Of a stretch of DNA of 37,879 nucleotides, positions 1-37,879 are shown piece after piece (position 1 is the stretch's first letter; every line of letters begins with the position of its first letter). Position numbers and translations under genes: made by a program. Below the pieces are notes generated by a model. The model did not search any database, had not been told where the DNA came from, and saw only the letters and a program-made list of their open reading frames with translations. This DNA comes from a virus, in the IMG/VR virus record IMGVR_UViG_3300017744_000042, positions 1-37,879 of that record, one strand, 5' to 3'.

Positions 1-454
1 TTCCAGTAATTGTTTCTGTTTGTGTAATAATATCTGCAGGATTTATCATAGCAAAATCTACTGCACCTGCAGCTATTGTTGTAGCTACATCTTGTGTAGC
101 TGAAGCTAATGTACCTGTAATATCTCCTGTTAGAGCTATGTCATTAACTCTGTCATGTATATCTTCAAAATGTTGTTTAACTACTGCAAGTCTTACCTTA
201 GTACCTGATGAGTGTGTTGGACCACTATTATCACCATCTAAATCTCTGTTAATAGTAGCAGCAGCGTGGTCATCTCCTGTTGACCAAAAAACTATTTCTC
301 TGTTGTCACTATCAGGGTCTATTACAAAATATGCAGGACTATTAATTCCTGGGTCTGCAGCTAAATTCATTGTACCTGTTGGTCCACCGGCACTTAACTG
401 TGCAGCTAATGTAGTTTCAAAAGCGTTTACTATATTAGATTCTTGTGCTGTCAT
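1..454 (-). CDS. tail-fibre-like structural protein, partial (3' end beyond window)
   Basis: The reading frame opens with ATG at 454 behind a good ribosome site (GGAGAAGA) and stays open for 151 codons to the left edge, so the C-terminus is missing. The N-terminal half is acidic and polar. It has a segment like those that begin phage fibre or neck proteins (FVIDPDSDNREIVFWS near residues 43-58) and then a Thr/Ala/Gly-rich stretch (TGDITGTLASATQDVATTIA, near residues 110-130) typical of trimeric fibre shafts. It lies 24 bases downstream of the 640-aa Asp-box protein and is last in the visible morphogenesis operon, where adsorption proteins usually sit. The exact role is inferred from composition and position; no catalytic motif is visible. 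Confidence 0.7.
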   Translation of the reverse strand, partial: MTAQESNIVNAFETTLAAQLSAGGPTGTMNLAADPGINSPAYFVIDPDSDNREIVFWSTGDDHAAATINRDLDGDNSGPTHSSGTKVRLAVVKQHFEDIHDRVNDIALTGDITGTLASATQDVATTIAAGAVDFAMINPADIITQTETITG

Positions 455-478
455 TCTTCTCCATTATATACTATTTTT

Positions 479-2401
479 TTATCCAAATCTCATTATTCCA
501 AAACCATTTACTCCAGGTACATTACCTGATGTAACTTGGCTAAAGGTTGTTTGTCTTGTACCTCTGACAGTTAGTATAGCATATTGTGTGACGCTGCCAA
601 CATTTGGATTACTTTGTATTGGGTAGCTTATCTTTTCTACAACACCTCTAACTATCTCAGCAGGGTCATATAGTTCTAAAGTTATAGCAGCTCCTTCTTT
701 TTCTTTTAAAGATTGATAAATAGTTTCACCTAAATTCTTAACAAGGATTGGTTTTCTGTATGGTCTCTCTACTCTATCAGATATGTTTACTGGTATCTGT
801 ATAACTATAAGCTCTGGTCTTGCTAATGCTCTTACTTTAAATGCTTTAAACTTAGGAGAGTTAATTTGATTAGGAGATTTTAAAACAACTTTTGCTACAA
901 CATATCTTGCTACCCTTTGTAGCTGTACTGCTTCTTCACCTACTCCTGATAAGACGTTAACTTCTAAATCCCAAGTACTATCAGTACTATCGTTAATAGA
1001 TTCGTACTTATTTGATAAATGTAATTCTACAGTATTGCTATCTGATAACGCTTCCACCTCAAGACTTGCTTCTACAAACTGTTTATTTTCCGCAGTGAAG
1101 AAATCTGCAGGGGGTGCTATAAGAAAACCTTCTTGTTCATATGTAGATGTTTGTTTGTATACACCATCTGAACTTACAGTGAACAAAAACTTTTCATTAA
1201 CACTTACTATATTATGTACAGCTCCACCTGCACTAGCTTTATAATACCTAGCTATACCTGATGTAGGTAAATAATATCTCCATAGAAAACTTGTACTAGC
1301 TGTTTCTTTTACACCTATGTAAACACTATCCCTAGTAGTAAACAAAGCGTTAGGTGAATTATCTTGACTGTCTACATCCCATTGTTTTATTAATTGATTT
1401 TGTGTCAATATAAATAAATCCTCTGCGACTGTTAGAGTTGCACGGTATAATCTTCCTATCACTTTAGTACCTGTCTGTACTTCTTTAGTTCCATAAAAGA
1501 CTATACCCTGTGACTCTACTATGCAAGTAGGTTGCTCTCCTGATATTTCTGTCTGACCCTTAGCAGTAAATGTTCCACTAACATCTTTGATTGAATAGAT
1601 TCTACCATCAGTAGCAGTTGCTAATACTACAGCTCCTGCATCTGTTACATCTGTAAAGCTTTGTCCTGAAGGCAATGTTATTATTGCAGAGCCAACAGTT
1701 GTAGCTCCATCATAAGAATGTATTGAACTCCCTATAGTAACTAAGAACTGACCTTTTACTGAAAATATTTTATCATAAATAGCAGCAGACATTTTCTGAG
1801 TAGAGGTGCCACCACTTGTTAGTGTTTCTATTTCACCTGCTGAACCATTGTTAGCTGTTATATAAAGTAAGTCACCATGTGTAGCTAAACCTTTTATTTG
1901 ATAACCTGCGGTTAAACCTTCAGTCACTGTACCCCATGTATTACCACCATCATCTGACTTGTATAATGTTTCATCATCAGATACATATATCCTTGTGCCT
2001 ACTACTGCCATGTGATTTACAGCAGAAGATAATGCTTGACCTTTTTCTGTAGTGTGTAGTAACTGTACGTTATATCCCTTACCTAAGTCTGTATTAAAAA
2101 CATCTACACCTTGGCTATCCCAGAATCTTCTTACATCATCTGGTTTACCATTAGCCTTATGTGCTGAGTCTAAGTTAGAACCACCACTAAAATCATTCCT
2201 AGAATATATACGTCCTAAGTTAGATGTAAAGTCTTCAGGGTTTTGTCTGACATTAACTCCAGCATCCTGGACTTCTGATGACTGTATAGTCATCTCCCTA
2301 CCACTACCTATAGCACTTCTATATAATTGATTGTCTATACGAAAGTCATAACCTTTTCTTTTAGGGTTATTTTCTTCTGCTTGCGTAGTAAGTCTAGGCA
2401 T
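479..2401 (-). CDS. Tail-associated protein with Asp-box (beta-propeller-like) repeat
   Basis: This is a 640-aa protein. Residues 149-156 read SDDGGNTW, a textbook Asp-box (BNR) motif. Around it is a long series of beta-strand-like segments with the rhythm of a propeller (for example GTRIYVSDDETLYKS, GDLLYITANNG, KGQFLVTIGSSIHSYDG), ending near residue 440. The C-terminal 200 residues look like a separate beta-rich domain, possibly for attachment to the tail. Its ATG at 2401 overlaps the previous stop by one base (TAATG), so translation is coupled. A receptor-facing or tail-hub role is inferred from its place between the connector-like gene and the fibre-like gene. I see no sialidase catalytic residues, so the repeats are probably structural. 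Confidence 0.75.
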   Translation of the reverse strand: MPRLTTQAEENNPKRKGYDFRIDNQLYRSAIGSGREMTIQSSEVQDAGVNVRQNPEDFTSNLGRIYSRNDFSGGSNLDSAHKANGKPDDVRRFWDSQGVDVFNTDLGKGYNVQLLHTTEKGQALSSAVNHMAVVGTRIYVSDDETLYKSDDGGNTWGTVTEGLTAGYQIKGLATHGDLLYITANNGSAGEIETLTSGGTSTQKMSAAIYDKIFSVKGQFLVTIGSSIHSYDGATTVGSAIITLPSGQSFTDVTDAGAVVLATATDGRIYSIKDVSGTFTAKGQTEISGEQPTCIVESQGIVFYGTKEVQTGTKVIGRLYRATLTVAEDLFILTQNQLIKQWDVDSQDNSPNALFTTRDSVYIGVKETASTSFLWRYYLPTSGIARYYKASAGGAVHNIVSVNEKFLFTVSSDGVYKQTSTYEQEGFLIAPPADFFTAENKQFVEASLEVEALSDSNTVELHLSNKYESINDSTDSTWDLEVNVLSGVGEEAVQLQRVARYVVAKVVLKSPNQINSPKFKAFKVRALARPELIVIQIPVNISDRVERPYRKPILVKNLGETIYQSLKEKEGAAITLELYDPAEIVRGVVEKISYPIQSNPNVGSVTQYAILTVRGTRQTTFSQVTSGNVPGVNGFGIMRFG

Positions 2402-3393
2402 TAACTGTATGCTATCTTATTAATAGTTACTGGTTCAGGGTACCTAGCTCTTAAATCCTTTCGTGCTTGTGTTATCAAAGCAGTTTGGTATTGGAGTAAA
2501 GAGTTTCTTATTGTTGATGCAGAGTTAACAGGAAATGTATTTACACTCATTTGGTCTGTTATATAGTCTGCTGTAGCTGTTGGTATATCTCTACCTGATA
2601 TTAGTTGAGCTGCTACTCCTGTCATAATAATAGGTTCGTACTCGTCCTCTAAACCTACTGTAGATAGAGTATCATCTTCTTGTGTAGGAGTTACAAACTT
2701 CTTTTTAAATGTAACAAATACAGTATGACCTGAAGCAACACTGTAAAACTGAACTGCTTTAACATTATCAGGACCATTGTTACTATAAGTAATTGTTTGA
2801 GAAACACCGTCATCATCTGTGTATGTAAAAGGATTTGGTAAATCTATTAACTCACATGAAACACCAGCAAATACTGTACCTGTTTCATCTGAGCCTGCAG
2901 AAAAGTTTGTGTTTTGTGATATAGATTTAATTGGTGCTATCAAATGATTATCAGTAGAACCACTAAGAGGCACGTAACCTACCTTAGCTACTATTGATTT
3001 AGTTTCTACTGCAAATAAAGTTGGATACAAATTTTTAATTTGGTCACATACTGCATCAAAAACATTCTTACGTGGAAACACAGGAGCAATTTTAATTACT
3101 TTATCTACAAGATGTACTTTTGCTGTTGTACCTAATACTCCTCTAGCAACAGTGACAGTATTGTTTACTGTGTCTAAAGATTTACACCTCATTAATTCTT
3201 GTTCACACTCAATGATAGTTCCTGCATCCATTGCATCTTCTTCTTCTTGTGTTAACAAATCTCCATCAAAAACTATTTCAGTTGCTGTTGCATTAACTTC
3301 AGTTTTTAATGTAGTGTAAGATTGTAAATCATCCATAGGTTCTAAGTATTCCCTATAAACTCTATTTACTAAGTCACTTATTTTTTGACTCAT
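2401..3393 (-). CDS. Head-tail connector-like structural protein
   Basis: This is a 330-aa protein that starts with ATG at 3393 in a TAATG overlap with the preceding small gene. The first 25 residues are helical and amphipathic. The middle is beta-rich (residues about 30-100 with the stretch TVTVARGVLGTTA, and 130-240). The C-terminal 80 residues return to helix. This helix-beta-helix plan, and the position just after the capsid and small head genes and before the tail genes, fits a connector or tail-tube-like adaptor in short-tailed phages. I do not recognise a named family, so the role rests on synteny. There are no enzyme motifs. Confidence 0.6.
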   Translation of the reverse strand: MSQKISDLVNRVYREYLEPMDDLQSYTTLKTEVNATATEIVFDGDLLTQEEEDAMDAGTIIECEQELMRCKSLDTVNNTVTVARGVLGTTAKVHLVDKVIKIAPVFPRKNVFDAVCDQIKNLYPTLFAVETKSIVAKVGYVPLSGSTDNHLIAPIKSISQNTNFSAGSDETGTVFAGVSCELIDLPNPFTYTDDDGVSQTITYSNNGPDNVKAVQFYSVASGHTVFVTFKKKFVTPTQEDDTLSTVGLEDEYEPIIMTGVAAQLISGRDIPTATADYITDQMSVNTFPVNSASTIRNSLLQYQTALITQARKDLRARYPEPVTINKIAYS

Positions 3394-3578
3394 TACGCTG
3401 CTCCTTCTTCAATTAATGATGTAGCGAAGATTGCTTGACCAAAGCTACCTAATGCAAACCATCCATCATTGGATGTATTGTTTGGATTAACAATAGGGAA
3501 CGAAGGTTCTAATGGTTGGTCAGGAATACTTTCTATATTAAGATTTCTTCCCTCTTTTAATATTAAGAGCATACTCAT
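3393..3578 (-). CDS. Small virion-operon protein, unknown
   Basis: This is a 61-aa protein. It lies between two structural genes, starts nine bases after the stop of the 109-aa gene and ends in a one-base TAATG overlap with the 330-aa gene. A ribosome site (AGGAGAT) precedes the ATG. The sequence is mildly acidic, rich in Asn, Pro and Ser, and has no membrane segment or known motif. Tight coupling on both sides is the main reason to accept it as real. A small head or neck component is a guess from position. Confidence 0.6.
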   Translation of the reverse strand: MSMLLILKEGRNLNIESIPDQPLEPSFPIVNPNNTSNDGWFALGSFGQAIFATSLIEEGAA

Positions 3579-3587
3579 AAGTATCTC

Positions 3588-3917
3588 CTAACTGTGTCTA
3601 AAGTGTAATACTATTTCTCTATCTGCTGCTTCGGTACCATTAGATGTAACTCTAATGTATCCATTGCTAGCAAAAGCCCAGCCACTAGGGTCTACTCTTA
3701 ATACATCTCCTGCTGAAACAGTGTAACTTACTTCAGTACCATCTGTTTCTTTTACGTCCATCCATGTAGTATTGTCCATTGAAAAATCAAATGTAATGGC
3801 AGAACCTGTCATAGCTGCAGGAAACTGTACACCACAGAGAAGCATTCCCTCTGTTTGTACACCTAAGCTGTCATTGTTATCTGCTGAAACATCTATTAAA
3901 GCTAATTTACTTATCAT
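3588..3917 (-). CDS. Beta-rich head decoration-like protein
   Basis: This is a 109-aa protein directly downstream of the major capsid gene. It is mostly short beta strands (ITFDFSMDNTTWMDV, YTVSAGDVLRVDP, GYIRVTSNG), the look of a small beta-sandwich. Its position and size match head decoration or stabilisation proteins. The ATG at 3917 has an AAGGAAG ribosome site. The 65-base gap from the capsid stop holds a small GC-rich hairpin that could lower its expression relative to the capsid. The function is inferred from context. Confidence 0.6.
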   Translation of the reverse strand: MISKLALIDVSADNNDSLGVQTEGMLLCGVQFPAAMTGSAITFDFSMDNTTWMDVKETDGTEVSYTVSAGDVLRVDPSGWAFASNGYIRVTSNGTEAADREIVLHFRHS

Positions 3918-3939
3918 ATCTTCCTTACTATAGCAGAAG

Positions 3940-3965
3940 AAAAGGGCGGAGGTGGAGTTCCACCC
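3940..3965 (-). terminator. Possible weak terminator or attenuator after the capsid gene
   Basis: Just after the capsid stop, GGTGG (3951-3955) pairs with CCACC (3960-3964) around a four-base loop. Read on the minus strand, the hairpin is followed after a few bases by CCCTTTTCTTCT. The stem is short and the T run is broken, so at most it is a leaky terminator or an mRNA 3' stabiliser that keeps capsid transcripts in excess. Confidence 0.3.
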
Positions 3966-3982
3966 TAATCTTCAATATTAAA

Positions 3983-5107
3983 TTATGCTACTGACTGAAT
4001 CTTGCAGTGATATGAAGGAGGTCCGAACTCGAATCCCATCTCCATATAAATTGCTTTACCAATTCTAGCGTTGGCATCTTGGTCTATGTCACGAACAAAC
4101 ATTGTTCCATATCCTGGGATATTTGTAAACACTGTTTGAATGTAAGCTAAGTCCAAGATAAAAGCAGAACCTGCAGGCATGATATCAGGGTCAATAACCA
4201 TTAGTCCGATTGAACCAAATGGTGTAATGATTGTATCGATATCGACACCAGCAACATTTCTATCTCTAGGAATAATTGTTCCTGCTATGTCAACTGTACC
4301 TTTAACAAGTTCATTGTTAAGGTCTAGTAATTGCTTTGGACTCACGCAGAGTACTGGCTGCGACATTGGTGCATGGTTGTCATACATTCTCTTTAAAGCA
4401 CCTGAAATGGTTTTAAAGGATATGACTTGTGATGCTCCAGTTCCGTCACCGTCTACGTCATTGTAGTAACAGTTACCACCTAATGGGTTAACTGCTGCAG
4501 CATTGTTGGCGTTCTTGTTTATGGTAATCCATACATCAAGACCATACATTTCTCTAGTTCCTGAACCAGGTGATGTGTTTGCACCATCTGAGAAAGAACC
4601 ATTGAATGCAAACCACTCAACTTCTCTTGCTACTTTTTCCATTGCTTTTTCCATTTGGAAAGCAAATTCGTCTGCCACTGGGCTACCACCAAAAAGAGCC
4701 AATTTATCACCAGCTGTGTTGCCACCTGTTCCATTGGAAAAGTTTGCAGCATTTGCTGATAGGTCGAAAGGATTTTGGTTTTGGGTAGATGCCAAAGCGG
4801 TATATGTCATTTGTACACCCTTGTGGAAAATCTGAGTTACATATGTGTATGCAGCTCTATCTCTTCCAAGATATTCTGTTGGTGCATTACCTTCTTGTGC
4901 CTTAGTTGGTTCTGAAGAAACGGTTGCATTATCTTCTACTTGGACTTGCCAAAATGTAGAGTTCAATACTTTACCGCCATTCAAACCACCAACTGCACTA
5001 AGCAAAGGTGTTCTTTGACCACCGACTTTAAACAATTCACCAGTGAAGTTATTAATCTGTTGGGCATAAATAGGTGCTGTTGCACTTAATCCACTTATAC
5101 TTGCCAT
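3983..5107 (-). CDS. Major capsid protein
   Basis: This 374-aa protein forms the head shell. It resembles the DUF5309/SU10-type major capsid proteins: an N-terminal arm (ISGLSATAPIYAQQINNFTG), then a stretch about TPLLSAVGGLNGGKV, a polar extended loop (ATVSSEPTKAQEGNAPTEY), a long spine-helix region with KAMEKVAREVEWFAFNGSF, and a C-terminal beta region with FGSIGLMVIDPDIMPAG. The length is ordinary for an HK97-fold capsid protein. The upstream neighbour is scaffold-like, as usual. The ribosome site is strong (AGGAGAAG before ATG at 5107). Its G+C is visibly higher than its neighbours and its codons look optimised, as expected for the most abundant virion protein. Confidence 0.9.
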   Translation of the reverse strand: MASISGLSATAPIYAQQINNFTGELFKVGGQRTPLLSAVGGLNGGKVLNSTFWQVQVEDNATVSSEPTKAQEGNAPTEYLGRDRAAYTYVTQIFHKGVQMTYTALASTQNQNPFDLSANAANFSNGTGGNTAGDKLALFGGSPVADEFAFQMEKAMEKVAREVEWFAFNGSFSDGANTSPGSGTREMYGLDVWITINKNANNAAAVNPLGGNCYYNDVDGDGTGASQVISFKTISGALKRMYDNHAPMSQPVLCVSPKQLLDLNNELVKGTVDIAGTIIPRDRNVAGVDIDTIITPFGSIGLMVIDPDIMPAGSAFILDLAYIQTVFTNIPGYGTMFVRDIDQDANARIGKAIYMEMGFEFGPPSYHCKIQSVA

Positions 5108-5132
5108 TGTTATCTTCTCCTATTATAAATTA

Positions 5133-5600
5133 TTACTTGTCTTCTTTAAGAGTTTCCATCATACGCAACTTAGCGTTAATAGAATCTCCTACTTTTGTGT
5201 TGGAATCTGTTACAAATTTCATAAACTCATCTCCTATGTTTTGTGGATTTGAATTTACACCAAGTTTATTGAGCTGCTCTACACGTGATTGAGCTTCTAC
5301 TACATTAGAAGCAAGGTTGTTGCTAGGCTGTTCAGAACTACTAACTTCTCCAAACTCTTGAGCAACAAAGTCTTTGACTCCATCAACAGTAACTTCACCT
5401 TCATAGAGTTTTACCACAGCTTTACCTATGCCCTTCTCTGCATTAAGTCCTAATGAACTTAAGGCTGAGTTCATAGCATCAGTTTTAAACTGTCTGTTTT
5501 CAGCTTTGAGCTTTTTAAACTCTTCTCTAAGTTGTTTAATATTATCTGTTGGTTCGTCCACTACTGTAGTTTCCTCAACTTGTTCTGTATTTTTTTCCAT
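5133..5600 (-). CDS. Capsid scaffold protein
   Basis: This is a 155-aa, highly charged protein immediately upstream of the capsid gene. Residues about 18-45 are a coiled coil (IKQLREEFKKLKAENRQFK). The rest is helical and Gln/Asn-rich, with a basic C-terminal helix (NAKLRMMETLKEDK) like those that bind the capsid shell. Size, charge and position are characteristic of scaffolds that guide head assembly and then leave. The ATG at 5600 follows GGAGA. It is the first gene behind the strong promoter at 5767-5794. Confidence 0.8.
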   Translation of the reverse strand: MEKNTEQVEETTVVDEPTDNIKQLREEFKKLKAENRQFKTDAMNSALSSLGLNAEKGIGKAVVKLYEGEVTVDGVKDFVAQEFGEVSSSEQPSNNLASNVVEAQSRVEQLNKLGVNSNPQNIGDEFMKFVTDSNTKVGDSINAKLRMMETLKEDK

Positions 5601-5674
5601 ATTTTTTTCTCCATCTTTTCTCTAGCATATTGAAATTCCATAACATTAATCGCTAGGTAATTAAAAGGAATTTT

Positions 5675-5708
5675 CACAAGGGTTTGCGAATAACATATAA
5701 CGCACCTC
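5675..5708. repeat. Copy 1 of a shared leader element (GAGGTGCGTT...CGCAA...ACCCT)
   Basis: On the minus strand this leader contains GAGGTGCGTT, a 12-base spacer, then CGCAA, ACCCT and TGTG. A second copy with the same blocks in the same order lies at 28093-28123. Both can fold with CGCA pairing to TGCG. This copy lies in the 5' leader of the scaffold and capsid transcript, between its promoter and the first gene. The rest of the 5601-5779 gap holds only the promoter and no credible gene. Confidence 0.4.
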
Positions 5709-5766
5709 GGCAACGTTATCGAATTGTGTGACCCTATTCTAAGCGGAACTCACCACGCTACTATAT

Positions 5767-5794
5767 ATAGTACTACTATTTAATACTGTGTCAA
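5767..5794 (-). promoter_or_regulatory. Sigma70-like promoter for scaffold and capsid genes
   Basis: On the minus strand, a perfect -35 hexamer TTGACA (5794-5789) is followed by a 16-base spacer and TACTAT (5772-5767), five of six matches to the -10 consensus. The -35 lies inside the last codons of the 356-aa gene. The predicted start near 5760 gives a leader of about 160 bases before the scaffold ATG. It would raise expression of the capsid block above the rest of the late operon using host RNA polymerase. The -10 lies in a palindrome (ACTATATATAGT). Confidence 0.65.
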
Positions 5795-6850
5795 GCCTAT
5801 AACAGAACCTGTTTGTGATTTAGCTGCACCAGATTGTACAGAGCTACCAGATAAATTCTGTGCTGTAACGTACTGTATTTCAGAAGCTATAGCCTCATCA
5901 CCAAATATCTGTGCTTCTAATACACCCATAGCTTTACCTAGTGTTACATCTCTACGTTGTCTTCTTTGCATACGAGCCAAAGCTTTAGCTGTTGCTGATG
6001 CTGTAGCAAAAGTCTTTTCTGATTGGTTTGTGGTTACACCTGCACCAGTAAGTCTTTGTACTGCCTCTAAGTCAAGTGCATCACCTGTAGTTCCTGTGTA
6101 TACTGCACCTAGCTCTGAAGCATTAAGCCTACCTTTAAGTACATCTTCACTTATGTTAGGGTCTATAGCTAATGCTAATAAACTTTCTTGTCCCATAGAT
6201 ACAGTAGTGCCTGTCTCATTTGTAAAATATTCATTGTAAGAATTTATAATAGAATTTTGTAATTCATCATCTACTCTATTAATAACTCTGTCGTGTATTA
6301 ACTTTACTCTACCAGCGTAGCTTTCAGGAGATGTATTGTTAGCTACTGCTCTAGCCCATGCTGATTTACCATTCTGTGAAGCATAACCATTAAGTCCATA
6401 AGCTGTTAAAGTTGTTAATACTTTTTCTAAACCTGATATGTATTCAGATTCACTCATCTTTAATGCACCAGTATTAGGGTCTACAATATTAGCAAACACT
6501 CTCTTGTATGCATCTTTACTATCTGTACCAAATCTCATTTCTGCTAATGCAAACTCTGCCTTACCACCGCTATTGTTATAACCTGATACATAGGAATCAA
6601 CTAACGTATTAGCATCTGCACCACCATACTTTTGTAACCAAGGTAACAATGTATAAACTTGTGTCCGAGTAGTAGTCGTACCATCTGTTGATGCACTAGG
6701 TGAACTTGAACTAGCATCCATTGCATTTGCTGCTGCTAATGCTTCATCATAAGATTCTGTGTATCCATTAGATAACATGTCATCCAGACTAAGACCTGTA
6801 CCTTCTAACTCTATACCTGTTAAATCATCTTTTCTATATAACGTTACCAT
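5780..6850 (-). CDS. Probable internal virion protein, unknown family
   Basis: This is a 356-aa, largely helical protein with a low-complexity Ser/Thr linker at residues about 45-62 and a conspicuous basic patch near residue 298 (MQRRQRRDVTLGKAM). It starts at 6850 in a TAATG overlap with the preceding gene. The region TGALKMSESEYISGLEKVL and the following helices resemble the EF/helical repeats seen in ejected or internal virion proteins, but I cannot name a family. Its place in the block between lysozyme and scaffold suggests it is packaged or forms part of the portal-proximal core. Confidence 0.6.
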   Translation of the reverse strand: MVTLYRKDDLTGIELEGTGLSLDDMLSNGYTESYDEALAAANAMDASSSSPSASTDGTTTTRTQVYTLLPWLQKYGGADANTLVDSYVSGYNNSGGKAEFALAEMRFGTDSKDAYKRVFANIVDPNTGALKMSESEYISGLEKVLTTLTAYGLNGYASQNGKSAWARAVANNTSPESYAGRVKLIHDRVINRVDDELQNSIINSYNEYFTNETGTTVSMGQESLLALAIDPNISEDVLKGRLNASELGAVYTGTTGDALDLEAVQRLTGAGVTTNQSEKTFATASATAKALARMQRRQRRDVTLGKAMGVLEAQIFGDEAIASEIQYVTAQNLSGSSVQSGAAKSQTGSVIGLTQY

Positions 6851-7311
6851 TATCTAATCACTACCCCTCCCATAGACTGCGACAAAGAACTAGCTAAGTC
6901 AGCCATGTATTTCTTATTACCAGTTTTGTATCCATAATCTAAGAATGATTTCTTTGCATCTTCATAACTCATATTGATTGAGTCCATAAATATCGAACTT
7001 GTTTCATCTGGTTTGTCACCAAGTATAGAACTGTACTGGTCTCTGTAATTACCTACAACTAAACCATAGTTCAATCCTTTGTCTGCGTATCTCTCATACA
7101 TTGGGTCACTATCAAATATGTTTTGAAACTCTTGCATACCTGCATTAGTATCTCTGGAATACAGACCTACTAATCTATTTTTTTCTGTTTCATCTAATGT
7201 ATTAAATTTACCTACACCAATTACTCTTTTTAATTCTGACAACGCTAAGTTAGATTGTTTGAAAGTATCGAAGTCTACAAACGCATTAAACTGTCCTGGG
7301 TTATCTACCAT
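6850..7311 (-). CDS. Virion-block protein, probably a 5'-truncated or split gene
   Basis: This is a 153-aa protein counted from the only canonical ATG, at 7311. That start has no ribosome site. The same frame is open upstream for 37 more codons with coding-like content (a stretch like FENYLGHKLGIDGYKIAKD), back to the TGA that ends the 282-aa gene at 7423-7425. The upstream gene is in the same frame, so the two may be halves of one 473-residue protein interrupted by a single TGA. Other options are a non-canonical start such as the ATT at 7411-7413, or a sequence error. The protein is helical with no known motif. Its stop overlaps the next ATG (TAATG). Confidence 0.55.
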   Translation of the reverse strand: MVDNPGQFNAFVDFDTFKQSNLALSELKRVIGVGKFNTLDETEKNRLVGLYSRDTNAGMQEFQNIFDSDPMYERYADKGLNYGLVVGNYRDQYSSILGDKPDETSSIFMDSINMSYEDAKKSFLDYGYKTGNKKYMADLASSLSQSMGGVVIR

Positions 7312-7422
7312 AGTATCTACTGTTTTAAATACATCATATAGGTTACTATCCTTAGCTATCTTGTAACCATCAATACCTAATTTATGTCCGAGATAGTTTT
7401 CAAATTGTTCAATCTCTATCTC

Positions 7423-8271
7423 TCATATTACTAATGAAGTTTCTAATGCTTTATAAAGTTCAACATTATCTTGTTTAAAGACATCTGCATTTAAACCTAG
7501 TGCTCCTAAAGCAGTATCTATACCTGTTGTTACTTTCTTTTCTAAAGATATGTAGTCTTGATTAGTTCGCGTTACAAGCTTACCATCTACAACAACATTG
7601 TACTTGCCAGGGTTGTCATCTAATGAAGCTATTGTTGCATTTAAATAGTCTAACTTTAATGTAGTAAATCCTTTACCTACACCTGCTAATGTAAGCTGTT
7701 CGGTTGTTATTGGATTTCCACTTGTTAAAGAATTAAATATTAAACCTATCGCAGGCATTCTTCCTTCTACTTCTTCATACAAGAAAGGATACAGTTGTTC
7801 TAATCCTTCCATCGTTTGACCTATCCAGTCACCTAGCTTAAGTCCTTCTGGTGTTCTAGCCACTGTAAAGTTTTGCATTGTAAGTCTTTCTCCACCAGTA
7901 CTACGTATTATATCTGCATCAGGTAAAACAGTAGAAATACTTGGACCATTACGTTCATTACCTAAACTGTCTGCGTCCCAAGTACTTGCATATTCTAAAG
8001 GTTTTAGACCTACAGCTTCATACATTATATAGGTTGAACCACCTGTAACAGAACTTACATCATATAAGAAAAATACTCTATTAGCCTCATCTTGGTACAC
8101 GTAGTCAGCAACCATTCTATCTGAATACATCCAGCCAACGTTTCTTGTTTTAGGTGGTATAGCAGAGTTAGCTTCTTCACGTGTTTCAAATAACGGAGTA
8201 CCTGGTGATATTCTACTACTAGGATATACTGGTTGTACTACTCCGTCTGGGTCTATATAAAAGTTAGACAT
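7423..8271 (-). CDS. Virion-block protein, unknown; may continue past its TGA
   Basis: This is a 282-aa protein starting at 8271 in a TAATG overlap with the 1514-aa gene. The N-terminal 130 residues are beta-rich (YIDPDGVVQPVYPSSRI, then repeated tyrosine-rich strands); the rest is helical. No family was recognised. It ends in TGA, and the frame beyond the TGA stays open and coding-like into the next gene, so the visible C-terminus may not be the biological one. Position suggests a virion component acting with the lysozyme and giant proteins. Confidence 0.6.
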   Translation of the reverse strand: MSNFYIDPDGVVQPVYPSSRISPGTPLFETREEANSAIPPKTRNVGWMYSDRMVADYVYQDEANRVFFLYDVSSVTGGSTYIMYEAVGLKPLEYASTWDADSLGNERNGPSISTVLPDADIIRSTGGERLTMQNFTVARTPEGLKLGDWIGQTMEGLEQLYPFLYEEVEGRMPAIGLIFNSLTSGNPITTEQLTLAGVGKGFTTLKLDYLNATIASLDDNPGKYNVVVDGKLVTRTNQDYISLEKKVTTGIDTALGALGLNADVFKQDNVELYKALETSLVI

Positions 8272-11200
8272 TAAAAATCCTCATCAGGTTGACTATATGC
8301 TTGATAGTAGGAATTGTTACCAGTATCAATGTAATTACTATACCACTTTTCTGCGTGATTTTCTTTATTGATTTCCATATCTTCTAGGACTCTTGCTCTT
8401 CCAAGTGACATAAAGTGTTGGTACTTACTTATAGGTTCACCTTGAGATATCTCATCTGCATTTATACCGTAGTCAGTTACAGTCATATCATCAGTAAGTT
8501 GTACTTGTGGTGCAGTACGTATTAGCTCTGATGCTTGTGCCTGTGGATTACGTGGATTGACTGTTCTATAGTCTTGTATATCATCTATGATTGGACCAAC
8601 TACTATTTCAAATGGGTCAATGTTTTCTGCAAATCTAATTGTCTTGTCAAGTTTTTCATAATCTATTTGACCAGGTTCACTAAGTGTGTAATTAGTATTG
8701 AATACTTTGTTAGAAATCTTTTTATTTATATTCTCAAACCAAGTAGTCCATACCTCTGATGTACCATAAGCTAAAGCACCGCCCCATAAAGTTAGTTCAT
8801 AAATATCTAATGCTATTAAACCTGTTTGTCTTGGTCCTCTTTTACCAATGGAATGAGCTAGAGTGTTTCTTACACCTTGTACAGCTCTTGATTTACTACT
8901 TAGACTTGTTTCGTACGCAATCCTTTCAGCTATTTCTTCTACAGAAAGAGCACCTAGTTGTCCACTTTTTTGTAATCTCTCTAGCTTGCCTAGGGTATTA
9001 TAGTACTCATCCTCACCCAACATGGTTATAACATTAGCTGCATCAATAACATCATCTGCAAATGCTGTAGGTATGTCTACATCTTGGAAGGCTAACACTA
9101 TATCAGTTGCTGCATCATTACTTAATGAGGAGTTATTAATACGTTCTATCGTTACATCATCTAGTAAACCCATGGCTTCTAGTTCAGTTGTTTTAAATTC
9201 TTGTTGAAAGTTTAGTCTGGTTGAGTATGCATCATCTAGTTTAGTTTGATTTATATTTCTATTGACCTCTTCTACTGTACGTAAAGGTGGTTCATCTGGA
9301 CTAACTATCTTGTATTGGTCTTTATTAATATCGTATAGTTCTTTAGTACTGTCAACAATCTCTGTTACTCTACCTATCTTCATTTGGTCATTAGGGTCAA
9401 TCAACATTAACTCAGGAAAGTTGTGATAGCTCATATTGTGACCGTGCTCTATCATTCCATCTATCCCACCACCTCTAATAAATTTAGTTACTAGAGTCTT
9501 ATTGGAAGCACCTGTAACAGTTTCTACTACTGCAGTCATTTGCTTTACTAATCTACCAGGTGTTAGACGACTATTAAAAGGTGATGAGTATCCTGTGCTA
9601 CTAGGTTCTACTAAATTAGATGCAATCATAGCATCTATTACTTTACGAGGACTTGCGTTTACAGCTTGTGCAGCTGCGAATACATCAAACTTTTCAAACC
9701 AACTACCAGACATAAGATTATTAGGTGTAAGTATATTGTTACTGTTTAATCTTACGGTAAAGTAATTAGGTACTCCTTGAAGTGGTTTACCAGTAATACG
9801 ACTATACTCATTTACAATTATATCATTTTCAAAAGAAAGACTCATACCGTATAGACCATCTCTATTTCTTAAATCTGAAGCTATCCTGTCGAATCTTACC
9901 TCACCTTGTCTATTGACTATAGGAGAATCATATGCTTCTGCACCAGATACAAAATCATTAATACTTACAGGTGCTCTAGGTGATACGTGTACCATACCTA
10001 TTTCTATTGTATTCTGATAAGGTTGTGTTAAAACATGCATTAAGTTATCACTTAAGGTTAGGTCGTTTCTAAATGTGCCAGATAAATTACTAGGATATTC
10101 TTTCTTAGTACTGCCTGCGGCTAAGTTATTATTTCTATCGAAGTATTTATCAAAGACAACTTGTCTTTCGTCAGTCATATATTCTAAAGATAAATCAGAT
10201 GTTAAAGGTAATATTGTATTTACTCCATACTCATCTAGTACGTATAGACTATCTGCTGCTTCAGCTACACCAGTTATTAACCAGTACTTATTATGGACCC
10301 CACCATTAGGTAAGTTAACTTTTTGTTTTAAATAATAATTTTTCAATTCATTAACATTAGCTTCATCATATATAGCTCCATCTTCAAACTCAAGACCAAC
10401 GTCTTCAGCTAAACTAGTATCAGTCATATATCTTAGTTTGTTTACTTCTACATACTCTCCAGTTCTTGTTTCGTATAGTCCAGGTGTTTGACTTCTAATT
10501 TGTGTCTCTAAATTCATATTAACTCTAGCTACAATCTCATCTAATGATTGATAGTCAACACCATCAATGGTAGGTCCAGGATTGTTAGCAATAAACCTGT
10601 CAATATTATCTCTTAAAATATTTACTTGTTCTAATGTTTCTCCTAAAATTTTGTAATCAAGTTGAAGTGACGGTCTATTGCTTACTGGCTCTGATACATT
10701 GTATATATCTGGTCTCATATTGTTACGCTCATGTCTAATCTCATTAGATAATCCTTGTAAACTATTTATAAAATTAGCTGTTTCAAACTGTGGCAAAGAA
10801 GTTTTTGCTCTTTTTATTAGTTTTTGTATCTCATCTTGTATAGCAGTATCTTTGTTAAAAGGGTTTAACCTATAACCATTCTGGTGCCATTTTAAAGTTC
10901 CTAGCACTTTGTTCTGAACTGTATCATCTATTACTAAAACCTCTGTTGCCATATAACGAGTTTGACGATTCCTTTGTGCAGAATAAGAAAACAGTTCTCC
11001 ATTACCATCTACCCAATTAAGGCTTGGGGCATTACCCATACCTGTAGTAGCATTAAGAAGAACTTTAAAACCATAATCTTTAAGCTGCGAATAAAATGCA
11101 CGGAGTTGAGCACCAGAAAAATTTTGAAGATATTGATAATTACGCAAAGTTATACCACCAGCTTCTGCATATGACATGTTTGTTAACTCTAACAATGCTG

Positions 11201-12815
11201 CACTATGACGTATAGGACTATCCATATTTAATATTTGAATAGGGTTTACTCCTTTAATTTCAATAGCGTATATATCACGACCTACACGATTTCTGTCAAC
11301 CATGTACTCAGCGGGATAGTCTGGATTGTTAGATGCATAACTTAAACTACCTAATCCTGCAGTTCTACCTCCTAAGTCATCTGATATTTTCCATGGTCTA
11401 ATACCTGTAGCTGCATCTACTACGTTAGTGCTTCTATATATTACGAATGAGTCATCGCCTGTTCTGTGTAACATATCTGGATATTGAAAAGAATGGTGGT
11501 CTGGTTCTATAAACAGAGGTAGCTTACTAGGACTCATTATACTAAATGATGCTCTATCGGTTGGTGTCCCAAGATAAGCGTGAAGAATTTCTATTTCTTT
11601 TGTAGTAATTTCTTTAAAACTAACAGCTGTACTATTTTCAAAATTATTTTCAAGGTAAACTTCATCTGCAAGTTCACCAGTTATTCTGTCACGACTGTTT
11701 AAACTAGATTTTACTCCCTCCAAATTTTGATTAAGTATATCTTTTGTCTCAATAAATTCTCTTAAATCTTCTTCTATTCTTTGTTTCAGTACCTCAGGTG
11801 TTACTGTTACGTCTTTATCATCCATTCTTACTTTTAATATATATAAATAATTTTGCCCAATAAATGTATTTGTAAGCCATCTGCTAAAATTAGCATTACC
11901 ACTTGAACCTAATTTTTTTAACTCCGATTTAAACTTGTCATACACAGCTTGTCGCCCTCGAGTAGTAGATGATAAAGCTTCTTCTAGCTGCTCCTCTGTC
12001 ACATTTTCAGAAACACCTGGTAAGTATTGTACAAGATAACTTCTAAAATCTAATTCACCTGCTGCTACTCTTTGCATAAAGTTTCTAGTTCTCTCACTTT
12101 GGTCTCCTATGAATAAAACTTCTTCTACTTCTTGTTCTGTTAAGCCTTGCATGTCTTGCATAAATCTTTGATATTCAGTTGCTGTTCTTTGAATGTCAAC
12201 TATACCTGCATCAATAGCAGCTTTTGTTGCGGCTTCTAGTTCACCACCAAAATAAAAAGTACCGAAGAAAGGTTGTGCTCCATACCTCACCATAGATGCT
12301 TGTACTGTACTGTTAACTGGTTGTGCAATAACATGTAAATTATTCTCTCTAGCAAACTGTATTATCTCTATCATTATCTGAGAAGCTCCGCCTTGTCCTT
12401 GCATCTCAGGTTTAACAGTTAATAAGTCAACATATAAAAATGTATCATTAATTAATGTCAGCTCAAAAGGTGGGTTTCCTTCAGACATTTGAGCAAAAGG
12501 TACTGTATCTCTTGGGTCATCAGCTATAAAGTCGCTGTATTTCTGTGCTAGTAGATATTCTAAATCAGCTACATCATTACTTAATTCAAAACTGACACCT
12601 CTATTTTCATAGCCCTCATCATCTGGTAAAGTTAAAGCATCTGCAGCTGAGGTTTCTAAATTATCAACTATCTGAAGTTCCTCTTTGATTGCAGTTAATT
12701 CTTTTTCTATTTTTGCAAGCTGAGCAATATCAGGTTGTTGACCAGATTGAGTTATAGCGGCAAGTTGCTCTTCTAGTATTTCTAACTTTGCTAAAAGTTC
12801 TTCTTTACTTTCCAT
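8271..12815 (-). CDS. 1514-aa polyvalent virion protein: GNAT-like plus two ADP-ribosyltransferase-like segments
   Basis: Domains in order: a coiled coil at residues 1-52; a GNAT acetyltransferase-like domain at about 115-190, with beta-4/alpha-3 signature VDLLTVKPEMQGQGGASQ; and helical linkers. An ADP-ribosyltransferase-like segment follows at about 455-530: FVIYRSTN, a G-L-G-S loop, then SYASNNPDYPAEYM. A second lies at about 940-1155: MVHVSPRAP, GLYGMSLSFENDIIVNEY, and a closing GGGIDGMIEHG...ELMLIDPNDQMKIG, the usual end of phage ART-PolyVal domains. The C-terminal 300 residues are helical. It lies in the ejected-protein block between lysozyme and scaffold, so the enzymes, if active, could enter the host with the DNA, as T4 Alt does. 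Domain calls are by eye; activity is inference. Confidence 0.65.
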   Translation of the reverse strand: MESKEELLAKLEILEEQLAAITQSGQQPDIAQLAKIEKELTAIKEELQIVDNLETSAADALTLPDDEGYENRGVSFELSNDVADLEYLLAQKYSDFIADDPRDTVPFAQMSEGNPPFELTLINDTFLYVDLLTVKPEMQGQGGASQIMIEIIQFARENNLHVIAQPVNSTVQASMVRYGAQPFFGTFYFGGELEAATKAAIDAGIVDIQRTATEYQRFMQDMQGLTEQEVEEVLFIGDQSERTRNFMQRVAAGELDFRSYLVQYLPGVSENVTEEQLEEALSSTTRGRQAVYDKFKSELKKLGSSGNANFSRWLTNTFIGQNYLYILKVRMDDKDVTVTPEVLKQRIEEDLREFIETKDILNQNLEGVKSSLNSRDRITGELADEVYLENNFENSTAVSFKEITTKEIEILHAYLGTPTDRASFSIMSPSKLPLFIEPDHHSFQYPDMLHRTGDDSFVIYRSTNVVDAATGIRPWKISDDLGGRTAGLGSLSYASNNPDYPAEYMVDRNRVGRDIYAIEIKGVNPIQILNMDSPIRHSAALLELTNMSYAEAGGITLRNYQYLQNFSGAQLRAFYSQLKDYGFKVLLNATTGMGNAPSLNWVDGNGELFSYSAQRNRQTRYMATEVLVIDDTVQNKVLGTLKWHQNGYRLNPFNKDTAIQDEIQKLIKRAKTSLPQFETANFINSLQGLSNEIRHERNNMRPDIYNVSEPVSNRPSLQLDYKILGETLEQVNILRDNIDRFIANNPGPTIDGVDYQSLDEIVARVNMNLETQIRSQTPGLYETRTGEYVEVNKLRYMTDTSLAEDVGLEFEDGAIYDEANVNELKNYYLKQKVNLPNGGVHNKYWLITGVAEAADSLYVLDEYGVNTILPLTSDLSLEYMTDERQVVFDKYFDRNNNLAAGSTKKEYPSNLSGTFRNDLTLSDNLMHVLTQPYQNTIEIGMVHVSPRAPVSINDFVSGAEAYDSPIVNRQGEVRFDRIASDLRNRDGLYGMSLSFENDIIVNEYSRITGKPLQGVPNYFTVRLNSNNILTPNNLMSGSWFEKFDVFAAAQAVNASPRKVIDAMIASNLVEPSSTGYSSPFNSRLTPGRLVKQMTAVVETVTGASNKTLVTKFIRGGGIDGMIEHGHNMSYHNFPELMLIDPNDQMKIGRVTEIVDSTKELYDINKDQYKIVSPDEPPLRTVEEVNRNINQTKLDDAYSTRLNFQQEFKTTELEAMGLLDDVTIERINNSSLSNDAATDIVLAFQDVDIPTAFADDVIDAANVITMLGEDEYYNTLGKLERLQKSGQLGALSVEEIAERIAYETSLSSKSRAVQGVRNTLAHSIGKRGPRQTGLIALDIYELTLWGGALAYGTSEVWTTWFENINKKISNKVFNTNYTLSEPGQIDYEKLDKTIRFAENIDPFEIVVGPIIDDIQDYRTVNPRNPQAQASELIRTAPQVQLTDDMTVTDYGINADEISQGEPISKYQHFMSLGRARVLEDMEINKENHAEKWYSNYIDTGNNSYYQAYSQPDEDF

Positions 12816-12903
12816 TGTTTGATTTTACTTTTTTAATTGCTTTACGACCTTTAGCTATAAGTACTTGTAATTTAATTAACTCAGCCATTTGCTCATCGTT
12901 CAT
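12805..12903 (-). CDS. 32-aa basic coupling peptide
   Basis: A small frame from ATG at 12903 to TAA at 12805 fits exactly between the lysozyme and the 1514-aa gene, overlapping each by about 11 bases. The first half is an amphipathic helix (EQMAELIKLQVLIAKG) and the tail is Lys-rich. GGAAAG lies nine bases upstream. The 1514-aa gene has only a weak ribosome site of its own, so this small frame could carry ribosomes to its start. No family is recognised. Overlap on both sides supports a real gene, but at this length chance cannot be excluded. Confidence 0.45.
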   Translation of the reverse strand: MNDEQMAELIKLQVLIAKGRKAIKKVKSNNGK

Positions 12904-13744
12904 TGTATTTACTTTCCATAAAATCTATTTGTTTTAATAAAGCATCCCCTATAAAAGGCTCGTTTAATTTTTCTTTTACTTTATTAAAATATCCCTTTGT
13001 TGTTTGAAAAGCGTCATAACCTTTTTGTATTGTCTTAGCTACAGCAGTATCTATAAAATTAAGATTACTGTAGTCATCATTCCCTGTTATTCTGTTTGTT
13101 TCATTGTTAATAAACTCAGTATCATTATCTGGTGGAGTAACTGGTGGTTGAAATGTAGGAATCGCTTGAAAAGATTCAGTAATCTTTTTATCTATTCTTG
13201 CATTAACCCATTCAGTAGCTCCTAAATGATTTGTTAAATCTTTTTTTGCTTCAGAATAATAAGCACTATTAGGAGTTACAAGTTTTCCTGTAGACCAATT
13301 ATTTATACCACTGTACTTATCACCACCAGCAGTTAGTTGTACTATAGCTAAAGCTGCTATGGCATTTGCACCAGGTTCATATAATAAATCTTTTAACTCT
13401 CTTTTACTAAGTCCTTTAAACATAGGGATATTAGAGTTTACTCCATTACTAGGTTGTTGTGAAGTAAGGTATGTATAGTTAGCTTGGTTTAAATTTATTT
13501 GCCAAAGTCCGTGGTCATAAGTTCCATTATTATTTTTAGCTCCTCTAACATTTTTTGCTATACCATCAGTTTCATTGTCACCAGTTCTATGTTCAGCAAA
13601 AGCTAACCCAATCATAAAATGCATGTCTTCAATAACTCTAGGGTTTTTATTTAATTCATTACTCTGCATCTCCATACCAGCATTATTTTCTAAGTAATAA
13701 GTAGCTCCTAGTAAGAGGTAATAAAGTTTAGTAGCATTGTACAT
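12893..13744 (-). CDS. Lysozyme-like peptidoglycan hydrolase (virion-associated or endolysin)
   Basis: From ATG at 13744 this is 283 aa. The catalytic-domain signature is an acidic residue in the helix GLAFAEHRTG (E51, the likely general acid) followed by YDHGLWQIN at 76-84, the G-L-x-Q-I block of lysozyme-like and transglycosylase domains. Later come GANAIAALAIV and GGDKYSGINNWSTG, the usual helix and W-S/T-G. The C-terminal 100 residues, after a Pro-rich linker, are helical. This start follows the upstream stop closely and has AGAGGA seven bases ahead. The frame also stays open to an ATG at 13852, which would add 36 residues shaped like a signal peptide. It sits among ejected-protein genes, so local wall digestion during DNA entry is likely, but an endolysin role is possible. 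Confidence 0.75.
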   Translation of the reverse strand: MYNATKLYYLLLGATYYLENNAGMEMQSNELNKNPRVIEDMHFMIGLAFAEHRTGDNETDGIAKNVRGAKNNNGTYDHGLWQINLNQANYTYLTSQQPSNGVNSNIPMFKGLSKRELKDLLYEPGANAIAALAIVQLTAGGDKYSGINNWSTGKLVTPNSAYYSEAKKDLTNHLGATEWVNARIDKKITESFQAIPTFQPPVTPPDNDTEFINNETNRITGNDDYSNLNFIDTAVAKTIQKGYDAFQTTKGYFNKVKEKLNEPFIGDALLKQIDFMESKYNER

Positions 13745-13745
13745 G

Positions 13746-15449
13746 TTACTTTCCTCTAACGTATCTGCCAATATTACCGATGTTGGTAAGAAGATTAACA
13801 AAAGTATTATTATAAAGAGCTGTATCCCTTTGACCTTGTAACATATCTCCATACTTATCCTTTACGAACTCATCAAATTCTTGACCAATAACAGCACCCA
13901 TTTGTTCTTGTGAAACTGTTCCTTGCAATTCCAAATCATTTTCGTATGGCATGCCTGATTGTGCTGCTTGAGCTCTTTGTCTTTCAGCAGCTATTTGTGC
14001 TTGTATATTACTCTCATTTGTTTTAAAGTTTTCTTTTTGTATATCATAAGAAAGTTTACTAATGTAATCTGCATAAGCAGACAATTCGTAATCACTAGCT
14101 GGTCTACCTAATCCTTCTTCAATCGCACTACCTATAGTAGCTTTGACAGAATAAGGACTTGGATTTATATATTTAAACAATGATTGGTAATTGACACCAG
14201 CACCTTCTGATGCTGCAAACTTATCTTTACCATAACCATAATCTTCTAAAGTATCTTTATAGAACTCTTTAATAAATACAGTTAAGTTTTGTGCAGTTGC
14301 ACCTGGTGTTAACAATATAGAATATAAATCTTCTTGTGATATAGTCTCACCATTTAGATTAAATCGTGACATTGCAGACTCTATAGCCTGTACAGTACCA
14401 CCATCATTATTATCTAGAACACCATATACGAAACTAAATGGTTGTAAAAATCCTGATTCTACTAGAAGTAATTGTACTTCCATAATCTCTTCAGGACTAG
14501 CATTAGCAAACAACTGTCTGCCTAATCCATATTCGTATAAAGGTTCTTCACCTTCTCCGTAAACTTCTGGAATAACTTCACCTGCAATACCGTAGTATTC
14601 TCCACCAGTAAGACCCATTGCTACGCTGCTTAAATAAGTATCTTCAATAGGTACTGGTCCAGTCACAGAACCTACCTCTTGACCTTTTAGGTTCTGTAAA
14701 AAATCTGCAGGGTCTATGTTATTTTTTTCTAACATAATGTCCAAACGTTTTAAGTATTCTGTTTTATCTATTTTCCCTGATTCTAATTCAAGCAATAAAC
14801 TTTCAGCATTGTCTTTATCGTATAACATAAATGCAGATTCTTTGTAAGCATCTTCTCTAGCTTGCTTTTCATAGTAAGCTTTACGTGCTAAGTCTGATTC
14901 TTCAGAGTAAGTGTTCAGGACTTCTATGTTCGCATCTTCAAAACTAACTCTAATATCTGCAGGGTTCTTACCCTGGAGTACTGCTTCTATAAGTAAATCG
15001 TGATGGTCTCCTGCAGCTACAGCTATCTTTCTTAAATCTTCTGGTGGGGTTATCTCATAGATATAATTGAATCCTTCTTGTACTTCTGGTTCTAAATTGT
15101 CCCACTCTCTACCTAAAGAGTAAGATATCATGTTTGTGTACTGTGCATAACTCATACCAATGTCTTCTTTTCTAGTTGGCAAATCCTCTTCACTATATGA
15201 AGTTGTTGCAACCCCTGATACATTCTTTATTGTGTTACCAATAATATCACCAATAACAAAATTAGGAATCCAGCCGAATATTTTCCAAAATTCTTTTAGT
15301 TTTTCTTCGTTAAGATTTTTCTTTTTAAAGTTTTTATCTCTAAATATATCTAAAAGGTTACCTTTAACTTCTACATAAGGTATATTTTTTCTGTTATTTA
15401 AAACATCTTCTAAAGCTTTTTGTTGTTCAGGCGTTAATTCTTCAGCCAC
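13746..15449 (-). CDS. 567-aa internal virion protein-like, helical
   Basis: This protein starts with GTG at 15449, overlapping the TGA of the 2316-aa gene by eight bases, an arrangement used several times in this genome. It is strongly acidic and helical throughout. Features: a Lys-rich N-terminal segment (about 1-50), a single hydrophobic stretch at about 53-66 (FGWIPNFVIGDIIG), a Gly-rich turn region at about 260-300, and a block GLGRPASDYELSAYADYISKL near 440 of a kind common in phage tape-measure and internal core proteins. It is flanked by the giant virion protein and the lysozyme, so it is probably a companion ejection protein. No enzyme motif is visible. Confidence 0.6.
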   Translation of the reverse strand: MAEELTPEQQKALEDVLNNRKNIPYVEVKGNLLDIFRDKNFKKKNLNEEKLKEFWKIFGWIPNFVIGDIIGNTIKNVSGVATTSYSEEDLPTRKEDIGMSYAQYTNMISYSLGREWDNLEPEVQEGFNYIYEITPPEDLRKIAVAAGDHHDLLIEAVLQGKNPADIRVSFEDANIEVLNTYSEESDLARKAYYEKQAREDAYKESAFMLYDKDNAESLLLELESGKIDKTEYLKRLDIMLEKNNIDPADFLQNLKGQEVGSVTGPVPIEDTYLSSVAMGLTGGEYYGIAGEVIPEVYGEGEEPLYEYGLGRQLFANASPEEIMEVQLLLVESGFLQPFSFVYGVLDNNDGGTVQAIESAMSRFNLNGETISQEDLYSILLTPGATAQNLTVFIKEFYKDTLEDYGYGKDKFAASEGAGVNYQSLFKYINPSPYSVKATIGSAIEEGLGRPASDYELSAYADYISKLSYDIQKENFKTNESNIQAQIAAERQRAQAAQSGMPYENDLELQGTVSQEQMGAVIGQEFDEFVKDKYGDMLQGQRDTALYNNTFVNLLTNIGNIGRYVRGK

Positions 15450-18400
15450 TGAATACTCCTCCGAGGTTCTCTTCCTCTATTTCTAATCTAAAAATATCAT
15501 ACCACAAATAGTAAAAGTCAGGGTGTTGCATCATAAGTTGTTTAGATAATGTACTTAAATACTGTCTTGCTTCTGCAGCTTCTGACCTACTTAAACTAGC
15601 ATTAGCTCCAAACTGTGAACGTATAGATTGAAGTACATTTTGTCTAGCTATTAAATATTTCATTGCACCTTGAATAGAAGGTAAGTTCTCTATAGCAACT
15701 TGGCTACCATCAGGCATCTTAACTGTTTTACCACTTTCATTTGCTAACAAAGCTTGAAACTGTGCTATCTTAGAATCTATATCCATTGACTTAGCTACTG
15801 ATGATGTAGTCCCATAACCAACAAATTTCTTTTGTAAATCTAATTTAGTTAAATACAGTTGTTCAAATTTTTTATCCATTGGTACAGATGCATAAACATT
15901 AGTATCTAAAAGTAATCTTCTAGCATTTTCATAAGCTAAAGAACCTTGTGCCTGTCTTATAGAACGTTTAAATTCAACGTCAGTTAAATCTACTCTTCTT
16001 CCCTCTGTAAAAGCATCAGCCCATTGTTGATAATCAAACTCACCCAAAGGACTGTCAGGGAATAAGTAATAAGATATGTCAGGATACTTGTCCATAATCT
16101 CTTTGTTTGCTTTATAAAAATATCCACCTTCTGTTGTATAAGCTGTTGCTTGTATCTTTTTAGATTTAGAAACAAGTAATGCACTAGGGTCAAATCCAAA
16201 TGTCCTTATAAACTCAGCAGTAGCTGTAACTCTGTCTCCATCTACACCAGCTAACATTTGATAATATGCGTCAGAAAATAAAGTATCTGCAAAAAACTTA
16301 TGTTGTGGGTCATTTGCTTTAGCTTCCCATGGGTCTAAAAATGCTGCACCATCTGGTCCAACTTCATATTCATAATTAACTACAGCAGGTGAAGGAGCAA
16401 CGAATGCTATAAACGCTTGGTATTTTAACATATTGTTAGCTAACTTACGTGCTTGTTCTAAACTTTTTTGTTCTGCTTCTGGAGTACTGTCATCATAAAT
16501 ACCTGAAACAAACATAGCCCTTTGTACTTCTTTAACTCTGTTTGCGTAGGCTCTTTGTAGTTGTGGACTTCCACTACCACTTGTAGAACGTAATCTATTT
16601 AACCAAGTTGGCAAAGCTGCCTCTACATAATAACTTGGGTCTAAAGGTGAGTACTGTGGTCTACCATAAGGAAACAACGCTTGGTCAATTCCTTTAGTAG
16701 AAGGTAATACTGCTGATGCAGGTAGTGATACTAATGGTCCTAAACCAGGTACTACTGAACCAGCTACCATGTTTAATCCGCTTGCATAGCCTTCTATTCT
16801 TGCATTAACGCCAGGAGCATCTATATCTTGAGCACCTGTAATAGGATTAGTAATTGAATTTTCTGGACTAGGATTTCCTAGTTGTCTATCTAAACTATTG
16901 TTTAATCCAAAACCAGGTGCGTTATACATTTCCTCTCCACTTTGTGGGTCAGTAGTAAAGAAGCCTTCATCATCTTCTTCACCAAAGATGCTAGGCTTTC
17001 TTGCACCTTCAACACCTCGTTGTAGTTTTCTACCGAATAATGTTTTCTGATTCTTTAATAGCCTTGTCCACGTACCAGCAATCTCTAAATAAACTTCTGC
17101 GAAAGGAAAAGCAAGTCTTAACATATCAGAGATAGCATGTCTCTTGTTTAAATCATATAGTAATGATTGCGTTTCTTTTAAGGAATAAGCTTTAGCTAGT
17201 GTATCTATCTGCTCTAAGTCATCTATACCTATTTGTTTACTAACATCAGCAAAGCCCATGTTTTCTAAATTTTTAAGATACTTGTTACCACTACCACCTT
17301 TAGGTAAACCTCTCATACTTTTTTTAGCAGCTCTCATAATTTCTCTTCTAGCTACTTCATCCATATTGGCGTATGCACTTTCTATAAATCTCCAGTAGTA
17401 CTGTCTAAATGCAGGCGACCTTGACAACTCATTAGTAGATGCACCCATTAAAGTAGAGAACAATGTTTCTAGAACTCTGTTGTATTGACTTACTCTGTCT
17501 CCATCCATATCAAATCTTGAAGCTTTAACCTTAAAGGTATTGTCTATCAAGTCGCCTTTAAAGTTTTTAAGCCAAGTACTATAAGAATTAAATTCACTTC
17601 TTGTCATGTTTCTATTAAAATTTCTTTCTACATAATCATTAGCTTTCTTACTAAAGATAGAAACTTTATTAGCAGCACGGTCATCTAAAGCATTTATAGA
17701 GATATGTTCTATCAACTCTTTGTCTCCTGCATTTTTAATTACATAGTCTATTGGGTTTTTTATCTCTAGAACATTTGGGTCTGAAGTATTTATAAATCGT
17801 TTAGTACCATTAGGTAGTATCTCGTATGCTTCGTATTTACCACCAGTTTTAAGATGTATACGTGCAACTATAGAATCGATGTACGAATCTGAATAAGCTT
17901 TGTTTTTATTAATTAAATCTTTTAGATATCTACCTTCATCAGTAGAGTTACCAACATAAGCTTTACGCCATTTTGATAAGTCTCCATTCCAGAAAGATTG
18001 TTTAACTGCATCTACTGACTCTTTATACTTAATAGGATTTTTAACTGGGTCTATATTTATTTTTGCTAATAAAGGAGCTATAGGGTCATCAGCTAGCTGT
18101 AACAACTCTGAGGTCCAACTACTGTAAAAACCTGATGCTTCTTTATTCTTTGTTATGAAACCTCTACTTCTTCTAGGGTCCATACCTAACATCACACCAT
18201 TATTCGTTTGTGACATAGCTTCTTGATGAAAGAAACTTTTTTCCATAGTCTCATCAAATATGTCTGTTCCACCTCTACCATAATTTTCAGTTAACCAATC
18301 TCTACTCTTTTCTCTTTGAGTCATAAACAGTTGTCTATTCCTTTGTGGACTTCTACCAAATATCCAAGCAAAAGCAGAGACAGGATGTGTGAATACGTTG

Positions 18401-21400
18401 TCTAGTCCTTCTGCCCACATTCTAATTTGCTCTTCTCCTACGACCCTTGTAACCCAAGCTGGACGCAATAGGATAGAAGGTTTCCAAAGCATCTGCATAT
18501 ATCCATCACCAATCAAAGAAACCATACCATCTGTAATTTGTGCTATGTCATCACCATCTGTATTAAGTTTTACATTTACTCTTGTCTTCCTTACTAACCT
18601 AGATATAGATTCAGCCATGTTTCTTTCTGCACCTTTTACTTCTAATTTAGCTAAATCAGTAATCGGTTTAGATAATAATTTATCGTAGGCTTCATCTGTT
18701 ATGTTTCTACTTCTACCAGTTAATCTAAGGTGTAAATCTCTCATAGGTCTAAATACACGTAGGAACAATCTAGCATCAGGCATTGGTATGTAACCTTCAT
18801 CCCAATACTCAGATAACAAGTGTGCTGTAGCTCTAGGTCTATTAACAGTTTTAAGACTTCTACCTGAAGTTGTTTTAGTAAACTCTTCATAAATAGCATT
18901 GATTACTTCATCACTGCTTTCATCAGTAGGTACTTTACGTATCTGTTCTAAGTTTTCTTCTAATACAGTTTTTAATTTACCTAAAGTTACTCTTTGATTT
19001 TTACTTTGGTAATATAATAAATCTTCCATTATATTTTTTTGTAATGCTTTTTGTACATTATCTATATCTGAACTACCTACAACATTTAATTTCTTTACAC
19101 GATTTCTATAAATAAACTCTTGCATTTCTTTTATTTGTTTCTTTGAAGTAGTTTTAGATAAATCAATAACTATGTGTGGTTTGTTACCTTGATATGCACC
19201 TGTCTTTAAAGTACCACGTACTCCTAAGTCTGCATTATCTAGATACCCTTTAATTGATTTTAACTTTTTAGATGTCGTACCTGAATAAAATATAATAGTT
19301 CCATCAGATTCCTCAATGTTTCTTTTTACAACAGATGCTAAATCTTCTTTAGGGTTTATTGAACCCCAGTCTTTATTCCAATAATCAGGGTCATATACAT
19401 CTTTGCTTTCTAATATCTCATTAGCTTTCTTAAAAGATGGTACAACTTCTGATATCTCACCATCTAATTTAGCAATATTTTGTGCAATTCTTTTTCTATC
19501 GTTTATAAGATTTTGTTTAACTATGCCAAGTGAAGGACCAGAAGAAACTTTAGTTACATCATCTACTGACTCTTGTACAGTTTCTTTATCTATTAGTTCA
19601 CCTTTTTTACCTGAACGAAAATCTCTACTTCTGTATCTTGTAGTTCTTTGTATTTCTTTATTAACTTGATTTAATGCATCCTCTTTTAATTTATTTAAAC
19701 CAATAATAATTTCTGTATCTTCCATTTCATCAGTACCATAATTTTTACGGTACCAATCTTTATTTACTTTATTAGGTGCATACTGTGCTTGAACTCTAGC
19801 TAATTGTGCGTCAAGGTTCTCTATAGCTTTTTCAATAGTATTCATTACTTTTTTAGAATCTTCTATAGTTTGTATTTTATTTTGTACTTGTAATCTTTCT
19901 TTCTTAGGCAATGCGTTTATTTCTTCTTGGCTTCCACCTAGGGCTTCGTCTCTAAGATTGCTATATTCTTTCTGTGCAGTTAATTCATCTACAGCTTTAC
20001 CATCATCTAAGTTAAGTTCTCTCATTCTTGGTGATTGGTTGTCGTATCTAGCTCCTTTAGTCACTTCAAAATCAAGTAACTTAAAAGCTCTTTTCTCTGT
20101 CTGCACTAAGCTAAACAATTCTTTATTAGTCATACCAGTTTTAGACAAAACCATTTCTAACTGTGTAGCTTTCTGTGGATTAGTAAATACATCCATAGGT
20201 ATGCTTGTGACACCTTTAACTCTTAAATATGTATTTTGATATCTATAAACTTTATTTGTAACTTTGCCTTTAAAAAACTTAAAGCCTTCTGCTGTATCGA
20301 CAAATGCAGTAACTGTACCATCTGCTATTTCTTTAGTTTTTTCAAAGAAGTAAGGTCCATATTTTTCTGATAAGTCAAATACATTCTCAGGGTCAGATAA
20401 AGTACCATCTGGTATAGTGTATCCTTTAGAAACTTTACCACCTGTAGCAACACCTATTTCTTCAGCTATATCTAATGCATTACGTTCTGCACCTTCATAA
20501 AATCCAGATATTACTTCATCTATTAATATTCTAGTTTCTACAGCAGTAGGGTCGTTTGATATCTCTTTAACCTGTGCAACTATATCTTCTATTTCTTTTG
20601 TAACGACTGTTGTGTCGCCTTTAAATTTTGCTAATACTTTTTCAATAACTGTAACTGTGTCGTCATCAGTTAATACTTCAGAAAATTCTTCTTTCATCAT
20701 CTTAGGTATTTGTTCAAACTTAGAACCAGGGAACCATTCAAGTTCACCTAACTCATTAACAAAGTATCTATGTGTCTCATCTACGCTTGCCATCCATTTT
20801 TTAATACCTTTCATTAATTGTGGAGGTAAATCTATAGCTTCAAACTTTTGTCCAATATGACCAAGTACATCATTCCAAATGTCTAACACGTCTCCCATAT
20901 TTTTTAATGATTGTGCTTCATCAGGATTTAATATTTGATTTTCAGCTAGTTCTGCTAGTCTCTGCAATGCAGGTTCAGCAACATCATCATCTACTTTTGC
21001 CCACTTCATCCATTGTTTAAAATCAAAAAAGGATTGGTTTAAATCTTTAACATTTAATTTTGGTACAGGAAATTCTGCAAATATTCTACCTAGTGCACTA
21101 TCAGCTTGTGATTTACGAACTGCACCCATAAATCCTACTGCTTCTCCAAATTCTCCACCAACTAATCTACCTGCTGCACTAGAAACAGAACCTCTTAGTG
21201 CTAATGAATTAGGGTCTAGTCTTTTAAACTTTACAGCAGTTTCTATTGCTGGTATTAATAAATCAGTAACTTCTTGTGGTGAGTTAGCTTTCATTAAATT
21301 TTTATGTAATGCAGCATCACCTTGATTTTTTAACAAACGACCAACAGTGTCAAAGTTATCAGCTAATGCTATTTGTTCTACAATTTTTCTACCACCTTTT

Positions 21401-22392
21401 GTAGCAGTTAAATATTCTGTAGCAGAAGGAACGTGTATAGTTTTACGTACAGCATTATCTATAATTCCTGCACTTTTCAAAACATCAGCTTGTGATAGAG
21501 ACCTAACAGCTTTACCTGCTTTGTTTAGATAACTACCAACTAATATTGATGGGTCAGCTACTAAAGTAAAAGCACCGTCAATAATTCCTGACATAATATC
21601 GTAACCTTTTGTTCCTGGTTCAAATACAGTAGCTGTTAATGGTGCTGCTGGTGTTAGCTTACTTGTACCAAATCTAGTTTGTATAGTAAGACTTTCGTCA
21701 CGTTCTCTTTCGTTGTTAGTAATGTCTTGACCATAATAGGTTTGTATTATCTTTTTAGCTTCATCTTGGTCTACACCTCTACCTACTAATTCTTTATACA
21801 CATCTGTATCTTCAGCTAATGTAGAGTTAGGAAAGTATCCTTCACCTAAGTTAACCTTTTTACCTGCTGACAAATTCTGTAATGCTGTTCTACCTACAGA
21901 AGGTCCTAATATATCTCTTACTTGTCCAAGCTCATTACGTGCATCATTACTAATTAAAAGCTGTAGTGATGCACCTAATATTCCTTGACTGTCTCTATAT
22001 TTTTTTTGGTTTAAATATTTTTGATAAGCTAGTACAGGTTTTTTAACTATCTCATCTTGCACAGAATCAAATGCTGTAAACGCAGTTCTTATAGTTCCTC
22101 TACCTACAGACTTTACTCTATCCCACCAAGTCTTTTCAGAGTCAAGCCATCGTTCAACTATAGTTCCTATTTCAGGAGATTGTGCTGTTAAGTTCATTAA
22201 GGATGCACCAACTAATACATCTTTGGGTAAATAAAAATGTTCTCTAACTAAACCTTGAAGATTAGTAGCAGTCTGTGGTGCAGACTCAATCATACCTTGA
22301 ATTACTTTAGCTTGGTCTATCCTTGAATTTTGTTGGGTTTCTTCTATTTCATCTTGTACAGGAGATTGCCACCACCATCTTATTTCAGCCAT
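15442..22392 (-). CDS. 2316-aa giant internal virion protein with YpsA/SLOG-like segments
   Basis: This is the largest gene in the window and is rich in helix. Residues 627-664 (ISGFYEGAERNALDIAEE, then GVATGGKVSKGY and PDG) resemble the first half of the YpsA / putative molybdenum-carrier Rossmann-like (SLOG) fold. Residues 1025-1108 (NIEESDGTIIFYSG, GNKPHIVIDLS, RVKKLNVVGSS) resemble its second half. About 320 mostly coiled-coil residues lie between. At 1302-1324 is a LWKPSILLRPAW...GEEQIRM block of a kind found in large structural proteins of actinobacterial phages. A low-complexity Asn/Pro/Gly stretch is near 1800. Such proteins usually form an internal core and are ejected. The TGA stop overlaps the next GTG. 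The YpsA-like call is by motif order only. Confidence 0.7.
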   Translation of the reverse strand: MAEIRWWWQSPVQDEIEETQQNSRIDQAKVIQGMIESAPQTATNLQGLVREHFYLPKDVLVGASLMNLTAQSPEIGTIVERWLDSEKTWWDRVKSVGRGTIRTAFTAFDSVQDEIVKKPVLAYQKYLNQKKYRDSQGILGASLQLLISNDARNELGQVRDILGPSVGRTALQNLSAGKKVNLGEGYFPNSTLAEDTDVYKELVGRGVDQDEAKKIIQTYYGQDITNNERERDESLTIQTRFGTSKLTPAAPLTATVFEPGTKGYDIMSGIIDGAFTLVADPSILVGSYLNKAGKAVRSLSQADVLKSAGIIDNAVRKTIHVPSATEYLTATKGGRKIVEQIALADNFDTVGRLLKNQGDAALHKNLMKANSPQEVTDLLIPAIETAVKFKRLDPNSLALRGSVSSAAGRLVGGEFGEAVGFMGAVRKSQADSALGRIFAEFPVPKLNVKDLNQSFFDFKQWMKWAKVDDDVAEPALQRLAELAENQILNPDEAQSLKNMGDVLDIWNDVLGHIGQKFEAIDLPPQLMKGIKKWMASVDETHRYFVNELGELEWFPGSKFEQIPKMMKEEFSEVLTDDDTVTVIEKVLAKFKGDTTVVTKEIEDIVAQVKEISNDPTAVETRILIDEVISGFYEGAERNALDIAEEIGVATGGKVSKGYTIPDGTLSDPENVFDLSEKYGPYFFEKTKEIADGTVTAFVDTAEGFKFFKGKVTNKVYRYQNTYLRVKGVTSIPMDVFTNPQKATQLEMVLSKTGMTNKELFSLVQTEKRAFKLLDFEVTKGARYDNQSPRMRELNLDDGKAVDELTAQKEYSNLRDEALGGSQEEINALPKKERLQVQNKIQTIEDSKKVMNTIEKAIENLDAQLARVQAQYAPNKVNKDWYRKNYGTDEMEDTEIIIGLNKLKEDALNQVNKEIQRTTRYRSRDFRSGKKGELIDKETVQESVDDVTKVSSGPSLGIVKQNLINDRKRIAQNIAKLDGEISEVVPSFKKANEILESKDVYDPDYWNKDWGSINPKEDLASVVKRNIEESDGTIIFYSGTTSKKLKSIKGYLDNADLGVRGTLKTGAYQGNKPHIVIDLSKTTSKKQIKEMQEFIYRNRVKKLNVVGSSDIDNVQKALQKNIMEDLLYYQSKNQRVTLGKLKTVLEENLEQIRKVPTDESSDEVINAIYEEFTKTTSGRSLKTVNRPRATAHLLSEYWDEGYIPMPDARLFLRVFRPMRDLHLRLTGRSRNITDEAYDKLLSKPITDLAKLEVKGAERNMAESISRLVRKTRVNVKLNTDGDDIAQITDGMVSLIGDGYMQMLWKPSILLRPAWVTRVVGEEQIRMWAEGLDNVFTHPVSAFAWIFGRSPQRNRQLFMTQREKSRDWLTENYGRGGTDIFDETMEKSFFHQEAMSQTNNGVMLGMDPRRSRGFITKNKEASGFYSSWTSELLQLADDPIAPLLAKINIDPVKNPIKYKESVDAVKQSFWNGDLSKWRKAYVGNSTDEGRYLKDLINKNKAYSDSYIDSIVARIHLKTGGKYEAYEILPNGTKRFINTSDPNVLEIKNPIDYVIKNAGDKELIEHISINALDDRAANKVSIFSKKANDYVERNFNRNMTRSEFNSYSTWLKNFKGDLIDNTFKVKASRFDMDGDRVSQYNRVLETLFSTLMGASTNELSRSPAFRQYYWRFIESAYANMDEVARREIMRAAKKSMRGLPKGGSGNKYLKNLENMGFADVSKQIGIDDLEQIDTLAKAYSLKETQSLLYDLNKRHAISDMLRLAFPFAEVYLEIAGTWTRLLKNQKTLFGRKLQRGVEGARKPSIFGEEDDEGFFTTDPQSGEEMYNAPGFGLNNSLDRQLGNPSPENSITNPITGAQDIDAPGVNARIEGYASGLNMVAGSVVPGLGPLVSLPASAVLPSTKGIDQALFPYGRPQYSPLDPSYYVEAALPTWLNRLRSTSGSGSPQLQRAYANRVKEVQRAMFVSGIYDDSTPEAEQKSLEQARKLANNMLKYQAFIAFVAPSPAVVNYEYEVGPDGAAFLDPWEAKANDPQHKFFADTLFSDAYYQMLAGVDGDRVTATAEFIRTFGFDPSALLVSKSKKIQATAYTTEGGYFYKANKEIMDKYPDISYYLFPDSPLGEFDYQQWADAFTEGRRVDLTDVEFKRSIRQAQGSLAYENARRLLLDTNVYASVPMDKKFEQLYLTKLDLQKKFVGYGTTSSVAKSMDIDSKIAQFQALLANESGKTVKMPDGSQVAIENLPSIQGAMKYLIARQNVLQSIRSQFGANASLSRSEAAEARQYLSTLSKQLMMQHPDFYYLWYDIFRLEIEEENLGGVFSG

Positions 22393-22393
22393 A

Positions 22394-22723
22394 TTACAAG
22401 TCTTTCAGTAAGGCTGCTATCTCCTTGCTAGGCAATACTTTATACATAGCTTGTAAAATCATATTTGCATCAGGAGCTGGATTAAATCTATTGAATCCAT
22501 CTTGTGTACCTGCTAACGGACTAACCATAGGGTCTTGTTCAGGAGCAGTAACATCTTGTACAAATCCACCTAAATTACTAGGTGCAGGTTGTCTTGCTTG
22601 TGTAGGTACAATAGGTTCTTCTATCTGTTCTAATGGTGCAGAGTTTCTTAAAGTATCTAACTCTTTAGCTTGTCCTTTATAATCATCAGCTTTATAATCT
22701 GCAACTTTTCTTTTCCTACTCAA
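22394..22723 (-). CDS. Small virion-operon protein, unknown
   Basis: This is a 109-aa protein with a TTG start at 22723, overlapping the TGA of the preceding gene (TTGA). The N-terminus is very basic (SRKRKVADYKADDYKG), the centre is Pro/Gln-rich and probably disordered, and the last 25 residues are a predicted helix (ANMILQAMYKVLPSKEIAAL). The next gene, the giant virion protein, begins two bases after its stop. A small head-core or chaperone role is possible but only from position. Confidence 0.6.
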   Translation of the reverse strand: MSRKRKVADYKADDYKGQAKELDTLRNSAPLEQIEEPIVPTQARQPAPSNLGGFVQDVTAPEQDPMVSPLAGTQDGFNRFNPAPDANMILQAMYKVLPSKEIAALLKDL

Positions 22724-22926
22724 AATGTATTCCCATGTGTATCAGGATGAAATGTAATTTCTATTCTTCCTAGACCAGGAACATAAGTAACTGCTAGTGT
22801 AGTGTATTCTGCATTAACATATTCAGGTAGGTCATACTCTTCTATTACTTCTTCTATTGGGTCAGAAAAATTACTAGCAATTATTTGTGCAAACTTTTCG
22901 TTATCACTATCGAACAGGTGGGGCAT
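22720..22926 (-). CDS. Small acidic protein after portal, unknown
   Basis: This is a 68-aa acidic protein (many Glu/Asp: EEVIEEYDLPEYVNAEY). It starts at 22926 inside the last codons of the portal gene (20-base overlap) and ends in a four-base overlap with the following TTG start. The second half is a beta hairpin-like stretch (LAVTYVPGLGRIEITFHPD). The translational packing makes it credible. Function not recognised. Confidence 0.55.
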   Translation of the reverse strand: MPHLFDSDNEKFAQIIASNFSDPIEEVIEEYDLPEYVNAEYTTLAVTYVPGLGRIEITFHPDTHGNTF

Positions 22927-24649
22927 TACCGCCTCCTAACATAGCTTGTAAGTTTGGTGGACCACCTTGTTGTTGTCCAGCCATTGCTTGCTGTAACATA
23001 GCTTGTTCCTGTGGACTTGGTTCTTCACCTTGTGCTGTAAAGTATTTTTCTAATATAGAACCTTTTTGTTTAGGGTTATTATAAATTTCTACAACAGCAG
23101 CCATAGCAGTTTTGTCACCTTGCTGAGATGCTTGTATTAACATTTGGTCCATAATTTCTTCTGACTTCTGTTTAGTAATTCTTTCATTAATGTGTGTTAT
23201 ATTTTCTAAACCATCCATTTCCTGTTGCATAGTTTCTTTATCTATAACTCCAGCTTGCATTAACTGTAGTCCTGTAATAATTTTATTTGGTGCATCGAAT
23301 GATGCCATAGCACCATACTTTCTTCTAGTGCTGTAGTTTTTATCTATATCTGTAGATGGTGTGTAGTTTTCTGAAAAAGATGCACCTTTATAAGTTCCTG
23401 TCAAAGGTTTTCTTTTGTTACCAAAAAGCACTTCATCTAACTCTAATCTTTTAGAATCTATTTCTTGTAAAGCATATTCAAGTATTGTGTGATACTCAGT
23501 AACCATAGCTCCTACACCAGATTCCAGTTCTTCTAGACCTCTACCAGTTACAAATGAATTAGGTGAGATAGCATCGTCTTGAACTGGATATCCAGCAACA
23601 ACTCTTAATTGTCTTTCTAATCTACCAACAGCTTCAAATAACTGATACGGTAAGTTAGTAACAGGTTTTACTATTTGTGAACCAGGTGTTAAATAGTTTA
23701 TAGCATTTCTGCCTTTTCTATATTGTCCTGATTCTATTTCTCCAACTATATTTGTTTCTGTAAATACTGCATCCTCCATAGCTATAACAGATAAAATGTT
23801 TATCTTTGCCATAGAAGCCATAAGTCCAACTACTTGGTCAAACTGACCTTGTATTTTGTCAAAGCTAAATCTTTTAGCTACTACAAAAGATGGACCTGAT
23901 TTAAGAGGATTAGGAACAAAGTCTACTATTTTCTTAGAAGCAACATGTACAACATATGTACCCTCTAGGTTCATATATTCTAAAATTACATCTCCGTTTT
24001 CATCTGAGTTTTCCCAACTACCATCGTCTGAAGTTCTTAGATTGTAACCATCATATGATTGTGAATCATTATCTTTATCTCTATAATATGCTTTAAGCTC
24101 TGGGTACATCTCCATAAGTTTTGTTATAGGAACTTTTTGAATAATTGCTAACTCATCAGGTTGCTGTGTGTTTCCAAAATAACCAGGGAAACAATCGTAA
24201 GGGTTGCGTAATTCTGCACATGGATACATATGTCCATTCATATCTAATTTTGTTGTAATAACCCATACAGCAAATCCGTAACCAGGAAGCCATCTTGAAA
24301 CTTGAGGTAATTGTAATTCTAATTTTTGCATACTGTCGTATGAAGATAAAATTCTTTCTACTTTTTCTTTCTTACCTTGATTCCTAACACTATCTCTAGC
24401 ATTAGTAATATGTACATCTAACGTTGGAACTTTACCAATTTTTTGAGCTAGTCTATCTAAAGCAGATAGCATAAGGTTAGGTGCTGGTATTGTATGTGAC
24501 TCACTAGCATCAAGTCCAGGACCTAATAACTGTTTAATACCATCTTCACCACCATTTAATATAGCTCTAAATCTTGCTCTGTCTGTTAATGCATCATCAT
24601 GCATTCGTTTTAAATAAGAAGCTCTTTCGATTATTGCGTCAGGTTTCAT
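22907..24649 (-). CDS. Portal protein
   Basis: This is a 580-aa protein directly downstream of the large terminase, where phage portals lie. It forms the ring through which DNA enters and leaves the head. The N-terminal half has helices and a wing-like beta region (YVVHVASKKIVDFVPNP, PSFVVAKRFSFDKI). Residues about 270-400 hold the crown and stem region, with VGLMASMAKINILSV and a loop with RGLEELESGVGAMVTEYH. The last 80 residues are Gln/Gly/Pro-rich (QQAMAGQQQGGPPNLQAM), a common portal tail. The length fits portals of short-tailed phages. The start is adjacent to the terminase stop (TAAATG). Confidence 0.85.
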   Translation of the reverse strand: MKPDAIIERASYLKRMHDDALTDRARFRAILNGGEDGIKQLLGPGLDASESHTIPAPNLMLSALDRLAQKIGKVPTLDVHITNARDSVRNQGKKEKVERILSSYDSMQKLELQLPQVSRWLPGYGFAVWVITTKLDMNGHMYPCAELRNPYDCFPGYFGNTQQPDELAIIQKVPITKLMEMYPELKAYYRDKDNDSQSYDGYNLRTSDDGSWENSDENGDVILEYMNLEGTYVVHVASKKIVDFVPNPLKSGPSFVVAKRFSFDKIQGQFDQVVGLMASMAKINILSVIAMEDAVFTETNIVGEIESGQYRKGRNAINYLTPGSQIVKPVTNLPYQLFEAVGRLERQLRVVAGYPVQDDAISPNSFVTGRGLEELESGVGAMVTEYHTILEYALQEIDSKRLELDEVLFGNKRKPLTGTYKGASFSENYTPSTDIDKNYSTRRKYGAMASFDAPNKIITGLQLMQAGVIDKETMQQEMDGLENITHINERITKQKSEEIMDQMLIQASQQGDKTAMAAVVEIYNNPKQKGSILEKYFTAQGEEPSPQEQAMLQQAMAGQQQGGPPNLQAMLGGGNAPPVR

Positions 24650-26566
24650 TTAACTCCAAGGTGTTTCGTTCCATTGTACACTATTATAGCCATCAAAACT
24701 AGGAGTGTATTCTATTCCTATATCAGAATATACTAATTTTGTTAATGCTCTGATAACTTTCATAGGAAACCAACTTGCCATAACTACGTCTGATTTGTAG
24801 CCTTTTCCACCTTTACCTTTAGAAGCAAAGTAAACTAATTGTTTTGTATACGTTATAGATTTGCTTTGTGCATCTGCATCATAAAAAGGTAGTACTATCA
24901 TCTGCTCGTTAAACATAGGTGCTAATGCAGTTACTCCAAATTTTTCATCCCATTTGTTTTTATGTGTCTCGTGTCCTTCTAATTTAATGCCTTGCACATT
25001 ACAGTATTCTTTTATTCTCTGGTCTTGTCTTATAGCTTTTTGAAAACCGTTCTCTTCAATAACCCAGTGATAACAGTTATATTTGTCGTGCCACATTTTG
25101 ATTAAAGCAAAAGCTTCATCTAAACCACCACCCTGATGATTCTCTAAGTCAACTAATGTTAATTTAATTTGAGAAGCATTTGTCTCTACTGCCCATAAGA
25201 AACCTGCCTGATACCCTGTAGCTGCAGGGTCAAGTCCTGCTACTAGATATGCACCTTTAGGTATATGACCTAAACCAATATTAGGGTCATAACATTTCTC
25301 TATCTGTTCAGGATTAAATAATCTAAGACTGTCACTGTAAGCTTTATTAAGATAAACCATTTCAAAATTCTTTAAACCACCTGTAGTCATAGCATCACGT
25401 TTTCTATTTATTAACCATTTAAAAGTTCTCTTACCTGACCACAACATACAATCAACATGGTCTTCTTCTTCAAACTCAGGTATAACACAAAGGCTATCGT
25501 GTGCTTCTTCTACTATAGTTTCCCATGCTTCTGACTCTAGAATTGCAGAGTACAAATCTTCAGGATGCTGACGTGAACCTATAAGTACCATAGCTGTATG
25601 TTCTTCTTTTCTTGAACCTAATGTAGTTGTCCACCAGTTTTTTGTATTTTCTCTTGACGCTGGTTGCATAGTAGAACTGTGGTCTTCAATGTCATCAGCA
25701 ATAATTAAGTCACAGTCACGAGAAAGTATCTTACCACCACGACCTATACCTATCATTGTTGGTGATTTAATACCAGCTACTGTTCGTGTTGATACAGTAA
25801 ATCCACTACGTGACCACATTTTACCTGCTCTTGTTGCTGGTTTAAATGTTCCTCCTGGACCACAAAAATCTTCTTTAAGTTTTTCATTTTGCTCTAGTGT
25901 ATCCATAACTGACATAACAGAGTTCATAGCAATATCTTCGTTACCACCAACCCACATAATACGTATGTTAGGGTTTCTCATAATAAGCCAAATAACAAAA
26001 TGTATTAACAATTCAGTTTTACCATGACGTGGTGGTGACAGTATCATTTGCTGTCCACCAGTTAGTAAAGCTTTGTTAATAGATTTTATCCAGTTAACAT
26101 GAAAGTCTGCAGTTTCAAAAGGTATCCCCATTTCAGTTAAAAAGTATCTGTCTCTAAATTCTCCAAAATCTTTTAAAGATTGTTCTGCGTCATCTGATAT
26201 CTCCCAGCTTTCAGCTTGCCTATCTTTAGCGTAATCTTCTTGGAATGCACCTAGTAGCCTACTGATATGTGAAGACGTACATTTTAATTCGTCTGCTATT
26301 TCTTGTCTAGTTAATCTGCCCTGTATTAAATCTAAAGCATAACCTTCATTTACAAACTTATCATATAAAGCACCACGTCTAACTTGTGTAACTGTGCCTT
26401 TGTTAGATTCTTTTATTTCAGGTTCGTACTCTCTACCCTGTTCTTTATAACGTTGTTTTCTTTTTTGCTCACGCCACTTACAGGTATCAGAACAATACTT
26501 ACGTGCTTTTTGAGGTAACGTATTTTCACATTCTGGTGAAATACATATTATGTTTTTAGTTACCAT
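24650..26566 (-). CDS. terL: Large terminase with fused zinc-finger and HTH N-terminus
   Basis: This 638-aa protein is the ATPase and nuclease that packages and cuts phage DNA. The ATPase domain has Walker A SPPRHGKT at 177-184, Walker B LIIADDIE at 287-294 and a coupling motif SRQHPEDL near 331-338. The RNase H-like nuclease has its first acidic residue in LVAGLDPAATG (D446), a second in WVIEENG (E504/E505) and a third in YKSDVVMASW (D593). Unusually, residues 8-29 hold four cysteines (C8, C13, C25, C29; a zinc finger) and residues 83-108 form a helix-turn-helix (RLTRQEIADELKCTSSHISR). Such a module normally belongs to a small terminase, and none is visible separately. The start at 26566 overlaps the previous stop. 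Confidence 0.92.
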   Translation of the reverse strand: MVTKNIICISPECENTLPQKARKYCSDTCKWREQKRKQRYKEQGREYEPEIKESNKGTVTQVRRGALYDKFVNEGYALDLIQGRLTRQEIADELKCTSSHISRLLGAFQEDYAKDRQAESWEISDDAEQSLKDFGEFRDRYFLTEMGIPFETADFHVNWIKSINKALLTGGQQMILSPPRHGKTELLIHFVIWLIMRNPNIRIMWVGGNEDIAMNSVMSVMDTLEQNEKLKEDFCGPGGTFKPATRAGKMWSRSGFTVSTRTVAGIKSPTMIGIGRGGKILSRDCDLIIADDIEDHSSTMQPASRENTKNWWTTTLGSRKEEHTAMVLIGSRQHPEDLYSAILESEAWETIVEEAHDSLCVIPEFEEEDHVDCMLWSGKRTFKWLINRKRDAMTTGGLKNFEMVYLNKAYSDSLRLFNPEQIEKCYDPNIGLGHIPKGAYLVAGLDPAATGYQAGFLWAVETNASQIKLTLVDLENHQGGGLDEAFALIKMWHDKYNCYHWVIEENGFQKAIRQDQRIKEYCNVQGIKLEGHETHKNKWDEKFGVTALAPMFNEQMIVLPFYDADAQSKSITYTKQLVYFASKGKGGKGYKSDVVMASWFPMKVIRALTKLVYSDIGIEYTPSFDGYNSVQWNETPWS

Positions 26567-26814
26567 TTAGTTTTTGCTGCCCAATATGCAGCCGACATTT
26601 TACCCTTCTTGATGTTCTTAGCATGCCTTGCTCTAAAAGCTTTATTTCTTTTTGAACCCTTCGGACTACCCTTAACTCCTTTTTGTCCAAATCTAATTAA
26701 CTTATTTGTGCTACCTGATTTAGCTAACACTGCGTGTGATTTAGAACCATGACTAGGTGTAGCTTTAGGTTTGTTATAACCTGAGAATTTTTCACCTCTA
26801 TACTCAATCGCCAT
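26560..26814 (-). CDS. DUF6321-like small basic protein
   Basis: This is an 84-aa, very basic protein (over a quarter Lys/Arg) with the conserved pattern I associate with DUF6321: EYRGEKFSGYNKPKATP near the start, KLIRFGQKGVKGSPKGSKRN in the middle and ARHAKNIKKGKMSAAYW at the end. These proteins recur in phages, often close to terminase, and their function is unknown. The start at 26814 lies within the previous gene (11-base overlap) and the stop overlaps the terminase ATG. The charge suggests nucleic-acid binding, which is inference. Confidence 0.75.
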   Translation of the reverse strand: MAIEYRGEKFSGYNKPKATPSHGSKSHAVLAKSGSTNKLIRFGQKGVKGSPKGSKRNKAFRARHAKNIKKGKMSAAYWAAKTKW

Positions 26815-27001
26815 CTTGAGCCTGTTCTACATTACTGTTATAATCATCTACAAATTTTTCTACTAAAGAATCTATTCGTGATACATTAGGTCTCTTTTGT
26901 ACAATGACACTACCACAAGCATCTGACAATTCTAAACTCCATTTTTTTAAAGATTGTGGACTATCAAAAATATTTTGTTTTATCTTTGTTTTTTTTCCCA
27001 T
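26804..27001 (-). CDS. Small protein before DUF6321-like gene, unknown
   Basis: This is a 65-aa protein with ATG at 27001 in a one-base TAATG overlap with the 47-aa gene, and an 11-base overlap with the next. The N-terminus is basic and the C-terminus acidic, mostly helical (SLKKWSLELSDACG, then SLVEKFVDDYNSN). Size and place just ahead of terminase would suit a small packaging partner, but no HTH is evident. Not recognised. Confidence 0.6.
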   Translation of the reverse strand: MGKKTKIKQNIFDSPQSLKKWSLELSDACGSVIVQKRPNVSRIDSLVEKFVDDYNSNVEQAQDGD

Positions 27002-27144
27002 TATTTCTTCTTTTTCTTTTTTGGAAAACCTTTTTTCATATTAGCGTAAGCTTTAGGTGAAATAGTAGAATTTTTTTTAGACCTACTTGTACCTGCTTTT
27101 TTTCTTTTATTCATATTGTAATAAAGACCTTTTTTAGCAGCCAT
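27001..27144 (-). CDS. 47-aa Lys-rich protein
   Basis: The frame runs from ATG at 27144 to TAA at 27001 and gives a 47-aa protein. It begins MAAKKGLYYNMNKRKKAG, has STISPKAYANMKKGFP in its second half and ends in six lysines. Tiny basic proteins beginning MAAKKGLYAN are familiar to me from marine phage genomes; their function is unknown. TAATG junctions on both sides bind it into the operon. The charge suggests RNA or DNA binding. Confidence 0.65.
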   Translation of the reverse strand: MAAKKGLYYNMNKRKKAGTSRSKKNSTISPKAYANMKKGFPKKKKKK

Positions 27145-27206
27145 TATTTTTTGGGTTTTCTGCCAGTACCGTATCTTTTTTTCTTACCTTTTTTTCCTAT
27201 TGGCAT
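27144..27206 (-). CDS. 20-aa Lys/Gly-rich micropeptide
   Basis: Only 20 codons long, from ATG at 27206 to TAA at 27144. The ribosome site is one of the best in the window (AGGAGATAAT just before the ATG), and the stop overlaps the next ATG (TAATG). The product is almost all Lys, Gly and Arg with one Tyr, and no fold is expected. It may be a genuine micropeptide or a leader that couples translation into the 47-aa gene. Confidence 0.5.
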   Translation of the reverse strand: MPIGKKGKKKRYGTGRKPKK

Positions 27207-27207
27207 A

Positions 27208-27321
27208 TTATCTCCTAATTTTTATATTATATTTTATACATCCTAGATTAACACATTTCTTATAATTTGGTGTTATCTCATAATCTTTATTACAAGACGT
27301 ACACAACAATTTGTTTTTCAT
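27208..27321 (-). CDS. 37-aa Cys-pair (zinc-ribbon-like) protein
   Basis: ATG at 27321, TAA at 27208. The 37-aa product has C7-x2-C10 and C23-x4-C28 (LCTSCNKDYE, KKCVNLGC), spacing that fits a small zinc ribbon. It starts eight bases after the nuclease stop and ends one base before the next ATG, whose ribosome site lies in its last codons. No clear ribosome site of its own is visible, so it probably depends on coupling to the nuclease gene. Confidence 0.5.
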   Translation of the reverse strand: MKNKLLCTSCNKDYEITPNYKKCVNLGCIKYNIKIRR

Positions 27322-27328
27322 TATTTTA

Positions 27329-27865
27329 TTATAGTTGATTAGCCTCTACTTCCTCCAACAAGTGATAAGAAACGTCTAACGTCTTTACGAGCCCAGTCGC
27401 GACCAGGTCCTTAATAGGTACGATAAGATTGCGTGAAAAAAAATTTTTATTCTCAGCTTCTATAATTTTGTACTTACCTTCCATTATCCAGTCTACAATG
27501 TAGGGTATCATCGCTTCAGGTTGCCAGTAAAGAAGTTCGTTGGTCGGATAAATCCAGTAGAACATAAAGTCTGCAAATGTTTTAAATTGACACCCTATCT
27601 GTTTGCTGCCGTTGTCCTGTACTATCTGTATCTCTAGAGCTACGTTACCTGTGTCTTTAGATTGTGTATCTGTTTTAACTTCAACATAGCGTACACCTAG
27701 TTCGTTGCTAATTACCATAAGGTCTGCACCTTTAAGCTGTTCGTCAGGTCTAGCGTCCTTTACAATGAATTTTCTTTTACCATCATCTTGTTGTGTGTCA
27801 TAAAATAACTTAACTAGATGTTCACCTTTTTTGCCTACCTGTAACTGTTCTTTAAAATCAAACAT
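27329..27865 (-). CDS. PD-(D/E)XK-type nuclease
   Basis: This is a 178-aa protein. The catalytic pattern is G-x2-GE at 11-15 (E15), D48 in KGADLMVIS and E62-x-K64 in RYVEVKTD, the classic order for PD-(D/E)XK nucleases such as Holliday-junction resolvases and phage recombination endonucleases. The C-terminal half is less conserved, with aromatic strands (FMFYWIYPTNELLYW). It is first in the leftward operon, next to the divergent region and ahead of packaging genes, so resolving branched DNA before packaging is a sensible role. The exact substrate cannot be read from sequence. The ATG at 27865 has GAAGGA ahead. Confidence 0.65.
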   Translation of the reverse strand: MFDFKEQLQVGKKGEHLVKLFYDTQQDDGKRKFIVKDARPDEQLKGADLMVISNELGVRYVEVKTDTQSKDTGNVALEIQIVQDNGSKQIGCQFKTFADFMFYWIYPTNELLYWQPEAMIPYIVDWIMEGKYKIIEAENKNFFSRNLIVPIKDLVATGLVKTLDVSYHLLEEVEANQL

Positions 27866-27886
27866 ATTTTTTCCTTCTTTAACTTG

Positions 27887-27915
27887 ATTATAATTTTACT
27901 ATAGCTAAGGTTATA
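27887..27915 (-). promoter_or_regulatory. Possible leftward promoter (TATAAT)
   Basis: A perfect TATAAT on the minus strand (27892-27887) lies about 20 bases before the nuclease ATG. The sequence 17 bases upstream (TATAAC) is a poor -35, so it would need an activator or an extended -10. Predicted RNA would have a very short leader that still contains the GAAGGA ribosome site. Confidence 0.35.
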
Positions 27916-28092
27916 AACATAGGCATTACAATTTAGTAGCTTTCAGACATAAGTTGTAAGATTATAGGCAAAACTCAAGCCGATTAGCTACACGGTGTTA
28001 ACTAGCGTTAAAGGCTATTACTTCACATATTTATAAATAGTCAAGTCAAACAAAAATTCACTAAACTTATTTACTGCGTTGGGAGGGAGTGA

Positions 28093-28123
28093 CACAGGGT
28101 TCGTTGCGTCTACAACGCACCTC
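28093..28123. repeat. Copy 2 of the shared leader element
   Basis: On the minus strand this carries GAGGTGCGTT, a short spacer, CGCAA, ACCCT and GTG, matching the element at 5675-5708 in block order. Here TGCGT and ACGCA can pair around a five-base loop. It is the most GC-rich spot in this part of the region and lies upstream of the leftward operon. Confidence 0.4.
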
Positions 28124-28176
28124 AAGCGTACTATAAAAAAACATTCTTTTTTCTTACCTTTACTAGCAGTAGTGTG

Positions 28177-28278
28177 TTAATATAGGACAATAGGAACGGT
28201 GGTGTAGGTTACCAATCTATACCTTCTTGATTGTTCTACAATGCCTGTAATCAATCTATACCACAGTTCTTTTTCCAA
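28177..28278 (-). CDS. Doubtful 33-aa reading frame
   Basis: From a TTG at 28278 to TAA at 28177, giving 33 aa rich in Arg, Leu and Tyr. The frame is open further up and its content looks coding-like (EKELWYRLITGIVEQSRRYR), but no ATG or clear ribosome site is present. The direct repeat CAATCTATACC falls inside it. It may be a decayed or leader gene, or chance. Confidence 0.22.
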   Translation of the reverse strand: MEKELWYRLITGIVEQSRRYRLVTYTTVPIVLY

Positions 28279-28320
28279 ACAATTACCAGCAATTTTTTCT
28301 CTACTTACGTAATGATATAT

Positions 28321-28346
28321 AGGGGGTGTCAGGTTAAATCCCCCCT
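28321..28346. other. G5/C5 hairpin
   Basis: AGGGGG (28321-28326) pairs perfectly with CCCCCT (28341-28346) around 14 bases. It stands out in AT-rich surroundings. On the minus strand it is followed by TATATATCATT rather than a T run, so it is a poor terminator. A structural role in replication or RNA stability is possible. Confidence 0.4.
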
Positions 28347-28388
28347 CTCAACACACATGCATAACGCTACGTACGGTGCAAGTGTTAA

Positions 28389-28505
28389 CTATGTACTATA
28401 TACTACTTCTCTCTCATCTACACTACATATAGTAGGTTCTTTGCTAATATGTCCTATCTTTCCTCTATAACCATACCTTCTGTTAAACACCATAGATAAT
28501 TCCAT
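28389..28505 (-). CDS. 38-aa small gene in the divergent region
   Basis: ATG at 28505, TAG at 28389. A good ribosome site (AGAGGA, eight bases ahead) precedes it. The product is mixed charged, for example FNRRYGYRGKIGH followed by VDEREVVYS, and does not resemble a random AT-rich translation. It is isolated: the nearest firm gene downstream is the nuclease. No family is recognised. An early leftward regulatory peptide would suit the place, but that is a guess. Confidence 0.4.
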   Translation of the reverse strand: MELSMVFNRRYGYRGKIGHISKEPTICSVDEREVVYST

Positions 28506-28543
28506 TACTTATTCCTCTACATACTAACGAAACAATAACATAG

Positions 28544-28621
28544 AAATAAACACACAAAATCAATACTCTAACAGCCACAACCCAACCACCACCGCTATTA
28601 GTATGTTTTGTGTGTTTCTTT
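28544..28621. repeat. Long imperfect inverted repeat
   Basis: AAACACACAAAA (28548-28559) and TTTTGTGTGTTT (28606-28617) are perfect complements. Further pairing (28544-28546 with 28619-28621, and AATAAC 28534-28539 with GTTATT 28625-28630) extends the arms. The 46-base loop is C-rich on the plus strand (ACAGCCACAACCCAACCACC). It is too large and lacks a T run to be a terminator; it could be an origin or protein-binding structure. Confidence 0.45.
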
Positions 28622-28775
28622 ATTGTTATTCTTTATTAGTATTGTGTGATTATATATATAGTACTCCAGACGCTTCATAACAGATTAGTAAAGTCAAATT
28701 CCTAAAGTAATACTATAAAATAATATACACTCACACACACTCAATAAGTATTACTAATAGGCGGTTTGACTTGAC

Positions 28776-28804
28776 TTAACATGTTAATTGCGTAAGAGTA
28801 CTAT
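28776..28804 (+). promoter_or_regulatory. Sigma70-like rightward early promoter
   Basis: TTAACA (28776-28781), a 17-base spacer and TACTAT (28799-28804) match the consensus at five of six positions each. The predicted start near 28811 gives a leader of about 40 bases before the TTG of the first rightward gene. The -10 is the same TACTAT as in the capsid-block promoter, and the -35 is preceded by a TTTGACTTGACT direct repeat. Confidence 0.6.
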
Positions 28805-28849
28805 ATATAATAAATAGTTATATAAATAATAATAGAAAGTAGGTGTAAA

Positions 28850-29299
28850 TTGGTACAAGCACTAAAACAGTTATGGTATCTTAAAGATGAGGATATCATT
28901 CAAAACATATATAAATCATCTAAGAAATGGCTACCCAATAATATGGTATTAGTCAAATTACGTGGTACTCCTTCGTTCAAATTCTCCCCAGAAGGATTAG
29001 GTAAAACTAGGTACATGATAGCTAGTGTCAAATCTAATGGAGAATTTAAGAATTTAGGGATATTAAAACAATATGAAGCAGTCGTTCAGCTTCAGGAATT
29101 GTGTAAACAGTATCCCAAAATTCTAAGTCGTAAGGCGTTCAAGCCTACTAAAAGTGGAGCTATGAGCGAAACTTTTATGAAGGAAATAGGAACTAATGCG
29201 ATAGCAGAACGTTTCCCTAAAGAAGTGCCTACTCTACAGGAGGCTAAAGCTTATATGAATGCTAGTTTCAAAGGTAAACCACAGGACTACATGTCATAA
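28850..29299 (+). CDS. First early protein, 149 aa, unknown
   Basis: TTG start at 28850 behind AGGTG. It is a basic protein: an N-terminal helical segment (KDEDIIQNIYKSSKKW), a central part with a beta look (NMVLVKLRGTPSFKFSPEG, then GEFKNLGIL), and a Lys-rich helical end. It is a single-gene unit: its own promoter lies upstream and a strong terminator directly downstream. Such a monocistronic, first-expressed gene in a phage is often a host-takeover or regulatory protein, but no motif identifies it. Confidence 0.65.
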   Translation: MVQALKQLWYLKDEDIIQNIYKSSKKWLPNNMVLVKLRGTPSFKFSPEGLGKTRYMIASVKSNGEFKNLGILKQYEAVVQLQELCKQYPKILSRKAFKPTKSGAMSETFMKEIGTNAIAERFPKEVPTLQEAKAYMNASFKGKPQDYMS

Positions 29300-29313
29300 T
29301 TGCCCTAGTTATT

Positions 29314-29349
29314 CTCCCCTTTCATTAGGGGAGTTTAACTTTTTTTTTA
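29314..29349 (+). terminator. Strong intrinsic terminator
   Basis: CTCCCCT (29314-29320) and AGGGGAG (29327-29333) form a perfect seven-pair stem with a six-base loop, followed by TTTAAC and nine Ts. It closes the 149-aa gene. Confidence 0.85.
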
Positions 29350-29739
29350 TCTTAGTATTCAAGTCGTGTAGTCTTACACACCATAATCAGTTCCTATATC
29401 AACACATCATCATCATATATAATTATTAATATGCATATACATATGCATTTATACATACATTAATCTACTCTATACTATCTCTCTCTCTCTATACTACTAC
29501 TACATATAGTGGTAGTAATATTACAATCTACGTGCACGTAGTAAAATAAATATTATTTTTTTTTCCAGATATATATTTAAATATATATCATACGCAGGTC
29601 AAGGGAGTCAATGCATAGGGGTTGTCAAATTCTCCTGGTCTATAAGACCCTATGTCGCCTAGGGCAAAATGTTAGATTTTGTTCAAGTCAATTCAAGATT
29701 TTGTTTTGACACGACTATATAGAATATGAAAGGTGCGTA
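29350..29739. other. Non-coding AT-rich spacer with palindromes
   Basis: No credible gene is present. It holds an ATGCATAT/ATATGCAT inverted repeat (29431-29448) like the palindromes before the HTH-like gene, a CT repeat, a perfect 14-base palindrome CTACGTGCACGTAG (29528-29541), and a small hairpin GGTCT/AGACC (29635-29649). There is also a perfect TTGACA (29706-29711) with no well-spaced -10. CATAGGGG (29612-29619) could instead pair with CCCTATG (29648-29654), so two folds compete ahead of the next gene. Confidence 0.5.
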
Positions 29740-30222
29740 ATGAAACATAATAAAAAACCTTCTGTACCTAAGTTCAAGAGAACTTATGATGCAGTAGAGA
29801 AAGCTGTAATACATACAGAGATACCTGACCTTAATGGTATCAAAGAATATAAATACCCTGTACCTAATGCTATGCCTACGACTTCAGTATGCAAGTACTG
29901 TAGCAAGAACTTAGTTCGTGGCTATATATGCAGGGATTGTAGGGAGTTAGAAAACCCTACCATACCAGTCAAAGATACTACAGGTATCAAAGAAGGTCTG
30001 GTATTATTAGCAGAAATTCGTGCTAATGAGAGCATGCAACGGCAGGAGGATATGGAGGAGAACGCTACTATATCTATACCTAAGAGAGAAATCACTTATG
30101 ATACCTGTGGTTTTTGTGGTATGAGTATAGGCTTACAAGACAAGCTATATACTATGCTCGTTACTGTTAAGAAAAGAAAACACAAGAAAAGAATTGCAGT
30201 ATGTTATGACTGTAAATATTAA
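29740..30222 (+). CDS. Double zinc-ribbon-like protein
   Basis: This is a 160-aa basic protein with two four-Cys sets: C51-x2-C54 with C64-x2-C67 (VCKYCSKNLVRGYICRDC), and C123-x2-C126 with C155-x2-C158 (DTCGFCGMSI, AVCYDCKY). Both have zinc-ribbon spacing. Residues 70-118 between them are probably a helical linker. It is alone in its transcription unit, flanked by non-coding DNA. Nucleic-acid or protein binding is likely from the fold; the family was not recognised. The ATG at 29740 has AAAGG seven bases ahead. Confidence 0.65.
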   Translation: MKHNKKPSVPKFKRTYDAVEKAVIHTEIPDLNGIKEYKYPVPNAMPTTSVCKYCSKNLVRGYICRDCRELENPTIPVKDTTGIKEGLVLLAEIRANESMQRQEDMEENATISIPKREITYDTCGFCGMSIGLQDKLYTMLVTVKKRKHKKRIAVCYDCKY

Positions 30223-30224
30223 TT

Positions 30225-30284
30225 AGCTACCAACAACTTATCCCTACCTGTTCGTTACCCTTTCGTTGCAGGTAGGGGGTAGCT
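30225..30284 (+). other. Hairpin after the zinc-ribbon gene
   Basis: CCCTACCTG (30242-30250) pairs perfectly with CAGGTAGGG (30269-30277). An outer pair, AGCTACC (30225-30231) with GGTAGCT (30278-30284), extends it. The outer right arm is also the first arm of the next hairpin, so the two folds exclude each other. No T run follows, so it is not a standard terminator. Confidence 0.5.
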
Positions 30285-30324
30285 TGTAGTACATGGTTCA
30301 TAGTCTGTGTACTACGAGCTATCT
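30278..30324 (+). repeat. 47-nt hairpin repeat, copy 1
   Basis: Identical to 30394-30440. Bases 30278-30293 pair with 30308-30323 in a 16-pair stem with two G-T wobbles around a 14-base loop (TGGTTCATAGTCTG). No start codon with a ribosome site lies nearby, so this is RNA or DNA structure rather than coding. Confidence 0.8.
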
Positions 30325-30567
30325 ATAAGTGCAAAACGACTAAATATTGAAATATATTTGATACCCAATGGGGAGAGTTAGCACTAGTAAGTAGGTAGCT
30401 TGTAGTACATGGTTCATAGTCTGTGTACTACGAGCTATCTGGGGAGATAGTAAGTATCAAACAATACGATACTTGTACGTATGGTGAAGCCCTAGTCTGT
30501 AGGAATTATGACGTCCCTGTTTGTAATGACCGAAGGCTAGGGTTTACCTATTTATGGAAGGAATAAT
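30325..30567 (+). other. Structured leader of the early operon
   Basis: This non-coding stretch before the Cys-pair gene carries the second 47-nt hairpin framed by TTTGATAC (30357-30364) and GTATCAAA (30454-30461), a small hairpin ATACG/CGTAT (30464-30482), and AAGCCCTAG (30487-30495) pairing with CTAGGGTTT (30537-30545) around 41 bases. The series of folds suggests a non-coding RNA or a control region for the operon. I do not recognise a known riboswitch. Confidence 0.5.
30394..30440 (+). repeat. 47-nt hairpin repeat, copy 2
   Basis: Exact copy of 30278-30324, 116 bases further on. It has the same stem and loop and is enclosed by the TTTGATAC/GTATCAAA pair. An exact copy with no change indicates recent duplication or strong constraint on both strands of the stem and on the loop. 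Confidence 0.8.
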
Positions 30568-30720
30568 ATGGAGTGCGATAATTGTAGACAAGATAACTAC
30601 ATAGAGTTAGCAATACATAGCAACGTTAAGAGCAGTGTGCATGTGATAGTGCAGTGCTTTACTTGTGGTTATCAGACTATCAAGAAACAAAATAGTAAAA
30701 GGAGGTTAGATAGTGTCTAG
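30568..30720 (+). CDS. 50-aa zinc-ribbon-like protein
   Basis: ATG at 30568 behind GGAAGGA, TAG at 30720. The product has C3-x2-C6 (MECDNCRQDN) and C30-x2-C33 (VQCFTCGYQT) with beta strands between, the layout of a minimal zinc ribbon, and a Lys/Arg-rich tail. It overlaps the next GTG start by eight bases and its end contains that gene's AGGAGG ribosome site. It is the first gene of the early operon. It probably binds nucleic acid or a partner protein. Confidence 0.65.
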   Translation: MECDNCRQDNYIELAIHSNVKSSVHVIVQCFTCGYQTIKKQNSKRRLDSV

Positions 30721-30937
30721 TAAAGATGACATCTACGTGTATGTAGATGAGAACATGAAGAGAGATGAGAACATACTGACTGTTGATTTCTTATTTGATA
30801 GTGACGTATCAGTAGATGAAGCAGTAGCAGAGGTTGATAAGATTGTATGCCTAGTAGACGGCAAAGATGAATACAAACTTACTGCTCATAGACCTAGTAT
30901 CTATGCTGTATCACCATTCATTGAGAAGGAGGAATAG
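30713..30937 (+). CDS. 74-aa acidic protein, unknown
   Basis: GTG start at 30713 with AGGAGG nine bases ahead, a near-ideal ribosome site. The protein is strongly acidic (about 20 Asp/Glu) with alternating strands and a helix (DIYVYVDEN, TVDFLFDSDVSVDEAVAEVD, then DEYKLTAHR). It could be a small alpha-beta protein or DNA mimic; charge alone is not evidence of that. The stop overlaps the next GTG (TAGTG). Confidence 0.6.
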   Translation: MSSKDDIYVYVDENMKRDENILTVDFLFDSDVSVDEAVAEVDKIVCLVDGKDEYKLTAHRPSIYAVSPFIEKEE

Positions 30938-31308
30938 TGGAAGCTATTAAAGAAGAAGAGTACGTAGAGCCTAATCATTGGACATGGGTAGGCGATGCAA
31001 TAAAGCACAGACAAATCCTAAAGATACAGAACGACCCTTCTTGGATAGAGGAGAGTGAAGCTAATGGTTGGGTAGTGATTGACAATAGTACAACAGTACC
31101 TGATGACCTTTGGATATGTGATATGTGTAACAACTCACTTGATACTCTACTACCTATAGCAATATGGTGTGGTAGCAGAGCCATGTGTCAGGAGTGCATG
31201 ACTAACGTAGAACAAAACTACAAGACTGAATACGACACGTATGAGTATTGTAGCTGTGGTTGTTCAAAAGGAATGACCCTTAATAAAGAACAGGAGGATA
31301 GTAAGTAA
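30937..31308 (+). CDS. 123-aa Cys-rich protein, zinc-binding
   Basis: GTG start in a one-base overlap; AGGAGG lies just ahead. The N-terminal 50 residues are acidic with Trp-rich segments (PNHWTWVGDA, SWIEESEANGWVVID). A treble-clef-like set follows: C61-x2-C64 (LWICDMCNNS), C78, C84-x2-C87 (RAMCQECM). Near the end is a CSCGC cluster at 105-109. Probably binds zinc, perhaps as an adaptor. Not recognised. TAATG joins it to the next gene. Confidence 0.62.
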   Translation: MEAIKEEEYVEPNHWTWVGDAIKHRQILKIQNDPSWIEESEANGWVVIDNSTTVPDDLWICDMCNNSLDTLLPIAIWCGSRAMCQECMTNVEQNYKTEYDTYEYCSCGCSKGMTLNKEQEDSK

Positions 31309-32030
31309 TGGCAGACTTTGGCGATTTTATGAAAGACAACGCAGATGATTACGAACAATTTGCTCGTATGATGGACGCAAAGATGAAGAAGGCAGAGGAG
31401 TGGGGACTAGAAAGTATATCTAATGGACTAGCTATGACAGAGTTAGACCTATTCGGTGTAGGTATATTCTATGACCCTGACAAAGATGAGAATGGTAACG
31501 CTGTAGGTAATAAAGACAACAGACGTTTTCATGTAGGAGCACAAGATACTATCGGTGCCATGAAATTCATAGAGGATTACATATGGCAGAGACGTATGAA
31601 AGACTTTGCCTTTGGTGTTACTGCTTTCATGTCTCAGGTTATCAAGGATGTACGTGATAAACGTACCCCAGCTGATAATCAAATACTAGAACATGTCAGT
31701 CATCTTATGGAGGACGAAGGTATTGATAGTGGAAACACGTACGAAGTGTGTTTGTTTATTATGCAGGTTGTAATGAGCATGATGATGAGTGATGGTAAAA
31801 CCTTTTCTATGATGTACAAACAAGTTGTAGAACATGAGGAACCACAGATGATAGCCCTTGGTTATCCACAATCTATAGCCTCTATCATAGAAGGCTACAA
31901 AGATGCAGACCCTACTGATATGAGACACCCAAGTAATATGGACATGTCTCTTACAGATGAGGATATACAAAACTTCTTAAAAGAAGTTATGCCTAACAAG
32001 AAAGACAACAAGAAAAACGAGGAGGAATAG
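31308..32030 (+). CDS. 240-aa acidic helical protein, unknown, upstream of the MoxR-VWA pair
   Basis: Starts with ATG overlapping the previous stop and ends overlapping the next GTG (TAGTG). Almost entirely helical: DYEQFARMMDAKMKKAEEWG at the start, a Met-rich hydrophobic helix in the middle (LFIMQVVMSMMMSDGKT), and a charged tail. The Met-rich helix is not flanked by charges typical of a membrane anchor. The position suggests a partner or substrate of the ATPase module. No family recognised. Confidence 0.62.
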   Translation: MADFGDFMKDNADDYEQFARMMDAKMKKAEEWGLESISNGLAMTELDLFGVGIFYDPDKDENGNAVGNKDNRRFHVGAQDTIGAMKFIEDYIWQRRMKDFAFGVTAFMSQVIKDVRDKRTPADNQILEHVSHLMEDEGIDSGNTYEVCLFIMQVVMSMMMSDGKTFSMMYKQVVEHEEPQMIALGYPQSIASIIEGYKDADPTDMRHPSNMDMSLTDEDIQNFLKEVMPNKKDNKKNEEE

Positions 32031-32482
32031 TGGAAGCACTTAAAAGCTACGTAGCTATTACGAAAACAATATTGAATTATCTTAATTCATTAGCGATTTC
32101 TAATGGTTACAACAGGTCACTCATGGAGTGGCTATTTAATACTAAAGGCACAGATGAGATGAAAGCTATTGACGGAAGGTTCCCAATCTTTCTAAAGATG
32201 GCTATGCCTCATTACCATATAGAAGGAGTAGTTGCACCTATGCACTACAGAACTGTGTGGGAATGTGTACTCATAGGAGATGATGATACAGTTAACGAGA
32301 GTGCAACTGTTATCGTAGACATACCAGCAGAAGCTTACGAGTTACTGCCTGATGTACCTGAGGTACAAAATATTACTGATGATGTCATGTCAGTATGGGA
32401 GAATATAAAACAGGAAGAGATGACAGAGAACTTCATTAAGGAAGTGGAGGAATTGTTGTCTAAAGAAAGCGAGGAAGAATGA
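32030..32482 (+). CDS. 150-aa acidic protein, unknown, upstream of the MoxR ATPase
   Basis: GTG start in a TAGTG overlap with GAGGAGGAA just ahead. N-terminal helices (YVAITKTILNYLNSLAISNG), a central beta segment (YRTVWECVLIGDDD, ATVIVDIPAEAYELLP) and a very acidic helical end (FIKEVEELLSKESEEE). The stop overlaps the ATPase ATG (ATGA). Likely acts with the ATPase from its coupling. Not recognised. Confidence 0.6.
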   Translation: MEALKSYVAITKTILNYLNSLAISNGYNRSLMEWLFNTKGTDEMKAIDGRFPIFLKMAMPHYHIEGVVAPMHYRTVWECVLIGDDDTVNESATVIVDIPAEAYELLPDVPEVQNITDDVMSVWENIKQEEMTENFIKEVEELLSKESEEE

Positions 32483-33177
32483 CACAAGAGAATACAGTAT
32501 GGTCTTTACTAGAAAAGGTCATACCACATACACCAAGACTATTGCTCTTTGGTATACCTGGTACAGGTAAGTCATATCAAGCAAGTAATCTTAGTGTTAA
32601 GAAAGAACAACAAGTATACACTACTACATTGACTCACGATAGTACGGCAGCAGAATTGATGGGACACTATGTTCCTACAGATACTGGTAGTTTTGAGTGG
32701 ATTGATGGCTTAGGTATTAGAGCTTGGCGTGAAGGTGCAAGATTAGTTATTAACGAGATAGACCATGCAGGTGCTGACGTAATGACTTTCTTACATGCCT
32801 TACTAGATGACCCACAGTTTGCGAAGTTCACACTTCCTAACAAGGATAAGGAAACAGTTAGACCAGCTGATGGCTTTCAAGCAATAGCCACCATGAATGG
32901 TGTACCTACTGACCTAGGTGATGCCTTACGTGACAGGTTCCCTGTAACAATGAAGGTTGATACAGTCCACCCTGATGCACTTAATGTACTGCCTAAGAAT
33001 ATACGTGCTGTGTACAACGACTTTGAACATGATGCGTTCTCTATTCGTAGATGGTCAGCGTTTGCTAACCTTATGAATAGTGGCTTATCTAAAGAGGACA
33101 GTGTTCGTGCTGTGTTTCCTAACGAAAGTTCAATGATACTAGAAGCATTAGCCTTACAAGACCATGACAATGAGTAA
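32479..33177 (+). CDS. MoxR-type AAA+ ATPase
   Basis: This is a 232-aa single AAA+ module. Walker A GIPGTGKS at 25-32; Walker B LVINEID at 89-95, followed by the MoxR-like HAGADVMTFLHALLDDP; sensor 1 ATMN at 137-140; arginine finger region RDRF at 151-154; sensor 2 SIRRW at 188-192. This order fits the MoxR/CobS branch (AAA_5). It lacks the longer C-terminal lid of many cellular members. The next gene encodes a VWA protein, and MoxR ATPases typically work with such partners to insert metals or remodel protein complexes. It overlaps both neighbours. Its target in this phage cannot be read from the sequence. Confidence 0.85.
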   Translation: MTQENTVWSLLEKVIPHTPRLLLFGIPGTGKSYQASNLSVKKEQQVYTTTLTHDSTAAELMGHYVPTDTGSFEWIDGLGIRAWREGARLVINEIDHAGADVMTFLHALLDDPQFAKFTLPNKDKETVRPADGFQAIATMNGVPTDLGDALRDRFPVTMKVDTVHPDALNVLPKNIRAVYNDFEHDAFSIRRWSAFANLMNSGLSKEDSVRAVFPNESSMILEALALQDHDNE

Positions 33178-34900
33178 GCTGTTTGGTAATGAGTTAAGTA
33201 AATTAAACTTACCTACTACTCTTACTAACATGTCCCTTATAGGTGACAGAGTTAGGAAACATAAGGTAGTAAGAAAGCATGACTTAACTCCTACTCCTAA
33301 CAAGAGTGATTTAGTAATAGCTAGTTACCCTTATCTTAACAAGAAGGAGAGTGCTACTGTATCAATCGCTACTGCAATGAAGAAATATAATCTGTTTGCT
33401 AACATGAAGTTCCGTAGCAATGACAAAGTTGCTTTGCATACGGCACAGTACATGGTAGCTCATAGATATGTGGTAAGCGACCAGAGTAGAATACTAAATG
33501 CCATGGCTAGTGGTCTAGGTTATAGTGGAAACTATCACAAGTTAGAGGAAATACTAAAGCTAAGACAAGAAGAGGAAGACAACCTTACTGATAACGAGCT
33601 TAAATTCCTTGACTATTGTAGTGTTGCGTTACCTTACTGTTCAGTAACTCATAACGATAAGATGAGTACTACTGCTGTTGATATGTTACTAGAAGGTGCA
33701 AGTCTAAAAGAGGTAATGAGTTTTCTTGTTCCTCATGCACCTTTCTATATGCACGTTAAGAGACAGGAATTAGCTAGTTATTGTGTTAGTGCATTACGAT
33801 TGCACTATCCACCTAACTCTAATATACCTGAAGAGTATTTACTTAGAGATGCCAAGCAGTTAACAGATACTGTTAGTCAACTATTTGGTATATGTGCTAA
33901 TGCTAAGTCATACGTAAGAAGCCTACAACTCACAGGAGATTACAGGTGGAATGAGGAGTTAAAGAGGTACAAAGGAAGACCTCTTAACAAAACACAAATA
34001 CGTAGGAGAATTAATAAGGTAGTGAGAATGTTAACTCTTAACGACTTAGAATATTGGGATAGGAAACAAATGGCTAGGTATGGATTTGCTGATAAAGATG
34101 GTAGATTAGATACAGAAAATTCTATTCAGCTAGCAAGTGATGAGTATTTAGAATTACTTATGAAACAAAGCTTGACTGATATTAATGATACTGTACTAAC
34201 ATTGCCTGATAATATTGGCAAAGAGTTAGCTGATAATATTAAAGAGTCAGCACAACATTACCATGACAGAAACCTTATTGATTACGCTATGAACGAAGGT
34301 GGTGTTCATGGTGTAGCTGATGTAAAACGATTTGTTCCTAATCATAGGATACAAAAAGCAATTAGAGAAATTACTAGGCGTAGTAGTGATACAGGTGTAG
34401 TGCCTAAGAAAATGTATCGCTTAACTACTGATAGAAAAGTATTCAATGTTAAGTCTACTACCCTAGGTGGTAGCTTAATGATTGACTTTAGTGGCTCTAT
34501 GGGTTGGAATGAACAAGATGTAAGAGAAGTAATTGACTTACTTCCTGCTGCTAACATAGCAGGTTACACAGGTTATGGTTATAAGATAGATGACTGTGAT
34601 GGCATGATAGAAGTAATTGCTAAAGACGGCAAGTTAAATACTAAAGCTATTGACAATCTCTATGAACATGGGTACAACTCAGTTGATTTAGGTGCACTTA
34701 AATGGCTAGCTGAACAACCTGAACCACGTATCTGGATTAGTGACCAACAAGTTGTAGGTGTAGGAAGTGATGGTAGTCCTGCTAACTTACCATTAGAACT
34801 ACGACATGAGATAGCACAGTACATGATAAAGAACAATATAATCCCTATCAAGGCTAAAGAACTTGTTAAAGGATTAGCAAAACAATTAGCTAGAAGCTAA
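33170..34900 (+). CDS. VWA-domain (MIDAS) protein, partner of the MoxR ATPase
   Basis: This is 576 aa from ATG at 33170, which gives the eight-base overlap (ATGAGTAA) used elsewhere here; an ATG at 33164 would add two residues. Residues 1-400 are mostly helical with no known motif. The C-terminal 145 residues are a VWA domain: GGSLMIDFSGSM with the MIDAS D-x-S-x-S at 439-443 in this numbering, then GYNSVDLGALKWL, which replaces the usual metal-binding Thr loop, and PRIWISDQQVVGVG as the third strand with D525. The layout resembles CobT, NorD or ViaA: a long helical part followed by a VWA domain. With the ATPase it should form a remodelling machine. Its end is marked by a strong terminator. 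Confidence 0.85.
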   Translation: MSKLFGNELSKLNLPTTLTNMSLIGDRVRKHKVVRKHDLTPTPNKSDLVIASYPYLNKKESATVSIATAMKKYNLFANMKFRSNDKVALHTAQYMVAHRYVVSDQSRILNAMASGLGYSGNYHKLEEILKLRQEEEDNLTDNELKFLDYCSVALPYCSVTHNDKMSTTAVDMLLEGASLKEVMSFLVPHAPFYMHVKRQELASYCVSALRLHYPPNSNIPEEYLLRDAKQLTDTVSQLFGICANAKSYVRSLQLTGDYRWNEELKRYKGRPLNKTQIRRRINKVVRMLTLNDLEYWDRKQMARYGFADKDGRLDTENSIQLASDEYLELLMKQSLTDINDTVLTLPDNIGKELADNIKESAQHYHDRNLIDYAMNEGGVHGVADVKRFVPNHRIQKAIREITRRSSDTGVVPKKMYRLTTDRKVFNVKSTTLGGSLMIDFSGSMGWNEQDVREVIDLLPAANIAGYTGYGYKIDDCDGMIEVIAKDGKLNTKAIDNLYEHGYNSVDLGALKWLAEQPEPRIWISDQQVVGVGSDGSPANLPLELRHEIAQYMIKNNIIPIKAKELVKGLAKQLARS

Positions 34901-34918
34901 CTGTTGCCGACTAGAAAG

Positions 34919-34950
34919 AGAGAGGTGTCCTTCCACGCCTCTCTTTTTTT
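34919..34950 (+). terminator. Intrinsic terminator of the early operon
   Basis: AGAGAGGTG (34919-34927) pairs with CGCCTCTCT (34936-34944), nine pairs with one wobble and an eight-base loop, followed directly by a T run to 34950. Confidence 0.85.
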
Positions 34951-34958
34951 ATATATTA

Positions 34959-35008
34959 TATGCATATGCATAAGTTTTTTTTATTTTTTTTCCATATGCA
35001 TATGCATA
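34959..35008. promoter_or_regulatory. Two identical TATGCATATGCATA palindromes (possible operator)
   Basis: Perfect 14-base palindromes at 34959-34972 and 34995-35008 flank a T-rich stretch just upstream of the HTH-like gene. A related ATGCATAT-AC-ATATGCAT site is at 29431-29448. Paired identical palindromes beside a DNA-binding gene suggest an operator for self-regulation; AT-rich sequence makes some palindromes expected, so this is tentative. Confidence 0.4.
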
Positions 35009-35023
35009 CGCATAACCATATGA

Positions 35024-35029
35024 TATACT
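35024..35029 (+). promoter_or_regulatory. Possible -10 element for a leaderless transcript
   Basis: TATACT lies seven bases before the ATG of the HTH-like gene, which has no ribosome site. RNA would start at or next to the ATG. No good -35 is found 16-18 bases upstream; the palindromes occupy that space. Confidence 0.35.
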
Positions 35030-35035
35030 GTTTGT

Positions 35036-35278
35036 ATGAGTAACATAGAAAACTTGCTTACAAAAGCACTACAGGGAAAACAAGGAGGAGTAACTCCTTG
35101 GTATGAGAATATATCTAAAGAAGCTAAACCCTTCATTGATGGTATAGAGCAGATGATAAAAGAAGGAAAGAAACCCAACGCATCAAGCGTAACAAGAATA
35201 CTTAATGAAGAGTTAGGTGTTAAAGTTAGCCGTTCACGAGTAAGTGCATGGATGTATAAGTTGGACGAGAATGAATAA
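35036..35278 (+). CDS. Small HTH-like DNA-binding protein
   Basis: This is an 80-aa protein. Residues 48-75 (NASSVTRILNEELGVKVSRS then RVSAWMYKL) have the pattern of a helix-turn-helix: a helix, a Gly-containing turn and a recognition helix with Ser/Arg. Two helices come before (PWYENISKEAKPFIDGIEQM). It overlaps the metallophosphoesterase by eight bases. Small HTH partners with a phosphoesterase are common in phages and may direct it to DNA. It may also act on the palindromes just upstream. No ribosome site is seen, so a leaderless start is possible. Confidence 0.6.
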   Translation: MSNIENLLTKALQGKQGGVTPWYENISKEAKPFIDGIEQMIKEGKKPNASSVTRILNEELGVKVSRSRVSAWMYKLDENE

Positions 35279-36314
35279 AGAGTTAGCAAAACTATTAGCT
35301 GAAGCAGAAAGCAACACTATCAAAGAGCTAAAGGATACTAATGTTAGATTACTTAAACAATTAGAAAGAGCTAAGGATAAGAAAGCTGACCTGATTGAAG
35401 CAGTATATAGTGCAGCTAAAGATGGTATATCAACACTTGATTTGCCTACTTTAAAAGCTCCACCTAAAAGTAAAAAGAAATACAAAGATGAAGAGATTTG
35501 TGTTCCTTTATTAAGTGACATTCAATTAGCTAAGACAACTCCTACCTATAGTACTGAGATAGCAGAGGAAAGAGTACTACGTTATGCTGATAAGATAATT
35601 AAAATTGCACGCATTCAGGGTGCAAACCATAAGGTAAGAAAGTGTGCAGTGTTAGCACTTGGTGATATTGTAGAGGGAGAACTTATATTCCCTGGACAAG
35701 CACATCTTATTGATAGTTCGCTGTATAGACAGGTCACTGTTGATGGTCCTAGAATACTATATGGTTTCTTTAGTAAACTATTAGCTGAGTTTGAAGAGGT
35801 AGATGTTTACTGGGTTATAGGTAACCATGGCTCTCTAGGAGGTAGGGCAAGAAAAGACTACAATCCTGAGAGTAATGCTGATAGAATGTTAGGGAAGATA
35901 TTGGAAACTATGTTTACTAATGAGAAACGTATTAACTTTATAGTGCCAGACAATAACTGGTACTTGGTTGCTGACCTCGGTAGTAAAGCTAAGTTCCTTT
36001 GCTTTCATGGAGATAACATTAGAGGTAGTATGGGACTACCATTCTATGGATATAACAAAAAAATTCTAGGATGGAAAGCTCTAGCTTCTAACGGATTAAT
36101 GGAAGATTTCACTCACGCAGTCTGTGGTCACTATCATACACCTACTAATTTGTATATTAACGATATACGTGTATGGATTAATGGTAGTACAGAATCACAC
36201 AATGGATATGCATTAGAACAATTAGCCAGTATGGGTAGACCATCACAGCATTGTTTGTTTGTTAAGCCTGACAAAGGTGTGACTGCTGAGTATTTAATAA
36301 ACCTAGAGGAGTAG
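35271..36314 (+). CDS. Calcineurin-like metallophosphoesterase
   Basis: This is 347 aa from ATG at 35271, chosen because ATGAATAA overlaps the previous stop as at other junctions; an in-frame ATG at 35244 would add nine residues without a ribosome site. The N-terminal 70 residues are coiled coil (LLKQLERAKDKKADLIEAVY). Metal-binding motifs in order: SDIQ at 82-85 (D83; Gln replaces the usual His), GDIVEG at 131-136, GNHGSLGG at 184-191, FHGD at 245-248, GHYH at 286-289. This is the full two-metal site of the family apart from the first His. Related phage enzymes cut nucleic acid or cyclic phosphodiesters; a role in DNA processing with the HTH and Erf-like neighbours is inferred. Confidence 0.85.
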   Translation: MNKELAKLLAEAESNTIKELKDTNVRLLKQLERAKDKKADLIEAVYSAAKDGISTLDLPTLKAPPKSKKKYKDEEICVPLLSDIQLAKTTPTYSTEIAEERVLRYADKIIKIARIQGANHKVRKCAVLALGDIVEGELIFPGQAHLIDSSLYRQVTVDGPRILYGFFSKLLAEFEEVDVYWVIGNHGSLGGRARKDYNPESNADRMLGKILETMFTNEKRINFIVPDNNWYLVADLGSKAKFLCFHGDNIRGSMGLPFYGYNKKILGWKALASNGLMEDFTHAVCGHYHTPTNLYINDIRVWINGSTESHNGYALEQLASMGRPSQHCLFVKPDKGVTAEYLINLEE

Positions 36315-36315
36315 T

Positions 36316-36450
36316 ATGTCGCACATATGTGTAAGTTGTGGTAATCCTTTATACTGTCAGATGGGGTTTTTGCTTTGCACTAACCCCATGTGCCGTAGGT
36401 ATAATGTGAAACAATTTACTTTAAACGTAGAGACAACTAATATAAAATAA
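36316..36450 (+). CDS. 44-aa Cys-pair (zinc-ribbon-like) protein
   Basis: ATG at 36316 two bases after the phosphoesterase stop, behind AGAGGAG; TAA at 36450. Cys at 5, 8, 14, 21 and 26: HICVSCGNPLYC and LCTNPMCRRY. The C-x4-C at 21-26 matches the spacing in the 37-aa protein at 27208-27321. Probably a small zinc ribbon; not recognised further. Confidence 0.6.
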   Translation: MSHICVSCGNPLYCQMGFLLCTNPMCRRYNVKQFTLNVETTNIK

Positions 36451-36470
36451 CAATTAAGAAGGAGGAGCTT

Positions 36471-37235
36471 ATGGGCTTTGATTTAAACAGTTACGAAACA
36501 GTAGAGGATAGACTAAAAAAGTTTTGGAAAGATTTTCCAAATGGTAGATTAGACACACAAGTTATACATATTACAGAGGATGGAACATGCGTAACAATAA
36601 GGTCTGAAATATTTAAAGACATGGAGGATGCAAGACCAGTAAGCACTGGTATAGCACAAGAAACTAAAGGACAAGGTGGATTTGCTAATGCAGATGCTTG
36701 GATGGAAAATGCCGAAACTTCGAGTTTAGGTAGAGCTTTAGCTAACTGGAAGTACCAAGGTAGTGATAAAGCTAGACCATCAAGACAAGAAATGTCTAAG
36801 GTAACGCAGGCACAAACCCCAGTCAAAGAAAGTAAACCTACACCACAGGTCAAGAAGCAAGCACCTGTGAAAGATAAAGCTGGTGGTCCAATTAAAGTAT
36901 TAACAGATGCAGGGTTTTCTATAAAGACAACGGAACATTCTAATGGTACTGTTGCTATAGATAACGTAGGGCTATGGTGTACATGTGGTGGTGGTGTTCA
37001 ATACATACCAGCAAGTGAAAAGAAATCAGAAAGGTCTCCTGACTTTAGATGCATCATGGCTAGTAAATGCACGACTGGTGACACTGTGGATGGAAAAGTA
37101 TTTTCTAAATCATGGTGGGTTGATAACAAAGTTACACCTGATGCATGGAATGATTATGCTTCAGCAATCAATGGTGTTGTATTACCTAGTGCAAAATCTT
37201 TGGATGATATTAAACCTGGAGAAGTACCCTTCTAA
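36471..37235 (+). CDS. Erf-like single-strand annealing protein with SSB-like tail
   Basis: This is a 254-aa protein with a very strong ribosome site (AAGGAGGAG). The N-terminal domain (about 1-95) has the pattern of Erf/Sak-type phage recombination proteins, including a hallmark AETSSLGRALANW at 81-93 and an early FWKDFPNGRLDTQV. A Lys/Pro/Gln-rich linker (100-138) follows. The C-terminal part has C170, C172, C194 and C200 in a context like DNA-end or ribbon domains (SERSPDFRCIMASKC), then an acidic end LDDIKPGEVPF, much like the SSB tip that recruits partner proteins. It probably binds single-stranded DNA during replication and recombination. The Erf assignment is by motif. Confidence 0.6.
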   Translation: MGFDLNSYETVEDRLKKFWKDFPNGRLDTQVIHITEDGTCVTIRSEIFKDMEDARPVSTGIAQETKGQGGFANADAWMENAETSSLGRALANWKYQGSDKARPSRQEMSKVTQAQTPVKESKPTPQVKKQAPVKDKAGGPIKVLTDAGFSIKTTEHSNGTVAIDNVGLWCTCGGGVQYIPASEKKSERSPDFRCIMASKCTTGDTVDGKVFSKSWWVDNKVTPDAWNDYASAINGVVLPSAKSLDDIKPGEVPF

Positions 37236-37244
37236 TTTATAGTA

Positions 37245-37286
37245 AGCACGAGCCGAGGCAGAAAGGATAACATCCTCGGCTATGCT
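37245..37286. terminator. Bidirectional terminator between convergent genes
   Basis: AGCCGAGG (37251-37258) pairs with CCTCGGCT (37274-37281); AGCA (37245-37248) and TGCT (37283-37286) lengthen the stem. AT-rich sequence follows on both sides. It separates the early genes from the convergent lysis genes. Confidence 0.7.
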
Positions 37287-37293
37287 ATTTAAA

Positions 37294-37482
37294 TTATTTG
37301 CTAATTTGTTTTTTAGCGTATGTCTTGACAACTGCAAGTGCAGCACCACCACCAGCTAATGCAGCTAACTCTAAAGTATTTGCATCAACAGATATCAAAG
37401 GTGCGACTACTAAAGCCCCAAGAAATGCTTCAACGAAAGTCCATATAGTTCTTTCAAGCATATCTTTAAGTTCTTCATTCAT
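37294..37482 (-). CDS. r1t-like holin
   Basis: This is a 62-aa protein with two membrane segments, at about 14-30 (WTFVEAFLGALVVAPLI) and 37-52 (LELAALAGGGAALAVV), a polar turn between them and a charged tail (KTYAKKQISK). The opening MLERTIWTFVEAFLGAL is typical of the r1t holin family, which opens the inner membrane at the end of infection. AAGGAGAT precedes the ATG. It lies just downstream of the DUF5675-like gene, 10 bases after its stop. It is on the late strand. Confidence 0.8.
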   Translation of the reverse strand: MNEELKDMLERTIWTFVEAFLGALVVAPLISVDANTLELAALAGGGAALAVVKTYAKKQISK

Positions 37483-37492
37483 ATATATCTCC

Positions 37493-37879
37493 TTAATTTA
37501 TTAATCTACCTCTAAGCATAGCATTAGTTTTAATAACATTCCCATTAATTTCTTGCAACTTATCGTAGACATTACCGTTTTTATTTTCCGTGTTAAGTAA
37601 ATTGTTTATAGTTGTGTATTCTATAGTAACTTCTTTACCTTGAAGTAATTCACTTGATACTTTTGAATACATCTTCTTGTACGCCACAGCACTTGAGCCG
37701 ATGAATCCGTCAGAAGATATATCTAAATCTTGTTGACTTTCTCCTACTATGAGACAACCACTGGTATGCTCATCGGTGTTGCCAGTATGTATCAGTATGT
37801 AAGTAAAGTTAGGCACATCTTGTATGTGTAACATACCATGGTGTGCGTTCTTATATCTCTCTGTGTACTTAGCATGAAA
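37493..37879 (-). CDS. DUF5675-like protein, partial (5' end beyond window)
   Basis: The frame stays open from the right edge to TAA at 37493, so the N-terminus is missing; an internal ATG at 37834 is probably not the start, because the preceding 15 codons are coding-like. The signature is HIQDVPNFTYILIHTGNTD followed by SGCLIVG, the centre of DUF5675. This domain is found in phages and mobile elements near lysis or structural genes; the His and Cys are conserved and a peptidase-like role has been supposed but not shown. The C-terminal 60 residues are helical and specific to this protein. It precedes the holin. Confidence 0.65.
   Translation of the reverse strand, partial: FHAKYTERYKNAHHGMLHIQDVPNFTYILIHTGNTDEHTSGCLIVGESQQDLDISSDGFIGSSAVAYKKMYSKVSSELLQGKEVTIEYTTINNLLNTENKNGNVYDKLQEINGNVIKTNAMLRGRLIN

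Follow-up and report, generated by a model that had tools for sequence, protein, structure and literature searches.

A conserved leader RNA with three predicted tandem pseudoknots ahead of the scaffold and capsid genes of uncultured phages

Short sequence words that recur in the same order at two distant intergenic places of a phage genome raise the question of whether these places are copies of one regulatory element and, if not, what each of them is. The question arises here for the minus strand of the uncultured phage record IMGVR_UViG_3300017744_000042 (37.9 kb, 35% G+C; its whole length of 37,879 nucleotides is called the window), in which GAGGTGCGTT, CGCAA, ACCCT and TGTG occur in this order at 5708-5675 (site 1) and 28123-28093 (site 2). 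Landmarks of the window include a terminase large subunit gene (24650-26566) and a 2316-aa ORF with a cpYpsA (SLOG) domain (15442-22392) on the minus strand and, among others, an exonuclease-like gene and a MoxR/CobS-like ATPase gene on the plus strand. Bases 1-8000 matched no phage record at the DNA level; the nearest named capsids are those of actinophages, with identities of up to 30%, and most of the distant capsid relatives in the phage collection belong to actinophages as well.

A preliminary description of this DNA had presented the two sites as a leader element shared with the divergent region, a compound motif unlikely to occur twice by chance. The letters were verified, and the ORF coordinates confirm that neither site falls in a firm gene and that both precede minus-strand ORFs, the one at 27329-27865 in the case of site 2; exact copies of GAGGTGCGTT in the window are limited to these two sites. 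The argument from chance failed, since 98 of 100 dinucleotide shuffles contained at least one comparable pair, defined as a shared 10-mer with six or more G/C after which two 5-mers recur in the same order within 32 nt, with 4.4 +/- 2.4 such pairs per shuffle. The window itself has 11, a number attained by 1 of the 100 shuffles; by coordinates, both copies fall in long ORFs for nine of the pairs and a single copy does for a tenth, and the flagged pair alone has neither copy there. This placement, together with the common letters, is what speaks for both sites being one regulatory element, for example an antitermination site before two operons, of the nut/put-like kind that several operons use. 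Against it, a covariance model of the site-1 leader matches the window once, at 5609-5776 with 143 bits, and not in front of several operons, site 2 being absent from its 103 hits with E values up to 10 and filters off. Among 22 site-2 regions with upstream sequence, the window included (L195, which lacks upstream sequence, left out, L200 represented by 281 nt only), GAGGTGCGTT stands at site 2 only in the window and in L189 and L198, both near-identical relatives, and L190 retains ACCCTGTG only; a promoter scan of the minus strand around site 2 returned none. By shuffles, covariance model and relatives, site 2 (28093-28123, minus strand) is a chance-level likeness and no leader copy, and the shared two-site element was rejected because its likeness is expected by chance and site 2 has neither conservation nor a model match; the one-element reading is hardly credible. 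What stands of the earlier description is the leader at site 1. Loss of the motif in relatives, which that description itself had named as refuting it, applies to site 2, whose letters are not kept; at site 1 the structure is kept although the letters are not.

Relatives of the site-1 region were gathered through the capsid gene and through the leader itself. The best 80 of 143 matches in a capsid search were taken as loci, 76 of them with upstream sequence, and further capsid scans gave a nearly identical contig set. By sequence string, 36 of these 76 upstream regions (from the best 80 of 143) belong to type A, as does the window, 36 to type B and four to neither; leaders of two three-pseudoknot types thereby precede the scaffold gene in 72 of the 76 capsid relatives. 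Two of the remaining four (L065, L072) form a type C, matched by the type-A covariance model at 53 and 47 bits and also read by eye, and the other two (L043, L073) a type D, classed by eye alone. A 17-base leader pattern gave 81 stretches in the virus collection, and a scaffold homologue lies behind 76 of the 80 pattern-found leaders checked, starting 31-109 nt downstream (the preset range) in 63 and 19-30 nt downstream on the same strand in 13; for the remaining four the available sequence ends within 110 nt.

On this comparison, site 1 is well supported as a piece of a conserved folded leader RNA of about 150 nt that would form three tandem H-type pseudoknots, all on the minus strand. Pseudoknot 1 (5728-5759) combines helix P1 (5759-5756/5745-5742, AGCG/CGCT) with loop helix P2 (5753-5750/5731-5728, GTGA/TCAC). 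All four pairs of P2 and three of the five of P1 change on both sides in the type-A alignment; P1 of the window was assigned by eye, its row being one of 6 of 57 with gaps at four of the five P1 pairs. Pseudoknot 2 (5677-5719), within which the flagged stretch 5708-5675 falls, is built from P3 (5719-5713/5703-5697, ATAACGT/GCGTTAT), where all eight pairs change on both sides and 96.5% of cells are paired, and from a loop helix between 5709-5705 (CGAGG) and 5681-5677 (CCTTG). This loop helix, given as CAAGG/CCUUG for type A, is 100% paired with three of its five pairs invariant, and its variation consists of one G-U change (4 rows) and one C-G to U-A change (2 rows). The pieces first noticed thus take their places in the fold: GAGG (5708-5705) lies in the loop strand of pseudoknot 2, GCGTT (5703-5699) belongs to the 3' strand of P3, and CCTTG in ACCCTTGTG (5681-5677) pairs with that loop strand. 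Pseudoknot 3 (5622-5672) comprises P4 (5672-5667/5639-5634, AATTCC/GGAATT) and P5 (5656-5652/5626-5622, CTAGC/GCTAG). P4 is 91% paired with double changes at two of five pairs, but some rows are displaced on this alignment, that of the window among them, and the window's P4 coordinates were set by eye; P5 is 100% paired with four of five pairs invariant and one double change in a single row (L028). The loop nucleotides AUAGGG and UUUAAUUACCUAGCGAUUA around the pseudoknots are highly conserved. A small ORF running through site 1 (50 aa, 5561-5713, listed mechanically) was rejected as a gene, its frame being open in only 5 of 57 leaders.

The type-A structure was drawn by eye on L057 and counted on the MAFFT alignment A1 of 57 distinct rows (69 collected segments, less one truncated and three chance ones, gave 65, of which eight were merged as identical). 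Of 1791 cells, 96.9% pair, versus 33-48% when the structure is slid by 1-3 columns, a control that favours the drawn structure because this was drawn by eye on sequences that were later counted. Double changes affect 19 of 32 pairs and 171 cells, neither number being reached in 500 shuffles; one of the five measures, 'further pair types', gave no excess, as 64 of 500 type-A and 498 of 500 type-B shuffles reach the observed value. With the alignment thinned to 11 rows at 80% identity, 18 of 32 pairs are still double-changed and 95% of cells pair. One row (L226) breaks six pairs on the alignment, and nine further rows, the window included, break three. The type-B structure, drawn on L027 and counted on 29 leaders, has the same layout, with 93.5% of 1097 cells paired (35-50% when slid) and 96 double-changed cells; here P3 is invariant, and P1, P2, P4 and P5 vary. 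Type-A P5 and type-B P3 give little covariation because they hardly or never vary. The type-A model misses type-B leaders and the type-B model misses type-A leaders at the loci given, the likeness between the types being one of layout. Across 37 capsid-linked loci P2 reads GCAG/CUGC in 17, ACGA/UCGU in eight, GUGA/UCAC in five, UCGA/UCGU with one mismatch in four and CCAG/CUGG in three, and on the capsid tree the P2 type must have changed at least 12 times, as must the P3 type, recombination being possible.

G-U cells outnumber A-C cells by 89 to 11 in type A and by 58 to 10 in type B, an excess that points to RNA and to the mRNA strand. As far as comparative sequence goes, the helices are demonstrated, strongly for P2 and P3 and less so for P5, together with the mRNA-sense strand and the position before the scaffold gene, and a leader RNA structure is almost certainly real. 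Nested folding gave no sign of it in the window, where the single-sequence minimum free energy is no better than that of shuffles (z -0.42, 66 of 200 as good; nested folds only), and Rfam release 15 yielded no matches for the window and seven relatives at gathering scores or for the site-1 region at E<=1. The window leader illustrates that an RNA of such kind can escape both nested single-sequence folding and Rfam.

Signals on either side place this RNA between a promoter-like site and a ribosome-binding site. Upstream lies a sigma-70-like promoter (5767-5794, minus strand) with TTGACA (5794-5789), 16 nt and TACTAT (5772-5767), which agrees with the consensus at 10 of 12 positions and is weak evidence by itself, the chance mean being 1.1 per region. 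In 57 of the 65 type-A segments exactly 7 nt separate P1 from the end of a -10-like hexamer taken from a list chosen by the authors, and a TTGACA-like -35 stands at 15-17 nt in 44 of 65, mostly at the short spacing of 15 nt (35 segments). With this nearly fixed distance between -10 and P1 the message would start at P1, and the expected start in the window is at or just before P1. Downstream, a Shine-Dalgarno-like GGAG (5609-5612, minus strand) stands 8 nt before the ATG at 5600; GGAG begins 7 nt past P5 in 48 of 65 type-A segments and ends 6 nt ahead of the next ATG in 45 of 65, and the end of pseudoknot 3 is about 17 nt from the AUG in most relatives and 21 nt in the window. The first ORF behind the leader (5133-5600, minus strand, 155 aa) belongs to phrog_7813, a family of unknown function, and is likely the scaffold gene, a name inferred from its position before the gene for the major head (capsid) protein (3983-5107, minus strand, 374 aa; phrog_1328, E 7.5e-28).

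The promoter also touches the inverted repeat ACTANNNNTAGT, of which the window holds seven copies versus 2.55 expected (2 of 100 shuffles reach seven); one, at 5760-5771, overlaps the -10 of the capsid promoter, and three more (28162-28173, 28422-28433 and 29499-29510) lie in or near the divergent region. ACTANNNNTAGT is a possible operator. Its abundance and its overlap with the -10 are what could be said for the conserved leader consisting of DNA-level repeats, such as operators or a packaging signal, and not of RNA; helices that interleave and G-U cells that exceed A-C cells fit RNA and not DNA, and this alternative is very improbable.

We infer that transcription starts from the promoter-like site and that the leader acts in cis and post-transcriptionally on the amount of scaffold and capsid. 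Our main reading, to which we assign a probability of roughly three in four, is that site 1 forms the central part of a folded leader at the 5' end of the scaffold-capsid mRNA, and that this leader would control scaffold and capsid output in cis. The supply of scaffold relative to capsid needs tuning in phages, and the structured leader would span the message from its expected start to just before the Shine-Dalgarno. The likeliest mode would be a translational operator or a ribosome-docking structure. Pseudoknot 3, which in most relatives ends about 17 nt before the AUG, would end at the upstream edge of a 30S footprint, so that its folding, or the binding of a protein to it, would gate initiation, the scaffold protein being the first candidate; pseudoknot 1, at the extreme 5' end, would protect the mRNA against degradation. 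Control of translation in some form is slightly favoured. The main rival, stability alone, with a 5'-end pseudoknot that blocks 5'-dependent decay of an abundant mRNA and has no regulatory role, agrees with the 7-nt distance from the -10-like hexamer to P1 that 57 of 65 segments show, by which the RNA would begin with structure, and with the abundance to be expected of a capsid message. Two more pseudoknots reaching up to the Shine-Dalgarno and long invariant loops exceed what such a cap needs, however, and this explanation is unlikely.

The choice of the scaffold protein as candidate regulator of its own synthesis comes from the way leader types are distributed. Identity to the window scaffold is 50-97% in type A (n=36) and 26-37% in type B (n=36), with no overlap, while the identity ranges of the capsids do overlap (80-100% and 76-88.5%, respectively). 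In an all-against-all comparison scaffolds share 47-100% within type A, 23-44% between types and 39-100% within type B, the last range (30 of the 36 type-B scaffolds) slightly overlapping that between types. Leader type thus follows scaffold type and not capsid type, which could be plain linkage of neighbours. The tracking makes scaffold autoregulation the first candidate and suggests that the scaffold protein may read its own leader, although linkage may also explain the association.

A riboswitch that senses a metabolite or ion to control late expression would account for the highly conserved loop nucleotides AUAGGG and UUUAAUUACCUAGCGAUUA, and candidate structured motifs, manA and wcaG, are reported to be carried by marine phages (PMC2864571). 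The lack of an Rfam match tells against it, as do the type-B leaders, whose other loop sequences in the same layout would be odd for one shared ligand, and the covariance model matches only 2 of 42 genomes of the family to which the one matching metagenome-assembled genome (MAG) belongs; a riboswitch is quite improbable. The sole type-A leader match in the genome collection is contig C30 of this Actinomycetota MAG, G031 (L291/L292), on which the same series of ORF lengths appears twice, about 43.9 kb apart. Rather than an integrated prophage, the contig is probably a phage genome whose assembly ran on beyond its start, and as a self-repeating phage contig it makes the MAG match a sign of binning, not of infection. 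The second match in the family (G070, a weak 27 bits) was rejected as a coding region by eye, and none of six phage proteins matched there.

Among known systems, the capsid leader would work most like the leader pseudoknot of T4 gene 32. The H-type pseudoknot of that mRNA leader precedes the gene under its control, at a distance of 67 nt from the start codon (PMC3014915), and a 2010 review considers it perhaps the only viral case. Both are H-type pseudoknots in the leader of a phage gene, here by comparative sequence only; T4 gene 32 has one pseudoknot and is a non-structural gene, whereas three precede scaffold-capsid genes here, and binding of the own product is established in T4 and a candidate in our case. 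The operator of rpsO (S15) likewise has one pseudoknot. It is a translational operator whose pseudoknot is controlled by the gene's own product (PMC3014915), a cellular ribosomal protein in contrast to the phage scaffold-capsid genes considered here. The timP mRNA of an enterobacterial type I toxin shares the upstream position of a pseudoknot, which is essential there for translation initiation (PMC11228461). It differs in being controlled by an antisense sRNA, in having one pseudoknot and in involving no phage capsid gene. The dicistrovirus intergenic (IGR) IRES precedes the capsid ORF, and its pseudoknots are interlocked. As a triple pseudoknot it binds and brings in the ribosome directly (PMC12221177). 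Three pseudoknots thus stand before capsid genes in both, a likeness of layout only. The IRES belongs to a eukaryotic RNA virus and initiates at a non-AUG codon, unlike the tandem pseudoknots, Shine-Dalgarno and AUG found here; IRES-type initiation without start signals does not apply, GGAG and ATG following the leader at near-fixed spacing. Among the papers listed in our literature search, none was recognised as being on the capsid-operon leader.

A broader proposal, tentative and held with considerable doubt, is that these leaders may form a viral cis-regulatory RNA class that Rfam lacks, in which three tandem pseudoknots in a modular row would gate scaffold-capsid translation in DNA phages and the scaffold protein or the assembling procapsid would read its own message. 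The class would include at least two families (A and B), between which the sequence would have been replaced with the layout retained. If the leaders work as proposed, uncultured marine phages would commonly control the assembly of their virions after transcription in this way.

Three further observations were made along the window and its relatives. A leader segment (5668-5703) is 81% complementary over 36 nt to capsid codons IFHKGVQM, the antisense of which is 4797-4832 on the plus strand, a possible long-range pairing. Compared with 150 leader shuffles the pairing stands out in four of six loci (scores of 18.5 in the window, 20.5 in L003, 19.0 in L066 and 16.0 in L074, with shuffle maxima of 15, 14, 13 and 12) and not in L010 and L028; compared with synonymous-codon shuffles of the capsid, none of 60 reaches the pairing in 7 of 22 loci (p 0.10 for the window). 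Eight of the 22 (L006, L007, L010, L012, L022, L024, L028 and L041) have it weakly or have lost it, and synonymous capsid sites at the pairing segment are not conserved (rank 314 of 362 windows, type A). In the plus-strand gene region, a hairpin-like repeat occurs as two identical 47-nt copies (30278-30324 and 30394-30440) whose starts are 116 nt apart.

Finally, in the terminase operon a second structured leader RNA, absent from the window, precedes the homologue of the ORF at 27329-27865 in 17 of 21 relatives (L193:1014-1106, L133:290-379, L208:1936-2028 on the minus strand and 14 more loci). A different leader stands at the place of site 2 in the window, L189, L198 and L190, and L199 has another gene. 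For this second RNA, a search of 15 site-2 loci at E<=1 gave no Rfam match. Its layout is GUCCUUGGGUACUGACUUUGUGGUAAUCCCAGUCC-hairpin-GCAGUCAGC...UCUUACCUGUAAC, and over 15 distinct rows (L201 left out) 95.8% of 240 cells are paired and 36 are double-changed, albeit with no G-U and three A-C cells.
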